From the IMG/VR virus record IMGVR_UViG_3300020430_000015, positions 1 through 62,054 of that record: 62,054 nt of DNA; one strand, 5' to 3'. This DNA is from a virus. Made by a program: the position numbers and the translations under genes. Under the pieces are notes generated by a model. It was not told where the DNA came from. It worked only from the letters and a program-made list of their open reading frames with translations, and did not search any database. Of the stretch, positions 1-62,054 are shown piece after piece; within the stretch, counting starts at the first letter, position 1; every line of letters begins with the position of its first letter.

Positions 1-188
1 GTTTCTTCTGCTGATTCTTCTTTTGAAGTTTCTTCTACTTCGATATCTTTGATATCATCTTCTAAAAGACCTTCATAGATTGATCTTGATTTTTCTACAA
101 CGATATTGTGGAAAATCTCTTCTGCCGCTGATTTGTCGTCAGCGATTAATTTTTCAAGCATTTGCTCGAATTTACTTTTATCTGACAT
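1..188 (-). CDS. Prohead core/scaffold protein (gp67/gp68-like), 3' end missing
   Basis: The gene starts at an ATG (186-188 on the plus strand) with a strong AGGAG ribosome site in front, and runs off the left edge after 62 codons. The visible part is helical at its N-terminus (SDKSKFEQMLEKLIADD) and then becomes very acidic (DDIKDIEVEETSKEE). That composition and its place downstream of the portal gene match the small T4 prohead core proteins gp67/gp68, which help build the internal scaffold of the procapsid. Position and composition are the only evidence; the end of the protein is not visible. Major capsid, protease and scaffold genes would be expected just outside the window. Confidence 0.55.
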   Translation of the reverse strand, partial: MSDKSKFEQMLEKLIADDKSAAEEIFHNIVVEKSRSIYEGLLEDDIKDIEVEETSKEESAEE

Positions 189-296
189 TATTTTTCTCCT
201 ATTAACTGTTTTTGATAAGACTGTCCTTATTATTTACATTATTGTTGGTAAAAACGGCAGATAACGGCCCGTTAGAGAGTGTTTTAGACGTCAATT

Positions 297-884
297 TTAC
301 AGGTGATAGCGTCTTTTGAACTCTTGCACTGTGATTTCACTGTAATTTGTGTATTTTTTTAGATCTTTTGCTTCAAACACGTGTGTTCCTTCAGGTATCA
401 CTCTCACAAATCTTTTCAATGCATTCTTTTGCAGTACTATCGAAGTCTGTCTATTCCAGTTGCCATGATAGGTTGCCACGTCTGTATTCTTTTTGTAGTT
501 GGGTGTGTCGCCATATATGTTGTTTAGTTTACCATCTTGGTTGCCTATGAAGTCAAAACCTAAGATGTATATCAATTGATGCTCTTTTTGTGTGGCTAGA
601 TACAATGCTGTGGGTCCAGATGACCAACCTAAACTAGGTTCAAAGAAGTTCAATCCATTCCATTTTTTATATGCTCTATTTGGATTGGTCCAAACCGGCA
701 TTTTTCTGTGTGCATCAGCATGACATATTTCATTAATCATCTTGGCATCTACTGCCACAAGGTAATCTGGTGTGAATGTTCTGTATACGGCATTGCAGGC
801 ATACACTTTGCCGTGTTGTTTCAGAGGCTCTAATGGTATAGGCTTACGACTGAGACCGTTGCCCAGTACAAATGCCACGGACAT
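297..884 (-). CDS. Unknown 195-aa protein, DUF115/MptE-like N-terminus
   Basis: This soluble protein sits in the head-gene operon, 3 bases after the stop of the preceding 79-aa gene. Its start has the pattern AFVLGNG, then an aromatic/Asn stretch (VYACNAVY) and TPDYLVAVDAKM. This resembles the Rossmann-like nucleotide-binding start of DUF115/MptE-type proteins (GNGPS... PDY...D). No membrane segment or signal peptide is seen. The DUF115 link is an inference from motif spacing, and the function is unknown. A role in capsid assembly is not evident, so it may be an accessory gene inserted among head genes. Confidence 0.75.
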   Translation of the reverse strand: MSVAFVLGNGLSRKPIPLEPLKQHGKVYACNAVYRTFTPDYLVAVDAKMINEICHADAHRKMPVWTNPNRAYKKWNGLNFFEPSLGWSSGPTALYLATQKEHQLIYILGFDFIGNQDGKLNNIYGDTPNYKKNTDVATYHGNWNRQTSIVLQKNALKRFVRVIPEGTHVFEAKDLKKYTNYSEITVQEFKRRYHL

Positions 885-887
885 CTA

Positions 888-1127
888 TTATACCTCTGGT
901 TGATTAGCGGAGCCGTACATTTTTCTCACAAATTCTAACTCTTTTTGTTGCTCATCTTTGTGAAACTCGCCGGCTTTACGTGCTTTGTTGATCTGTTTTA
1001 GTGTAAGACGTGTTTTACGTGTATCACTTACACCCATAATACCTTGGTCAGATGTAGGATCGTATTCCTTTTGTTCACCTGATTCAGTAGAAATTTTGTC
1101 GAAATAAAATAATTCACGTAGTATCAT
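888..1127 (-). CDS. Small conserved-type protein downstream of portal, unknown function
   Basis: A 79-aa charged protein between the portal gene and the 195-aa gene. It has a central TRKTRLTLKQINKARKAGE segment and ends with KEL-EFVRKMYG. The composition suggests a small helical, probably DNA- or protein-binding polypeptide. Small proteins of this size occur at this place in T4-like phages, where gp67 is encoded, but this one lacks the acidic character of gp67. No convincing ribosome site lies before the ATG, so translation may be coupled to the portal gene that ends 14 bases upstream. An ATAAATA late-type box directly precedes the start codon. Confidence 0.7.
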   Translation of the reverse strand: MILRELFYFDKISTESGEQKEYDPTSDQGIMGVSDTRKTRLTLKQINKARKAGEFHKDEQQKELEFVRKMYGSANQPEV

Positions 1128-1130
1128 AAT

Positions 1131-1140
1131 GATATTTATG
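1131..1140 (-). promoter_or_regulatory. Possible late promoter box CATAAATATC
   Basis: Read on the minus strand the bases are CATAAATATC, close to the T4 late -10 box TATAAATA. The box ends only three bases before the ATG of the 79-aa gene. Transcripts from it would therefore start inside that gene and could serve only the genes further downstream. It may be a chance match in AT-rich DNA. Confidence 0.3.
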
Positions 1141-1141
1141 T

Positions 1142-2866
1142 TTAAGTGCCTGGAGTTGTAGTTCCTGCGTCTGGTGGAGTGCCTGCTCCTGGAGTGCCTG
1201 CACCTTCGTCACCTGGTTCTGTTGCTGGTGCTTCAGGCTCAGCCGCATCTAAGTCTGCTTGGATACCTGCTGTGCTTACACCTGCACTTCTTAACTCTGT
1301 TGCTGAAGTTGTAGGTTTAGCCTGCGTGGTTGCATCGTTTTCTTCTCTCCATAATCTTTCGTTTTCTGCCATTTCTTCTGGAGTTAATCCTAAGAATCTT
1401 GAAAGTGCATAACGTTTGCTTACAAATGGAACCTGAGCAATCTGTGTGTAAGTAGAAATTCTATTGTTATCAACCTCTGCTTGTCTATAAGATGCAAAGT
1501 TCATTGGTGGATTAAACTTAATATCAAACATTGCGATGTCAATATTAACACCTTTTTCTATCAAATACTGTTTGAACTCTTGATTGAATTCATTTGATAC
1601 CATGTTTTGTAATCTTTCACAGTATTTGTTAAATCTTAATTCTTGAATGTATGCTGTGCCTACTCTACCATCATTGTATTGGCTTTGTCCATCATCAGCA
1701 CCTGTTGGCAAATAAGAACTTGGTATACGTAAACCTCTTAATAGTTTGTTTGTAAAGTATTTTAGATCATCAATCTCACCTAAATTAGTACCACCTGGTA
1801 ATGTTTCTACTTTAGAACCTCTACCTTCTGCTGTTTGTGGGAAGAAATAATCTTCATTGATAGATAATGGATTGTAACTTGAATCAATTACGTTTGTACC
1901 ACCACCCGTGCTTGACGGAATACGTCTTTGGTGTATTTCTGTTTTAACTCTTTCTACAAATTGCATTGCCAAGTGCGATGGCATATTACCTACGTCAATG
2001 TAAAACACTCTACGTTCTGGTGCTCTTTGTACTCTGTAAATTATAATTGCATCTTCTAGTAATTCTTTTTGTTTGTAAACTTTAAAAACACTTTCTAACA
2101 GACTGTTTCCAAATGGAAAGTTCAAATCAAGACCTTCACTTAAACTTAAATGGAAAATGTGCTTGGCATCAACAGCAATTTCTCTTTGTCCTGTAGCAAA
2201 TCTTGTGCCTGGTGAGTCTTGATAATTTGCACCAACCATACCTCTTACACCACCTGTTAAATATCCTGAACCACCGCCAGTTACATTACCAGTTGTTTGA
2301 TATGGAGTTGTTGCCACAAGGTTTCTAAAGTTAAAATTAATATCTCTTACAACATATTGTTCAGGAGTTTTTCCTGTGCTTTCATTTACAATAATTTTAG
2401 AAACTTTTGCAGGATCAACATGAAATAATTTCTTTGTTTCTGGATCTCTAATAAAGAATGAATCACCGTACTTGAATACATTACGCATGATTTTAAATAT
2501 TCTCTTGTTTAAATCATTTAATTTGCACCACTGATGCAAATATTGTTCAATAATTTGTACTTCTGTGTTTGTTGCTTTCTGATTGTATGTAAATTTAAAT
2601 GGAGTATTGTTTTGTGTGTTGTTCTGTGTGCAAAATTCTGCAAGAATATCAAGTGCGGCATTGACCTCACTGTCCATATCCATTACATTGTATTGTCCAT
2701 ATCTTTCTATTCTGTTTGGTGCACCACTGTACACATCAGGAAGATAAGATGAATAGTTTGAACGTGCAGGACCAGGCTTGCCTGTTACTCCTCCACCCAT
2801 TGCTGAATATGTGCCATCAGATGCTCCTGCAACTGGTACTTCACTAAAAAATTTTTTCCAACTCAT
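1142..2866 (-). CDS. 20: Portal vertex protein gp20
   Basis: A 574-aa protein that forms the dodecameric portal through which DNA enters and leaves the head. The N-terminus (MSWKKFFSEVP) and following sequence RIERYGQYNVMDMDSEVNAALDILAEFC are typical of T4-like gp20, as are the internal FPFGNSLLE and RAPERRVFYIDVGNMP segments. T4 gp20 is 524 aa; the extra length here is mainly a Thr/Gly/Pro/Ala-rich C-terminal tail (last ~45 residues). Its start overlaps the stop of the upstream tape-measure-like gene (TAATG), so the two are probably translationally coupled. Confidence 0.93.
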   Translation of the reverse strand: MSWKKFFSEVPVAGASDGTYSAMGGGVTGKPGPARSNYSSYLPDVYSGAPNRIERYGQYNVMDMDSEVNAALDILAEFCTQNNTQNNTPFKFTYNQKATNTEVQIIEQYLHQWCKLNDLNKRIFKIMRNVFKYGDSFFIRDPETKKLFHVDPAKVSKIIVNESTGKTPEQYVVRDINFNFRNLVATTPYQTTGNVTGGGSGYLTGGVRGMVGANYQDSPGTRFATGQREIAVDAKHIFHLSLSEGLDLNFPFGNSLLESVFKVYKQKELLEDAIIIYRVQRAPERRVFYIDVGNMPSHLAMQFVERVKTEIHQRRIPSSTGGGTNVIDSSYNPLSINEDYFFPQTAEGRGSKVETLPGGTNLGEIDDLKYFTNKLLRGLRIPSSYLPTGADDGQSQYNDGRVGTAYIQELRFNKYCERLQNMVSNEFNQEFKQYLIEKGVNIDIAMFDIKFNPPMNFASYRQAEVDNNRISTYTQIAQVPFVSKRYALSRFLGLTPEEMAENERLWREENDATTQAKPTTSATELRSAGVSTAGIQADLDAAEPEAPATEPGDEGAGTPGAGTPPDAGTTTPGT

Positions 2867-5052
2867 TATGTGTTATCCGCCACTATTTTTGTATTGTCTG
2901 ATACGTTCTTAGCAAATTTATTGTTCTGATCCATCATCATTAAAACTTGCTCCATTGTAGTATTTAACTTATCCAACTTGTTTCCTGTTTCAGTTGCGGA
3001 TGTTGTAATTGATCCTGACATTCCGGAATTCAGATTGTTCATTGCTTCTCCAAGATTACTTAAACTGTTAGCATACATATCAATCTTACCTTTGTCAAGA
3101 GAATCTAGTGTTGCATTGATACTTTTGGCAAAGTTTTCTGGTCCACCGCCAAAAAGTTTTCCAAAAAAGCCTGTTGCTGATGCACTTGTGGCACTTCCCA
3201 TGTCTACCATTGCACCTGCCAGTGTTTTCAAACCACTTGCTGTGTCTTTTAAACCTTGGCCATCTATGTTGGTGAGCCCTTCTATACCTGTTGTAAATTT
3301 TTGTAGTGCACCACCCATTAGATATGTCGCGCCGGCAATACCTGCACCCAATACTGCAATAGACCCTGCTATGATTGAGGCTCCTAATAAAATTTTAGGA
3401 TTAGCCAATGTGCCTAATGCTCTTCCTAATAGAGAAAATACTTTTCCTGCACCTGCACCTATTCCTTTAGCAAGTCCACCTACGTTTGCTCCTATTCTAG
3501 ATACTGATCCACCACCTCCACCGCCAAGATAAGAACCAGCAGAAGTTAAACCTTTGCTCGCCGCTTGTCCTAACTTAATACTACCAAAGCCTCCTAGTGC
3601 CAATAAAGCGACACCTATTGCAGTTCCGAACTTGCCCATTTCTTCAGTTAAGAAGGATACCATATTTCCAAATAGTTCTAAAGGAACAGAAATTAAATTA
3701 AACAGTCCTGCTAGTGTTGTTGTTGCCGGAGCCAACACCGCCGCGAATGCTGTTCTCAATCTTTGTGTTGCTCTGTCAAATTGAAGTGCGGCTGTTCCTG
3801 CGGCTTCTTGTGCTTTTCTTTGTTCTTCAGTCACTTGTTGTAAATCGCCTAAAGCATTTTTAAATGCAATCGTTTCGAATCTTACATCAAAGAAGTCTAC
3901 GCCGAATTGTTTTAATTGTGCAAATCTTTGTCTTTCTTCTGCACTTAAATTTCCTGTTTCTTGTGCCGCTGTTTGGAACACAGACATCAATTGTTCTACT
4001 GAACCCGACTCACCTCTGCTGACTCTGTCCAGTGCTTCACTAAATCCTTGCAACTGCATAATACCTGCCTCTCTTGCATTTGTAGGAATTCCGCCTGTTG
4101 CAATTAAATTTCTTAATGACTGTCCAAGTTCTTGCGAACCTTTATCTGTTAAAGACAATGCTCTCTGTATCACTGCTTGTTGTTTTTGATCCATACCAGC
4201 CATTTGTAATTTTAATCTAGAGTCAGCGGCATTCTGTTTCATTTCTTGTGCCAACATATCTCTATTTTTTCCTGTTAGCCTTGTTAACAAGTCAAGATTA
4301 GTTAGGTACTCATCCGCACCTGAGGCAAGTTCTCGCGAAGTCATTGTTTGTGTTCTGCCTAATTGAGTTTGGATTTCTAAATATTCACCTGCACCTTCGG
4401 CAATTCTGTCCATTGTAAAACCTAGACCAGATAATTTTTCGAATGTTTCACCTTGTGAAAGTTCTATGAGTGCTTGGGAAAATCTTTGGAATCCTTGACC
4501 AGCAGTTCCACCTAGTAAGGCAAGATTGCCTTGCGCCGCCGCAACTGCTGAGGTAAGTTGCCCCATTGTTAGTCCTGTTATTCCAGATACTCTTCTTAAT
4601 TCACTGATGCTTTGACCTGCTGTTGCACCCACAGTTGAAAGTTGTCTGTAGAAATCTACGTTGTCAGACAACGCATCTAAAAGTGTACTTGCAATGTAAC
4701 CAACAGTTTGTCCTAATACACCCATCTGTGCTGTGGAATATTTTACTGTTGATCCGAGACTTTTTAGTGTACCTGTGGCTAACGTAACACCAACAGCCAT
4801 TGTGTTTTGAATTTTGGCATATTTGTTTAATCCAGTGGTTGTTTCTTCCAAATCTTCATTGAGGTCTTCCAAATAGGATCCCACAGTTTTCATTTCTTTG
4901 GCAGTCTTTCCTGTGGCTTGTGCCACTGACGCCATACCTGTGCTTCCGCCAAGTGCTTTTACCAATGCTTTAAGTGTGGTTTCCTGAGCAACGCCTGAGG
5001 CGGCTATGCCCTTTGCCAATGCATCCAATTGATCTGGTGTTAAATCTGCCAT
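2866..5052 (-). CDS. Tape-measure-like tail protein
   Basis: A 728-aa protein rich in Ala, Gly, Leu and Gln. The N-terminal two thirds are mostly predicted helix with many Gln/Ala/Thr. The region around residues 475-500 (GTAIGVALLALGGFGSIKLG) and another around 555-590 (Ile/Ala/Gly-rich) are hydrophobic enough to be membrane-spanning. This build, long helices plus one or two hydrophobic segments, is typical of tail tape-measure proteins, which fix tail length and pass into the cell membrane during DNA injection. In T4 that job belongs to gp29, to which I see no direct motif. It is first in an operon with gp20. A structural role is likely; the exact function is an inference. Confidence 0.65.
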   Translation of the reverse strand: MADLTPDQLDALAKGIAASGVAQETTLKALVKALGGSTGMASVAQATGKTAKEMKTVGSYLEDLNEDLEETTTGLNKYAKIQNTMAVGVTLATGTLKSLGSTVKYSTAQMGVLGQTVGYIASTLLDALSDNVDFYRQLSTVGATAGQSISELRRVSGITGLTMGQLTSAVAAAQGNLALLGGTAGQGFQRFSQALIELSQGETFEKLSGLGFTMDRIAEGAGEYLEIQTQLGRTQTMTSRELASGADEYLTNLDLLTRLTGKNRDMLAQEMKQNAADSRLKLQMAGMDQKQQAVIQRALSLTDKGSQELGQSLRNLIATGGIPTNAREAGIMQLQGFSEALDRVSRGESGSVEQLMSVFQTAAQETGNLSAEERQRFAQLKQFGVDFFDVRFETIAFKNALGDLQQVTEEQRKAQEAAGTAALQFDRATQRLRTAFAAVLAPATTTLAGLFNLISVPLELFGNMVSFLTEEMGKFGTAIGVALLALGGFGSIKLGQAASKGLTSAGSYLGGGGGGSVSRIGANVGGLAKGIGAGAGKVFSLLGRALGTLANPKILLGASIIAGSIAVLGAGIAGATYLMGGALQKFTTGIEGLTNIDGQGLKDTASGLKTLAGAMVDMGSATSASATGFFGKLFGGGPENFAKSINATLDSLDKGKIDMYANSLSNLGEAMNNLNSGMSGSITTSATETGNKLDKLNTTMEQVLMMMDQNNKFAKNVSDNTKIVADNT

Positions 5053-5144
5053 ATTACCAAATTGTATTTAAATCCAATCATTAAGTACGCACTTAATACT
5101 CATCACTAAATATGTGTATATAAAAAAGTGCGTAACACTTTCTT

Positions 5145-5154
5145 GTATTTATTG
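5145..5154 (-). promoter_or_regulatory. Late promoter CAATAAATAC for tape measure-portal operon
   Basis: On the minus strand the bases are CAATAAATAC, identical to boxes found before the gp6 gene and before the gene at 36070. It lies about 93 bases before the start of the tape-measure-like gene, in a 110-base divergent intergenic space. The match to the T4 late -10 box TATAAATA is 7 of 8. Confidence 0.55.
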
Positions 5155-5162
5155 GAGATAAA

Positions 5163-6035
5163 ATGACAGAATTACAACAAGGACAAACACCACAAGCGAA
5201 TCCTTTAAAGAAATATTACAGACAACCCAAGCAGTATATCAAACTGCCTAGCGGTTACAAATTTTATCCTGAAGGAGCAATACAAGTTCCAGAGTCAGGA
5301 GAGATTGCTGTGTACCCTATGACAGCAAAAGACGAATTACTTTTTAAGACACCAGATGCATTATTAAACGGTGAAGCCACTGTAACAGTGATACAGAGTT
5401 GTGTGCCAGCCATAAAGAATGCTTGGGCAATGCCTAGCATAGATGTTGATGCTGTGCTAATAGCAATCAGAATGGCAACATACGGTGAAAAGATGTCTGT
5501 GCCGGTCACAATACCTAACACAAAAATACAGAGAGATTTTGAATTAAATTTACAATCATCTCTGGACAAACTTCTTTCAGCACAATATCAAGACACTGTG
5601 TTTGTGGCAGACATGGAAGTGACTACCAATCCTTTGAATTACAGTCAGTTCACAAAGATGGCAATCAAATCTTTTGAAGAAGCACGTTTACAGGAAACAA
5701 TAAGAAATCAAGACATACCTGAAGAAGACAAACTGAAAAGATTTCAGCAGAGTTTAACAAAATTGACTGCGTTAAATGTTGGCATGGTCACTGAAACTGT
5801 GGTATCTGTAAAAGTTGATGGACAGACTGTAACAGACAAAGCCATGATAGCAGAGTTTATTGAAAATGCTGAAAAAGGATTCTTTCAAACAATACTGGAT
5901 CATTTAGAAAAACAACGAGATGCCTTTGCACTTCCTGAAATGGAAATCACAACCACGGAACAAGAACGCAAAGAAGGTGCTCCAGAATCTTTCAAACTAC
6001 CTATACAATTTGATACCGCAAATTTTTTCGCTTAA
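5163..6035 (+). CDS. 26: gp26-like baseplate hub / tail assembly protein
   Basis: A 290-aa protein resembling the T4 baseplate family that includes gp26 (Pfam T4_baseplate). The N-terminal part has the family pattern: KLPSGYKFYPEGAIQVPESGEIAVYPMTAKDELLF, then LLNGEATVTVIQSCVPAIKN and DVDAVLIAIRMATYGE. T4 gp26 is about 208 aa. A good ribosome site (TTGGAG) precedes the ATG. The ORF ends in FDTANFFA, right on a run of six T, and a -1 frame that is open from 6014 continues with family-like sequence to 6259. The full-length product is therefore probably a frameshift fusion of about 365 aa, with this ORF the short form. It may act as a chaperone for the tape measure encoded divergently next to it. 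Confidence 0.8.
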   Translation: MTELQQGQTPQANPLKKYYRQPKQYIKLPSGYKFYPEGAIQVPESGEIAVYPMTAKDELLFKTPDALLNGEATVTVIQSCVPAIKNAWAMPSIDVDAVLIAIRMATYGEKMSVPVTIPNTKIQRDFELNLQSSLDKLLSAQYQDTVFVADMEVTTNPLNYSQFTKMAIKSFEEARLQETIRNQDIPEEDKLKRFQQSLTKLTALNVGMVTETVVSVKVDGQTVTDKAMIAEFIENAEKGFFQTILDHLEKQRDAFALPEMEITTTEQERKEGAPESFKLPIQFDTANFFA

Positions 6036-6259
6036 AAATCTCCACACTGGATATTTCTGAGATCCTTAAGATGGCCAAGGACATGGAAAATGAAACTAAA
6101 AATTTCAAAGCAGAACTCACAAAAATTGCTTGGTTCATGCGTGGTGGAGTCACAATGGAAGAGATATACATGAGTGCACCAGAAGACAGAGAGATCATGG
6201 CAAAAGTGATCAAAGACAATCTAGACACAGCCAAAAAAACAGGACAACCGTTCTTTTAA
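6014..6259 (+). CDS. C-terminal part of gp26-like protein in the -1 frame
   Basis: This frame is open from 6014, overlaps the end of the 290-aa ORF by 22 bases, and reads FRLKISTLDISEILKMAKDM before its first internal ATG at 6071. It continues with KIAWFMRGGVTMEE and ends KVIKDNLDTAKKTGQPFF, endings like those I recall for T4-like gp26/gp51-type proteins. The ATG at 6071 has no ribosome site, and useful-looking protein sequence lies in front of it, so independent translation is unlikely. Production by -1 ribosomal frameshifting from the upstream ORF fits best. A one-base homopolymer error in the assembled sequence would give the same picture. Confidence 0.7.
   Translation, partial: YRKFFRLKISTLDISEILKMAKDMENETKNFKAELTKIAWFMRGGVTMEEIYMSAPEDREIMAKVIKDNLDTAKKTGQPFF
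6020..6029 (+). other. Putative -1 ribosomal frameshift site (slippery run)
   Basis: The bases AAATTTTTTC are read in frame 0 as ..A AAT TTT TTC. They contain two overlapping X XXY YYZ heptamers, A AAT TTT and T TTT TTC, both allowing re-pairing in the -1 frame. The zero frame stops at 6033-6035. The -1 frame has its own stop at 6011-6013 just upstream and is then open to 6259, so the shift must happen exactly in this window. No clear stimulatory hairpin or upstream Shine-Dalgarno was seen. Confidence 0.6.
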
Positions 6260-6332
6260 TGCAAACTAACACATAATATAAAGTGTAAAATAATCTACCT
6301 TACAGACATCTAAAATCAAATATGCTGTTTTA

Positions 6333-6935
6333 ATGATGAAATCACCTGTTCTAAATAATACACCTATGCAAGTATACACGCAAATAACCAAACCTGCGGA
6401 GTTAAACGGAGATGATGTCTGGATACCCTGTATGAAAACATATACAGTGGACCATGATCCCGCCAAGCCGCAAGGCTTAATCATCACACACATCGAATCA
6501 GTCAATCATTACAAACACAGTCTCAAAAAATTACTAGATCAAAAAATTTATGCAGTGGGTTCCAAGACCTACGATAGACTAGTGGAGATAGGATTTAACG
6601 AAAACAACATACACTGGCGACACAAGGCGGATGAACTCAAACTGATGAGTAAAGACGTAGGGCCACTCACGTGGCTCCGCGGAGACAAATACGCAAGAGA
6701 TTTTTCGAAGATGCCAAATGTGACCACCATCCAGACCTACGAGTCACGTCCTGACAGGGACGCCGTTAAAAAAATTTTAAAGATGGATCCCAAAGTGATT
6801 CATGTGTACCAACAAAGTGTGTTGGAAGAATTGGAAGTTAGAGATTGGAGTCACACAAAACTCCGCTATGTTCAGAGTGCAGACCCTGATAAGAGTTTGT
6901 GGTTGGACTGTGAACAGTTTGATCCTAATGTGTAA
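6333..6935 (+). CDS. HemD-like (uroporphyrinogen-III synthase superfamily) protein
   Basis: A 200-aa protein not typical of the structural set around it. The order of motifs matches the two-domain HemD fold: GLIITHIESVNHYKHSLKKL (usual 'TS.n.v' strand-helix), then KIYAVGSKTYDRLVEIGF (the family's AVG..T...L...G), then LTWLRGDKYARDF (lylrG....) and a final VIHVYQQSVLEEL. True HemD closes hydroxymethylbilane to uroporphyrinogen III in haem, sirohaem and cobalamin synthesis. The usual length is about 240-260 aa, so this one is short and has few invariant residues to test. The fold assignment is moderate; enzymatic activity is an inference. A 73-base gap with no clear promoter separates it from the preceding gene. 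Confidence 0.5.
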   Translation: MMKSPVLNNTPMQVYTQITKPAELNGDDVWIPCMKTYTVDHDPAKPQGLIITHIESVNHYKHSLKKLLDQKIYAVGSKTYDRLVEIGFNENNIHWRHKADELKLMSKDVGPLTWLRGDKYARDFSKMPNVTTIQTYESRPDRDAVKKILKMDPKVIHVYQQSVLEELEVRDWSHTKLRYVQSADPDKSLWLDCEQFDPNV

Positions 6936-7069
6936 GAACGACTGCGTCGTTCTGCTTCGCTAAACGCTCAGCAATTAAGCAATCAACATAACGAAGTTAT
7001 GTGTCGCATCATGCAGATAGTTGATCCATACTTCACCCGTTTGGGCAAAGTAGGAGCCATCATGCGAGA
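6936..7069. other. Non-coding gap with two short hairpins between convergent genes
   Basis: Between the convergent ends of the HemD-like gene and the small minus-strand ORF lie two perfect 7-bp inverted repeats with 3-base loops: GAACGAC/GTCGTTC at 6936-6952, starting right after the stop codon, and ACATAAC/GTTATGT at 6986-7002. Neither is followed by a long T run, so they are at best weak or bidirectional terminators. No other feature is seen here. Confidence 0.4.
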
Positions 7070-7267
7070 TTAGCCTGCCATTGTGTGAGAGGAAATTTCT
7101 TTCGATCGGAAGCGGTGACCCGCCAACTCCCTATTCCAGACTTCATAGTCACGGGCAACTGACCCACCCTTCACAAACAAAGTGAGTAGTTGTGATGTTG
7201 TATCTTTTTCACAGAGCATCTTCTTTTGTGCCTCAAGTAAGCACTTGCCTTGCAACTCAGGATTCAC
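7070..7267 (-). CDS. Small ORF, unknown function (GTG start)
   Basis: A 65-aa ORF that would be the last gene of the minus-strand recombination operon, 54 bases after the nuclease gene. It starts with GTG and only a weak ribosome site. It has a well-formed helical N-terminus (LQGKCLLEAQKKMLCEKD) and a distinctive KGGSVARDYEVWNREL segment, which looks like real protein rather than chance translation. No function can be assigned. If it is not a gene, 6936-7321 would be an unusually long non-coding stretch for this phage. Confidence 0.45.
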   Translation of the reverse strand: MNPELQGKCLLEAQKKMLCEKDTTSQLLTLFVKGGSVARDYEVWNRELAGHRFRSKEISSHTMAG

Positions 7268-7321
7268 CTAACGTTTTATCAACTGCATTTCCTGGATATC
7301 GCTATCAACTGTGTTGCTATG

Positions 7322-7750
7322 TTAAGCCTTGTGAGATTTTAATTCTTCTTTTAGGACTTTGGATCCGCCTACGCGAACATTAATAATTCCATTGTAGTAG
7401 TCGTCTGTTTCGAGCACTCTTCTGTCAAACTGTTCCTTGGCTTCCAAATAACTCATTGTGCCTCTGTTTGAGCAAATGTATAATATTTCCCTAGTAAATT
7501 TGTCTTCCCCTTGTGCCTTGACGTCAGCAACCAAATGATCATTGGAACCCCAATAGTCTCTCCAGTCACTTTCGACTTTGCTTCTACGTTTGTTTATTCT
7601 TCCCTTGAGTGGCGGACGTGTCTTCTTGAATTTTGCCAGTTTTTTGCCCACATATTTTTTACCGTTGGTTGTATTGGTAATGAGATACACAAAGCCTTCA
7701 CAGTCTTCTGGCAGTGTGTCTATGGGTTTTCCTTGATATGTCCATGCCAT
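7322..7750 (-). CDS. GIY-YIG family endonuclease
   Basis: A 142-aa protein whose N-terminus has the GIY-YIG nuclease core: GFVYLIT at residues 19-25 (the 'GIY' strand) and KKYVGKK at 31-37 (the 'YIG' strand). A basic stretch (KKTRPPLKGRINKRR) and a Glu in SYLEAKEQF follow; the Glu fits the metal-binding Glu of the fold. Such nucleases in T4-like phages include the free-standing homing enzymes (Seg type) and recombination or repair nucleases. Its place directly after gp46 suggests either a homing gene or a partner of the recombination nuclease. I see no separate DNA-binding repeat domain. Confidence 0.75.
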   Translation of the reverse strand: MAWTYQGKPIDTLPEDCEGFVYLITNTTNGKKYVGKKLAKFKKTRPPLKGRINKRRSKVESDWRDYWGSNDHLVADVKAQGEDKFTREILYICSNRGTMSYLEAKEQFDRRVLETDDYYNGIINVRVGGSKVLKEELKSHKA

Positions 7751-7768
7751 ACCAATACTTACCGTGTG

Positions 7769-7984
7769 CTATTTTTGGTTGTGTGTCTTTTGATTTCTGC
7801 TGTCTTCAAACTCTGTTGTGAGTTCTTTTCTACGTGTTCGGGCCAAAATTCGAATTTCCGCGAGCGCCTTTCTGGCGGCTACTTTGGTAGCGAGGCTCCG
7901 CCTCTTCGCGAACTGCTCGTTTGCCTTGAAGTACGCCATGTATGCTTTGGTCAACTTATCATGTGTATCATCTTGTATGCTCAT
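7769..7984 (-). CDS. Small basic protein overlapping the end of gp46
   Basis: A 71-aa protein beginning MSIQDDTHDKL. This start was chosen because GGAG lies four bases before its ATG; longer in-frame starts (to 8005) lack such a site. Its start overlaps the last codons of gp46 by 17 bases, so translation is coupled. The centre (KVAARKALAEIRILARTRRKEL) is strongly basic and helical, similar in pattern to the small histone H1/Hc1-like proteins of bacteria and phages. DNA binding is plausible; the function is unproven. Confidence 0.7.
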   Translation of the reverse strand: MSIQDDTHDKLTKAYMAYFKANEQFAKRRSLATKVAARKALAEIRILARTRRKELTTEFEDSRNQKTHNQK

Positions 7985-9752
7985 ATGTCTCCACATCATT
8001 TGCATAAGAAGTGAATCCGTTTTCTTTTATCACTTTCAATACATTGTTTACACGCCCTACCAGTTCATCTTTGTGACTGATTAAGAATATGTTTTTGCCT
8101 CTCTCCCTACTCATCTTTTTCAATATTGCTAACGAACTTTCAACACCTGCACTGTCCATACCACTGTCTATCAATTCATCTAGGAACAACAGATTAATAT
8201 TTTGATACAAGTTTTCCCATACATCTCTGAATGCAAAACTCATACCTAGTATTAATCTGTTACGTTCACCTCTGCTCAAGTTGTCAAAATCTAAGTCTTG
8301 ACCGAGTTGAGTGATTTCCACACTCAAATCATTTTTGAATGTGACCAAGTGTGGAAGTCCCAATTGATCCAAGTAGTGTGTTAACCTGTTGTTCAAGAAG
8401 GTCAGGTTTTGATCAATTATCTTTTTCCTTATGAAGGAATCTTTGTTTGTTAACAATTTGTACAAGAATTCTTGATGTTCTTTTAGTTTTTGTAGTGTGT
8501 TTGCTTCATCCCAATTTATTTCTTGTAGTGCTTGTTTTTGTAATTCATCTATTTGATCTATGTATGGATTGGATTCTTTTTGTTTGTTTTTCAATGCTGT
8601 TTCTATGTTGCCCACGTATTGTTTGTGTTCGTATGCTTCTTTTATTGTGTCATAGTATGTGTTTGGTTTTTCTGTGAGATCGCCTAAATCTTTAAGTTCT
8701 TTTTCTGTTTCATCTAATTGTTCCTGCAAATCCATCACATAACTGTTTGCTTCTCCATATTCTTCTTCTAGTTTTCTCTGCATTTCTTCAATTTTTTCAT
8801 TTGGCAAATCCTGACCACAAGCATAACAAGTGGCTTTTTCATTTAATTTGTTCAAATCTTTGTCTAGTTTTTTAGCAGTTTTATCTGCTTGTTCTATTGT
8901 GGCTTCCAAATTACTTTTATCTTTTAGTAATTGTCTTTGCTCTTTGTCCAGTTTATGCCAATCTTCTAATGTCTTGTGTGCATCAAGTTCTTTTTCAACA
9001 TCAAAATTTTCTAATTCTTGCAAATTCTTTTGCAATTTTTCAATATCATCTTTGTTTTGTGTTTCCCAAGCACTGCTTTTATGATGTAAACTTTGAATTG
9101 TTTCTTCAACTTTCTGATTGCTTATTTTAAGACCTTCTAATCTTGCTGTTTCCATAGCAATATCTTCTTTAGTCCTTTTAATTTTTGTTTTCAGTATTTC
9201 TGCTTTTTCAGACAACAACTGTATACCTAGTAATTGTTCTATAATATCTTGTTGTTCAGAATGATGTAAAGCCAAAAACGGTTGAGTGTATGTGTTAAGT
9301 GCGACAAGATGTTTAAACATACGTGGAGTCATACCAATCATTTTGTTCAGGTCTTCTTGTGTTTTACGTGAGTCACCTTGACTGACGTCTGATAATTCTT
9401 GTTCTGTATCATCAATAAAGTATTTCATAACGTTTGGTTTTCTACCACGTTCTACTCTATATTTTTTGCCTTCCTTTTCAAATGTAATTGTGACCAACAT
9501 ACCTTTTCCGTTGGTTTTGTTTACAAGATTATCTCTACGTATTTTTGTAAGTGCTTCACCATATAGTGCATAGGACAGTGCATTTACAATAGTTGTCTTA
9601 CCTGTACCATTACGCGATCCTGCATCATCACCACCCATGTCTAAGTTTTCACCTAGTACAAGTGTTAATAGTTTTTGTTGGAAGTCTATGGCCTGGGTTT
9701 GATTACCCACACTCATAAAATTTTTAACTGTAAGAGTCTTAATTAGTATCAT
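7968..9752 (-). CDS. 46: Recombination endonuclease subunit gp46 (Rad50/SbcC-like)
   Basis: A 594-aa SMC-type ATPase that partners gp47 to process DNA ends for recombination-dependent replication and host DNA breakdown. Seen in order: Walker A GSRNGTGKT at residues 45-53; long coiled coils; the zinc-hook CYAC around residues 309-312; the ABC signature LSRGERNR around 492; and Walker B LLFLDEL around 519. T4 gp46 is 560 aa, so the size is normal. Its ATG overlaps the end of gp47 by 14 bases. Confidence 0.95.
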   Translation of the reverse strand: MILIKTLTVKNFMSVGNQTQAIDFQQKLLTLVLGENLDMGGDDAGSRNGTGKTTIVNALSYALYGEALTKIRRDNLVNKTNGKGMLVTITFEKEGKKYRVERGRKPNVMKYFIDDTEQELSDVSQGDSRKTQEDLNKMIGMTPRMFKHLVALNTYTQPFLALHHSEQQDIIEQLLGIQLLSEKAEILKTKIKRTKEDIAMETARLEGLKISNQKVEETIQSLHHKSSAWETQNKDDIEKLQKNLQELENFDVEKELDAHKTLEDWHKLDKEQRQLLKDKSNLEATIEQADKTAKKLDKDLNKLNEKATCYACGQDLPNEKIEEMQRKLEEEYGEANSYVMDLQEQLDETEKELKDLGDLTEKPNTYYDTIKEAYEHKQYVGNIETALKNKQKESNPYIDQIDELQKQALQEINWDEANTLQKLKEHQEFLYKLLTNKDSFIRKKIIDQNLTFLNNRLTHYLDQLGLPHLVTFKNDLSVEITQLGQDLDFDNLSRGERNRLILGMSFAFRDVWENLYQNINLLFLDELIDSGMDSAGVESSLAILKKMSRERGKNIFLISHKDELVGRVNNVLKVIKENGFTSYANDVETYEHTR

Positions 9753-10758
9753 TATTCAAATCTCTAAATATACCTAACAATACTTGTTTGTCATATGCGT
9801 CTGATTCAATTGATTCAATTTCTTTAGAAACTATCTGATCAACACTTTCAAACTTTGTGATATCTATGTCGGTATTAATTTCTTCGTCTTTTTTGTTAGG
9901 AATTAATGTAATTTCTCTACATCCATATTCTTTCATAAATGTTTCTTTTATAAAACTTGCTTCTTCAAAACTTATATCAATATCTAGTGTAACTCTCAAA
10001 TGCATTTTGCTTTTCATGATGTCTTTAGTTTTATCCAGCAGTGTGCTTAATTTAACATTTCTATATTTAGGACAGTTGCCCCAATTAAAATACACAGGCT
10101 CTTTGCCATGTTCTAGTATCATCATGCCACGTTCATCGTCATCTACATCTGCGTAATTGTGCGGAAACGGATTACCTAAATAATGAATATTATTCTTAAT
10201 TTGTCTTTTGTGGAAATGTCCAGAGAACACATATTCCTGAGCAACAAAGTCACTGCCTTTTAGTTCGCCAGTGTCTGGCATTTCTACCATTGCATTCATA
10301 AAAAAGTTCGGCAGTTCAAAATGCCCGAACATATATTTGCATTTCATCTTGCCCACCTTTTTCCATTCATTACCAACAAGCCAAGGAACCATTACCACAT
10401 CATCTATCTTTGTGATTTCGTTGATCATTGTGATACCTGGAATAAATCTTCCGAATTCAGTTGACTGTATATCTCTGCTGTCTTTGTAATATAAGTCGTG
10501 ATTGCCTGGAAAGAAATAAAATTTATCGAATGCTTTTCCTATTTTTTCTAAACTTCTAATAGAAGCATCCATAGTGGTTATGTTTACACTGTTTCTATTG
10601 TGATGCCAGTCACCACAGAACATTCCAGTTTCACAGCCATGCTGTTTCGCAAGGTCTATGTACCAGTCTATAAATTCTTCGCAATCATCGTTGTGTAACT
10701 TTGAGTTGGATTTCAAGCCAAAGTGTATGTCAGTAAAAACCGCTAATTTCTTGAACAA
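9739..10758 (-). CDS. 47: Recombination endonuclease subunit gp47 (Mre11/SbcD-like)
   Basis: A 339-aa metallophosphoesterase with all five expected motifs: FTDIHFG (residues 8-14), CGDWHHN (~47), PGNHD (~84), FGHFE and SGHFHKRQ (~181). With gp46 it forms the Mre11-Rad50-type nuclease. The start codon is TTG, fixed by an AGGAG site seven bases before it. T4 gp47 has the same length class (339 aa). A TTGACA-17-TATGCT promoter precedes it, so it can be expressed separately from gp55. Confidence 0.95.
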   Translation of the reverse strand: MFKKLAVFTDIHFGLKSNSKLHNDDCEEFIDWYIDLAKQHGCETGMFCGDWHHNRNSVNITTMDASIRSLEKIGKAFDKFYFFPGNHDLYYKDSRDIQSTEFGRFIPGITMINEITKIDDVVMVPWLVGNEWKKVGKMKCKYMFGHFELPNFFMNAMVEMPDTGELKGSDFVAQEYVFSGHFHKRQIKNNIHYLGNPFPHNYADVDDDERGMMILEHGKEPVYFNWGNCPKYRNVKLSTLLDKTKDIMKSKMHLRVTLDIDISFEEASFIKETFMKEYGCREITLIPNKKDEEINTDIDITKFESVDQIVSKEIESIESDAYDKQVLLGIFRDLNNDTN

Positions 10759-10780
10759 AATAATTCTCCTACTTGTCTAC

Positions 10781-10809
10781 AGCATAACTTAAAAGTTACG
10801 CAATGTCAA
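10781..10809 (-). promoter_or_regulatory. Sigma70-type promoter for gp47-gp46 operon
   Basis: On the minus strand: TTGACA (10804-10809), a 17-base spacer, then TATGCT (10781-10786). The -35 is a full consensus match and the -10 matches 4 of 6. The -35 lies just before the gp55 stop codon on the transcribed side, so the promoter sits in the short gp55-gp47 gap. The predicted leader is about 15 bases and carries the AGGAG site of gp47. Confidence 0.65.
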
Positions 10810-11652
10810 CTACTTCTTAACTTTTTTGGCAACTTTTTTTACAGGCGCTTTACGAGGTGTCGATGCTTCGCCTTGTGTTTGTCTCGTCATACTAGGCATC
10901 ATGTTATTCATTTCAAGAATGTCATCTCTAATGTTTTGATTTCTTTTTTCGATGTTTATTATTCTAACAAATGAATTTGTTACTGCCGCTGTGTAATATG
11001 CAAATGGATTATTTGATTTGGATTCATCAAATTGTAAACCAATCTGTGCCAATTGCAATATGGCTTGTCCTTGCATTTCGTCGTTGTATGTGTAACCTCT
11101 CACATTACCTCTTGTACCATATCTTTCGCACAATTTCATCCACATCAATGCCAACTTATTTGTTGCTTTACCAATGTCTTTGTTAAATTTTCCATTGTGC
11201 AATCCACCTTCCCAATGACTTTTGCCAATACAAGTTAAGTTGCCTTTTTTATCGTATTTCCAATGTTGGAATGGTGGGAAATTTACTTTAACTTTTCTGT
11301 CTGCTACATTTCTTGGATTTCTTTTTCTGCCCGGATCTTCTGGAATATGATCATAAGTCATCACTCTAAATACCACATCGTCTTTGGATATTTTACGATA
11401 ATCTATGTCACATTCAGACAGTTTGGTCTTAGGATTTATTGCTTTCCGTCTTTCATATTCCTGTTGCGTAAGCCTTTTGGCTTTGTTTCTCTTTGCTTGA
11501 GCCACTGTTCTAATGTTAATTGCGTCTATTTTATTCACAATCAAATCATATGTGGAATATGTATCTTTGGTATAACTGCAATATGAATTTTTAGATTTGT
11601 GTATTTCTTCTAACAAATCCTTATTATTAAGGTAATTTACTTTAGTTTTCAT
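10810..11652 (-). CDS. 55: Late transcription sigma factor gp55
   Basis: A 280-aa sigma70-family factor that directs host RNA polymerase to phage late promoters. The recognisable part is ALMWMKLCERYGTRGNVRGYTYNDEMQGQAILQLAQ, then FDESKSNNPFAYYTAAVTNSFVRIINIEKRNQNIRDDILE, which corresponds to the region 2-like core of T4 gp55. T4 gp55 is 185 aa; this one has a longer N-terminus. T4 gp55 ends in a hydrophobic sliding-clamp-binding motif; here the tail is basic instead (KAPVKKVAKKVKK). A consensus sigma70 promoter precedes it. Confidence 0.88.
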   Translation of the reverse strand: MKTKVNYLNNKDLLEEIHKSKNSYCSYTKDTYSTYDLIVNKIDAINIRTVAQAKRNKAKRLTQQEYERRKAINPKTKLSECDIDYRKISKDDVVFRVMTYDHIPEDPGRKRNPRNVADRKVKVNFPPFQHWKYDKKGNLTCIGKSHWEGGLHNGKFNKDIGKATNKLALMWMKLCERYGTRGNVRGYTYNDEMQGQAILQLAQIGLQFDESKSNNPFAYYTAAVTNSFVRIINIEKRNQNIRDDILEMNNMMPSMTRQTQGEASTPRKAPVKKVAKKVKK

Positions 11653-11678
11653 GAATACTTTCTATTAGTTATGCCTTC

Positions 11679-11707
11679 ATTATAAACTGAGCAGTTAATT
11701 TTGTCAA
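11679..11707 (-). promoter_or_regulatory. Consensus sigma70 promoter for gp55
   Basis: On the minus strand: TTGACA (11702-11707), a 17-base spacer, then TATAAT (11679-11684). Both hexamers and the spacing are perfect consensus. The expected leader is about 20 bases. The -35 overlaps the plus-strand late box at 11705-11714 by three bases. Confidence 0.8.
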
Positions 11708-11714
11708 TAAATAA
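11705..11714 (+). promoter_or_regulatory. Late promoter CAATAAATAA for baseplate operon
   Basis: CAATAAATAA lies about 18 bases before the ATG at 11733 and matches the late box seen elsewhere in the window. It overlaps the -35 of the divergent gp55 promoter, so polymerase cannot occupy both at once. Confidence 0.6.
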
Positions 11715-11732
11715 ATGTAAGGATGTAACCAA

Positions 11733-12644
11733 ATGGTAGATTTCAGAAACAAATTGAAAAACACAAAAGTAGATCTCAGCACGGTCAATCAGCAAGAGGC
11801 GTTTGAAAAAATGTCAAATAACCTGGATGTTGCAACTAATATTGTAGGCAAACTGAAGGATAAATTTGTAGACACCGCGGCTAATATTACTGCCCAGGCA
11901 AAAAGAATGAGCGGTAGTTTAAAAAATTTAATCAACGGTGAATTAAGTGTAGACGGTAATGCACAAACTATTGTCACAAACAAAGCGAAAGCAGTGGCAA
12001 AAGATTGGAGAGTAAGTTTAAGTGTACCAGAATCTATCAAACAACACATCAAAAAAGGTGGTTTGCTTGAACCTTTAATAAGAACAGACAGCAAAATGAT
12101 ATTCCCGTACACTCCAACGATTTATGTGTCTCATCAAGCATCTTATAATCCTTTACAGCCTGTACACACAAACTATCCTTATTATGCTTATGAAAATTCC
12201 AGAGTGGGACAGATGACAGTCACAGGAGAGTTTTTTGTGCAGAATTCACTTGAAGCCAAATATTGGGTAGCGGCAGTTCATTTCTTAAGAACAGTTACAA
12301 AAATGTCTTATGGTGAAAACAGTCCTAACAGAGGTCAACCACCTCCTGTATTATTTTTAAATGGTTATGGCGATTACACATTCAATCAGGTTCCTGTTAT
12401 TGTAACAAACTTCCAATTTGACTTAAAAAGAGAAGTTGATTATATTTCAACTGGTTTAGGAAGCACTGAACAGGCTGATGATGACGGTGGAATTTATTCA
12501 TTGGACAAAAATGCATGGGCACCATCAGAAAGTTTAATTACAGTTGAACTGGTACCACAATACAGCAGAAATCAAATCAGTCAGTTCAATTTGAAAAACT
12601 TCATTCATGGAACTGATGTACTAGACGGAAAAGGATTTATTTAA
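11733..12644 (+). CDS. 48: Baseplate tail-tube cap protein, gp48-like
   Basis: A 303-aa protein, first of the baseplate operon. The diagnostic part is MIFPYTPTIYVSHQASYN, then the tube-like segment VTGEFFVQNSLEAKYWVAAVHFLRT and PPVLFLNGYGDYTFNQVPVIVTNFQF. These are shared by gp48/gp54-type proteins that cap the baseplate and start tail-tube growth. The N-terminal 90 residues are helical. Order (next to gp53) favours gp48 over gp54. Its stop overlaps the start of gp53 (TAATG). Confidence 0.75.
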   Translation: MVDFRNKLKNTKVDLSTVNQQEAFEKMSNNLDVATNIVGKLKDKFVDTAANITAQAKRMSGSLKNLINGELSVDGNAQTIVTNKAKAVAKDWRVSLSVPESIKQHIKKGGLLEPLIRTDSKMIFPYTPTIYVSHQASYNPLQPVHTNYPYYAYENSRVGQMTVTGEFFVQNSLEAKYWVAAVHFLRTVTKMSYGENSPNRGQPPPVLFLNGYGDYTFNQVPVIVTNFQFDLKREVDYISTGLGSTEQADDDGGIYSLDKNAWAPSESLITVELVPQYSRNQISQFNLKNFIHGTDVLDGKGFI

Positions 12645-12946
12645 TGGCAAGGTACAGTGGAACAAGTCCGTATAGTGCAACAACTATTGTTGACGAACAA
12701 TATTTAGATATTTTAAGACCAAGAACAATACCTTCAAGTTCTGATGATTTTTTATACACAATTGAATCACAATATAGTAGAAGACCAGACTTACTGGCTT
12801 TTGACCTGTATGGATCACCAAAACTTTGGTGGGTATTTGCACAAAGAAATCCAGACACGTTGCAAGATCCAATATTTGATTTTACTCCGGGCACAGAAAT
12901 CTATATTCCAAAAGGAAATGCAATAAGAGAAGCATTGGGAGTTTAA
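12644..12946 (+). CDS. 53: Baseplate wedge protein gp53
   Basis: A 100-aa protein with the gp53 pattern: YSGTSPYSATTIVDEQYLDILRPRTIP, then the typical RPDLLAFDLYGSPKLWWVFAQRN and PGTEIYIPK. The second half is LysM-like. gp53 clamps neighbouring wedges together in the T4 baseplate. T4 gp53 is 196 aa, so this is a short form as in many marine T4-like phages. It overlaps gp48 by one base and ends 4 bases before the next gene. Confidence 0.85.
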   Translation: MARYSGTSPYSATTIVDEQYLDILRPRTIPSSSDDFLYTIESQYSRRPDLLAFDLYGSPKLWWVFAQRNPDTLQDPIFDFTPGTEIYIPKGNAIREALGV

Positions 12947-12950
12947 TCCA

Positions 12951-15536
12951 ATGGCGGGTGCAGTAAAAACAAGAATACAATCTAAAAAAAGAGAAAAACT
13001 GATTAAAGCAGGACAGTTAAAGGAAACTGGCGACGGTTCTGTAATGGAAAGAGTTTACAACAAAAAACTTAAATTCAAAAATAATAAAGTCAGTAGAAGC
13101 AAAGCAATTAATGATAAAGTTGCTAAAAGCCAAAAAGCAAATGACAATAAAATTGTAGAAGAGGTAAAAAAAATAAATTTCAATAACAAGCACAAACCTA
13201 ATCCATTACATGATTTTAATAATTTTTCAGCAGTCATAACTTTAATTGCTATGACAAAAGAAGAAGTAAATTTTCCGTATGTGCTCTTAGAGAAAGGTGA
13301 TTATGGAAAATTTGTAATTGCACAGACGGCTGGTAAAATAGGTAATCGTGCAAACACTAGCACATTTATTGATAGGTCAGTGAAAGGTAATTTAGAATTT
13401 TTAATTGACAATTTAGAAATAGATTCAATTGTTGCTCCTACTAAAAGAAACAAACACACACAGGCGACAAACATACGTTTTGAAATCACGGAACCTTACA
13501 GTATTGGACTTCTTATTGCCACAATGAAAATACAAGCCGCAAGAGCACAGCAGGCAGATGCTTCAGATAAGGAAATTGGTGCATTCAATCATGTCAAGGC
13601 TCCTTATGCTCTATTAATAGACTATGTTGGTACAGTGCCAGGGAAAAAATTTGATCCTGTTTCTAACCAGGTTGTTTCAACCAATAATGAAAAGGAATAT
13701 CCTAAACGTCACGTGATTCCAATACAATTTCAATCTATACAATTTAGAGCCAATCAAGGCGGAGCGGTATATGATTGTCAGGCAAGACCCCACATGGAAT
13801 ATGGTTTATCTGACATAAACAATAAAATTAGAGAAGATATAACAATTGAAGGTGACACCGTTCATGAAATATTACAAAGTGGTAGCAAATCTTTAATGCA
13901 CTTTTTAAATCAAAAAGGTGAATATAATGAAAAAGCAAAAAAATATAACATCAGCAATAGAGTTCCAGATGGAGAAGACTTTGTTATACTGTTTCCACCT
14001 GAGGAATATAACAATGGAACAGGAAACAAACAATTTAGAGATGAAATTCTGCGTGATGTGTCTGCAGGATATGATACAACAGAACAAGACAGTTCCGATG
14101 AAAATGAAAGTCAAAGAATAACAAATCAAAATATTTTACGAAATTATGACCCTACACTAAGAATTGAAAAATTATTGCGAGGCAATAACGAAAATAATGC
14201 GGACTTTATGGTTAACGCAGTGAACAAATCAGATGATCTTAACTCAGGTGGTGGAATACAAATTAATCAATTAGATGGCAAAGTATACACCGGCAACACT
14301 ATTGGGTCATCTAGAATGGTCTGGGATAAAAGTGTTCATAGAGAAAATACAAAAATTTTTCCTGACTTCAATGACAATTATTCTTGGTGGAGCGGAACAT
14401 ATAAAAGAGATGACATAGGCATTAACTTTAAGAAAAAACAACTTACCTTCCCAAAAGGTACTTTAGTTACAGATATTATTGAAATGGTGCTGATATTATC
14501 TGAATATGGAAAAAAATTAGGAGAGTCAATAGGCGATAAAGAATCAGAAGGCGGTTACACCGAATGGTTTAGAATTATACCACAATGTTTTGAATTGAAA
14601 GATTCTTACATAGAAGCAGTAACAAAAACCAGTCATAAATTAATCGTGTGTAATGTAATGCCATATGGTGTTATGAATTCAACGCTGAAGTCAGATGATC
14701 AAACAGTTGATTACATTCAAGAAATTAATAGAAACATTGTAAAAAGATATGACTATCTGTATTCAGGCAGAAATCATGATATCCTAGATTTTGATCTAGT
14801 ATACAACAATGCTTTTTATAATTCTGTATTAAGAGATCCAAACAATTCACAAAGTGCTGACCCAGGTAAAAAAGGAGAGAACACTATTAAAAAAACTAGA
14901 ACGACTGTGTTTGGAACAAAGGATAATGCAAGTGGCAAAAGTTCATACGCAAGTGAAGTTCCTGACTCAGCAGGTGCTAACAATCAAGGTACAAATGATG
15001 AAGCATCAGAAACATCTTTTGCTAGAGACTTCAATCAACGTATTATAAATTCTGCTGTTGATTTGATAGACGTTAATGTCACAATACATGGTGATCCATA
15101 TTACCTACCAAACAGTGGTATGAGTAATTACATCAATATGGCAAAAAGTGATGATGAAAGAATTGAAGAAGGTGACAGTTATATGATAAACTCAGACGGA
15201 CAAATTAACTTTTTACCAAGACAAACTTTAATAGAATTAACATTTATAAGTCCAATTGACATTGACAAGGTTCAAGGCAATTATATTTTTCCGACAGGAA
15301 CAATAAATGATAGAAACGGAAGAGAAAGAGTAATAAACGAATTTGGTGGAATATTTAGAGTTATAGAAATACGCAGTGAATTTAAAGGTGGAAGATTTAC
15401 ACAGACGCTTAGATGTGTAAGATCTGGAAATATGAATATCACAGATGATAACAGTAACACAATTTCAACAACAACATACGAAGAGAAAAAACCAGCAGAG
15501 TTTGATCAAGAAGATTACAGTAACGAAAGTGCATAA
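12951..15536 (+). CDS. Large baseplate structural protein (possible gp27-type hub)
   Basis: An 861-aa protein in the hub-gene position between gp53 and gp5. The N-terminal ~75 residues are very basic (KKREKLIKAG, KKLKFKNNK). The centre is acidic and Asn-rich. The C-terminus has LPRQTLIELTFISPIDIDKVQGNYIFPTG, then FGGIFRVIEIRSEFKGGRFTQTLRCVRSG, the type of beta-strand ending seen in gp27/VgrG-like hub proteins. T4 gp27 is only 391 aa, so extra domains are present. Structural role is likely; the gp27 equivalence is an inference from position and the C-terminal pattern. Confidence 0.6.
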   Translation: MAGAVKTRIQSKKREKLIKAGQLKETGDGSVMERVYNKKLKFKNNKVSRSKAINDKVAKSQKANDNKIVEEVKKINFNNKHKPNPLHDFNNFSAVITLIAMTKEEVNFPYVLLEKGDYGKFVIAQTAGKIGNRANTSTFIDRSVKGNLEFLIDNLEIDSIVAPTKRNKHTQATNIRFEITEPYSIGLLIATMKIQAARAQQADASDKEIGAFNHVKAPYALLIDYVGTVPGKKFDPVSNQVVSTNNEKEYPKRHVIPIQFQSIQFRANQGGAVYDCQARPHMEYGLSDINNKIREDITIEGDTVHEILQSGSKSLMHFLNQKGEYNEKAKKYNISNRVPDGEDFVILFPPEEYNNGTGNKQFRDEILRDVSAGYDTTEQDSSDENESQRITNQNILRNYDPTLRIEKLLRGNNENNADFMVNAVNKSDDLNSGGGIQINQLDGKVYTGNTIGSSRMVWDKSVHRENTKIFPDFNDNYSWWSGTYKRDDIGINFKKKQLTFPKGTLVTDIIEMVLILSEYGKKLGESIGDKESEGGYTEWFRIIPQCFELKDSYIEAVTKTSHKLIVCNVMPYGVMNSTLKSDDQTVDYIQEINRNIVKRYDYLYSGRNHDILDFDLVYNNAFYNSVLRDPNNSQSADPGKKGENTIKKTRTTVFGTKDNASGKSSYASEVPDSAGANNQGTNDEASETSFARDFNQRIINSAVDLIDVNVTIHGDPYYLPNSGMSNYINMAKSDDERIEEGDSYMINSDGQINFLPRQTLIELTFISPIDIDKVQGNYIFPTGTINDRNGRERVINEFGGIFRVIEIRSEFKGGRFTQTLRCVRSGNMNITDDNSNTISTTTYEEKKPAEFDQEDYSNESA

Positions 15537-17002
15537 TGGGATATAGAAACACAAGAAAATCTTATTCAATTGATCCAGCAAAGAATCCTGGACCTTATGA
15601 AGCCATTGTGAGAAATGTGCTGGATCCGGGATATGCAGGTTCAATACAAGTTGAAATTTTAAAAACATTAGACAGCGGAGTAACAAGTCCTACACAACAA
15701 ATTGTTACCTGTCAGTATCTGCATCCATTCTATGGCACAACTAATATTGCAGATATAAATTCAAACACAGATTTTAGAGACAGTCAACAGAGTTATGGTA
15801 TGTGGTTTGTTCCACCTGATGTAGGGAACCGTGTGTTAGTTATGTTTGTGGAAGGCAATTCCAATAAAGCATACTGGATTGGTTGTATACCACAAGCACT
15901 TATGAATATGCAGGTGCCAGGTTCAACTCCAGCCACAACAATGACAGACACTGAAGATCCAGAACTTATTGGAAAAAAATTACCGGTTGGTGAACATAAT
16001 AAAAGTAGACATCAAGATTGGCCCACAACAAAACCTTTGACTGTGCCTAAGCCAATACACAGTCAAGCAAAATCAGTTTTAGAAACACAAGGACTGTTGG
16101 AAGATGAGACAAGAGGTTTGACCACTTCTAGTTCAAGACGTGAAGTGCCTAGCAGTGTGTTTGGTATCAACACTCCAGGACCTATTGACAAAGCCTACAG
16201 CAACAGACAACAGAACAGTAAGAATGCTAGATTGGGCGGAACAAGTTTTGTAATGGATGATGGTGATGATAAATTTGTTAGAAAAGTTAAAGCATCTGAA
16301 GGAGCATACGAATATGTTAATGTTGAATCAATGGATCAAGAAACGTATGCTGGTGCAGAAAAACAAGCCAATGTTCCACACAACGAACTATTTCGAATAC
16401 GAACACGAACAGGTCATCAAATACTATTGCACAATTCAGAAGATCTTGTGTACATTGCTAACGCAAATGGCACAGCATGGATTGAGATGACTGCAAACGG
16501 AAAGATAGATTTCTATGCGGAAGACAGTGTGAGTGTTCACAGTAAAGGCGATTTTAATTTTAAAACAGACAGGGACTTTAACTTACAAGCAGGAAGAGAT
16601 ATCAATTTAAAAAGTGCCACGGTGAATCAAGAATCAACTACTCACAATGTTCTTGTGTCTGGCGCACAAACAGTAGAAGTTATAGGGCAACAGACAATCA
16701 CAACTGGCAACACAAATCATTATGCTAATGGTAATATTAATTTAGATGTTGGTGGATTAGTGAACATAGCCAATGGCATTGCTGTCGCAACGCCGGTGTC
16801 GCCTTTAGCGACTTGGAGCCTTCCAGGCGAAGCAAATCCAACCATAATGAAACGGGTGCCACAACATGAACCTTGGAGTCATCATGAAAACTATGATCCA
16901 ATGGCTGTGGCTTTAATTAAAACAGATAGAAGTGAACAGGAAGATATTGTAGTTGCAGAACCAATCAATATTCCAGACACATTTAAAAACGTGAGGACAT
17001 AA
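15536..17002 (+). CDS. 5: Baseplate hub/central spike protein gp5, without lysozyme domain
   Basis: A 488-aa gp5/VgrG-type spike. The N-terminal OB-fold is recognisable (PGPYEAIVRNVLDPGYAGSIQVEIL, YGMWFVPPDVGNRVLVMFVEGN, KAYWIGCIP). The C-terminal third has the repeated short beta-strands of the needle (DFNFKTDRDFNLQAGRDINL and so on, residues ~340-410). T4 gp5 (575 aa) has a lysozyme domain between the two; no lysozyme Glu/Asp/Thr motif is seen here. The spike punctures the outer membrane during infection. It overlaps the genes on both sides by one base. Confidence 0.85.
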   Translation: MGYRNTRKSYSIDPAKNPGPYEAIVRNVLDPGYAGSIQVEILKTLDSGVTSPTQQIVTCQYLHPFYGTTNIADINSNTDFRDSQQSYGMWFVPPDVGNRVLVMFVEGNSNKAYWIGCIPQALMNMQVPGSTPATTMTDTEDPELIGKKLPVGEHNKSRHQDWPTTKPLTVPKPIHSQAKSVLETQGLLEDETRGLTTSSSRREVPSSVFGINTPGPIDKAYSNRQQNSKNARLGGTSFVMDDGDDKFVRKVKASEGAYEYVNVESMDQETYAGAEKQANVPHNELFRIRTRTGHQILLHNSEDLVYIANANGTAWIEMTANGKIDFYAEDSVSVHSKGDFNFKTDRDFNLQAGRDINLKSATVNQESTTHNVLVSGAQTVEVIGQQTITTGNTNHYANGNINLDVGGLVNIANGIAVATPVSPLATWSLPGEANPTIMKRVPQHEPWSHHENYDPMAVALIKTDRSEQEDIVVAEPINIPDTFKNVRT

Positions 17003-17304
17003 TGCCAGAAACAAGTAGAGAAGGAGATTCATTATCCACAGGACATGGTTGCGTAGGCTCCACGGTGCTCGACACTCCTGGTCAATCTAAAGTTTTTGTA
17101 GAAAATAAATTAGTGGCTAGAGTGGGCGACCCAACAGTTGCACATCCTAATCCACCCAATCCACCTTGTCCTGATCACGTTGCAAATGTAAATGCTGGCA
17201 GTTCAAAGGTAATTGTTGTAAATTCACCTGTGGCTAGAGTAGGTGATAGTGCTGATGCTGGCGCAATGACATCAGGATCAGGTAAAGTGATAATAGGGGG
17301 TTAA
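17002..17304 (+). CDS. 5.4: PAAR-motif spike tip protein (gp5.4-like)
   Basis: A 100-aa protein with PAAR-type repeats: GDSLSTGHGCVGSTVL at the start, then VFVENKLVARVGDPTVAH and VIVVNSPVARVGDSADAG. Such proteins form the sharp metal-binding cone on the end of the gp5 needle. Gly, Cys and His placement (HGC, HPNPPNPPCPDH) fits metal binding at the apex. It follows the spike gene directly, as expected for T4 gp5.4 (97 aa). Confidence 0.9.
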   Translation: MPETSREGDSLSTGHGCVGSTVLDTPGQSKVFVENKLVARVGDPTVAHPNPPNPPCPDHVANVNAGSSKVIVVNSPVARVGDSADAGAMTSGSGKVIIGG

Positions 17305-17323
17305 AAATAAAGTAAATATTGTT

Positions 17324-17764
17324 ATGGCAGAGAAAAAATTATATAAAGAGACAGTGGTAGCAGGCAAAGAGTTTAAAACACAGCCACCTAGTCAGAAAAT
17401 GTACAGAGGTATAAGCACCGTAAACGAAGCAAACTCTTCATTTGCTTTATATGATATAGGACTTATCAAGCAAGATCTTTTAAATCATTTCCATATAAGA
17501 CAGGGAGAAAAACTAGAGAATCCTGAATTTGGTACAATTATTTGGGATATACTATTTGATCCACTTACAGATGAAGTAGAGGTAGCCTTAAAAAACAATG
17601 TTCAGCAGATTATTGATAGTGATCCTAGAATAAGAGCAACTGCTATTGTTGTTACACCATTTGAATCGGGCATACAAATTGAAATAGAGTTAGAATACTT
17701 GAAATACAATATTTCTGAACGACTTAAATTAACTTTTGACCAAAACAACGGATTACTAAATTAA
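17324..17764 (+). CDS. 25: Baseplate wedge protein gp25
   Basis: A 146-aa protein of the gp25/IraD-like family, which nucleates sheath assembly at the baseplate. Family features seen: FALYDIGLIKQDLLNHFHIRQGEKLENPEFGT, IIWDILFDPLTDEV and IRATAIVVTPFESGIQIEIEL. The sequence LENPEFGTIIWD corresponds to the family's core EPR-type motif region. T4 gp25 is 132 aa. It is followed by the late promoter of gp6. Confidence 0.92.
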   Translation: MAEKKLYKETVVAGKEFKTQPPSQKMYRGISTVNEANSSFALYDIGLIKQDLLNHFHIRQGEKLENPEFGTIIWDILFDPLTDEVEVALKNNVQQIIDSDPRIRATAIVVTPFESGIQIEIELEYLKYNISERLKLTFDQNNGLLN

Positions 17765-17783
17765 ATGCGTAGTTTATGTCATA

Positions 17784-17793
17784 CAATAAATAC
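17784..17793 (+). promoter_or_regulatory. Late promoter CAATAAATAC for gp6
   Basis: CAATAAATAC lies in the 49-base gap between gp25 and gp6, 20 bases before the gp6 ATG; an AAAGGAA ribosome site follows it. The ten bases are identical to those at 36041 and on the minus strand at 5145. Confidence 0.6.
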
Positions 17794-17813
17794 TGATATT
17801 ACAAAAGGAAATC

Positions 17814-20800
17814 ATGGCATCTACAGATAGACAAAATAGATTATTGTTAGCAGAAGATTGGACTAGAATATACCAATCTTATAAAAATGCAGAATTTAAA
17901 AGTTACGACTTTGATACTATCCGTAGAACGATGATTCAATATATCAGGTCCAATTATCCTGAAGATTTCAATGATTATATTGAATCATCTGAGTATCTTG
18001 CACTAATTGATTTAATTGCTTTTTTAGGACAAAATATTTCATTTAGAACGGATTTGAATGCAAGAGAGAATTTTATAGATTTAGCCAGCCGACGTGAAAG
18101 TGTATTACGTTTAGCAAGATTAATTAGTTACAATGTTACAAGAAACCAAGCAGGTAATGGTTTACTGAAAATCACAAGTATCGCGACAACAGAAAATATA
18201 ATTGATAGTAATAATTTAAATCTTGCAAATCAAACTGTTTCTTGGAATGATTCAGGAAATTCAAATTGGTATGAGCAATTTATCAAAGTTTTAAATGCAG
18301 GATTAGGAGAAAATGAAAAGTTCGGCAAACCAATCAAATCAGCAAAAATAGATTCAATTCCAACTGCTCAATATAGATTTAATACAGCAACTTTAGATAC
18401 GCCTGTTTACACTTTTTCAAAAAGTATAGGCGGACAAAGTTTAGATTTTGAAATAGTATCAACAACATTTGATAATGAAAGTTTACAAGAACAAGCACCT
18501 AAAATAAGTGAACCATTAAGTTTTGTTCATAGAGATGATGGAAAAGGAAATTCCAGTCCTAACACAGGATTTTTCTGTCACTTTAGACAAGGTGTATTAG
18601 ACCAGGGAGACTTTACAATTACAAATCCTTCAAATAATGAAGCAGTTTCGATTGATGCAAGAAATATCAATAACACAGATGTTTGGCTATATTCCTTAAA
18701 TGAAGCCGGCACTGAAGATAAATTATGGACAAAAGTTGACAGTGTAGTTGGAAACAATGTAATATTTAATTCAACAGTCAAAGCAATTAAAGACATTTAC
18801 ACAGTTTTAAGTAGAGCAGAAGATAGAATACAATTAAAATTTGCTGATGGAGTGTTTGGAAATTTACCACAAGGCAATTTTAGAGTATATTATAGAACAA
18901 GTGCAAATCAAAATTTAAGAATGGTGCCTGATGATATGCAGAATATCGCTGTAGATATAGATTATATTTCGCAAAATAATCAATCTGAGACAATAACTTT
19001 AACATTAGGTTTACAATATACAGTTGATAATGCTACAACATCAGAATCCACAGAGAATATAAAAACTAATGCTCCGGCAACTTACTACACGCAAGGTAGA
19101 ATGGTGACTGCTGAAGATTACAATGTTGCTCCTTTAGGAACTAATCAGGAAATTATAAAAGTAAAAGCAATAAACAGAACAGCAAGTGGCATATCAAGAT
19201 ATTTTGATTTAATAGACGCAACTGGAAAATACAGTAACACAAATTTATTTGGCAATGATGGTGTAATTTATAAAGAAGAAAATGAAACTGTTGATAATTT
19301 TGATTTTACAACACAAACAGATATTGAAGCAGTCATTATAAACAAAATTGAACCTATGTTGGCTAACAAAAACGTAAGAAATTACTACATAGAAAAATTT
19401 CCAAAAATATTATTAACAGATTTAAATGCAACATGGGTGCAAACAAGTAAAGACACAAATTCATCTACAGGAAAATTTAATGATTCTGTGTCAGCAGTTG
19501 ATTATCAAGTAGGTGGATTTACAGCAAGTCAATTGAAATACATTGAACCTGGAGCAATGATTAAATTTGAAGCACCTGAAGGATTTCATTTCATGGCAAA
19601 TGACGAGCATGGTTTAATGCCAGGATTGCCTAATCATCCAAATGCGATTACGCACAAATGGACTGCTGTTGTCAGTGTTTTCAACGATGGCGCGACAGAT
19701 CCAGGTACAGGTGAAGGTCCTATTCAATTTAACGACATTATTCCAACGGGTGCTATTGCAACACAAATATTACCTAAATTTTCAAAACAATTATCAAATG
19801 ATGTAAAGACTTTAATTATTGATCAAACTTTTGCATACAATAATTTTGGATTAAGATACGATGTAGCAACTAGATCATGGCAAGTAATAGACGAAAATAA
19901 TTTAAATGTTTTTGGTTCTTTCAGCACAGGAAAAACTGGCGATGTAACAAATCAACAACTAGATTCAAGTTGGATTTTGCGTTTTACTAATAATGGTGCA
20001 ACTTACACAATGACAACAAGATCATTGCGTTATGTATTTGAAAGTAAAAGAGAAGTAAGATTTTTCTATGACAGTGTAGATAGAAATTTTAACATTGTAA
20101 CAGGAAAAACCTTGCAAGACAGAATATCTGTTTTATCTTTTAACACAAAACCAGATTCAAACGATTCATTCAATATTGATACTGACTTCAGTGTTGCAAC
20201 AGAATTTAGAACAGCACAAGGTTATATTGATAGTTCAAAACTTGAATTAACACATTTTGATTCCGATCAAGACGGAATCGTCGATAATCCAGATGCTTTT
20301 AACGATGTAGTGGCTCCAACGGTAAATGTAACATCTAAATATGTTTTCCAAAAATTAATTGATGGTCAAAACGGCACTCAAAGATATGCGTATGTTGATG
20401 CTTCAGAAGAAATGATTTATGTAAGACAAAGTTCTGTTGGTGCAATAGGCGATTATGTTGACGGTTCAATAGTCTATATTGTAGATACAGATTCTTTCAA
20501 AAAGATTAACACTACAACAAATACAACATCAGAAGAAACAAATTATATTGCTCATCTAGGAAGAGACAAAGTAAAATTTCAATACGTACACACAGTGGAT
20601 GGTAATACTAGATTAGATCCTAGTGTAACAAATATTATAGATATGTACGTGTTGACTAGAACTTATGATATCGATTTCAGACAATGGTTAGCAGGGGTAA
20701 CAGCCACTCCGCCACTGTTGCCAAGCAGTGATTCATTATACAATAATTTTAATGCTTCATTGGCAACAATGAAGTCTATTAGTGATACCTTAATATATCA

Positions 20801-21356
20801 CCCTGTAAAATACAAAGTGTTATTTGGCGAAAACGCAAGTGCTGATCTACAAGCCACTTTTAAAATAGTTAAAAACAGTGAAGAAGTTACCAACGATGCT
20901 GATATAAAAAGTAGAGTAATTTCTGCAATAAACGAATTTTTTGCTTTAGAAAATTGGAATTTCGGTGATACTTTTTTCTTTACAGAACTATCTGCTTTTG
21001 TCATGTTTGAATTGGCACCAGATATTTCGAACTTTATAATTGTTCCTAAAGCAGGTAATCAAAGTTTTGGAAGTTTGTTTGAAATAAGTTCAGAAAGCAA
21101 TGAAATCTTTATAAGTGGAGCAAAAGTTTCAGACATAGAAATAATAGATGCTGTAACAGCCGCACAAATTAAAGCCACAGGCATAGTGACAACAAGTTCT
21201 ACGTCTACGTCATCTTCATTAAGTGGAACACTTGCTTCTAGTTCGAGTGCATCAGGATCTACAAGTTCAGGTTCTAGTTCAGGTTCCGGCTCAGGATCTA
21301 GTTCAGGTTCCGGTTATAGTTCGGGAGGCTCTAGTGGAGGAGGCAGTGGGTATTAA
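17814..21356 (+). CDS. 6: Baseplate wedge protein gp6
   Basis: An 1,180-aa protein of the gp6/baseplate-J class, the main ring-forming wedge component. The N-terminus is typical: LLLAEDWTRIYQSYKNAEF, DFDTIRRTMIQYIRSNYPEDFNDYIESSEYLALIDLIAFLGQNISFRTDLNARENFIDLA. T4 gp6 is 660 aa; the middle here is larger. The last ~45 residues are almost only Ser and Gly, an uncommon tail. The stop overlaps the start of the giant gene (TAATG). Confidence 0.9.
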   Translation: MASTDRQNRLLLAEDWTRIYQSYKNAEFKSYDFDTIRRTMIQYIRSNYPEDFNDYIESSEYLALIDLIAFLGQNISFRTDLNARENFIDLASRRESVLRLARLISYNVTRNQAGNGLLKITSIATTENIIDSNNLNLANQTVSWNDSGNSNWYEQFIKVLNAGLGENEKFGKPIKSAKIDSIPTAQYRFNTATLDTPVYTFSKSIGGQSLDFEIVSTTFDNESLQEQAPKISEPLSFVHRDDGKGNSSPNTGFFCHFRQGVLDQGDFTITNPSNNEAVSIDARNINNTDVWLYSLNEAGTEDKLWTKVDSVVGNNVIFNSTVKAIKDIYTVLSRAEDRIQLKFADGVFGNLPQGNFRVYYRTSANQNLRMVPDDMQNIAVDIDYISQNNQSETITLTLGLQYTVDNATTSESTENIKTNAPATYYTQGRMVTAEDYNVAPLGTNQEIIKVKAINRTASGISRYFDLIDATGKYSNTNLFGNDGVIYKEENETVDNFDFTTQTDIEAVIINKIEPMLANKNVRNYYIEKFPKILLTDLNATWVQTSKDTNSSTGKFNDSVSAVDYQVGGFTASQLKYIEPGAMIKFEAPEGFHFMANDEHGLMPGLPNHPNAITHKWTAVVSVFNDGATDPGTGEGPIQFNDIIPTGAIATQILPKFSKQLSNDVKTLIIDQTFAYNNFGLRYDVATRSWQVIDENNLNVFGSFSTGKTGDVTNQQLDSSWILRFTNNGATYTMTTRSLRYVFESKREVRFFYDSVDRNFNIVTGKTLQDRISVLSFNTKPDSNDSFNIDTDFSVATEFRTAQGYIDSSKLELTHFDSDQDGIVDNPDAFNDVVAPTVNVTSKYVFQKLIDGQNGTQRYAYVDASEEMIYVRQSSVGAIGDYVDGSIVYIVDTDSFKKINTTTNTTSEETNYIAHLGRDKVKFQYVHTVDGNTRLDPSVTNIIDMYVLTRTYDIDFRQWLAGVTATPPLLPSSDSLYNNFNASLATMKSISDTLIYHPVKYKVLFGENASADLQATFKIVKNSEEVTNDADIKSRVISAINEFFALENWNFGDTFFFTELSAFVMFELAPDISNFIIVPKAGNQSFGSLFEISSESNEIFISGAKVSDIEIIDAVTAAQIKATGIVTTSSTSTSSSLSGTLASSSSASGSTSSGSSSGSGSGSSSGSGYSSGGSSGGGSGY
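21197..21353 (+). repeat. Ser/Gly-coding low-complexity repeat at the gp6 C-terminus
   Basis: The DNA is built of near-repeats such as GGTTCTAGTTCAGGTTCCGG, encoding Ser and Gly blocks with a few Thr and Tyr. It ends at the gp6 stop. Repeats of this type change length easily by slippage, so length may differ between relatives. Confidence 0.75.
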
Positions 21357-24300
21357 TGGCATACGAAAACAAGAAAGAATTTCCAGTACCAGTAGGGTCT
21401 GAATCTAACAGAAGAAAATCTGCGGAGTTTCTTCCTAAATATTTTAGAACTTCAGCCAATCAGAAATTTTTAAACAGCACACTAGATCAGATGATATCCA
21501 GTGGTACACTGGAAAAAATTTCAGCATTTTATGGTAGAAAAAATACACAATCCTACAAAGCAGATGATTATTATGTAGAGGACATAAATGCTGATAGACA
21601 AAATTATCAATTTGAACCCGCAATTACCCAAACAGATGAATTAGGTAATGTAAACTTTTACAAAGATTATATTGATTATATCAATCAGGTAAAAAATTTA
21701 AATGGTTATGCAGATGATCATTCTAATTTAAATGCACAAGAATATTACACATGGTCACCAAAAATTAATTGGGACAAATTTATAAATTATAGAGAATATT
21801 TTTGGTTGCCGTATGGAGCCTCAACAGTTTCAGTAGCAGGTCAACAAAGATCAGTTGTTAGCACATATACAGTAACAAAAAGTGACCAAGGTGACAATTA
21901 TGCGTATCTCTTTACGCCAGATGGTAAAACTGTAAATCCAACATTAAAATTATACAAAGGTCAAACATACAAGTTTGATATATCAGCACAAGGACTTCCG
22001 TTTACAATTAAAACTGCAAGAAGTTCAAGTGATGATTTTATTTACAATGTAGGTGTAAGTCAACAAAAAGTTGAAAAAGGTATTGTAGAATTCACAGTTT
22101 CCGACACAGCACCAGACAAATTGTATTATGGAGCAAACAATGATATAAATGCCTGGGGACTTATAAAAATTTACACAATAGATGAAAATAGTGAATTAGA
22201 TGTTGCAAAAGAAATAATAGGTAAGAAATCATACACACTATCAGACGGCACAGAATTATCTAATGGCATGAAAATTAACTTCAAAGGCACGATTACTCCA
22301 ACAGAATACGCAGAAGGAGAATATTATGTTGAAGGAGTTGGTGATGCAATACAATTAATAAACGTACAAAATTTAGAAGTTGTGAGTTCATACACAGAAA
22401 ATACTCCAGTGCCTTTTGATACAACACAATTTGATACTGTCGGCTTTGGAACAGCGACATCATATGCATTAAACAAAGATTATGTTGTAATTAACAAAGC
22501 ATCGCCAGACAGAAATCCTTGGAGTAGACACAACAGATGGATTCACAAATCAGTAATTGAAGCCAGTGCAAAAGCAAATGGTCAGATTGCTAATGTTGAT
22601 CAATCATTAAGAGCAAGAAGACCTATAATAGAATTTGAAGCAGGGTTAAAGTTATTCAATTTTGGAACATCAAGCAAAGGAAATATAAATTTAATTGATA
22701 CTGTAACCACAGATGCAATGTCAGATGTTGAAGGGGCAGTTGGATATCACATTGATGGCGTAGAACTTACAAATGGTATGAAAGTGATGTTCACAGCAGA
22801 CACAGATCCACTTGTAAAAAATAAAATTTATGAAGTTAAATTTTTAGATTTTACTGAAAATAATATTACAACAAGACAAATTAGTTTAGTTGAAGTGACA
22901 GATGCAGACAGTTTAGAAAATGAAACGGTTTTAGTCACCCAAGGTACAAAAAACCAAGGCAAAATTTACTGGTACAACGGAACAAGTTGGCAACTTACTC
23001 AAGAAAAAACTAAAGTAAACCAAGCGCCAATGTTTGAACTTTTTGATGACAAAGGGATTAGTTACACAGATGCAACAAATTACAGCAACTCAAGTTTCCG
23101 AGGTAACAAAGTTTTTAGTTTCAAAGAAGGTCAAGGTGCTAACGACCCGGAACTAGGTTTTCCAATAAATTATCTTAATGTAAACAATATTGGTGATATT
23201 ACATTTGATTTTAATTTGGTCAATGACAGTTTTGTGTACGGTGACGACACACAAACAACAGTGAATACTGACACAGCATTTTTAAAAAAGTTTACTGATA
23301 GAACAACAAACAGTCTACAAAACGGTTGGGAAAAAGCAGATACTGAAAGTTATCAAAGAGTAGAAAGATTATACAATGTAACTGCAACACAAACAAACGA
23401 CTTTGCTGTTGATGTGTATGATAAAAGCGGAGATTTAAATGATTTAACTGTAAAAGTTTTTGTTAATAATCAAATTAAAAAAGAATTAACTGATTACACA
23501 ATTAATAGAATAAATTCTGTTGCTTTCATTAATTTTAATCAATCATTAACAGATGGTGATGTTGTTGTACTTAAAACATCTAGTGCGACAATAAAAAATA
23601 AAAACGGACATTATGAATTTCCTAACAATTTAGAAAGTAATACACTTAACAATAACATAAGTTCTTTTACTCTTGGACAAGTAACCGACCATGTAAAAAC
23701 AATTACAAATGAACTTTCAGGAATTGTAGGCGTTACTCCAGGTGCAAGTAATTTAAGAGATTTTCCAAATGCAACAAAATTTGGTAGGAAATTTTTACAA
23801 CATTCAGGACCACTCAGTCTTGCAATGTACACCTTACTAAGAAAAGATATTCATATAGTAAATTCTATTTCTTTCAGTCAAGAAGCATACTTAAGATTCA
23901 AGAGAGCATTTATAGAAAAAGCAACAAACTTAGGTTTCGATGGCAATGTAGATGTTGCAGTAGATAAAGTTTTAGAAGAAATTAATAAAAATTACACAGA
24001 GTCATCTGCATTTTTCCAAACAGATATGTTAGGTATTGGAGCATTTAAATCAACAACACATAAAGTTTTAGATACAAATAGTCAATTCTATGCAATATCA
24101 ACAAACTTTGATTTAAACAGTTTATCAATTAAAGCAATAAACGTGTATCACAATGGTGAACAACTAATACATGAACAAGATTATGTTTTCACAAATGGAT
24201 TTGTTAATGTTACTAAAACACTAACACTTGATGATGAAATTGTAATTAGAGAATTTGAAACATCAAATGGATCCTACATTCCAGCAACTCCAACTAAATT

Positions 24301-27300
24301 AGGTTTATATCCAAAATATATTCCACAAAAATATAGCGATACTACCTTAGTAAATCCTACAGATGTGTTACAAGGACACGACGGCAGTATTATAAAAGCA
24401 TATGGTGATTACAGAGATGATCTAATTTTAGAATTAGAAAAAAGAATATACAACAACATTAAGACAACCTACAATAGTGATTTGTTAGACTACAATGCTT
24501 TTATTCCGAAAGCAAATAGAACAAACTTGTTTAGTCATGATTCAATAAACACTGTATTGTTACAAAATTACAACGAATGGGCAACATTTATTGGAAATGA
24601 AGATTATACAGCAAACACATATCAGCAAGATTCTAATAGTTTAACTTGGAATTATTCTAATGCTATTTCACCAACAGGTGAAAAATTATTAGGACACTGG
24701 AGAGGTATATACAAAAATTTATTAGGTACTGATAGACCAAATATTACTCCATGGGAAATTATAGGCTTTACAGAAAAACCAAAATGGTGGGAAACTACTT
24801 ATGGTCCTGCTCCGTACACAAAAGAAAATCTAGTCTTATGGAAAGACATGGAGGCAGGAATAGTAAGGGAACCAAATAAAAAAATTGTTATACTAGACAA
24901 ATATAAAATATCTAACTTAACTTCTTATATTCCTGTAACAAGCACAGGAACAATCCGAAGTCCATTTGATAGTGGGTATGCTAGAGAAGTAGTTTTAAAC
25001 GCAACTAAATCAAAGTATTCATTTGGCGATCACAGTCCTGTTGAAAATGCATGGAGAAGAAGTTCTGATTATCCTTTTGCAATATTAAAAGCATTTTTAT
25101 TACACCAACCAGCAAAAGTAATTGGTATAGGTTGGGATACAAGTAGAGTTAAACGAAATGATGCAGGTCAAATTGTTTATTCAACTGGTTTAAGATTACA
25201 ACCTTCGGCGTTAGTATTTCCAAGTTCTATTTCAGAAAAAACAAAAATTTTAACTGCTGGACTGGTAAACTACATATATGATTTTGTTGAAGTTAATCTA
25301 ATCAATAGTTATGCAGATTATAAAGCAAAAATAAAAAACATTCAAGCACAAATAGGATTTAAAATAAGAGGCTTTAGTAATAAGGATAAATTTAAATTAG
25401 TTTTAGACAGTAAGTCTCCTACAAACACCGCAAATATTTTTGTACCTGAAGAAAATTATAAATTAATTTATAATACAAGTTCGGCTGTTGAACTCATAAC
25501 TTACAGTGCTTTAATTATTGAAAAAACAACATCTGGTTATCTTATTAAAGGTTACGATAAGAATAATCCTGTTATAAATTATTTTGCTCCAATTCCAATT
25601 ACTGCCGACCCAACAATCAATGTTGGTGGAGTAAGTGCATCTTTTGTAAATTGGGCAACAAATAAAAGATACGATGTCGGACAATATGTTAAATTTTCAA
25701 ACGAATTTTACGCAGTAGAAACACAACACGTTTCAGAAAGCACTTTCGATTTGTCTAAATTTGTAAAACTTGTTGAATTACCTATCGAAGGTGGAACAGT
25801 TGCACAATTAAGAAAGAAATTCAGCACAGATATTTCAACAGTTCCATATGGCACAACCTATGAAACTATTCAAGAAATAGTTGATATTATTTTAGGGTAC
25901 GGGGAATATCTTAAATCTAAAGGATTTAAATTTAATGATTTCGAAAGAAATTTAGAAAAGGTTTCTAATTGGCAATTATCGGTACGTGAATTTATGTACT
26001 GGACCACACAAAATTGGGACGCTGGTAGTGTGATTAGTTTGAGTCCATCTGCAGAAAGACTAGTGTTAGAAACGCCAAACGCAACTACTGATAATGTTTT
26101 AGATAATTTTTATTCCTATGGCGTGTTAAAAGAAGACGGAAATAATTTAGACAAAAATTTTGTGCGTGTTACAAGGGATAGAAATGTATTTGAATTACTA
26201 TTAAAAGAAACAATTAATGGAATATATTTCTGTAAAATTCCTGTTGTGCAAAAAGAAAATGTTTGTATTATAGATAACACAACAACATTTAATGATTTAA
26301 TTTTTGATCCTGCAAGTGGTTACAAACAAGATAGAATAAAAGTATTAGGATACCTGACTGAGTGGGACGGAAGTGGGGTGTCTCCTGGCTTTATATTTGA
26401 TGAAGCGAAAATACAAGAATGGGCACCATTCACAAAATATGCTATGAGTGATGTAGTAAAACACAAACAATTTTTTTACACTGCAAATAAAAAATTAAAA
26501 GCATCAGAAAAATTTAATGAAGAAGATTGGCGCAGATTAGATAATCGACCACAACCTTCTTTGTATGCAAACTTTGATTATAAGGCAAATCAATTTGGTG
26601 ATTTTTATGATTTAGATACAGATAATTTTGACACTGATCAACAGCGAATGGCTCAACACTTAATTGGTTATCAACCAAGAGAGTACTTAAGAAATATTAT
26701 AAATGATGATGTTGCTCAATACAAATTTTATCAAGGATACATTAGAGAAAAAGGAACATCAAATGCGTTGAGTAAATTATTTGACGCTCTAGCAAGTGCA
26801 GACAAAGAAAGTGTTGATTTTTATGAAGAATGGGGTATACGTAAAGGACAATATGGTGCATCGGATACTTTTGATGAAATAGAATATGTGCTAGATGAGT
26901 CAAAATTAAGATTGAATCCACAACCAATTGAATTGACAGACTTGAACACAGGAGCAGAAACTGATTTAGTATATAGAATACAATCAGGTGAGGTTTATCT
27001 AAAACCAGACAATTACAATCATAATCCGTTTCCTATAAAATATGACAAAAATACATACATCAAAACTGCAGGTCCAGTAAATCCTATTGATATATCTGTT
27101 ACAGTTGGAAGTTATGATGATTTATTAACAAGCACCACTCTGACAAACCTAAAAGACGGCCAATATGTGTGGGTAGGAAACTACAATAATTCTTGGAATG
27201 TGTTTAGATATTCTAACACAAATCAAACAATTACAAGTGTTGTTGCAGGTTCAAATGGAATTACAGTCACGACTTTAAACAATGCTGAAATGACAGTGGG

Positions 27301-30300
27301 AGAAATTTTTGTAGTAAATGCAAATGGATCAGATTATGTGCTAAAATGTAAATCAGTATCTTTAAATTCAATTGTGTGTGAACCTAAAACAGGATTCCAA
27401 TCTATCACCACAGCAGTTGGATTTATTAGAAGACTTGTTACAAGTCGTGTGTCTGACATTGCAGAAATAAATCAACGAATTGTAGACCAAGGATTAAAGG
27501 ATAATGAAAAATTCTGGGTAGACCAAAGTAATGATGGTAAATGGAAAATTGTAAACAATAAATTTGTCTTCAAACAGCATGACACAGTAAGTTCAACGAC
27601 AGACTCAGGTGATGTAAGTTTTGGTCAAGTTTTATCAGCAAACAAAAATAACACAATACTATTAGTCGGACAACCAGATGAAAATGATGGACAGATCTAT
27701 GTATTCAGTAGAGGAACTGAAAGTGCTACACTAAGATTGATACAAATAATTCAATCTCCAACAGTTGATCCTATCTATCAACAAACGGATTTATTTGGTC
27801 CTAACAGTAAATTTGGTAAGGCAATGGAAATTTCACCAGAGGGTGATTATATATTAGTTGGTGCTCCAGATGCCAGCAATCTAAAAACAGAATACAAAGG
27901 ACAATTTGTTGATACACAGAATTATGCAACAGGAAATATTGTACAATACAAAAAACAACTATGGAGAGCAACAAATCAAATAATTGGTGCAGATCCATCA
28001 GTGGACTTTTCAACTTTTGATGCCGCTGGTTTCTACAATGAAGCAACTAATTCAGCAATCACAAACCTTTTAATAGGTGATGCTGTACACCCAGGCACAA
28101 CAACGAATCACCTTTTAGTTAGAGCAAGTGCTGATCAATACAACGGCACAAAAATTGGTGACAAATTGTATATGAAATATTTAGGATTCACATCTGATTA
28201 CAATCAAGACAGAAACAATTACATGAAGGATCCGAAAGCACCGTTCGGAGAGGATATTAATCAATCAACACTACTAGGTGAACTTTTCTCTTTCAATGCT
28301 GTTCCGATAGTAGAAAAAATTGATGAAATATTGAAAGTGGATTTGACTCTGACTGATCCTGTAGTCGGCAATGTGCTTACAACAGACACAGCACAAGGGA
28401 CAGTGGTATATGTAAACAAAGTTGGAACAAAAACTCTTATCTATTTGAAAGATGTGCAAGGTATATTTTCTAATTCAGACTCAATAAACTTTGGCAATTT
28501 AGAAATAGGTGCTTATGATAGAGTAATATCAGAAGATTACAACTACTTAGGTGGTTGGTGGAGAGTTGATTTTCCAACAGCAGTGTCTACAGACTTGGGT
28601 GCAGATACATCTAATCATCTAGTAATATACGATATCATAAGACAAAATATAACAAGAATTGAAAACCATTTTTTCAATTCAGTGGAATATCCATGGATGC
28701 CTATCTCACCAATGAGTCCAGTTTACGGTGCAGAATTTGGAATGGTATCTTATGCTCAGAGTTATTACATTGATCAAAGCACAAACAGTTGGCAGGCAAA
28801 CGGGTCGCCAGTTAGTGTATTGAGCAACAAATATTTTATTAGAACAGACGTGCAGACAAGTTATCATGCAATGGGCAAACAAGCAGGTGACCAAATAAAT
28901 GTTTGGTTTAACACTGTATCTAACAACAGATACACTTTCCCAGGATTGAATATTTCTAATGCTGACACAAATGGATTGAAAACAATTAGTGATGTTTGGG
29001 AAGGCTATGTTGATGTTGATTCTCAACCGGACAACAATGCAAACTTCTATGTTCCAACGGTTGGTGACATTGTAAGATGTGATACTACCTACACACAAAC
29101 AGGAGGCTTTGGCGGAGAAGGAACAGTGGCGGCAATACAATACACAGGATTGCAAAAATATAGATTATGGATTAAAGACTTATCAGGTAATGGTATGCCA
29201 TTTGTGCAAGGTTCCAATGCAGGCTTCAATGGCACAATTACAGTGGTAGGCACACCAAACAGATTGTTAGGTAACATTGAACAAACAGCATTCACTGACA
29301 GTAATTTGCCTGGAACCATTGGTAATTTATTAGTGTTTGAACACACAGCACCTATCAATTTCTCAGGCACAATTACAGAATACTTTGGTAGAGATATTGA
29401 ATATTGGACTTGGGATGAACTGACATTGGACGGCATCAATGTCTCTGCAAACACACCAAGCAGTGTCAACAGAGATTGGAAACAAGTTTACAATATTCCA
29501 ATAGGAGAAGGTGTACAGAGTGCGTTTACAAATCAAGGATGTTTCCTTGTGTACGAAAAAGAAACGAACGGACAGTTTTCATTTGCCGGAGGTTACAGCA
29601 TACCTGATTCTGCAACAGGATTAAGATTTGGATCAAGAATTAAAATTAGAACTGTGGGTAATGAAACAGTGGCTTATGTGGGAGCAGAAGGTGATAACAC
29701 AACAAATTTACCAGGCAAAATTTATTTTATAGAAAACAGTGCTACTAAAAATTGGTGGTTAGGTATTGATCCTCAATATAGAGGTTTGTTTGATGCCACA
29801 GTATCATATCAGACAGGTGAACTAGTGGTGTATAACAATCAATTATACAAAGCAACAACCAACATGGTCCCGCAACCTTTTTATGATTACAATTGGCAAT
29901 TACAAAATACTCATACAGATTTCCTAGGTTACATACCAAATGATTCAGGAATTGAATTAGAAAATGACAGCACTTTAGATCAAAATAACATGGTGCAGTT
30001 TGGAAATAGATTTGATATTGATACAAATGGTAATAATATTATTGCAAATGTATTGTACTCAAATGACAGTCAAAAAATAATTGTTTACAGATTGCATGAC
30101 AATCATTACTCATACAAACAAACAATTACTGCACCAGATGATTCAGGACCAACAATTAATTTTGGTGCCGATATCAGTATTAGTGGTGATGGTCAATTAA
30201 TTGCTATTGGGTCTCCTTTAAAAGACTTTACAGATATAGATATGGGTGCTGTTTATGTTTACAAGAAAGCAACAGATGATTCAGGCTTATATGCACTAAC

Positions 30301-33300
30301 ACAAACTTTAACAAGTCCTGCTAAAGAAGTAAGTGAAAACTTTGGATATGCTTTATCATTTAGTGGAGACATACTTGCTGTTACAAGTCTAAAAGGCGAT
30401 ATGACAATTGACACAACTTTTGATGGTAACATAACAAGTTTCGATAATGAAATGACGTCATTCACAAAAATTGTACAAGACACAGGCACAATTCACATTT
30501 ACGAAAAATTTGATAACACATTATTATATTCAGAAAAATTCACCTATGCAGATACAAGCATACAGCAATTTGGTTCTAATTTATTGGTTAATGTTAACCA
30601 CGTTTATGTTGGAATGCCTAATTTACAATTACTAAATGAAGAAGTAGGAACAACTATTGATTTCCGCAGATCTCAAGATGCGAACAACTGGACTAGTGTA
30701 CATGAAACAATTGGCGGCATTGAACAACCTGATCTAACAAAAATTAAAAGTGTATTTTTATACAACAAAAAAACAAAAAAAGTTTTAGCAAATCTTGATT
30801 ATATTGATCCTATTTTTGGAAAAATACCAGGACCAGCAGAAGAAGAAATTTTCTACAAAACAAAATATGATCCAGCCTACTACAATCAATCAGGATCTAC
30901 AAGGCAAGATGATTTAAATCATTGGGATCACAGTCAAGTAGGAAGATTATGGTGGGACATAAGCAAAGCACAATATTACTATCCATATCAAAGCAATATA
31001 ATTTTCAACAATTCTTATTGGAACAAATTATTCCCAGGCGCAACAATTGATATACATGAATGGACACAATCAAAATATACGCCTATACAATGGAATACTT
31101 TGAGTGCAAGTCCAGAAGGATTATCTTTGGGAATCACAGGTACGGTGTCAAACACTAACAACTTTGTATTAGCAAAACAATATGACAAAGTTGCGGGTGT
31201 GTTTACAAATGTTTATTTTTATTGGGTAAAAGGTAAAACATCTGTACCGCAAATTGAAGGTAGAACTTTATCTGCGAATGATGTGGCGAAATTAATTAAA
31301 GATCCAAGATCACAGGGTTACAAATATGTTACAATATTCGGTTCAAATAAATTTGCACTTGTAAATTGTGGAGGTTTAGTAAATGATAGAGATGCTGTAA
31401 TAAACTTCAGATTGTTTAATACAATTACAAATAATGATATTCATGAAGAATATGCAATAGTGACTGAAAATTTAGCGTCTAGTAAAATTCCAACAGATAT
31501 TGAAACTGTTTGGTTTAACAGTTTGATTGGTTATGATGAACTAGAAAATCAAGTGCCGGATCCTGCTTTGAGTGAAAAATTAAAATATGGTACATTGATG
31601 CAACCAAGACAAAGTTGGTTTAAAAACAAGCAAGATGCTTTAAAACAAGCAATTGAAAGAATTAATAGTACATTAATTAAAAATTTAATTGTAGATGAAG
31701 TAGATTTATCTAATCTAATTAAATCTGATCCAGCACCTTTGACTGCAACAGGCTTATATGATGTGACCGTAGATACAGAAAAAGATCTACAATTTATTGG
31801 TGTTGGTACAGTAAAGACAGCAACATTAATTCCAACAATTGAAGACGGAAAAATTAAATCTGTTTTTGTTTCTGACGCAGGTAAAGGATATAAATTTAAA
31901 CCAACAGTCACAATTAACACAACAACAGGATCTGGTGCAGTAATAGAATTATTAATCGATATTAATGGGTCAGTATCAAGTGCTGTGGTACGTGAGCAAG
32001 GAACAAATTATAAATCTAATGATACAATTACTGTCCGTGATTTCAGTGCATTAGTAAATGCTGACAGCACAGTCACAGGAAAATGGGCAGTATACACTTA
32101 CACCACAGAGGGTTGGACTCGTGCAAGAATACAAAGTTACAATGTTGGATTATATTGGGACTATGCTGATTGGTATGACGTAGGTTACAGTGAATTAACT
32201 GCTATAGATAAAAAAGTTTCACAGACTTATGAATTAGACGCTGTAGAGTGCGCCATTGGAGACATAGTAAAAATTGAAACTGTAGGTACAGGTGGCTGGT
32301 TACTATTAGAAAAAATAGATAATCAAGAGGATGTTGATTACACAGTAAATTACAAAACTGTAGGTAGACAAAACGGAACAATTCAATTTAACACAAAATT
32401 ATATGATTATGCTAATCAAAATATAGGTTTTGATTCTAACAGTTTTGATGTGCAACTCTATGATAGACAGCCTATTGAAGAAACAAGAATAATTTTACAA
32501 ACTGTAAGAGACAGTATATTTGTTGAAGATTTAAAATTAGAATACAATAAATTATTCTTTGCAAGTGTGAGGTATGCACTATCAGAAGATACTTTAAACG
32601 ATTGGGTCTTTAAAACAAGTTTTGTTACAGCACAACACAATGTAGGTGATTTAAAACAAAAAGTTACATTTAAAAATGATAATCTATCTAACTATGAAGA
32701 TTATATTAGAGAAATTAAACCATACAAATCTAAAATAAGAGAATATGTAAGTTCTTATGATAAAATTGAACCTACTAATACATCCTTAACTGATTTTGAT
32801 TTACCGCCAAGATATGTTAATGGTGTAATCACTCCTTCAAATATTAGAGTAGAAAATAGTGCTTTAGTTAATGCAGACAACATAAACACATTTCCAAATA
32901 AACATTGGAAAGACAACATAGGTTTTACAGTTAAGTCTATTAATATAAAAGAAGGCGGAACACTTTATAAAAACGCACCTACAATAGAAATAGTAGGAGG
33001 CGGTGGCTCTGGAGCAACAGCAACAGCATACATTAAAAATGGAAAAATTAACAGAATAAATGTTACAAATGGTGGATCTGGATATGTTGGTAATCCAACA
33101 GTAAACGTGTTAGGATCAACTACTGGTACAGTTGCTGAAGCCTATGCAGTCTTAGGCGATAGTCTAATTAGATCAACTCACCTAGGCGTCAAATTTGATA
33201 GAACAACTGGAGAACTATTACTTGCCAATTTAACACGAACTGAAACTTTCTCAGGCAACGCAAGTCAATTAAAATTCAAATTGGAATGGCCGATGGATTT

Positions 33301-36046
33301 ACGTACCACTACCGTTAAAGTAAAAGTAAACAATCAATTAAAATTAAGAAGTGAATATACCTTCAATAATGATATAGATGAAACTAAATCATACACAAGA
33401 AATTGTGGGTATGTTTCATTTACTTTACCTCCGGCAAACAATGCAAATATATCTATTGAATATTTGATTGATCAGGATGTATTGCACACACAAGATAGAG
33501 TAAATTTATATTACACACCAACTGATGGAATGCCAGGCAAAGAACTTGCACAGGTAATTGAAGGTATAGACTATGGTGGTGTAGAAGTTCGTAGCATAGG
33601 TTTTGAAAACAAATCAGGTTGGGATAATCAACCTTTTATGGAAGGAGAATGGGATACTTTTGATGAAAGTTATGAAGATGAAGTTTTCTATCTAGATCAA
33701 AGTACATTATCTTTAACACTTTCTAAAACACTTGAAGCAAACGTACAATACAATGTTTACAGGAACGGCATAAGAGTTGATGATCCTAATTTTGGAACAG
33801 CACAACAAACAAATGTCAATGCTGTAATGGAAACAATAATCGGCGATGGTTCTACTAAAACAATAGATATTAGTGCTGTAGAAACAGGAAATGACACAAT
33901 CATAATTAGAAAATCAACAAGCGATGGTTCATTCTTACCTGATCCTAAAGAAGTTGACACACTTTTACAAGGTGGAGATTTAGCATACTCTACTGCTCAA
34001 GGTCTAAATGCTGAAGATATAAATGTAGATGGAGACGGCTTTGTAACTCCAACATCATCACATGGCCCAGAAGAATTTGTACCAGGACAAGTCTTAGATA
34101 CACTAGACATTCAAGTTTATGACAGAGGTTCAAATACAGGCAGTAAAATTAACAGTTACAATTACATAGGTGATGGTACAACAACCGAATTTGCTTACAC
34201 AGATTATCCGCAAAGTGCTGAGGCTGTATTTGTTTCAGTAAACAATATTTTATATAACAGCAATTTATTCACAGTAAACTATCAAACCAAAAAAATAGTA
34301 TTCAATAGTGCACCTGCAAATGGAGATAAAATTAATTTTATTACTATGGGTAACAATGGTGAATCTGTTTTAGATGTAGATGTATTCACTGGTGATGGTT
34401 CAACTGTTGATTTTGTTACAAGAGCCAAATTTACAGCAGGAAAAATTTCTGTATTTGTTAGAGTAAATGGTCAAAGAACAGCATTCCAAATAATAGAAAC
34501 AGACAGTTCATTTGCTATACCAAACAGAGTAGCGATAAGATTTGATACAGCACCGGCAATAGATGCAGTGATTAGTATTTGTGTGTATGAAAGTGCGAGT
34601 CAATCGTTTAGTGAAGTAACGCAAAATGAATTTACTGGAGATGGAAGCACAGCAACTTATCAACTGTCGCCAACACCTTTTGCACAAAAACCACTGACAA
34701 CAAATGTAATTGTTAAAGTTGGAGACAATATGTTAAGGAGTGGTTGGTATAAACAATTTAAAGTTTCAATCCTTAGAGATTATAAAATTGAAAATTGGCA
34801 AATTTTACCAGGTACTATAAACGCAACTGATGTAAGAGCATTTTTAAATGATGTTGAAATGACAAGTTCACAATATAGATGGAATCCTGGCAACTCGAGT
34901 GTAACACTAGAGTCAGGTGTAGGTGTTGCAGGAGATATTTTAGATGTGTTTATTGATAATGGACAATATAGTGTATCAGATACAGGCGTGTTGACTTTGA
35001 CTAATGCCCCAACACAAAACACAAAAGTAACTGCATATCAATTCAGCAAACATGATATAGCAGACATTGAAAGAGAACAAGCAGATGTAATTGCTAGATT
35101 AAGTTTAACTGTGAACACAGATGATTACTATCTATACAATCAATTAACAAATGGTGTAATTTATCTACGTAAGCCGGCAGTTGATGCTCAATATGTTTGG
35201 GTAGCATTGAATGGTGAATGGTTAGCACCAAGTGTAGATTATACTGTATCTAATGATCAAATGAGAGTATTAATTTCAAGAACTGTCAGTCAAAATGATC
35301 AGATAGATGTAATGCATTTTTCAGCACCAAGTTTCATTGGAAAATTTGCATACAGACAGTTTAAAGATATGATGAATAAAACACATTTCAAACGCATAGG
35401 AAATGATAGACAATATTTCCTTGCAAATACATTGTACTGGTATGATAGAGAAATTGTTTTAAAAGACGCAACAGGAATAACTGAACCAAACATTTCTGCA
35501 AGTCTACCTGGTATTATATTCATAGACGGCGAGAGAATAGAATACTGGATTAAGGACGGTAACAAATTACAGCAATTAAGAAGAGGTACACACGGTACTG
35601 GAGTTCCTACTCAACATTTTGCAGACACTGAAGTTCACGATCAAAGTGCCTTTCAAACAGTTCCTTACAAAGATGAGTTTATCTCAGAAGTGTATACAGG
35701 TGCAAATGTACAAAATAATCAGTTAACAATTTCGTTTACACCAACAAATGTAAATCAATTTGAATTATTTGTTGGAGGTAAGAGAATGCGTAAAAACAGT
35801 ATTTCACAGTATAATCCAGCAAACGGACAGGACAGTCCTGAAGCAGATGATACTGTGTCAGCAGAATTCACAGTAGATGGTGTAAATCCTGTGATTACAT
35901 TTACAAATACACCAGCCACAAATGCCAAAATTGTGGTGATACGTAAACAAGGTAAAATTTGGCAAGAAGGCACAGATCCACTGAGTCAGACGAATAATGA
36001 CATCGCAAGATTCATACGTCAAAAAGAAGTGGCTCCGCCGCAATAA
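21356..36046 (+). CDS. Giant baseplate/tail structural protein (gp7 position), 4,896 aa
   Basis: This single ORF fills 14.7 kb. It follows gp6, the place of gp7 in T4-like phages, and its C-terminus (GKIWQEGTDPLSQTNNDIARFI) has a wedge-protein look; T4 gp7 is 1,032 aa. Repeated modules are visible: 'Y..G..V.y....Y.a' units resembling chitin-binding CBM5/12 motifs near residues 1438, 1694, 2190 and 2815; FG-GAP-like units (FGKAMEISPEGDYILVGAPDA and similar) near 2087, 2152, 2757, 2935, 2995 and 3071; two Gly-rich 'GSGY..NPTV' units near 3510 and 3870; and several 'GDGST..F' units near 4290-4430. These are folds used for beta-propellers and sugar binding. It is likely a baseplate protein carrying host-recognition modules. 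The reading frame is intact with no sign of error. Confidence 0.8.
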   Translation: MAYENKKEFPVPVGSESNRRKSAEFLPKYFRTSANQKFLNSTLDQMISSGTLEKISAFYGRKNTQSYKADDYYVEDINADRQNYQFEPAITQTDELGNVNFYKDYIDYINQVKNLNGYADDHSNLNAQEYYTWSPKINWDKFINYREYFWLPYGASTVSVAGQQRSVVSTYTVTKSDQGDNYAYLFTPDGKTVNPTLKLYKGQTYKFDISAQGLPFTIKTARSSSDDFIYNVGVSQQKVEKGIVEFTVSDTAPDKLYYGANNDINAWGLIKIYTIDENSELDVAKEIIGKKSYTLSDGTELSNGMKINFKGTITPTEYAEGEYYVEGVGDAIQLINVQNLEVVSSYTENTPVPFDTTQFDTVGFGTATSYALNKDYVVINKASPDRNPWSRHNRWIHKSVIEASAKANGQIANVDQSLRARRPIIEFEAGLKLFNFGTSSKGNINLIDTVTTDAMSDVEGAVGYHIDGVELTNGMKVMFTADTDPLVKNKIYEVKFLDFTENNITTRQISLVEVTDADSLENETVLVTQGTKNQGKIYWYNGTSWQLTQEKTKVNQAPMFELFDDKGISYTDATNYSNSSFRGNKVFSFKEGQGANDPELGFPINYLNVNNIGDITFDFNLVNDSFVYGDDTQTTVNTDTAFLKKFTDRTTNSLQNGWEKADTESYQRVERLYNVTATQTNDFAVDVYDKSGDLNDLTVKVFVNNQIKKELTDYTINRINSVAFINFNQSLTDGDVVVLKTSSATIKNKNGHYEFPNNLESNTLNNNISSFTLGQVTDHVKTITNELSGIVGVTPGASNLRDFPNATKFGRKFLQHSGPLSLAMYTLLRKDIHIVNSISFSQEAYLRFKRAFIEKATNLGFDGNVDVAVDKVLEEINKNYTESSAFFQTDMLGIGAFKSTTHKVLDTNSQFYAISTNFDLNSLSIKAINVYHNGEQLIHEQDYVFTNGFVNVTKTLTLDDEIVIREFETSNGSYIPATPTKLGLYPKYIPQKYSDTTLVNPTDVLQGHDGSIIKAYGDYRDDLILELEKRIYNNIKTTYNSDLLDYNAFIPKANRTNLFSHDSINTVLLQNYNEWATFIGNEDYTANTYQQDSNSLTWNYSNAISPTGEKLLGHWRGIYKNLLGTDRPNITPWEIIGFTEKPKWWETTYGPAPYTKENLVLWKDMEAGIVREPNKKIVILDKYKISNLTSYIPVTSTGTIRSPFDSGYAREVVLNATKSKYSFGDHSPVENAWRRSSDYPFAILKAFLLHQPAKVIGIGWDTSRVKRNDAGQIVYSTGLRLQPSALVFPSSISEKTKILTAGLVNYIYDFVEVNLINSYADYKAKIKNIQAQIGFKIRGFSNKDKFKLVLDSKSPTNTANIFVPEENYKLIYNTSSAVELITYSALIIEKTTSGYLIKGYDKNNPVINYFAPIPITADPTINVGGVSASFVNWATNKRYDVGQYVKFSNEFYAVETQHVSESTFDLSKFVKLVELPIEGGTVAQLRKKFSTDISTVPYGTTYETIQEIVDIILGYGEYLKSKGFKFNDFERNLEKVSNWQLSVREFMYWTTQNWDAGSVISLSPSAERLVLETPNATTDNVLDNFYSYGVLKEDGNNLDKNFVRVTRDRNVFELLLKETINGIYFCKIPVVQKENVCIIDNTTTFNDLIFDPASGYKQDRIKVLGYLTEWDGSGVSPGFIFDEAKIQEWAPFTKYAMSDVVKHKQFFYTANKKLKASEKFNEEDWRRLDNRPQPSLYANFDYKANQFGDFYDLDTDNFDTDQQRMAQHLIGYQPREYLRNIINDDVAQYKFYQGYIREKGTSNALSKLFDALASADKESVDFYEEWGIRKGQYGASDTFDEIEYVLDESKLRLNPQPIELTDLNTGAETDLVYRIQSGEVYLKPDNYNHNPFPIKYDKNTYIKTAGPVNPIDISVTVGSYDDLLTSTTLTNLKDGQYVWVGNYNNSWNVFRYSNTNQTITSVVAGSNGITVTTLNNAEMTVGEIFVVNANGSDYVLKCKSVSLNSIVCEPKTGFQSITTAVGFIRRLVTSRVSDIAEINQRIVDQGLKDNEKFWVDQSNDGKWKIVNNKFVFKQHDTVSSTTDSGDVSFGQVLSANKNNTILLVGQPDENDGQIYVFSRGTESATLRLIQIIQSPTVDPIYQQTDLFGPNSKFGKAMEISPEGDYILVGAPDASNLKTEYKGQFVDTQNYATGNIVQYKKQLWRATNQIIGADPSVDFSTFDAAGFYNEATNSAITNLLIGDAVHPGTTTNHLLVRASADQYNGTKIGDKLYMKYLGFTSDYNQDRNNYMKDPKAPFGEDINQSTLLGELFSFNAVPIVEKIDEILKVDLTLTDPVVGNVLTTDTAQGTVVYVNKVGTKTLIYLKDVQGIFSNSDSINFGNLEIGAYDRVISEDYNYLGGWWRVDFPTAVSTDLGADTSNHLVIYDIIRQNITRIENHFFNSVEYPWMPISPMSPVYGAEFGMVSYAQSYYIDQSTNSWQANGSPVSVLSNKYFIRTDVQTSYHAMGKQAGDQINVWFNTVSNNRYTFPGLNISNADTNGLKTISDVWEGYVDVDSQPDNNANFYVPTVGDIVRCDTTYTQTGGFGGEGTVAAIQYTGLQKYRLWIKDLSGNGMPFVQGSNAGFNGTITVVGTPNRLLGNIEQTAFTDSNLPGTIGNLLVFEHTAPINFSGTITEYFGRDIEYWTWDELTLDGINVSANTPSSVNRDWKQVYNIPIGEGVQSAFTNQGCFLVYEKETNGQFSFAGGYSIPDSATGLRFGSRIKIRTVGNETVAYVGAEGDNTTNLPGKIYFIENSATKNWWLGIDPQYRGLFDATVSYQTGELVVYNNQLYKATTNMVPQPFYDYNWQLQNTHTDFLGYIPNDSGIELENDSTLDQNNMVQFGNRFDIDTNGNNIIANVLYSNDSQKIIVYRLHDNHYSYKQTITAPDDSGPTINFGADISISGDGQLIAIGSPLKDFTDIDMGAVYVYKKATDDSGLYALTQTLTSPAKEVSENFGYALSFSGDILAVTSLKGDMTIDTTFDGNITSFDNEMTSFTKIVQDTGTIHIYEKFDNTLLYSEKFTYADTSIQQFGSNLLVNVNHVYVGMPNLQLLNEEVGTTIDFRRSQDANNWTSVHETIGGIEQPDLTKIKSVFLYNKKTKKVLANLDYIDPIFGKIPGPAEEEIFYKTKYDPAYYNQSGSTRQDDLNHWDHSQVGRLWWDISKAQYYYPYQSNIIFNNSYWNKLFPGATIDIHEWTQSKYTPIQWNTLSASPEGLSLGITGTVSNTNNFVLAKQYDKVAGVFTNVYFYWVKGKTSVPQIEGRTLSANDVAKLIKDPRSQGYKYVTIFGSNKFALVNCGGLVNDRDAVINFRLFNTITNNDIHEEYAIVTENLASSKIPTDIETVWFNSLIGYDELENQVPDPALSEKLKYGTLMQPRQSWFKNKQDALKQAIERINSTLIKNLIVDEVDLSNLIKSDPAPLTATGLYDVTVDTEKDLQFIGVGTVKTATLIPTIEDGKIKSVFVSDAGKGYKFKPTVTINTTTGSGAVIELLIDINGSVSSAVVREQGTNYKSNDTITVRDFSALVNADSTVTGKWAVYTYTTEGWTRARIQSYNVGLYWDYADWYDVGYSELTAIDKKVSQTYELDAVECAIGDIVKIETVGTGGWLLLEKIDNQEDVDYTVNYKTVGRQNGTIQFNTKLYDYANQNIGFDSNSFDVQLYDRQPIEETRIILQTVRDSIFVEDLKLEYNKLFFASVRYALSEDTLNDWVFKTSFVTAQHNVGDLKQKVTFKNDNLSNYEDYIREIKPYKSKIREYVSSYDKIEPTNTSLTDFDLPPRYVNGVITPSNIRVENSALVNADNINTFPNKHWKDNIGFTVKSINIKEGGTLYKNAPTIEIVGGGGSGATATAYIKNGKINRINVTNGGSGYVGNPTVNVLGSTTGTVAEAYAVLGDSLIRSTHLGVKFDRTTGELLLANLTRTETFSGNASQLKFKLEWPMDLRTTTVKVKVNNQLKLRSEYTFNNDIDETKSYTRNCGYVSFTLPPANNANISIEYLIDQDVLHTQDRVNLYYTPTDGMPGKELAQVIEGIDYGGVEVRSIGFENKSGWDNQPFMEGEWDTFDESYEDEVFYLDQSTLSLTLSKTLEANVQYNVYRNGIRVDDPNFGTAQQTNVNAVMETIIGDGSTKTIDISAVETGNDTIIIRKSTSDGSFLPDPKEVDTLLQGGDLAYSTAQGLNAEDINVDGDGFVTPTSSHGPEEFVPGQVLDTLDIQVYDRGSNTGSKINSYNYIGDGTTTEFAYTDYPQSAEAVFVSVNNILYNSNLFTVNYQTKKIVFNSAPANGDKINFITMGNNGESVLDVDVFTGDGSTVDFVTRAKFTAGKISVFVRVNGQRTAFQIIETDSSFAIPNRVAIRFDTAPAIDAVISICVYESASQSFSEVTQNEFTGDGSTATYQLSPTPFAQKPLTTNVIVKVGDNMLRSGWYKQFKVSILRDYKIENWQILPGTINATDVRAFLNDVEMTSSQYRWNPGNSSVTLESGVGVAGDILDVFIDNGQYSVSDTGVLTLTNAPTQNTKVTAYQFSKHDIADIEREQADVIARLSLTVNTDDYYLYNQLTNGVIYLRKPAVDAQYVWVALNGEWLAPSVDYTVSNDQMRVLISRTVSQNDQIDVMHFSAPSFIGKFAYRQFKDMMNKTHFKRIGNDRQYFLANTLYWYDREIVLKDATGITEPNISASLPGIIFIDGERIEYWIKDGNKLQQLRRGTHGTGVPTQHFADTEVHDQSAFQTVPYKDEFISEVYTGANVQNNQLTISFTPTNVNQFELFVGGKRMRKNSISQYNPANGQDSPEADDTVSAEFTVDGVNPVITFTNTPATNAKIVVIRKQGKIWQEGTDPLSQTNNDIARFIRQKEVAPPQ

Positions 36047-36050
36047 ATAC
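36041..36050 (+). promoter_or_regulatory. Late promoter CAATAAATAC before fibre genes
   Basis: The box contains the stop codon of the giant gene (cgcaaTAA) and lies 20 bases before the next ATG, with a TTGGAG ribosome site between. It is the same ten bases as at 17784. Confidence 0.6.
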
Positions 36051-36069
36051 AATAGAAATTGGAGCATAA

Positions 36070-36681
36070 ATGAGTAAATTTAATGAAAACAACGGAGTTT
36101 TAATACAAGGTCATATCAAGATTCATGACCCTGAATCAGGCGCTGTTTTCGTCAATAAACGTAATGCAATTCATTATGAAAACATGAGTATTGCTTTAGC
36201 GGAGAGTGTTGCTAATCAAGGTCAAGGTTTTATTAATTCTATGGCGTTTGGTAACGGCGGAACAAGTGTTGATCCTACGGGTATTATCACATATTTGACT
36301 CCTAACAGCACGGGCACAAATGCAAGTCTGTATAACCAAACATATAGTAAAGTTGTTGATGATAGAAGTGTAACAAACTTAGATCCTCAAAGAAATAAAA
36401 TAGAAACGAGACACGTAAACGGTACAAATTATACAGATGTGTTAGTAACTTGTCTTTTAGATTACGGTGAGCCAAACGGACAAGATGCAGTTGATCAAGC
36501 ATCGCAGGCAAATAGTTTATATGTGTTTGATGAACTAGGACTTGTTAGTTTTTCGCCAAGTGGCACAGGCAAATTATTGACACACGTAGTTTTCCATCCT
36601 GTACAAAAAAGTTTGAATAGATTGGTGCAAATAGATTACACTGTAAGAGTACAAAGTTTGACAGGATTTAACGAGGGGTAA
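36070..36681 (+). CDS. Virion structural protein, baseplate/fibre region
   Basis: A 203-aa soluble protein between the giant gene and the fibre genes. Visible features are VFVNKRNAIHYENMSIALAES, NSMAFGNGGTSVDPTG and a beta-rich C-terminus (LLTHVVFHPVQKSLNRLVQIDYTVRV). Position fits a small wedge or fibre-connector protein (gp8-gp10 region in T4), but no T4 homologue can be named. The late promoter and TTGGAG site directly in front mark it as the first gene of a late fibre operon. Confidence 0.7.
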   Translation: MSKFNENNGVLIQGHIKIHDPESGAVFVNKRNAIHYENMSIALAESVANQGQGFINSMAFGNGGTSVDPTGIITYLTPNSTGTNASLYNQTYSKVVDDRSVTNLDPQRNKIETRHVNGTNYTDVLVTCLLDYGEPNGQDAVDQASQANSLYVFDELGLVSFSPSGTGKLLTHVVFHPVQKSLNRLVQIDYTVRVQSLTGFNEG

Positions 36682-36684
36682 TAG

Positions 36685-38715
36685 ATGTCATATACCATAA
36701 GTTTTTCTGATGCAGTAAACAAAGGAACTATCACTGTCGAAGACAACACAGTGAATAGTCAGACTAGTTTACAATTTCCTGGAAAAAACACAACATCATA
36801 TGGTACAATAATAGCGGAAAATTTTCTACACGTATTAGAAAATTTTGCTAACAGCACGGCTCCATTAAGACCAATACAAGGTCAAACTTGGTTTGATACC
36901 ACAGCAGGTGTAAACCAATTAAAAATTTATGATGGTACAACATGGGTGGCATCAGGTGGACTTAAAAAAGCAATTAATCAACCAAGTGCCTCAGAAAGTA
37001 TTACAGGTGATTTATGGGTTGATACCGATCAGCAACAATTATATCTATTCACAGGATCAGGTTGGATACTAGTAGGTCCACAATACAGTTCAGGATTAAC
37101 AACAGGTGCAACGCCTACAACAATCAAAGGAACTGATGATTTAGATTACACAATTATAAAATTAGAAGTTGCGGCTCAAACAGCGGCAATAATTGCAACA
37201 GATTCATTTACTCCAAAAATTACAATACCTGGCTTTTCACAACTGCGTCCAGGAATTAATTTAAGTATAGCAAATATAAAAGGTGATGGTGTTGGTAAAT
37301 TTTATGGCACAGCCGAAAAAGCAGATGCTCTTGTTGTCAGCGGTTCAACAGTTGCGGCAGGCAACTTTTTAAGAGCAGATACAACTTCATTAACAGATTT
37401 TCCAATTAAAGTTAAAACAGATGATGGAATAGAAGTAGGTGCCGCAGGATCATTTAAAATGTTTGTTGAACAACAAGCAGGTATAATTCAATTAGGCACA
37501 CTAGATGAAGAAATAGATTTTAGATTAAACAATCAAGGTACCACAACAACTGTAATGAGATTAAGTTCTGCAGGACAAGTTGGTGTAATGAAAACAAACC
37601 CGACTGCTGTGTTAGACGTGGCTGGTACTTTATCCGTGGATGGTATAGTGACAGCAAATGATATCACTGATGCGACTAACATTGGTTCAGGATCACTTGT
37701 AGTGAAAGGTGGTTTAGGTGTTGCTAAAAAATTATTTGTTGGTAGTGATACAAATATTGCAGGAAATTTAGTTGCAAACAATATATCACCTTCTGCAAAC
37801 AATATACACAACCTAGGTTCTACAAATAATCAATATGGAAATGTTTATGCAAATACTTTTGTAGGTAATTTGACAGGAAACGTAAGTGGAACAGTATCAG
37901 GTACAGCAGGATCATCTAATAAACTTACTCAAGCATCGACTTTTAACATGGTTGGTGATGTTACAGCAACAAGTTTTACATTTGATGGACAAACAGGTGG
38001 CACATCCAAAACTTTTAATACAAGTATAAGCAATTCATTTATTGGCAATCAAACATTAACAACAACAAGTCAAGTAAGTGATGAATTAATAATTAACAGA
38101 ACACAAGGTACAGCAGGAATATTTAAAACTACGGTTGGTAATATCGTTAACACTATTCCAACACCACCAGTAGGTTCAATTACTTTGTTTGCTGGTGCTA
38201 CTGCTCCTGCTAATTGGTTAATGTGCGATGGTGCAGAGATCAGTAGAGCGGTATACAGCACACTATATGGTATAATAGGAACGCAATATGGAACTCCGAC
38301 AAGTTCTGCTGTTTTCAAGTTACCTGATTTGCGTGGCAGATTCCCATTAGGTAAAGACAATATGTCTAATCCAGGTTTAGGTCAAGGTTCAGCGGACAGA
38401 GTTACAGCGGTTGCGGCAGATAATTTAGGTCAAGGTGCAGGTGATGAGAAGAAAACAATTACAAAAGAGAACCTACCAGATCACGAACACAATATGAGAG
38501 CAAACAATGGTGACCAATTCTTTGCTTCAAGAATGATAGCAGGTGCATCAACAGATAACGAAGTAACAACTAGAGATGGGCCTGATTTAACAAATACAAC
38601 AGGTGCTCAGCAATTACCTAATTCAGGTGGAATTAGCGGCACAATTGGACAACAAATGGATGTAATGAATCCTTACATCACATTGAATTATATAATTTAT
38701 ACTGGAGGCATTTAA
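36685..38715 (+). CDS. Tail fibre protein with collar domain (fibre paralogue 1)
   Basis: A 676-aa fibre. The N-terminal ~125 residues carry the attachment unit shared with the two next genes: ENFLHVLENFANSTAPLRPIQGQTWFDTT, then GDLWVDTDQQQLYLFTGSGWILVGPQ. Residues ~490-570 are a phage tail-collar domain (ITLFAGATAPANWLMCDGAEISRAVYSTLYGIIGTQYG, FKLPDLRGRFPLG). The C-terminus ends LNYIIYTGGI as in many collar-type fibres. The middle is repetitive beta structure. It is probably a receptor-binding or short tail-fibre protein. Its stop overlaps the next start. Confidence 0.85.
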   Translation: MSYTISFSDAVNKGTITVEDNTVNSQTSLQFPGKNTTSYGTIIAENFLHVLENFANSTAPLRPIQGQTWFDTTAGVNQLKIYDGTTWVASGGLKKAINQPSASESITGDLWVDTDQQQLYLFTGSGWILVGPQYSSGLTTGATPTTIKGTDDLDYTIIKLEVAAQTAAIIATDSFTPKITIPGFSQLRPGINLSIANIKGDGVGKFYGTAEKADALVVSGSTVAAGNFLRADTTSLTDFPIKVKTDDGIEVGAAGSFKMFVEQQAGIIQLGTLDEEIDFRLNNQGTTTTVMRLSSAGQVGVMKTNPTAVLDVAGTLSVDGIVTANDITDATNIGSGSLVVKGGLGVAKKLFVGSDTNIAGNLVANNISPSANNIHNLGSTNNQYGNVYANTFVGNLTGNVSGTVSGTAGSSNKLTQASTFNMVGDVTATSFTFDGQTGGTSKTFNTSISNSFIGNQTLTTTSQVSDELIINRTQGTAGIFKTTVGNIVNTIPTPPVGSITLFAGATAPANWLMCDGAEISRAVYSTLYGIIGTQYGTPTSSAVFKLPDLRGRFPLGKDNMSNPGLGQGSADRVTAVAADNLGQGAGDEKKTITKENLPDHEHNMRANNGDQFFASRMIAGASTDNEVTTRDGPDLTNTTGAQQLPNSGGISGTIGQQMDVMNPYITLNYIIYTGGI

Positions 38716-40901
38716 TGAGTTATAAACTAAACAAAACAGATGGTAGTTTACTTGTTGATCTAGTTGATGGTCAATTAGATACTACTTCCAGTGACTTAAC
38801 ACTTATAGGAAGAAACTATTCAGGTTTTGGTGAAGTTTTAAATGAAAACTTTATTCAACTTTTAGAAAATTTCTCAAACGCAACAGCGCCTATTAATCCT
38901 TTAAGAGGTCAATTATGGTTTGATACAACTGAAAATAGATTAAAAGTATACAACGGTTCGGCTTTTGTTACTTCAGGTGGTACAACGGTATCTAACACAC
39001 AACCAAACATGGTTGCAGGTGATATGTGGATCAATAATGAAACAAGTCAACTGTATTTCTTTGATGGAACAAATTTAAAATTAGTTGGTCCAATTTATTC
39101 TAACGCTCAAGGAACTTCAGGATTTGAAGTTGTAAGTTTATTAGATACACAAAACGTTACGCAACACGTCATTAAAATGTTTGTTGCAGGGAGTTTGGTA
39201 GGTGTTCATTCAAATGCACAATTTACTCCGGTAGCAACTGGCAGAATTACTGAACTTGTAACGGGAAGTAATCCAAATGGTGAAATACAAAAAGGATTCA
39301 ACACTGTAGGCACAGGTTACAAATACATAGGCACGTCTTCTGTATCTGAAGCATTAATTGATGGTAATGGCACAATTAGAAATGCTGATAGTTATCTTGT
39401 ATCTGATGGTGATGATACAACAGTAGGTAAAATTACTATTCAAAAAGATGATGCATTACGTATTGGTTTAAACGGTAACACTGACATAGGTTTTACAAAT
39501 AATGCATTTACAATTTCAAACCAACGAAATGGACAAGATGTAGAAATAAAAGTAAGAAATCCAGCAGAACTATCTGCATTTAAAATTGATGCATCTAACA
39601 GTAGAATTGGAATTTACAAAGCATCTCCTACAAAAACTTTAGACGTAGGCGGAGATGTTAATATTGATGGTAATCTTGTTGTTGCAGGTACAACAACATC
39701 CATAGATGTACAAGATTTAAGAGTAGAAGATAAAAATATAGAACTTGCAATCGACAGCAACGGCAATATAGGTAACGATGCGGCAGTAGATGGTGGCGGT
39801 ATTATATTAAAATCAAACCAAGGTGACAAGTCATTTGTATGGCAAAATGGAACAGGCAGTTGGACAAGTTCTGAATTTATAGATTTAGCGGCAAGTAAAG
39901 GAATTAAAATTAATACAAATACAGTTTTAACAGAAACAGCACTAGGTGCCAGTGTAACTCAAGCACCTGGTTTAACAATACTTGGAACTTTAACACAATT
40001 AGTTGTAGATGATGTAACAGTAGATGGTTCAAGTGTGTTTACTTCGGCAAACAGTTTGCAATTAGGAAGTAATGGTCCAATCACGGTATTGAACAGTAAC
40101 AGAATTACAGGCGTAGGTTCACCAGTTAATGATTCGGATGTTGCAACAAAAGGATACACAGATGGTTCTACAGTAATAGGTCTTGATATGAACGTTACTG
40201 GACTTAACATGGCATCACCTTATAATGATGTTAGAGATGAATTAGAAAAATTATTCCCAGCAGGTGGTTACACATTAGCAAGTCCTAATAGACCAACAAA
40301 TCCTAATTTTGCAAACAGTGTGATACCAGCAAGAGGACAAGGTGCATTGGCTAGAGTAAGAGCAGTAAACTATGGTTCAGGCGGTGGTTTCAGTATTCCA
40401 AGCATACCTTTTGCAGGTTTGAAAAACTTTACACCAGTTGATCAAACAATTACTATACAACAAAGAACAATACAAACAATTACAACTTACAGTCAAGATA
40501 ACAGTTTAGGTACAACAACAAAAATCACTTGTTCTGCATCACACTTTTATGAAGCAGGTCAAGCCGTTGTAGTGTCAGGCACAACATTCAGTGGTGGAAT
40601 TGCAACAATAGATGGAAATTACACGGTACAGGCGGCTGAATTTTCAGCAGAATCACCTAACTTTGTATCATTAACGATAAACTATGACTCACAAGCGTCT
40701 GGATTAAATGGTGCCAATTACAATGCGGCAAGTGGTACTATTGAAAGAACACCTGTTGTAGGAAACGCAAACAAACAGGTAGTAGAAGACTTCTCAGACC
40801 CAACAGGCGTTACTGGACAGGTTACTTTTGCACCAACAGTAACAATATTACAGTTTGGAGTAAACAATGGAGTATGGGAGTTTGACAGAACAATACCGTA
40901 A
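38715..40901 (+). CDS. Tail fibre protein (fibre paralogue 2)
   Basis: A 728-aa fibre with the same N-terminal unit (GEVLNENFIQLLENFSNATAPINPLRGQLWFDTTENRLKVYNG; GDMWINNETSQLYFFDG). The middle has a trimeric-fibre look (KTLDVGGDVNIDGNLVVAGTTTSIDVQDLRVEDKNIELA), followed by SDVATKGYTD, a motif common near fibre coiled regions. The C-terminal ~150 residues are different from the neighbours and beta-rich. It shares the anchor with paralogues 1 and 3, so it probably binds the same place on the baseplate. Confidence 0.85.
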   Translation: MSYKLNKTDGSLLVDLVDGQLDTTSSDLTLIGRNYSGFGEVLNENFIQLLENFSNATAPINPLRGQLWFDTTENRLKVYNGSAFVTSGGTTVSNTQPNMVAGDMWINNETSQLYFFDGTNLKLVGPIYSNAQGTSGFEVVSLLDTQNVTQHVIKMFVAGSLVGVHSNAQFTPVATGRITELVTGSNPNGEIQKGFNTVGTGYKYIGTSSVSEALIDGNGTIRNADSYLVSDGDDTTVGKITIQKDDALRIGLNGNTDIGFTNNAFTISNQRNGQDVEIKVRNPAELSAFKIDASNSRIGIYKASPTKTLDVGGDVNIDGNLVVAGTTTSIDVQDLRVEDKNIELAIDSNGNIGNDAAVDGGGIILKSNQGDKSFVWQNGTGSWTSSEFIDLAASKGIKINTNTVLTETALGASVTQAPGLTILGTLTQLVVDDVTVDGSSVFTSANSLQLGSNGPITVLNSNRITGVGSPVNDSDVATKGYTDGSTVIGLDMNVTGLNMASPYNDVRDELEKLFPAGGYTLASPNRPTNPNFANSVIPARGQGALARVRAVNYGSGGGFSIPSIPFAGLKNFTPVDQTITIQQRTIQTITTYSQDNSLGTTTKITCSASHFYEAGQAVVVSGTTFSGGIATIDGNYTVQAAEFSAESPNFVSLTINYDSQASGLNGANYNAASGTIERTPVVGNANKQVVEDFSDPTGVTGQVTFAPTVTILQFGVNNGVWEFDRTIP

Positions 40902-40904
40902 AGA

Positions 40905-40914
40905 CGATAAATAT
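40905..40914 (+). promoter_or_regulatory. Late promoter CGATAAATAT before fibre paralogue 3
   Basis: CGATAAATAT lies in the 30-base gap after fibre paralogue 2, 17 bases before the next ATG. The same ten bases occur on the minus strand at 58714, before the PP-loop operon. Confidence 0.55.
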
Positions 40915-40931
40915 TACGAAACAAGGGTACT

Positions 40932-42401
40932 ATGGCATATATTGTAAACAAATTTGACGGAACTTTAATAGCAACTGTGCAAGATGGCACAGTGGATCAA
41001 ACAACTAATCTAAGATTCATAGGTAAAAACTATGCTGGATATGGTGAAATACAGAACGAAAACTTCTTACATCTATTAGAAAACTTTGCAAGTGGTAGTC
41101 AACCAAGCAAACCAATTAGTGGTCAGATATGGTTTGACACATCAAACAGCAAACTCAAGTTCTATGATGGTACAAAATTCAGAACAACTGGCGGTGCAGA
41201 AGTAAGTACAACTGCTCCGGGTGGTTTAACAACGGGTGACTTTTGGTGGGACTCAGCAAACAGTCAATTATATGCTTGGGACGGCACAAGTTTTGTTCTT
41301 GTTGGTCCACAAGGTACAGGTTCATCTGTTACACAATTTACAACAAGACAAATTAAAGATTCTTTAGGTGCTAATCAATTAATAATTGAAGGTAAAGTAA
41401 ACAACACAACAGTTGTAATTTTCAGTGGCACAGAGTTTACAATTGGAACGTCTGATCCAAGTAACACAATAACAGGTTTTGATGTTGTTAAAAAAGGTTT
41501 AACTTTAGTAAACACTCAAGCCGCAACAAGTGGTATTACAACTACTGACCACAGATATTGGGGAACAGCATCTAACTCAGATAGATTAGGCGGATTCCTT
41601 GCTTCAGATTATATTAGATCAGGATCAAGTGCTTTTGCAAGTGTAGTAAGATTTGGTGATGCAGGTTTTACAGTTGGTGATTCAAATGATTTAAAAGTTT
41701 CAATTGAAAATGGTAATGAAGGTGCTATTGCAAATGAAATAGGAACAAAAATTACTCTTAAAGTAAATGCAAATAATGTAGTAACAAGTATTGCCGAAGT
41801 AAATGAAGATGGAATTATGCCAGGCACTGGTGTTAAGAATATTGGTGCAACAAATGATAAATGGTATGAAGTTCATGCACAATTCTTAAAAGGATTGGCG
41901 GACAACGCATCAGGTATCTTATTTGGTGGTCAAACTTATTTAGGTGCAACAACAGCCGTTAATAATACGGTGGCATTAAGAGATGGGTCAGGCAAAATTA
42001 CAGCAAATATTTTTGACGGTGTGGCAACATCAGCCAACTATGCTGACTTGGCTGAAATATATTCTACAGATAAAACTTACGAAACTGGCACAATTATGGC
42101 AATTGGCGGTGAGGCAGAAACTACTGAATACGATAGAACCAAAAATTTATTTGGTGTAATATCTGAAAAACCAGGATTTTTGATGAATAAAGATGCTGAT
42201 GGACAGGCTATTGCTTTTGTTGGACGTGTACCAGTCAAAGTAAAAGGCCCTGTTCAAAAAGGAGAAAAAGTTTTTGCTGATGATGGTGGTGTTGCAACTA
42301 CTACCAAAAAAGGAGAATTGGTAGGCTTCGCCTTACAAACTGATCTGAATGAATCCACAAAACTTATTGAGGTAGCACTTAGATTAATAAATAATTCGTA
42401 G
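40932..42401 (+). CDS. Tail fibre protein (fibre paralogue 3)
   Basis: A 489-aa fibre with the shared N-terminal unit (GEIQNENFLHLLENFASGSQPSKPISGQIWFDTS; GDFWWDSANSQLYAWDGTSFVLVGPQ). The C-terminal ~130 residues begin ANYADLAEIYSTDKTYETGTIMAIGGEAE and contain RVPVKVKGPVQKGEKVFADDGG. This ending resembles the C-terminal chaperone/peptidase-like modules of phage fibres that aid trimer folding. Self-cleavage is possible but not shown by the sequence. Confidence 0.82.
   Translation: MAYIVNKFDGTLIATVQDGTVDQTTNLRFIGKNYAGYGEIQNENFLHLLENFASGSQPSKPISGQIWFDTSNSKLKFYDGTKFRTTGGAEVSTTAPGGLTTGDFWWDSANSQLYAWDGTSFVLVGPQGTGSSVTQFTTRQIKDSLGANQLIIEGKVNNTTVVIFSGTEFTIGTSDPSNTITGFDVVKKGLTLVNTQAATSGITTTDHRYWGTASNSDRLGGFLASDYIRSGSSAFASVVRFGDAGFTVGDSNDLKVSIENGNEGAIANEIGTKITLKVNANNVVTSIAEVNEDGIMPGTGVKNIGATNDKWYEVHAQFLKGLADNASGILFGGQTYLGATTAVNNTVALRDGSGKITANIFDGVATSANYADLAEIYSTDKTYETGTIMAIGGEAETTEYDRTKNLFGVISEKPGFLMNKDADGQAIAFVGRVPVKVKGPVQKGEKVFADDGGVATTTKKGELVGFALQTDLNESTKLIEVALRLINNS
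42386..42394 (+). promoter_or_regulatory. Possible late promoter AATAAATAA
   Basis: AATAAATAA lies within the last codons of fibre paralogue 3, 20 bases before the ATG of the next gene, with TAGGAA as the ribosome site. Spacing is the same as at the other late boxes. Confidence 0.45.
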
Positions 42402-42413
42402 GAATAGAATTCA

Positions 42414-43292
42414 ATGGCTTTAATAACAGCAAATAGATTTAACACATTAAGACAATCTGTAGATAATGTGCTAGGAAATGGTGCAGGTGATACAGGTTAT
42501 GGACAAGCATTAACAAGTGCAACTATCAATGTTGGTGATATTATAAATGCAAGTCATATTAATGCTGTGTATGAAGATTTAAGGAAATGTTACAAACACC
42601 AAAATGGTGGTGACCCAGCAAGTACATTAATTCAAGCAGTAACACAAGGTGATCTAGTTAAAGATACAGACGGTGTAAATTATACTGGTTGGGATCAATA
42701 TGAAGCACTGGCTACTAATGTTTCCACAAACAGATTGACTGTGGCAGGTACGCAACAGACTATTACAACTGCAATGACAAGATCCAGAGGTAGTTGGAAT
42801 GGCACTATCGTACAAGTATCTGACGTTGCTTTCGCTAGTGATGATGCAAGAAGACACTTTTTTAACCAAGGTGGCTTTATCAGAATTTTAGCAAGTACGT
42901 CAGACGGAAGTTCATTAGGCAACAGTTGGCAAAATATGTTCAATACCAATGCTGGTAATGTAGACTTAAAAGCACATGGCACAACAAGATCAGGCAGTGG
43001 AGGAACAGTTTCTAATGCATTAGGAAATTATGAACTGTCTGGAGCATATCAGTACATATATCAAAACTTTGATGCTGGTGGAGGTGCTTACAGTGCCAAT
43101 GACTATTACATTGAGGCGTATGCGGCAAGTGGTAGTTTAATCAAAATCAGACAAACATGGAGAGACCAAAAAGGTGGCAATCCAGATGAAAATATCTCCA
43201 ATTTAACAGCGACTATTCAATGTGCAACAGCAATTACCGATGTAATTGGTACTGCACCAGGTGTTACTAGTGGTTCTGGTACTACTTTATAA
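42414..43292 (+). CDS. Virion structural protein at end of fibre cluster
   Basis: A 292-aa protein starting MALITANRFNTLRQSVDNVLGNGAGDTGYGQ. The N-terminal ~70 residues are helical (INASHINAVYEDLRKCYKHQ) and the rest is beta-rich with many Gly, Ser and Thr. No enzyme motif is seen. It is the last gene of the structural block, so it is probably a virion component such as a fibre tip or decoration protein. The next gene is behind a sigma70 promoter, which marks the change to non-structural genes. Confidence 0.7.
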   Translation: MALITANRFNTLRQSVDNVLGNGAGDTGYGQALTSATINVGDIINASHINAVYEDLRKCYKHQNGGDPASTLIQAVTQGDLVKDTDGVNYTGWDQYEALATNVSTNRLTVAGTQQTITTAMTRSRGSWNGTIVQVSDVAFASDDARRHFFNQGGFIRILASTSDGSSLGNSWQNMFNTNAGNVDLKAHGTTRSGSGGTVSNALGNYELSGAYQYIYQNFDAGGGAYSANDYYIEAYAASGSLIKIRQTWRDQKGGNPDENISNLTATIQCATAITDVIGTAPGVTSGSGTTL

Positions 43293-43301
43293 TTCATTTC
43301 A

Positions 43302-43330
43302 TTGACTAAAATCCAAATTTACGCTATAAT
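43302..43330 (+). promoter_or_regulatory. Near-consensus sigma70 promoter of the accessory operon
   Basis: TTGACT (43302-43307), a 17-base spacer, and TATAAT (43325-43330). Five of six -35 bases, all -10 bases and the spacing match consensus. It lies in the 52-base gap between the structural block and the accessory genes. The first ATG is only 14 bases after the -10, so the transcript would be almost leaderless. Its host-type nature suggests early expression. Confidence 0.75.
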
Positions 43331-43344
43331 GACAGTACAAAATT

Positions 43345-43677
43345 ATGAATCAATCGTTCGAAAAATCAATGGCTTATGCCAATCGTATGAAAGTGTTCAA
43401 CAATCAACTTAGATTGTTAAAAGAAAAGTATCTAGAAAAGAACACCCACTACACTCAAGGACATCAATTTACAATAGATTTACATCTCATTAATCATTGT
43501 ATTGCACTGAAAAATTTAAACAAACAAAACACAGTGTTGTTAGATGACTATCAAATACCTGTGCAAATAGAAAACATAGATATTTTTTATGATGACATAA
43601 TGGACGTTTACCAACGTAATCTAAATTCTTATCTTGTTGAATACAACGAGTTGGTAAAGGAAAAAGGTGAAATTTAA
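43345..43677 (+). CDS. Unknown 110-aa protein, first gene of accessory operon
   Basis: A small, mostly helical protein rich in Asn, Leu and Tyr (NNQLRLLKEKYLEKN, YQRNLNSYLVEYNELVKE). No known motif, no membrane segment. It lies right behind the sigma70 promoter and has no Shine-Dalgarno, so translation would be near-leaderless; an in-frame ATG at 43369 is an alternative start without a better site. The next gene begins two bases after its stop. Function unknown. Confidence 0.65.
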   Translation: MNQSFEKSMAYANRMKVFNNQLRLLKEKYLEKNTHYTQGHQFTIDLHLINHCIALKNLNKQNTVLLDDYQIPVQIENIDIFYDDIMDVYQRNLNSYLVEYNELVKEKGEI

Positions 43678-43679
43678 AA

Positions 43680-44483
43680 ATGTCAAAAGGAATTGTTTTA
43701 TTTGCCCATAATAATGATGCCATTGATTATGTGGCTCAGGCAGAATTCTGTGCTAAAAGAATTAAAAAACATCTAAAATTACCTGTAACCTTAATCACAT
43801 CTGAAACAGATATTAACAAAGATGTATTTGATAATATCATTAAAATAGATAATCCTAATACAAATCAAACTAGAAATATGCATGACGGAGACATTCGGAA
43901 AAATGTTTTATGGAGTAATCACACAAGGTCCACAGTATTTGATTTGTCTCCCTATGAGGAAACAATAGTAATGGATACAGATTATATGGTTGAAAACGAC
44001 ACACTACTCAAGGCATTTGAAACAAAAGAAGATTTCCTGATCAATTATGACGCACAACACATAGACTTTGAATCAACTATGACTAATGAAATGAAATATA
44101 TTAGTGATACTGGAATTAAAATGTGCTGGGCAACAGTTTTTTATTTTAAAAAAGTAGAACGTGTACGCAATCTATTTGTGTTAATTGATCACATTAAGCA
44201 ACACTGGAGTTTTTATAGATTTAGATATCAATTGAAAGAACTAACATTTAGAAATGATTATGCTTTCAGTATAGCAATCCATATTATGAACGGATTTACA
44301 AACAGTGATTGGCCCAATAGATTGCCTTGCAAACTATTTTATATTACTGATAGGGATAAGATTGTATCATACACAGACAATACATGGACTTTTAAATTGC
44401 AAAGTGGACTTAAATGTTCTATAAAAGATATAAACATCCATGTTATGAACAAATTAGGATTGGAAAAATTTATAAATGAGTAG
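43680..44483 (+). CDS. GT-A-like glycosyltransferase, pair 1 member A
   Basis: A 267-aa protein with the build of a nucleotide-sugar transferase: beta-alpha start (GIVLFAHNNDAIDYVAQAEFCAKRIKKHLKLPVTLITSE), then VFDLSPYEETIVMDTDYMV, giving a DTD metal/nucleotide motif at residues 99-101. Later ATVFYFKKVE and an N-terminal 'LFAH' strand recur in the next gene, so they are paralogues. Sugar donor and acceptor cannot be told from sequence. Acceptors may be LPS, virion proteins or DNA. It ends overlapping the next start by eight bases. Confidence 0.65.
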   Translation: MSKGIVLFAHNNDAIDYVAQAEFCAKRIKKHLKLPVTLITSETDINKDVFDNIIKIDNPNTNQTRNMHDGDIRKNVLWSNHTRSTVFDLSPYEETIVMDTDYMVENDTLLKAFETKEDFLINYDAQHIDFESTMTNEMKYISDTGIKMCWATVFYFKKVERVRNLFVLIDHIKQHWSFYRFRYQLKELTFRNDYAFSIAIHIMNGFTNSDWPNRLPCKLFYITDRDKIVSYTDNTWTFKLQSGLKCSIKDINIHVMNKLGLEKFINE

Positions 44484-45297
44484 AGGCTTTTTAGTTTTTG
44501 TGCAAGATAATGGCGATGTAGATTATTTAAAACTTGCCACTGCGTGTGCTATGAGTATAAAAAAATTTATGCCACAAGAACAAGTGTGTCTTGTTACTGA
44601 TATCTTTGTGCCCGATAATTTTAAAAAATATTTTGATATTGTTAAAGATATCCCTGGAGAAGATTTAGCCAAGAACTCCAAATGGAAAGTGCAAAACAGA
44701 TGTAAAATATATGATGCATCACCATTTGACGAAACTATTGTGTTAGATGCTGATATGTTGGTGTTGGAAGATATCACTCATTGGTGGAAAGCATTATCTA
44801 ATTACGAACTTTACTATACAGACAAAGTAAAAACATTTAGAAATGAAATAGTGCAGGACAATTTTTATAGGAAAGTATTCGAAGCAAATGATTTGCCAAA
44901 TGTGTATTGTGGTATGTACTACTTTAAACGCACTGAAAACAATCATAAATTTTTCAATTTATTGAAAGACATTGTCGAAAATTATAATTGGTACAGTGAA
45001 AAATACACTGCTCAACACACACAAAGTTGGTGTAGTATGGATGTGAGCACTGCTATTGCAATAAAAATCAAAGATATTTCTCATCAGGTATTTTCTAAAA
45101 AGAATTTTTTAACATTTACTCATATGAAACCAAACATACAAAACTGGTTAGCACAAAAAGATAGTTGGTTAGAAGTGATTGATTATAACTTAAACAATTC
45201 AAACGAACTTATGGTAGGTAATTTTTTACAAAAAGGAATCTTCCACTATGTTGAAAAAAGTTTTATAACAGATAAAATGATGGAGCAACTGCAATGA
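44476..45297 (+). CDS. GT-A-like glycosyltransferase, pair 1 member B
   Basis: A 273-aa paralogue of the preceding gene, with matching order: GFLVFVQDNGDVDYLKLATACAMSIKKFMP, then IYDASPFDETIVLDADMLV with a DAD motif at residues 91-93, then NVYCGMYYFKRTENNHKFFNLLKDIVENYNWY. The arrangement resembles GT8-like retaining transferases. The pair looks like an old tandem duplication, since only motif regions are still alike. Its stop overlaps the next ATG (ATGA). Confidence 0.7.
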   Translation: MSRGFLVFVQDNGDVDYLKLATACAMSIKKFMPQEQVCLVTDIFVPDNFKKYFDIVKDIPGEDLAKNSKWKVQNRCKIYDASPFDETIVLDADMLVLEDITHWWKALSNYELYYTDKVKTFRNEIVQDNFYRKVFEANDLPNVYCGMYYFKRTENNHKFFNLLKDIVENYNWYSEKYTAQHTQSWCSMDVSTAIAIKIKDISHQVFSKKNFLTFTHMKPNIQNWLAQKDSWLEVIDYNLNNSNELMVGNFLQKGIFHYVEKSFITDKMMEQLQ

Positions 45298-45875
45298 GAC
45301 CACCGTTGACATTTGGCAATTACAAACCTGAAATGAAATACTACTTTAGATTTGATCCAGATAATGGTGAAGTTTTAGAATTTAGTATTGAAAAGAAAGG
45401 TAACTGTGTTGAAATATCAAAAGAACTTGCAGATAAGTTGTATGCAGGACAAACAAATTTCATTTTTTATAAGGTCATTTTGGGCAAAGATGGATATAAA
45501 GCAGTGCCTAAGAATGCCGTTGAAAACAAAACACACACTGAAATTCAACAAAAGGATATTGTGAATACTAATTTATATGAAATAAAATCCAACAAAAAAG
45601 ACTCTTGTATCAGATTCAAATTAGATATGTCTAAAAAGGAATGGTGTATATCAATAGATGAAAAATTAAAAAAATCATTACAAGATAATGTTGATCCTAA
45701 TAACGAGTATGAATTTTTTACAACCAACAGCAACAACACATCAGTTCCAGCATACAGTTTCAAAATTAAATTACAAAATTTATTTGAAAATAATGTAACA
45801 ATACCTCATCCTGTTGATTATGTTCCAAAAATATTTTGTAGAAAAGTTTTTAATTATGCATTGGAGATAAAATAA
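45294..45875 (+). CDS. Unknown 193-aa protein in glycosyltransferase operon
   Basis: A soluble, Lys/Asn-rich protein with two similar halves: FRFDPDNGEVLEFSIEKKGNCVEISKELADKL and IRFKLDMSKKEWCISIDEKLKKSL, each a beta-hairpin followed by a helix. This looks like an internal duplication. No enzyme motif was recognised. ATGA and TAATG overlaps at both ends tie it to the flanking transferase genes. A GGAG site eight bases before the ATG supports the start. Function unknown. Confidence 0.7.
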   Translation: MRPPLTFGNYKPEMKYYFRFDPDNGEVLEFSIEKKGNCVEISKELADKLYAGQTNFIFYKVILGKDGYKAVPKNAVENKTHTEIQQKDIVNTNLYEIKSNKKDSCIRFKLDMSKKEWCISIDEKLKKSLQDNVDPNNEYEFFTTNSNNTSVPAYSFKIKLQNLFENNVTIPHPVDYVPKIFCRKVFNYALEIK

Positions 45876-46789
45876 TGGTTTTAAAAATTGCAGACATAGA
45901 CTTTGTATTTTTAAGTTTCGATGAGCCAAATGCAGATAAAAATTTTGCAGACTTAAAAAAGAAAGTGCCATGGGCGAAACGTGTGCATGGCGTTGCCGGA
46001 TTTGATTCTGCACATAAAAAAGCAGGTGAAATATCAGACACAAATCGATTTATCACAGTAGATGCTGACACACAGATTGATGAAGAATTTTTATCAATGA
46101 TTGTTGACTATAACAGTTTAGGTATAGATGACACATACACATTAAGTTGGTGTGGAAAGATTGATCTCAACGGATTGCAGTATGGTAATGGCAGTTTAAA
46201 ATGTTGGACAAAAGATTTTGTAAAAGCAATGAAAACACATGAAAACCATGACGGTAAAAATAAAAATGTAATAGAATTTTGTCATAATCCAAAATATTTT
46301 CAATTTAATGAAAATTTTTCAACTAGTTATGTGAATGGTTCGAAATATCAGGCATGGAGGGCTGGTTTCAGAGAAGGAGTAAAAATGAGTTTAGATAAGA
46401 ATGCTCCACTTAAAAATTTAAAAGATGCTTGGTGGCAAAATTATCAAAGGTTACTTGTATGGATGTCTGTAGGGCAAGATTCTGAATATGGATTATATGC
46501 AATTCATGGTGCTAGATTAGGTTGTTATCTTACAAGTTGTACTGATTGGGACTTTACAAAAGCAAACAATTACAGTTTTTTTAAACATTATTGGCAATAT
46601 GATATACATGACGGAGGTAATATTAAACCAGATTATTACAAAGATATAATTGACATGGGACAAAAAATAATTGATCAACATGACATACCGTTGAGTGCCG
46701 AGCCGTTCAGTGTTGAACAAAGTAGAACATTTAAAGAAGTTTATTTGAATACCCCACGCATTTGGAAAAGGAGATTCAAAAGTGTTTGA
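45875..46789 (+). CDS. GT-A-like protein, pair 2 member A
   Basis: A 304-aa protein beginning IDFVFLSFDEPNADKNFADLKKKVPWAKRVHGVAGFDSAH and having RFITVDADTQIDEEF, with DAD at residues 63-65, the expected place for the DxD motif of a GT-A fold. The next gene is a clear paralogue (FISYQEPNADKNF...; VVDGDAIVEEDF). Further conserved Trp and Tyr residues (YQAWRAGFREGVKMS) may bind the acceptor. A glycosyltransferase role is likely; the substrate is unknown. Confidence 0.65.
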   Translation: MVLKIADIDFVFLSFDEPNADKNFADLKKKVPWAKRVHGVAGFDSAHKKAGEISDTNRFITVDADTQIDEEFLSMIVDYNSLGIDDTYTLSWCGKIDLNGLQYGNGSLKCWTKDFVKAMKTHENHDGKNKNVIEFCHNPKYFQFNENFSTSYVNGSKYQAWRAGFREGVKMSLDKNAPLKNLKDAWWQNYQRLLVWMSVGQDSEYGLYAIHGARLGCYLTSCTDWDFTKANNYSFFKHYWQYDIHDGGNIKPDYYKDIIDMGQKIIDQHDIPLSAEPFSVEQSRTFKEVYLNTPRIWKRRFKSV

Positions 46790-47447
46790 CATAATTTTTA
46801 TATCATATCAAGAACCTAATGCTGATAAAAATTTTAAGCATTTATTAAGTAGATTTCCTATAGCACAAAGAGTGCATGGCATAAAAGGAATACATCAAGC
46901 ACACATTGAAGCGGCTAAAAAAGCATTAACAAAAATGTTTTGGGTCGTTGATGGAGATGCGATTGTGGAAGAGGATTTCAATTTTGATTATGAAGTGCCT
47001 AAAAAAGACATGAACGCAGTACACGTGTGGAGAAGTCGCAATCCAGTTAATAATCTGGTATATGGATATGGCGGTGTCAAACTTTTACCCAGGGATTTGA
47101 CGTTAAATATGAGTATAGGAACTACTGACATGACTACAAGTATAAGTGATAGATTTAGACCAATGGAACAAGTATCAAATGTTTCTGCATTCAACACTAG
47201 TCCTTTTAACACTTGGAAAAGTGCTTTTAGAGAGTGTGTAAAACTATCTAGCAAGGTCATTGACAGACAAGAAGACTCTGAGACAGAAGCAAGACTAGAT
47301 GCTTGGTGTAAGTCAGATGATCCAATTGCAGTTGATGGAGCCATTGCTGGCAGGAAATATGGAACTGAAAATAAAGATAATAAAGAAGCAATATCTAAAA
47401 TAAATGATTTTGCATGGATAGAACAAATTTATAAAAATGGAAAATAA
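46782..47447 (+). CDS. GT-A-like protein, pair 2 member B (GTG start)
   Basis: A 221-aa paralogue of the preceding gene, shorter because the C-terminal ~80 residues are missing. Shared: FISYQEPNADKNFKHLLSRFPIAQRVHGIKGIHQAH; DGD at residues 57-59 in VVDGDAIVEEDFNF; and FNTWKSAFRECVKLSS, matching YQAWRAGFREGVKMS of member A. The start is GTG with AAGGAG eight bases before. It overlaps the genes on both sides. Member A is longer, so the two may act as a pair on one glycan. Confidence 0.65.
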   Translation: MFDIIFISYQEPNADKNFKHLLSRFPIAQRVHGIKGIHQAHIEAAKKALTKMFWVVDGDAIVEEDFNFDYEVPKKDMNAVHVWRSRNPVNNLVYGYGGVKLLPRDLTLNMSIGTTDMTTSISDRFRPMEQVSNVSAFNTSPFNTWKSAFRECVKLSSKVIDRQEDSETEARLDAWCKSDDPIAVDGAIAGRKYGTENKDNKEAISKINDFAWIEQIYKNGK

Positions 47448-48489
47448 TTTTAACATACCTTTTAAAAACATAGTTCAATTTGGACAACAAACAATGTTGG
47501 ATTCAAAACTATTTTCAGTAAGTTGGATCTTAAGTAGATTTTGTAATTATGATTGTTCATATTGTTGGCCTTATGCACACAGCAAAAAACCTGATCATCG
47601 ACCATTAGAACAATATAAAAATACAATAGACGAGATAAAAAGACAAGCAAGGAAAAATGGATTTTCTGATTTCCATTTCAGTTTCAGTGGTGGAGAACCT
47701 ACTGCATATAAAAAATTTTTAGAATTAATTCAATATTATAGCGGTGATAACGAAGCAGAATATCAAAGTATTCATATGACAACTAATCTAAGTCCTGGTA
47801 TAAAATGGTGGTCACGTTGGATAGATGCAACAAGGAAATTATCTCGTAGATCAATCACAGCAAGTTTCCATCATGAATTTGCAAACGAACAAGAGTTCGG
47901 CGACAAGATACTGATGTTGACTGATCATGATGTTTTTGTAACAATCAATCAAGTGATGGTGCCAGATCTTTTTGATGAATTGTATGCAAGATGTAAAAGA
48001 TTTTGGGATAGAGGTATCAATGTCACACTGAAACCTATGAGTGATCCTTCAGCAAGTTTTATTGTAGATGGTTACACTGACAAACAAAAAGAATTATTGC
48101 AACAAGGCTTTCCTCAACAGTTTCCTAACAAACAGTATAATAATTATGACAGTTTTGAATCCAACTGGGCAGACGGAATAGATAATAAAATATATCAATT
48201 AAAATTAATAGACAAGGAGAAAAAAGAATATTTCCTTGATCAGGCAGAAAGATTAAATGCTTTCGGATTTAACAAATTTAAAGGTTGGAAATGCAATGCT
48301 GGTTTTCAAAGTTGTATTGTCAGAGAACCTGGAGGAGAAGTAAAAAGAAGTTATAGTTGTCACGACCAACCATTGGGCACTATTGAAGATGGTTTTGATT
48401 TGTTTAATATGCCTATGCCATGTCTTACTCCTAGTTGTGTCAGTAGTGCTGATAGTAAAATACCAAAAAGGAAAATGGCAAATGTATAA
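47437..48489 (+). CDS. Radical SAM enzyme with SPASM/twitch-like C-terminus (type A)
   Basis: A 350-aa radical S-adenosylmethionine protein. The 4Fe-4S motif CNYDCSYC gives Cys 36, 40 and 43, and SFSGGEP follows at residues 83-88. The C-terminal region has WKCNAGFQSCIVREPGGEVKRSYSCHDQPLG and then PCLTPSC, a cysteine-rich part like the auxiliary-cluster (twitch/SPASM) domains of peptide-modifying members. The 'W[KR]CN.G' motif links it to the genes at 54001 and 54905. Substrate unknown. Confidence 0.88.
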   Translation: MENNFNIPFKNIVQFGQQTMLDSKLFSVSWILSRFCNYDCSYCWPYAHSKKPDHRPLEQYKNTIDEIKRQARKNGFSDFHFSFSGGEPTAYKKFLELIQYYSGDNEAEYQSIHMTTNLSPGIKWWSRWIDATRKLSRRSITASFHHEFANEQEFGDKILMLTDHDVFVTINQVMVPDLFDELYARCKRFWDRGINVTLKPMSDPSASFIVDGYTDKQKELLQQGFPQQFPNKQYNNYDSFESNWADGIDNKIYQLKLIDKEKKEYFLDQAERLNAFGFNKFKGWKCNAGFQSCIVREPGGEVKRSYSCHDQPLGTIEDGFDLFNMPMPCLTPSCVSSADSKIPKRKMANV

Positions 48490-49468
48490 TTTTACAGATA
48501 TTAGAGATGTGCATCTAGAAATTACTAGCAAGTGCCAGGCGAAATGCCCTATGTGTCCAAGAAGAATAAATGGTGGACCTATGAATCCATTTATAAAATT
48601 AGATGATATTACAATAGATAGATTCAAAGAATGGTTCCCAAGACATTTTATACAACAATTGAATAGTATGTTTATGTGCGGAAATTTAGGTGATCCGATT
48701 ATAAGCAAGGATACTTTAAAAATATTTGAATATTTAAGATTAGTTAATCCACGTATGAAACTAGCAATGCACACAAATGGTAGTGCAAGAGATCAAAGTT
48801 GGTGGAAACAATTGGCACAACATAGAGTAGTTGTTACTTTTGGTATTGATGGATTAGAAGATACAAATCATCTTTATCGTATATCCACAAACTTTAAAAA
48901 GATAATCGAAAACGCCAAAGCATTTATAGGCGCCGGAGGATATGCTAAATGGCATATGTTGGTTTTCGAACATAACGAACATCAAATAGAAGAAGCAAAA
49001 CAGATGTCAATAGATTTAGGTTTTAAAATGTTTACCACGAAAAACACAACTAGATTCAAAGATGATTATTTTCAGGTAATAGATGAAAAAGGACAACCTT
49101 TGCACAAATTAAGACCGTCAGAAAAAAGTAAGGCTATGAAGCCTATGATGGAGGAGGCAAGTAAACAAGTTAAAACAAATATTGTGTGTAAAGCAGTCAA
49201 GTATAAACAGATTTATGTAAGTGCTTGTGGAAACGTATCACCTTGTTGTTGGCTCGATATGGAATGGCTACCGCCAATGCAAGAATCGAGAATAGATTAT
49301 ATGAAAAAAATAAAAAGATTTCCAAATCTATACAAAGAATCCTTACAAGAAATATTCGAAAGTAACTTTTTTAGTGATATAGAAGATACTTGGGAGATTA
49401 CTCCTTTGCAAGAATGCAGTAAACAGTGTGGAGCATTTGATAAGTTAGGAGCACAATTTGAAAATTAA
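48482..49468 (+). CDS. Radical SAM enzyme with SPASM-like tail (type C)
   Basis: A 328-aa protein starting MYNFTDIRDVHLEITSKC. The ATG overlaps the preceding stop and has AAGGA in front; longer in-frame starts are hydrophobic read-through of the other frame and are rejected. CQAKCPMC gives Cys 18, 22 and 25. A GNLGDP sequence stands where GGEP is usual. The C-terminus has IVCKAVKYKQIYVSACGNVSPCCWLDMEW and CSKQCG, consistent with an auxiliary Fe-S cluster. It is a different subfamily from its neighbours. Confidence 0.85.
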   Translation: MYNFTDIRDVHLEITSKCQAKCPMCPRRINGGPMNPFIKLDDITIDRFKEWFPRHFIQQLNSMFMCGNLGDPIISKDTLKIFEYLRLVNPRMKLAMHTNGSARDQSWWKQLAQHRVVVTFGIDGLEDTNHLYRISTNFKKIIENAKAFIGAGGYAKWHMLVFEHNEHQIEEAKQMSIDLGFKMFTTKNTTRFKDDYFQVIDEKGQPLHKLRPSEKSKAMKPMMEEASKQVKTNIVCKAVKYKQIYVSACGNVSPCCWLDMEWLPPMQESRIDYMKKIKRFPNLYKESLQEIFESNFFSDIEDTWEITPLQECSKQCGAFDKLGAQFEN

Positions 49469-50063
49469 TATAAAAGACGTGCTATTCTGGATGGATGCTA
49501 TCAGACAATCAGATGACAGATACAGAACTCTAGAAAGTTTTTGGAAAGGTCAAATTAATAGTAAAATATGGCTAATAGATCATTTAGAAAAATACTATCA
49601 ACATTTACCTTATAATATATTAGTGTGTGGTGGTTGGAACGGAGTATTAGCAACATTATTATTCAACAGTAATCTTGATATCACGCGAATAGTCAGCATG
49701 GATATAGATCAAAATTGTGAAGAGATAGCATATACTATGAACAAAGATTATGAAATGCAAGGCAGGTTCAAAGCAATTACTTCAGATATGTTGACCTACG
49801 AAGATTATGGCAAACACAATTTAATAATTAATACGGTTTGTGAACATATGACTACTGAACAATATAACCAATGGTTAGACAAATTGCCTACAAACAAAAG
49901 AATAGTATTGCAAAGCAATGACTATTTTAGTCATAAAGAACACGTAAATTGTAAACAAACTTTAAAAGAATTCCAACAAGATTGTAATTTAAATGTTGAT
50001 ATCGCGGCTACTATGCCAACAGAAAAATATAATAGATTTATGATAATAGGACACAAAAAATGA
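49458..50063 (+). CDS. SAM-dependent methyltransferase (class I fold)
   Basis: A 201-aa protein with ILVCGGWNGVLATLL (motif I, glycine-rich), then IVSMDIDQNCEEIAY (motif II acidic residue), and FKAITSDMLTY (motif III). This is the class I Rossmann fold. No DNA-methylase catalytic motif (NPPY or PCQ) is seen, so DNA base methylation is not supported. A TTG start is chosen because AGGAG lies six bases before it. It overlaps the radical SAM gene by 11 bases. Substrate unknown. Confidence 0.72.
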   Translation: MKINIKDVLFWMDAIRQSDDRYRTLESFWKGQINSKIWLIDHLEKYYQHLPYNILVCGGWNGVLATLLFNSNLDITRIVSMDIDQNCEEIAYTMNKDYEMQGRFKAITSDMLTYEDYGKHNLIINTVCEHMTTEQYNQWLDKLPTNKRIVLQSNDYFSHKEHVNCKQTLKEFQQDCNLNVDIAATMPTEKYNRFMIIGHKK

Positions 50064-50674
50064 AAGAACCAGTAAATTTTTCAGATAAGGTTGCTTATAA
50101 AATTACAATGTTCTTGCGTTGGATTGCTGATACGTTTTTTAAAAAACGTTATGGACACAGGGCAGTTGTTTTAGAAACTGTTGCAGGTGTGCCTGGCATG
50201 GTTGCAGGTATGTGGAACCATTTAAGAAGTTTACGTAAAATGAAACCAGATGATCGAGGTTGGATTAAAACTTTGTTAGCAGAAGCGGAAAATGAACGTA
50301 TGCATCTGATGATTTTTATTAGGATTGCAAAACCAAATTGGTTTGAACGTTGGATGATTATCACAGCACAATTTATTTTCTGGCACTTCTATATGTTCTT
50401 GTACATATTTTTTCCACAGTGTGCCCACAGGATGGTAGGTTATTTTGAGGAACAAGCCTGCATTAGTTATACAGAATACTTAAAAGAAATAGATGAGGGA
50501 AGAACAGAAAACATTAAGGCGCCTAAAATTGCTATTGATTACTATAATTTGCCTAAAGACGCAAAGTTGCGTGATGTTGTTATCGCTGTGCGAAAAGATG
50601 AAGAAGGACATAGAGACGTAAACCATGAAATGGCAGATCAAATAAGAAGGAATAGAGCAGGACTTATAAAATGA
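50060..50674 (+). CDS. Alternative oxidase (di-iron ubiquinol oxidase)
   Basis: A 204-aa protein with all di-iron ligand motifs of alternative oxidase in order: VVLETVAG (Glu39), AENERMHLM (Glu79, His82), GYFEEQACISYTEYL (Glu130 or 131) and RKDEEGHRDVNH (Glu181, His184). The NERMHL form is the alternative-oxidase type rather than the plastid terminal oxidase type. A hydrophobic stretch around residues 97-119 fits monotopic membrane association. The enzyme passes electrons from ubiquinol to oxygen without pumping protons. A GGA ribosome site precedes the ATG. It lies inside the radical SAM/glycosyltransferase operon. Confidence 0.93.
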   Translation: MKEPVNFSDKVAYKITMFLRWIADTFFKKRYGHRAVVLETVAGVPGMVAGMWNHLRSLRKMKPDDRGWIKTLLAEAENERMHLMIFIRIAKPNWFERWMIITAQFIFWHFYMFLYIFFPQCAHRMVGYFEEQACISYTEYLKEIDEGRTENIKAPKIAIDYYNLPKDAKLRDVVIAVRKDEEGHRDVNHEMADQIRRNRAGLIK

Positions 50675-51375
50675 TAATGAGCAACAAAGACATAGAAGAG
50701 TATCATAATATTGGTTTGGACACTGCAACAAAAGTGTTTAACAAATTTAAAGATGGAACTTTAGATTATCTAGAGTTAGATTTAGATTTTAATGATTACA
50801 AAGTGAAGCAGGAATTTAAAAACATTGACTCTTATTATGTAGAACACAGAGAAGATGAATCTCATAAAGGTTGGGAGAGTTGTTGTTTACATGGATTAGA
50901 TATAGATAAGACAAGAGTGGCAAAAGAATATGGTTACAAAGATGAACTTAATGCTCCTTATAAATGGACAAAATTGCAAGACATGGCTCCAACAGCAAAA
51001 AAATTCTGGGAAGAATTTCCAGCAGAAAGATATAGTAGAATAAGATTTATGAAACTAAAACCATCAGGTATGATAGATTGGCACAATGATGATCCTGGTA
51101 CAACATTGCCAGATGACTTATGCGAATATCTTATACCTATTAATGTTGCTGTGTTACATCCTGCCTTATGTTATATGGAAATTGAACCAGAAAAAATTAT
51201 TCCGTGGAAACATGGCAAAGTGTTTTTAGTAAACATTTTAAAAAATCATAGAGTGGTAAACAATTCGAATGTGGATAGAATACACATGATTGCCCAAGCA
51301 CACATCGGAAATAAAAGAAAAGCATTTAACGAATTACTAGATAGGAGTATACAAAAATATGGCGTTTCTATTTGA
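50671..51375 (+). CDS. AspH-like 2-oxoglutarate/Fe(II) hydroxylase
   Basis: A 234-aa protein resembling aspartyl/asparaginyl beta-hydroxylases. The HxD iron motif is His138-Asn-Asp140 (MIDWHNDDPG); the distal His193 is in HRVVNNSNVDRIH, and Arg203 fits the 2-oxoglutarate-binding Arg. The family hydroxylates Asp, Asn or Pro side chains or small molecules. It overlaps the oxidase gene by four bases, and both use molecular oxygen. Acceptor unknown. Confidence 0.78.
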   Translation: MIMSNKDIEEYHNIGLDTATKVFNKFKDGTLDYLELDLDFNDYKVKQEFKNIDSYYVEHREDESHKGWESCCLHGLDIDKTRVAKEYGYKDELNAPYKWTKLQDMAPTAKKFWEEFPAERYSRIRFMKLKPSGMIDWHNDDPGTTLPDDLCEYLIPINVAVLHPALCYMEIEPEKIIPWKHGKVFLVNILKNHRVVNNSNVDRIHMIAQAHIGNKRKAFNELLDRSIQKYGVSI

Positions 51376-52750
51376 AGCACAAACAAAAGAAAAGAAAAAT
51401 ATTGTATTCATTTGTAACACAAATTTTCACCAGATAGATAATATCAGTGCAAAAGAAACAATTATGAATATCGCTGAGTATCAAATTAGTAACATTACTA
51501 GTAAAGGATATGATTGCTATGTTGCAATAAGTGAAGACACGACCTTACAAAAAGTGGCAGACGATTATGATTATGCAGTGTGTTACAGCACAGATACAGA
51601 ATTTGAAGGAGATAAATTTTTTGAGCATCTACATGGACTTATTAAATCAGAATTTCTTGTTGCAGGACATATCTTAGATAGAAAAGAAGGTTGGTATGAA
51701 ATTCATGAACAATGCTATGTAATAAATTTAAAGAAATACAAAGAATACGAATGTCCTGAAATAGGAGAATTCAAAAGAAATGCAGAACATTTCGAAACTG
51801 TGCCTATTAGGAGTGATGAAAATTTTCATGATAATCACACTCCTCTTTGGATTAAGCCAGGAACCGAAATGATAAAATATAAACACAAATGGCACGGATG
51901 GAATCTATTAAGAGTAGCCTTCGACAATAAAGAAGAAGTGATTGTATTCGATGAAAATATAAGACATTCTAAAAGATGTTATTATGCCGCACACGAAACT
52001 GATTATATCGAAAATAGTAGTCATATACTAAAAAAATATAATCTTAGTGCCAGTAGATTATTTTACCCTATTAACACAGAAGAGGTGGTATCCTTACCTG
52101 ATTTTGTCGGTCCTATCAAACAATTAGTTACACCTGCAAGTGGTTTTAACTGGTTAAAATACCTAGATAAATATGGTTATAACGAAGATACGGAAGTTAT
52201 ATTTTATGACTACAATCCTAATGCTTTATACTATATGCAGACTATAATTGAAAAATATGAAGGTGGAGATTTACATAAATTTCTAAAACAAAACAATACT
52301 CATAGGACACCAGACTGGATTAATAGCAAAAAAGATATTGCAGATTATATCAGTAAAATAGGAAATTTGTTAGGAATAAGAAGTAAATTAAAATTCAAAT
52401 ATGTTGAATGCGATTTATTGAATGAATTTAATCTTAAATTTAAAAATGACAAAGGCACAATTTTAAATATTAGCAATATATTTGCTTATGAACCAACAGC
52501 GGCAGTGGTGCCAACAAAGCAAAGGGTATTCAGAGAAAACAAACTTATTAAATTACTCCATGAAAAATATGATAAAATTCATTTAATAGCATCTATGCAC
52601 TCATGGACAGGCTTTGTAGATTATCCTATGTTAGCAGGTCCAGTCACTAAATTTACACCGTGCGATATAGAATCAATGAGAGCACCGTTATGGCGTTTTG
52701 GAAAGGATTGGAAAAATCCAAAGGATCCTCATGAAGAAGAAGATGAATAA
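51359..52750 (+). CDS. Unknown two-domain protein (463 aa), possible Rossmann C-terminus
   Basis: No family is recognised with certainty. The N-terminal half begins NIVFICNTNFHQIDNISAKET and has EFLVAGHILDRKEGWYEIHEQCYVINLKKY, a mixed alpha/beta pattern like nucleotide-sugar-binding proteins. The C-terminal half has TEVIFYDYNPNALYYMQTI and LKFKYVECDLL, the order of methyltransferase motifs II and III but without a clear glycine-rich motif I. The last residues are acidic. It has an AGGAG site and overlaps the previous gene by 17 bases. Confidence 0.7.
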   Translation: MAFLFEAQTKEKKNIVFICNTNFHQIDNISAKETIMNIAEYQISNITSKGYDCYVAISEDTTLQKVADDYDYAVCYSTDTEFEGDKFFEHLHGLIKSEFLVAGHILDRKEGWYEIHEQCYVINLKKYKEYECPEIGEFKRNAEHFETVPIRSDENFHDNHTPLWIKPGTEMIKYKHKWHGWNLLRVAFDNKEEVIVFDENIRHSKRCYYAAHETDYIENSSHILKKYNLSASRLFYPINTEEVVSLPDFVGPIKQLVTPASGFNWLKYLDKYGYNEDTEVIFYDYNPNALYYMQTIIEKYEGGDLHKFLKQNNTHRTPDWINSKKDIADYISKIGNLLGIRSKLKFKYVECDLLNEFNLKFKNDKGTILNISNIFAYEPTAAVVPTKQRVFRENKLIKLLHEKYDKIHLIASMHSWTGFVDYPMLAGPVTKFTPCDIESMRAPLWRFGKDWKNPKDPHEEEDE

Positions 52751-54008
52751 CAGTTGTACTTTCTGTATGCATCCTTTCACAGGACTTGCTACTAGAGAAG
52801 ATGGGGCAATTAAAGTTTGTTGTCGTAGTCTTCCTATTGCTAATATCAAAGATATGAGTTTAGAGGAAGCATGGAATTCCGATAAAATGAAGCAAGTAAG
52901 AAAACAAGTGCTCAACGGAGAACGACCTGATGTATGCCAACCTTGTTTTGATTTAGAAGATCAAGGCGTACAAAGTTTACGACAAAGACATATCACGGAT
53001 TCATCCCCCGAGTCAAGAAGTAATTTATATCCTAATGCTTTAGATACTTTGAGTGCAGATTATTCTATGCCTTTTCAATTGCCGACAATGGAAATAAAAA
53101 TAGATAATTTATGCAATTTAAAATGTAGAATGTGTAATCCTTTGGACAGTACACAATGGAAAGATTGGAGCAGTATAGTATCGCATTATGAAAAGGAAGG
53201 CAATTATCTTGTGGAGGCAGTGAAAGGATTGGGATTAGAAAAGGCACCTTATGTAGGATTATTTGAAGACAAATCACACTTTTGGGAAAATTTAGAAAAA
53301 TTACTACCTTACTTTAAAAGAGTTGAATTTGCAGGTGGAGAACCTTTAATGGCTCCTTCACATTATAAAATTTTAGATTTACTGGCAAAAAATGGAAAGA
53401 ATATTGAAATAAAATATGCAACAAATGGAACTACTCTTGGTATCAAAGGTGGTAGAAATATATTTGAGTATTGGCCTAAATTTAAAAGTGTTGCTGTCAA
53501 TGTAAGTATAGATGGATTGCATAACACATATGAATACATTAGAGGAAATAGTAAGTTTGCAGATGTAGAAAACAATATTAAAGAAATGAAGAAAATTCCA
53601 ACAGTCAGTCGTATTGTTGGAGCATTTACAGTTCAAGCAAATAACATCTTACAAATAGACAAAGTTATTGATTATTTTTTGAATGAAATGCAAATTGTGT
53701 TTTATAGTCATAGAGTAAATTATCCTAGAGCCTTATCGGCACAAGTTTTACCAGAAGAATTAAAACAAGCAGTGGTTGTAAAACTAGAAGCATTGAAGAA
53801 TAAAGTTAAAGACTATAAGATGGTCAAAAAATATCCTGTGTTAGAAAAAATTACTTTACAACAGATACAAGACAATATTAATTTTTTACAAGCAAGAGAC
53901 CTTAATCATTATTGGGAAGACTGTGTTGATTTCAATAAAAAATTAGATATCTCACGTAAGCAAGGACCTTTTGAAAAAATTAATCCGGAGTTTGCCGCTT
54001 ATGTTTAA
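52731..54008 (+). CDS. Radical SAM enzyme with N-terminal cysteine module (type B)
   Basis: A 425-aa protein. An N-terminal module (CTFCMHPFTGLATREDGAIKVCCRS, then VCQPCF; Cys 9, 12, 30, 31, 69, 72) precedes the radical SAM motif CNLKCRMC (Cys 128, 132, 135); FAGGEP follows. It is built like the gene at 55864, which has CILPWIHFATRPNGDMRLCC, CSKCF and CNIKCVMC. The start was chosen at the ATG with AAAGGA five to seven bases before. The N-terminal cysteines probably hold an auxiliary Fe-S cluster. Confidence 0.85.
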   Translation: MKKKMNNSCTFCMHPFTGLATREDGAIKVCCRSLPIANIKDMSLEEAWNSDKMKQVRKQVLNGERPDVCQPCFDLEDQGVQSLRQRHITDSSPESRSNLYPNALDTLSADYSMPFQLPTMEIKIDNLCNLKCRMCNPLDSTQWKDWSSIVSHYEKEGNYLVEAVKGLGLEKAPYVGLFEDKSHFWENLEKLLPYFKRVEFAGGEPLMAPSHYKILDLLAKNGKNIEIKYATNGTTLGIKGGRNIFEYWPKFKSVAVNVSIDGLHNTYEYIRGNSKFADVENNIKEMKKIPTVSRIVGAFTVQANNILQIDKVIDYFLNEMQIVFYSHRVNYPRALSAQVLPEELKQAVVVKLEALKNKVKDYKMVKKYPVLEKITLQQIQDNINFLQARDLNHYWEDCVDFNKKLDISRKQGPFEKINPEFAAYV

Positions 54009-54915
54009 AGTTGAACATTTATATAAACACGTACAAGGAAGCGTCAAAGTAGAATGGAATCTTGGAAAACGTTGTAATTATGATTGTACATACTGCCCTG
54101 CAGAGATACATGATAATACAAGTAAGCACACAGACATAAAAATTTTAAAAGGAGCAGTTGATGATTTAATAGCATCTATGCCTAGTAACGATACAAAAGT
54201 AAGAATTAGTTTTACAGGTGGAGAACCCTGCGTACATCCAAAATTTTTACAACTTTTAGAATATGCAAGACCAAAAGTGAGTTGGTTAAATGTAACAACA
54301 AATGGAACCCGTACTCCAAAATATTATATGCACCTTTTAGATAATTTGGTTGACCATTTGGTATTCAGTATGCACTTCGAATACGATTACCAAAAAGTAC
54401 TGAATTCAATTTTAAGGGCCGCACAAGGGTCTAAAAACAAAAATATACTTGTACACGTAATGATGCTTCCTGGACGTTTATACGACGTCAAAGACGTTTG
54501 CAGACACCTTTCTGATGAGCAAATAAAGTTTGCTCTAAGACCAATACGTTGGACTCAAACTCATGATATTTTTGAAGACATGAATCGGTACTCTCCAGAA
54601 GAATTAGATTTTTTGAAATTGGAAAACCATAATCCACCACACAATGTTTTGATAGACAATGGACCAAAAACTTGCAACGTAAATGATATGCTTATCCAAA
54701 AAACTAATCAATTTAAAAATTGGAAATGCAATGCAGGACTTGAAAGTTTAATGATTAATTGGGACGGAGTTGTTCACAGAGCAACTTGTAGAGTTGGCGG
54801 AAGTCTAGGAAACATTTACAAAGGAACGTTTAACAAACCAACTGAACCTATTAATTGCACAAGAGATTGGTGCACCTGTGCCGCTGATATTAATATTACA
54901 AAAGTTAAATCCTAA
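54001..54915 (+). CDS. Radical SAM enzyme, type A (plus strand copy)
   Basis: A 304-aa protein with CNYDCTYC (Cys 25, 29, 32), SFTGGEP, and a C-terminus FKNWKCNAGLESLMINWDGVVHRATCRVGG... WCTCAA. The ATG was chosen because GGAG lies ten bases before it; a TTG 30 bases upstream is the alternative. It overlaps the type B gene by eight bases, and its 3' end overlaps that of the minus-strand type A gene by 11 bases. Last gene of the accessory operon. Confidence 0.87.
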   Translation: MFKVEHLYKHVQGSVKVEWNLGKRCNYDCTYCPAEIHDNTSKHTDIKILKGAVDDLIASMPSNDTKVRISFTGGEPCVHPKFLQLLEYARPKVSWLNVTTNGTRTPKYYMHLLDNLVDHLVFSMHFEYDYQKVLNSILRAAQGSKNKNILVHVMMLPGRLYDVKDVCRHLSDEQIKFALRPIRWTQTHDIFEDMNRYSPEELDFLKLENHNPPHNVLIDNGPKTCNVNDMLIQKTNQFKNWKCNAGLESLMINWDGVVHRATCRVGGSLGNIYKGTFNKPTEPINCTRDWCTCAADINITKVKS

Positions 54916-55867
54916 CTTTATCCAATAAACTTTCTGGCTGACACATACAAGTATTTGTTTTATCACAAATTTTAGGTTTTATGTCTGGATCAAATTTTGA
55001 AACAAAATCTTTATCATAAATGTTGTAGTTGTCAAACAGTCTTGTTCTACAAGCACCTGTAATAATACCTTCAGGATCAATCATCATACTGTCTACGCCT
55101 ATATTACAACGCCATCCATAGAAATCATTCTGTTTGTTTAGAACAATCCAATTCCTATTAACACGTTTTTTTGATCCATTTTCAAACACAACAACAGGAT
55201 TATCTTTTAAATGTCTTCTATTTTTCCATATGTGCCATATGCTAGGTCGTCTTTTTGTAGGCTTGGCTACAAATGCCCGTTGTTCATCTGTGTAGTTGAT
55301 TGTTTCGTGCATAACTTCCATAGCACTGATAAACCATGGGTGTTTACTTGTTTTACAAGTTTCAATCAGTGCCAAACACTTGTCCCATGCAGAAGGATCC
55401 ATCAAAACCATTACATTTGGACTTCTGCCCATCTCATGTAGTGTGTCACTTACTTTTACAAAATGTTCTATGTCTACTTCTTTGTGATGACAACTTAATA
55501 AAATTTTATCAAACACAGTGCCGAACTTCTGCCACCATCTTAAAGTTCTACTACCATTACTGCTTATAGTGATGTATGCAGGAATATGTTTTCTTATTTC
55601 AGTTACAAATTCTCCTAACTTGGGCCACAGAGTAGGTTCACCTCCTACAATGTGTAATTCTAACATTTCTTTGCCAACTGCTTTGTATTTTTTGAATAGA
55701 TGCTTAAAATTTTCTACTAGTTGCTCCATGTCGTCAGTCCAACGATGTGTGCCTTCATGCGATCCCTTGAAACAATACCAGCAATTAAAATTACAGGTAT
55801 TTCCTATCATAAACTCTATACGCAGTAAATTTTTAGGTTGTGGATTATGTACCTGTACTATGTTCAT
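54905..55867 (-). CDS. Radical SAM enzyme, type A (minus strand copy)
   Basis: A 320-aa protein with CNFNCWYC (Cys 25, 29, 32), HIVGGEPTLWP, and FYGWRCNIGVDSMMIDPEGIITGACRTRLF... TCMCQPE. It is the same type and Cys spacing as the plus-strand neighbour it meets tail to tail. Its ATG overlaps the end of the upstream type B gene by four bases, so it is translated from the same message. It is the last gene of the PP-loop operon. Confidence 0.87.
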   Translation of the reverse strand: MNIVQVHNPQPKNLLRIEFMIGNTCNFNCWYCFKGSHEGTHRWTDDMEQLVENFKHLFKKYKAVGKEMLELHIVGGEPTLWPKLGEFVTEIRKHIPAYITISSNGSRTLRWWQKFGTVFDKILLSCHHKEVDIEHFVKVSDTLHEMGRSPNVMVLMDPSAWDKCLALIETCKTSKHPWFISAMEVMHETINYTDEQRAFVAKPTKRRPSIWHIWKNRRHLKDNPVVVFENGSKKRVNRNWIVLNKQNDFYGWRCNIGVDSMMIDPEGIITGACRTRLFDNYNIYDKDFVSKFDPDIKPKICDKTNTCMCQPESLLDKVRI

Positions 55868-57282
55868 AGCAAGTGTCCTATTTCTGGAAATATGTTTTTA
55901 GCATTTACACCACGTATTGCATCTAACTTATTGACATATTCTTTGAAACCTGGCAATAGAAATGAATTATCTTTCTGATTCATATGTGCCAATACAGCCT
56001 CCCAACGACGCCAACCATATGGATTATTTTTCCAATACTCATCGTCTTTTCTATAATTGTGCCATAGCCAATCTTTAAATTCTAAAAATCTTTCTTGTAC
56101 TTCTTGTTTGTCTTCTTTGGGTAATATTTGTATGCTTAAAAAAGTTGGTATGTACAATAAGTGCATATTAACAAGTCCACCTCCCATTTGCACATCGCCA
56201 GGCACTGTGCCTAAATTTAATTTTTTAAATCCACTTTCTACTTTCCATTTCATAAAGTCAGGCAAATGTTTTACATTAAAAATTTGTATAGCAGTTGCTA
56301 AACTAGTTTGTATATTGTCTGGAGTGTTATCTAACATCTGTAAATTTTTTTCAACAATATCCCATTTAGTAGGAAACCTTATATATTCATCACGTTCTTT
56401 TATTGCATCCATACTCACAGCAAATTTAACTTTTTTAAATTTACTCCATAATTCAATTAAATCTTTGTCGACTAATATTCCATTTGAATTGTAACGCAAT
56501 AATATTTTGTCTTGATAGCCTTGTCTGATTATTTCTTCAATAAATTTTTTGTGTTCTTTTATCATTAAAGGTTCACCACCAGCAAAATAAACTTGTTTAA
56601 GTTTAGGAATTTGTTTATACATCTCTTCCCAGAACTCAGGCTTTTCATGCCAGAAGTTATTAAATTCTTTCTTATCCCATTGAAGTTGATCCTTCACGTG
56701 TTTATCTTTTAATTGTGGCATTAATTCTTTCCAATCTTTTACCCATTTACTACTGTCGTGGGGTGAACACATTACACATTTTATATTGCAAGTATGACCT
56801 AATCTTAAATCTAAATATAATAAATCCTCTGGCACAGTTCCATCTTCTTTGGTTTGCTGTATTAATTCAGGAATATCTACACCATCTTTATACCATGTGC
56901 CTGTTTCCCATACACGTTTACTAACAACGCCAACTTTTTCTTCTTCAAAGCATTTACTACAACTAGAAGGTATTTGTCCTTTCAACATTGTGGTTCTTAC
57001 ACTTTTCATATACGCATTATTCCAAGCACTCATAGGAGTATCTTTTCCGAAGTTTGCAGGCGTGCCATCTTCCTTTTTGATTATTCCTACTTCATGGTCG
57101 GAACCTGCACCACTGGCGTTTGCTGAACAGCACAATCTCATATCTCCGTTAGGTCTTGTAGCAAAATGTATCCAAGGCAATATACAAAAAGTAGGACTAC
57201 CTGACACAGATTGCAATTCTCTTTGCCATTTACCTAATTGTGTATCCTCAGGATTGATCCAATATTCTTTATTGTCCGACAT
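55864..57282 (-). CDS. Radical SAM enzyme with N-terminal cysteine module (type B, minus strand copy)
   Basis: A 472-aa protein. N-terminal module: PTFCILPWIHFATRPNGDMRLCCSA, then CSKCFEEE; core motif CNIKCVMC near residue 170; YFAGGEPLM near 245. The same domain order as the gene at 52731. A 'CNIKC..C...D.SKW' context, also seen as 'CNLKC..C...DS.QW' there, is shared. It overlaps the SGNH gene by 14 bases. Substrate unknown. Confidence 0.86.
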   Translation of the reverse strand: MSDNKEYWINPEDTQLGKWQRELQSVSGSPTFCILPWIHFATRPNGDMRLCCSANASGAGSDHEVGIIKKEDGTPANFGKDTPMSAWNNAYMKSVRTTMLKGQIPSSCSKCFEEEKVGVVSKRVWETGTWYKDGVDIPELIQQTKEDGTVPEDLLYLDLRLGHTCNIKCVMCSPHDSSKWVKDWKELMPQLKDKHVKDQLQWDKKEFNNFWHEKPEFWEEMYKQIPKLKQVYFAGGEPLMIKEHKKFIEEIIRQGYQDKILLRYNSNGILVDKDLIELWSKFKKVKFAVSMDAIKERDEYIRFPTKWDIVEKNLQMLDNTPDNIQTSLATAIQIFNVKHLPDFMKWKVESGFKKLNLGTVPGDVQMGGGLVNMHLLYIPTFLSIQILPKEDKQEVQERFLEFKDWLWHNYRKDDEYWKNNPYGWRRWEAVLAHMNQKDNSFLLPGFKEYVNKLDAIRGVNAKNIFPEIGHLL

Positions 57283-57892
57283 TTAATATCCTATACATTT
57301 TTTCTGCCACAGCATTATTACTTTCCTGTCCAGGGTGCATATCATCTGTTGCTTTATCATATATTGTTATTCCATCATTGTGCCAATTACTGACATTTAT
57401 AAAATCAATTTTATGCCTTTCCAATTCATTTGGCGTGGCAGGATAATGAATATATCTTACGCCTAATTTATTTAGATGCAAATCTGCGTGTTGAATGTTA
57501 AACCAAGATTTCATTGCATAATCTTTTTCATCTAAAAATTCTACCCATTTGCGTTCCTGATGTGTTTTATTCCATGGCCCTAATCTGTCTCTGAATAATG
57601 GAAACTTATGTTGATTATTAAACAACATATCTCTTACAAAATGACTCCACATTATTATTACAATATCATCTTTTTTGAAATCAAATTTTAATATGGTGTA
57701 TAAAATTTCCATATTACTACTTCCAGGAAATGATTTGTTTACAAGTTCCATTTCAAGTTTGTTTGCTAATGTTTGTGCCCATCCTAATTTACTAGGTTTG
57801 AGATGATGGAATTGATTGAAGAACCAATTTTTACAATCTTCTAATCCAGTTCCATATGTATAAGAACAGCCAAACGTAATTAATCTTTGCAT
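57269..57892 (-). CDS. SGNH/GDSL-type hydrolase
   Basis: A 207-aa protein starting MQRLITFGCSYTYG, with the nucleophile Ser10 in a GCSYT block. LVNKSFPGSSNMEIL (block II Gly), VIIMWSHFVRD in the block III position and DDMHPG near the C-terminus (the Asp/His pair) complete the SGNH layout. The start was chosen at the ATG with GGGGAG seven bases before it; the longer form has none. SGNH enzymes remove or transfer O-acyl groups, often on glycans. It overlaps both neighbours, in a coupled operon. Confidence 0.75.
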   Translation of the reverse strand: MQRLITFGCSYTYGTGLEDCKNWFFNQFHHLKPSKLGWAQTLANKLEMELVNKSFPGSSNMEILYTILKFDFKKDDIVIIMWSHFVRDMLFNNQHKFPLFRDRLGPWNKTHQERKWVEFLDEKDYAMKSWFNIQHADLHLNKLGVRYIHYPATPNELERHKIDFINVSNWHNDGITIYDKATDDMHPGQESNNAVAEKMYRILNVGQ

Positions 57893-58701
57893 TGATTTTC
57901 TCCCCATTGTCGTTCTTTACACCAGAAACATTTTCCGCACACAGGCACGGGCGACCCTGGCACATATGTCTTGTAATCTAAGTCTCCAAAGATTTCAGGA
58001 TATGTGTCTCGATCACCTTCACAACTTCTAGTAAGATTGAATAGGTCCATTATGCCTAATTTTTTAAATTGAGCAACTATCCAATCCTTCTGTACATATG
58101 TGAACGGGTGACAAGCATAGCCGCCCATGTGTGGTTTGATGAGTTTTTCTAAAGTCTTATCACCAATAGTATCTATTAAAACATCTCTGTCTAATAGCCT
58201 CTCATCAAATTCTTTGTCAGGATTCTTGGTCACACCGCAAAACCAAGCATCCAATTTTTCTGTGTGAGCCACGTATTCTGCGTGTGCTCTTAATTCTATC
58301 TGGTTACCGCTTTTAAGTTTTCCATATTCGTCCATAATGTTTGGACCTTTTGATCCCCATTCTAAATCTGGGGCAATAAAATTTTCGTGTCTTGTGAACT
58401 TAATTGTTGGAAAATTATCAACTAACCAATGGTATACATCTAAACTGTTTTGTTTTTGCCAAGGTCTAGTTTTCCAACATCTAATATTTGTAATAATGTG
58501 AACTTCGGATGTATAAAGTTTTTGTGTGATAATACTGCAAAGCAACACTGCCATCAAGGCACTGTCCGCTCCACCACTCAAACTGATGCCAACCTTTTGC
58601 CATCTTTCAGAAAATGGAAATATTACTCCATTTATCTCATGGAGAATATTTTTGTAGAGACTAGTTTGATAAACTGCTTTTATGTGTTCATAATCTGGCA
58701 T
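57880..58701 (-). CDS. PP-loop ATP pyrophosphatase with QueC-like zinc site
   Basis: A 273-aa protein of the N-type ATP pyrophosphatase fold. SLSGGADSALM has the PP-loop at residues 42-47. The C-terminus has CGKCFWC (Cys 255, 258, 261) and Cys271, an arrangement as in QueC-type enzymes; SCEGDRD comes before it. QueC makes 7-cyano-7-deazaguanine; other PP-loop enzymes make amides, thiolate RNA or adenylate acids. Radical SAM partners are present, but none is a visible QueE and no QueD or FolE is seen. The start is 13 bases after a late box. It is the first gene of the operon. Confidence 0.8.
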   Translation of the reverse strand: MPDYEHIKAVYQTSLYKNILHEINGVIFPFSERWQKVGISLSGGADSALMAVLLCSIITQKLYTSEVHIITNIRCWKTRPWQKQNSLDVYHWLVDNFPTIKFTRHENFIAPDLEWGSKGPNIMDEYGKLKSGNQIELRAHAEYVAHTEKLDAWFCGVTKNPDKEFDERLLDRDVLIDTIGDKTLEKLIKPHMGGYACHPFTYVQKDWIVAQFKKLGIMDLFNLTRSCEGDRDTYPEIFGDLDYKTYVPGSPVPVCGKCFWCKERQWGENQCKD

Positions 58702-58713
58702 AATTGGACATTA

Positions 58714-58723
58714 ATATTTATCG
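58714..58723 (-). promoter_or_regulatory. Late promoter CGATAAATAT for PP-loop operon
   Basis: On the minus strand the ten bases are CGATAAATAT, identical to those before fibre paralogue 3. The box ends 13 bases before the ATG, so the leader would be very short. No Shine-Dalgarno is seen in it. Confidence 0.55.
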
Positions 58724-58761
58724 TGTTTAAGTACGCACATTTTTTTTCCGATAAGTACAGT

Positions 58762-59439
58762 ATGTTGGAAAGAATCAATACCAAAATAGACGCCAAATCC
58801 ATTTTTGATATCACCAAACAGTTACCGCCAGGTAAGAATGTTTTGAATAAACCCACTGGTGATTTCTTTTATGATGAATGGAAACTTGAAGATAAGTGGT
58901 TAGGCACACCTGTAGATGACCTTTTAGGTAAATTACCTAATCATGGTGAGGCAAGAGTGATTGTTTTATCTCCAGGACAAAGTTATTGTGCCCATGCTGA
59001 CATAGATGATAGGTGGCACGTTACACTAGATGCTGAAGAAAGTTACCTAATTGATTTAGAACACAATAAAAATTACAAATTAGAAGTTGATAACGAAGTT
59101 TATGAGATGGATTCGGGTAGAATCCACACAGCAACCAACTTTGGCTTCAAACCACGATATCAGTTGGTTATACGCAAATTACTGAAAAGGCATCAATTGC
59201 AAGAGCCTACTAATTGCACAATTGAATTAATAGACCCACCATACAATGTAAGATATCTTTTTGATAAAAGTTTCTCTATCTTATTAAACAAATTAGAAAA
59301 AGAAGGAAAAATTAATAATTTTAGACGCACTAATAATAATTCTATAGCATTAGATATAGAAAAAGAAGAAATAAAACAATTACTTGATTTAAAAAACACT
59401 TGTGGTTTCCAATACAAAATAATTTATGGAAAATTTTAA
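58762..59439 (+). CDS. 2OG/Fe(II) hydroxylase-like protein with C-terminal extension
   Basis: A 225-aa protein. The double-stranded beta-helix signature is YCAHADIDDRWH (HxD at His78/Asp80), RIHTATNFGFKPRYQLVIR (distal His122, Arg132 or 138). A C-terminal ~75 residues (VRYLFDKSFSILLNKLEKEGKINNFRRTNNNS) is a separate helical part. The start is taken at the ATG in the divergent gap; anything upstream is antisense to the PP-loop gene. It overlaps the next gene by 14 bases. Substrate unknown. Confidence 0.72.
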   Translation: MLERINTKIDAKSIFDITKQLPPGKNVLNKPTGDFFYDEWKLEDKWLGTPVDDLLGKLPNHGEARVIVLSPGQSYCAHADIDDRWHVTLDAEESYLIDLEHNKNYKLEVDNEVYEMDSGRIHTATNFGFKPRYQLVIRKLLKRHQLQEPTNCTIELIDPPYNVRYLFDKSFSILLNKLEKEGKINNFRRTNNNSIALDIEKEEIKQLLDLKNTCGFQYKIIYGKF

Positions 59440-60046
59440 AAATTTTTACAAATTTAAGGGAGGACTCGCTGTGACGAATATGCTTTACGAACCTCTTGTT
59501 AGCAACAACAAAAAAATTTTCTGCATGAACTGGAATGTAAATGAATATTTTGACAACGCAGAAATGACAGAAGAATTATACAACTTTTGGTTTAATCAAG
59601 AGTTAAAATATCTGTTGCATTTAAGCAACAAAAAATATATTCCTGAAATATTATTAATTGATACAAAAAAACGTATCATAGAATTTAAATGGTATAATAA
59701 AAATCTTAATGTTATGATAGAAAACAACACAATCAACAAAGTTAAGAATTGGCAAAAGAAAATAAAAGCAATTAAAGATGATTTGGAGAAGGATAACATA
59801 TTCAAAATTAATATGTACCCACACACTTTCTATTTTGACGATGATGACAATGCATACATAATGGATCTCTATGGTTGTACAGACAAGCACACAAGATATT
59901 TGGACACAAAATATCTAAAACCTCTAATAAGAACTAATAGATTTGATAAATTTATAATAAACGACCAATTAGACACACACGAATTGTATAATGAAACTAT
60001 TAAAACTAACTATGCAGAATGGCCGGGAGATTTTTTAAATGCTTGA
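59426..60046 (+). CDS. Unknown 206-aa protein, possible kinase-like fold
   Basis: The protein has FNQELKYLLHLSNKKYIPEILLIDTKKRIIEFKWYNKNLNVMIE, then a helical stretch and INMYPHTFYFDDDDNAYIMDLYGC. This order resembles small protein-kinase-like or aminoglycoside-phosphotransferase-like proteins, in which an N, a hydrophobic strand and IMD (the DFG-like Asp) follow the catalytic loop. A catalytic Asp of the HRD type is missing or changed. The assignment is tentative. It overlaps genes at both ends. Confidence 0.6.
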   Translation: MENFKNFYKFKGGLAVTNMLYEPLVSNNKKIFCMNWNVNEYFDNAEMTEELYNFWFNQELKYLLHLSNKKYIPEILLIDTKKRIIEFKWYNKNLNVMIENNTINKVKNWQKKIKAIKDDLEKDNIFKINMYPHTFYFDDDDNAYIMDLYGCTDKHTRYLDTKYLKPLIRTNRFDKFIINDQLDTHELYNETIKTNYAEWPGDFLNA

Positions 60047-60575
60047 GTTTGTAGGTAATTGTAATCATATCCTTAATTGGAATGAAATAATAAATGAAGT
60101 AAAAGATCAAGAAGGTAAGTGTGCCTGCAAGTATCTACCTGTGTCAGAAGTGCCAGAACTAAAAGAAATTAATGATGCACTGGGCAAATACTGTCAACCA
60201 TCTATAGAATGGATCAACTATTACCCAGGCAAAGAGTTTTCAATGGAGGTAGCAGAGAAGTTTGGAGAATTTGTTGGTGCTCCTAGAATGATTAAGAGTT
60301 GGATATCTAAAATATATCCTGGAAAGACTGCACCATGGCATTGGGATTGGGACGTTGACTGGAAGAAATACACAGAACAAGGCAATCCTGTAAGATTCAC
60401 AGCAATGATTAATGAACCTGCACCAGGACACGTGTTTATTGTAGGTGATGAAGCATTGTATAATCAGAAACAAGGAGATGTTCACAAGTGGCCTGACTTT
60501 AAATCATATCATGGCGGAACTAATTGTGGACTTGTACCTAAATTTAATTTTAATTACTTGGCATACTCAGAATGA
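60039..60575 (+). CDS. 2OG/Fe(II) hydroxylase-like protein, tandem copy 1
   Basis: A 178-aa protein with KTAPWHWDWD (HxD at His101/Asp103) and SYHGGTNCGLVPKFNFN (distal His158, Asn/Gly block). The next gene has the same order (PWHWDTQD; AWHAGSNCGQNPKYIFN), a tandem duplication. The spacing between the two His-containing blocks is about 57 residues in both. A small single-domain oxygenase is likely. Substrate unknown. Confidence 0.72.
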   Translation: MLEFVGNCNHILNWNEIINEVKDQEGKCACKYLPVSEVPELKEINDALGKYCQPSIEWINYYPGKEFSMEVAEKFGEFVGAPRMIKSWISKIYPGKTAPWHWDWDVDWKKYTEQGNPVRFTAMINEPAPGHVFIVGDEALYNQKQGDVHKWPDFKSYHGGTNCGLVPKFNFNYLAYSE

Positions 60576-61126
60576 AACAATACATAGGAAATTGTAGTGA
60601 TGTGATAGACTGGAATGCAGTTGTAGACAGTGTTGCTAATTCTAAACCAGCATATCAAGGACCAAGACACACACGAAATGATGACCTGCCTGGCATAAAA
60701 GAGATCAGTGAAGCATGGGACAAGGCAGGATACACACTGGCATCAGATGGTGGCACAGTTGGTTGGGATATGTGTATACCCGAAACTAACTTTGATAGAA
60801 GTGTTGTGGATAAATTTTCTGATTATGTAGGTGTTGATGTGTTAAGTTGTTGGGTAAGTGTAATACATCAAGGATATCATGCTCCATGGCATTGGGACAC
60901 ACAGGACAACGAAGAAGAATTAAAGAAGTTAGGTGCTATTGAAAGATTTCATGTGCATATGCAGGACACACGTCCAGGACATATACTAATTGTTGAAGAT
61001 GATTTGTACTACAACGCAAAACAAGGTGATGTATACAAGTGGCCAGATAGAAATGCATGGCACGCCGGCAGTAATTGTGGACAGAATCCAAAATATATTT
61101 TTAACTTCTTCGGAACAAAGAGATGA
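60572..61126 (+). CDS. 2OG/Fe(II) hydroxylase-like protein, tandem copy 2
   Basis: A 184-aa paralogue of the preceding gene. HxD is His107/Asp109 in APWHWDTQD; the distal His164 is in NAWHAGSNCGQNPKY; GHILIVEDDLYYNAKQGDVYKWPD matches GHVFIVGDEALYNQKQGDVHKWPD of copy 1. Both start with an IGNC/VGNC....DW/NWN segment. ATGA overlap with copy 1 and overlap with the next gene indicate coupled translation. Confidence 0.74.
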   Translation: MKQYIGNCSDVIDWNAVVDSVANSKPAYQGPRHTRNDDLPGIKEISEAWDKAGYTLASDGGTVGWDMCIPETNFDRSVVDKFSDYVGVDVLSCWVSVIHQGYHAPWHWDTQDNEEELKKLGAIERFHVHMQDTRPGHILIVEDDLYYNAKQGDVYKWPDRNAWHAGSNCGQNPKYIFNFFGTKR

Positions 61127-61677
61127 AAATATTAATTACAGGACATACTTCACCTATGGGCAGTGCCTTATACGAACATTATAAATTAATGAACGAAGTG
61201 CTAGGTGTAAGTAAAAATGAAGGGTTTGATTTTACAAAAGGTGATCATCTAGATCAAATTGTAGATATGGCTTTAGCGAGAGATGTATTTCTAAATGTCG
61301 CACACGTAGATACTGCACAATCAACTCTAATGATGAAATTAAAACAACGCTGGAGTCCAGAAGCACCATTACGTAAAGTTATCACTGTAGGATCATTGGC
61401 AACAAAAGTCGATAAAAAATTATTAGAGCAGGTTAATATTGACAAGCAATATCTTAAAGATAAACATCACATAGATGCAGTCAGCAACGCAATAACAAAT
61501 GAAAAGCCATTTGGCGAACAGTTACATTTTACTCTTGTGCGTGTTTTAAACTACGGTGAAAAAACAGGTGACCGAGCAGGAGAACCTACTTGTAGTGTAG
61601 AGGATATCTGTAGAACTTTTGATTATATTATAAATGAACCTATGTATATAGGTAAGTTAGATATTCGACGTAATTAA
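61123..61677 (+). CDS. Short SDR-like NAD(P)-binding protein
   Basis: A 184-aa protein with the nucleotide-binding start ILITGHTSPMGSALYEHYK, a TGxxxxxG pattern like the SDR/epimerase family. The body has VAHVDTAQSTLMMKLKQRW, VITVGSLATKV and TLVRVLNYGEKTG, in the order of an SDR with NxA-like and active-site strands. No YxxxK pair is clear, and the protein is short compared with the usual 250-300 aa. Activity is uncertain. Its 3' end overlaps the opposite gene by four bases. Confidence 0.65.
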   Translation: MKILITGHTSPMGSALYEHYKLMNEVLGVSKNEGFDFTKGDHLDQIVDMALARDVFLNVAHVDTAQSTLMMKLKQRWSPEAPLRKVITVGSLATKVDKKLLEQVNIDKQYLKDKHHIDAVSNAITNEKPFGEQLHFTLVRVLNYGEKTGDRAGEPTCSVEDICRTFDYIINEPMYIGKLDIRRN

Positions 61678-62054
61678 TATTCAGATAGATTATCAATACC
61701 TAATTGTTTACGAAACTTGTCTGTAAACACACAATCAATTCTTAGGCCATATTCCTGTTCAGCATTTACTTCGCCGCCATGCCAGTCTTGATCATTCCAA
61801 AATGCGGCATTAGAATTAATGTATACTTTGTTTTGCTTTTCAGGATCCCATATATAGAATCCTCTTTTTGTGTTGTGTCTTATGTGTATGAATTCATTCT
61901 TGTGTCCACTGTACCCCTGATTGTCTCCATGTTTGCCATCAAGATCTCTATGTTCAAAAGGTTTACCGTCGTGTTCACAATGGAAGAATATCACTCTGCC
62001 TATGCTTTCTATGATGCCCGTGTTTACTAATTCTTTTATCCAGTTTACTAAACC
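61674..62054 (-). CDS. 2OG/Fe(II) hydroxylase-like protein, 5' end missing
   Basis: The reading frame is open to the right edge, so the start is outside. The visible 126 residues begin GLVNWIKELVN. They contain FFHCEHDGKPFEHRDLDG (HRD as the HxD motif), KNEFIHIRHNTKRGFYIWDP, NDQDWHGG (distal His) and YGLRIDCVFT (Arg after the distal His). This is a likely fifth 2OG-type oxygenase in the window. A GTG at 61992-61994 would be an alternative start but would remove part of the fold. Confidence 0.6.
   Translation of the reverse strand, partial: GLVNWIKELVNTGIIESIGRVIFFHCEHDGKPFEHRDLDGKHGDNQGYSGHKNEFIHIRHNTKRGFYIWDPEKQNKVYINSNAAFWNDQDWHGGEVNAEQEYGLRIDCVFTDKFRKQLGIDNLSEY

Follow-up and report, generated by a model that had tools for sequence, protein, structure and literature searches.

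The stretch of DNA investigated here, referred to as the window, encompasses the 62,054 bases of the IMG/VR virus record IMGVR_UViG_3300020430_000015. Direct reading of the zero frame at positions 5163-6035 identifies an open reading frame that extends from an ATG to a TAA and encodes a protein of 290 residues, termed the short form, and the -1 frame was found to be free of stops between positions 6014 and 6259. The gene ends with the zero-frame codons GCA AAT TTT TTC GCT TAA, which contain two overlapping heptamers, A AAT TTT and T TTT TTC. A backward slip by one base at the latter would join 289 residues of the short form to 76 residues encoded in the -1 frame, resulting in a long form of 365 residues (Table 1). 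A first-pass annotation of the window had placed the zero-frame stop at 6035 and the -1 opening at 6014-6259, with lengths of 290 residues for the short form and about 365 for the fusion. All of these numbers hold, and both heptamers that it had named are in phase with the zero frame. With 12 occurrences of TTTTTTC on the plus strand of the window, the bare heptamer alone would constitute weak evidence, and the case for a slip site is carried by the position and phase of the heptamer, as conserved in the sequences of its relatives.

Table 1. Features of the chaperone locus in the window and of corresponding regions in related loci (L, locus handle).
Feature	Sequence	Position	Strand	Remarks
Short form (TAC-N), 290 aa, T4 gp26-like	window	5163..6035	+	PF12322 1.9e-10; phrog_150 8.7e-15
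Overlapping heptamer A AAT TTT	window	6020-6026	+	in phase
Slip site T TTT TTC	window	6023..6029	+	in phase; T TTT TTC/T in 210/212 related loci
-1 extension, 76 codons plus TAA; C-terminal part of 365-aa long form (TAC-NC)	window	6029..6259	+	
Possible stimulatory hairpin CTTAA..ATCTC / GAGAT..TTAAG	window	6031..6070	+	-7.5 kcal/mol, z -0.87
Zero-frame stop TAA	window	6033..6035	+	one sense codon past slip site
Tape-measure-like protein, 728 aa, divergent neighbour	window	2866..5052	-	via homologue in L015
Extension annotated apart or omitted	related loci	L040 2328-2537; L036 2370-2549; L034 2361-2591; L043 after 2355; L037 after 2352		
-1 tail without T TTT TTC, Cygsa01 and Ackermannviridae-like	related loci	L051 1760-1990; L220 1400-1620; L224 1390-1640; L219 1460-1700		

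The short form matches the Pfam family PF12322 (T4_baseplate), which contains gp26 and gp51 of phage T4, with a score of 41.2 bits at a cut-off of 24.5 (E 1.9e-10) and the PHROGs family phrog_150 (baseplate hub) with 8.7e-15, in line with its initial description as a gp26-like protein, and it is the only PF12322 gene in the record. When compared to both collections, the fused protein of 365 residues does not score higher than before fusion. The neighbouring gene on the opposite strand encodes a protein of 728 residues, which itself has no direct match to a family. Its homologue in one of the related loci (L015, 26% identity over 642 residues), which is located beside the corresponding chaperone gene, matches the tail length tape measure family phrog_58 (3.5e-5), which supports the proposed proximity of the gene to the tape measure.

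When viral contigs and phage records were searched with proteins and profiles, 212 related loci were obtained in which the end of the zero frame could be read. An in-frame slip site (T TTT TTC in 208 loci, T TTT TTT in two) followed by a -1 extension is present in 210 of these loci; the exceptions are Cygsa01 and T4, the latter matching best with its unsplit gp51. In 187 of the 210 loci, a single sense codon separates the slip site from the zero-frame stop. Isolated phages carrying the site include Phosso, Atu_ph07, BF, PA5oct, GAP32, 121Q, Munch, Vibrio 2.275, RaK2, SCTP-2, XacN1 and CM1, and it is also found in S-RIM8, Aeromonas 65.2, Nitratidesulfovibrio SRB7757, PhiW-14, Melnitz-3, Citrobacter Ci1, SH-Ab 15599 and Astolliot. 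As hundreds of related phages share the site, we consider it to be real. The first-pass annotation had regarded a base-calling error in the run of six T as the main alternative to a frameshift. In the alignment with related phages, the offset between frames is kept at the same run in 210 of 212 loci, and the run comprises six T in 208 of the 210 loci and seven in the remaining two, where its phase keeps the site, which excludes such an error. Although the run is a homopolymer, its length and the offset are identical in 208 loci originating from many independent assemblies and isolates, and a broken gene would not be compatible with the purifying selection acting on the extension (see below), so that there is virtually no chance that the arrangement reflects an error in sequencing or assembly or a decayed gene. 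As to the two heptamers, T TTT TTC is general in the relatives, whereas AAATTTT is present in 95 of the 210 loci only and A AAT TTT was thus rejected as universal heptamer. Judged by this conservation, T TTT TTC and not A AAT TTT is the operative heptamer.

The constraint on the site extends to the choice of codons. Loci with a complete extension group into 79 lineages at 70% protein identity and into 16 at 50%. In the 79 lineages, the residue preceding the Phe-Phe pair is either N, S, H, T, D, A, Y or R and its codon always ends in T, a constancy with a log10 P of -22 under a null that is based on the codon usage of each lineage and that ignores kinship. Under the same type of null, which again ignores kinship, the use of TTT for the first Phe in 79 of 79 lineages has a log10 P of -13 and that of TTC for the second in 77 of 79 a log10 P of -51. 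On average, these genes use TTT for 71% of their Phe residues, more often than TTC. TTTTTC is found at 3 of the 40 other Phe-Phe pairs of the same genes, compared to 77 of 79 lineages at the slip site, and only 2 of 1713 windows of 60 codons inside these genes are open in the -1 frame. By these counts, the slip site and the open -1 frame are far beyond chance expectation. The alignment of distant relatives also displays zinc-ribbon-like CxxC motifs at about residues 110-120 and 260-285 of the short form, the second of which is located just before the slip site; the cysteines are lost in the clade of the window.

The extension is open in all site-bearing relatives and covers 57-80 codons, with a usual length of 60-76. 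Substitutions in 40 independent pairs amount to 267, 126 and 788 at the first, second and third position of its -1-frame codons, and its codon differences comprise 641 synonymous and 324 non-synonymous changes. Since substitutions concentrate on the third codon position, we conclude that the extension is translated in the -1 frame, and it bears the substitution pattern of a region that is under purifying selection and evolves as protein. Translation in this frame might alternatively proceed from a separate gene, either with its own start or by termination and reinitiation near the zero-frame stop, in which case no fusion would be formed. Public records agree with such a separation insofar as they list the extension as a distinct hypothetical protein or 'baseplate hub assembly catalyst', or omit it, and none of the examined records fuses it to the upstream CDS (Table 1). 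However, the first 25 codons of the extension contain no ATG in 35 of the 79 lineages and neither ATG, GTG nor TTG in 20, and a ribosome-binding site is found at 2 of 44 first extension ATGs compared to 48 of 79 zero-frame starts. Independent initiation is thus unlikely to serve as a general route. A separate gene would also leave the invariant T TTT TTC unexplained, and it conflicts with gp51 of T4, which combines N part and tail in one protein. It finds backing in Pseudomonas Cygsa01 and the Ackermannviridae-like dinky, VAP7 and D493, where the tail is kept in the -1 frame and the heptamer is absent. In three of these four exceptions (Cygsa01, Vibrio VAP7 and Vibrio D493), the stop is part of a TAATG sequence, whose ATG is in the -1 frame, and a stop-start overlap may constitute a third solution in Cygsa01 and the Ackermannviridae-like exceptions. 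As explanation of the locus, we consider a separate gene to be highly improbable and favour a ribosomal frameshift.

Evidence for structure in the RNA was obtained for the region downstream of the site. The 60 nucleotides after the site show a mean z-score of -1.58 (sem 0.17) relative to shuffles, compared to -0.27 in an upstream control, with the onset of the signal directly after the slip site. Many marine relatives contain a hairpin with the sequence AGGATC...GATCCT about 5 nucleotides past the heptamer, for which z-scores of -4.30 and -4.25 were obtained in two loci (L015 and L164). In its arms, AGG encodes 39 of 43 Arg residues at a background of about 6%, and ATC encodes 31 of 42 and 32 of 53 Ile residues at a background of 22% (p 1e-12 and 1.6e-9), a skew in codon choice that, from these frequencies, is not required by the protein. 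The two arms co-occur (p 8e-4). Covariation beyond the conservation of the arms is small, with fixed-pair counts of 0.79 observed and 0.77 in arm-swap shuffles, and the case for the hairpin thus rests on energy and codon choice. Since clades differ, RNAalifold does not yield a single consensus structure. We have found no published description of this GGATC/GATCC hairpin of the marine and jumbo group. The hairpin of the window itself is no better than shuffles (z -0.87), and a stimulator is therefore unsupported for this virus. An upstream Shine-Dalgarno-like stimulator was rejected as candidate, as it is found in only 13 of the 79 lineages.

These features also bear on slippage of the RNA polymerase, which would add or drop bases at the T run so that part of the mRNA would encode the fusion directly. 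Such a mechanism would take advantage of the homopolymer and lead to an identical fusion, but a run of six T is short by the standards of transcriptional slippage. Moreover, neither the C following six T, which is kept in 208 of 210 loci, nor the hairpin, which in many relatives is located at a ribosome-like spacing, is a requirement of a polymerase, and we assign a very small probability to this process.

The predicted fold of the short form was also compared to known structures. An AlphaFold model of the short form (pLDDT 85) does not retrieve a significant match in Foldseek, and fold searches with the whole model were swamped by a helical hairpin formed by residues 154-238, with HK97 gp13 at rank 29. 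For that reason, the N-terminal domain was modelled alone (pLDDT 84). Among 607 realigned chains, only YqbN (3klu; Z 6.0, 88 residues, rmsd 5.8) and HK97 gp13 (2ob9; Z 5.8, 85 residues, rmsd 5.2) reach a Z of at least 2, both values being modest, and no unrelated chain does. Foldseek E-values of the N-terminal domain are not significant, and a sequence search of solved structures returned nothing credible, with no detectable similarity to solved chaperones. PMC9603447 lists both YqbN and HK97 gp13 among the tail assembly chaperones of phages.

A second connection leads to T4, whose gp26 and gp51 both match PF12322 over the full length of the family (9e-64 and 4e-52) and are thus paralogues. 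The sequence of gp26 terminates with ...EFFELL, which coincides with the end point of the short form, whereas gp51 continues with an extra C-terminal tail. The family phrog_634 matches the C-terminus of gp51 and also the -1 frame after the site in S-RIM8 (7e-32), Aeromonas 65.2 (5e-13) and SRB7757 (1.6e-12). Tails of the window type align in register with the gp51 tail, with a weak hhalign P of about 0.01 to T4, and the match to cyanophage tails is also weak (hhalign P 0.003). T4 contains two divergent paralogous PF12322 genes, whereas the window virus carries one gene with a -1 site, and the other 16 records with a match contain one such gene each. In a phylogenetic tree with long branches, gp26 and gp51 of T4 appear as sisters (97/95) inside a group of mostly frameshifting members. 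Tree and gene counts fit a duplication that would have replaced frameshifting in the T4 line.

Cyanophage gp26 (S-RIM8 and IMG/VR relatives) contains T TTT TTC and the -1 frame at the position found in the window, while its N part is shorter (236 residues) and its tail, which matches phrog_634 with 7e-32, belongs to another subfamily lacking WYMRGG. The jumbo phages 121Q, RaK2, GAP32, BF, PA5oct, Atu_ph07, Phosso, SCTP-2 and XacN1 all share the in-phase run and the -1 extension. They contain a single PF12322 gene, except for SCTP-2 where none is detected by the Pfam profile, and their proteins are about 22-35% identical to that of the window. In XacN1 and CM1, T TTT TTT takes the place of T TTT TTC. 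In the annotation of the jumbo phages, the two parts appear as unrelated CDS or the extension is absent.

The tail assembly chaperones of T4-like phages have reportedly been identified by Vladimirov, Gautam and Davidson in 2022 (Virology 566:9-15). According to a summary in PMC10885494 (citing Vladimirov 2022), some T4-like phages contain one short gene and one long fusion gene and do not employ frameshifting, and poly-T -1 signals are summarized as known in TAC-N genes of T4-like phages in PMC12846349 (citing Vladimirov 2022). Going by these summaries, this kind of system is already known, probably in some T4-like phages. The TAC of Vandenendeviridae/Andersonviridae (phage Adele) contains a group-conserved GTTTTT -1 site near the 3' end of TAC-N (PMC12846349), which by its description is a similar T-run site in other families and with another motif. 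To this, the present analysis adds the wide distribution of the site among marine and jumbo phages, the evidence from codon choice, the hairpin and the loci that deviate from the rule. We slightly lean towards a scenario where U UUU UU(C/U) would be ancestral for two-form T4-like PF12322 chaperones and was replaced by duplication in T4 and often by TAATG in the Ackermannviridae-like phages, with the GGATC/GATCC hairpin boosting the marine and jumbo group.

The site, its conservation at the level of nucleotides, the protein-coding character of the extension and the relation of the gene to T4 gp26/gp51 are established by sequence comparison, and this comparative evidence supports the initial proposal of a programmed -1 frameshift in the gp26-like gene. 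The suggested likeness to the layout of lambda G/GT gains support from the modest match of the predicted fold and the relationship to T4 gp26/gp51. It is thus very probable that -1 programmed ribosomal frameshifting gives rise to a short and a long tail assembly chaperone in this marine T4-like virus, as in lambda G/GT. We infer a ribosomal shift, a short-to-long ratio and roles of the two forms as follows. Most ribosomes would halt at the TAA at position 6033 and release the short chaperone of 290 residues, while at T TTT TTC (6023-6029) a minority would slip back by a single base, with re-pairing of the same tRNA-Phe to UUU UUU. The shifted ribosomes would then read CGC TTA AAA... and produce the long chaperone of 365 residues including the C-terminal extension. 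By analogy to lambda G/GT, the shared part would coat the tape measure protein or self-associate along it, and the C-terminal extension would recruit tube subunits. In lambda G/GT and HK97 gp13, where the system consists of a short form and a rare -1 long form, the gene is located directly upstream of the tape measure on the same strand, whereas in the window the two genes are divergent.

With this assignment, the annotation of tail genes in marine and jumbo phage genomes is corrected, and the T4 hub factors gp26 and gp51, historically considered as baseplate hub proteins, are connected with the tail chaperones that lambda-like phages produce in a short and a long form. Phages would thus arrive at one protein pair through frameshifting, gene duplication and perhaps an overlap of stop and start codons, and the importance of a fixed short-to-long ratio becomes testable in laboratory phages.

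Other regions of the window contain further features of potential interest. A 142-residue ORF at positions 7322-7750 on the minus strand, which by eye resembles GIY-YIG endonucleases, adjoins gp46/gp47-like recombination genes (7968-10758). A single, very large ORF of 4896 residues at positions 21356-36046 on the plus strand, probably encoding a giant virion protein, is located directly 3' of an ORF of 1180 residues and is followed by tail-fibre-like ORFs. Finally, radical-SAM-like CxxxCxxC motifs, recognized by eye only, are contained in at least six ORFs that cluster on both strands between positions 47437 and 57282, where they are interspersed with glycosyltransferase-like ORFs.
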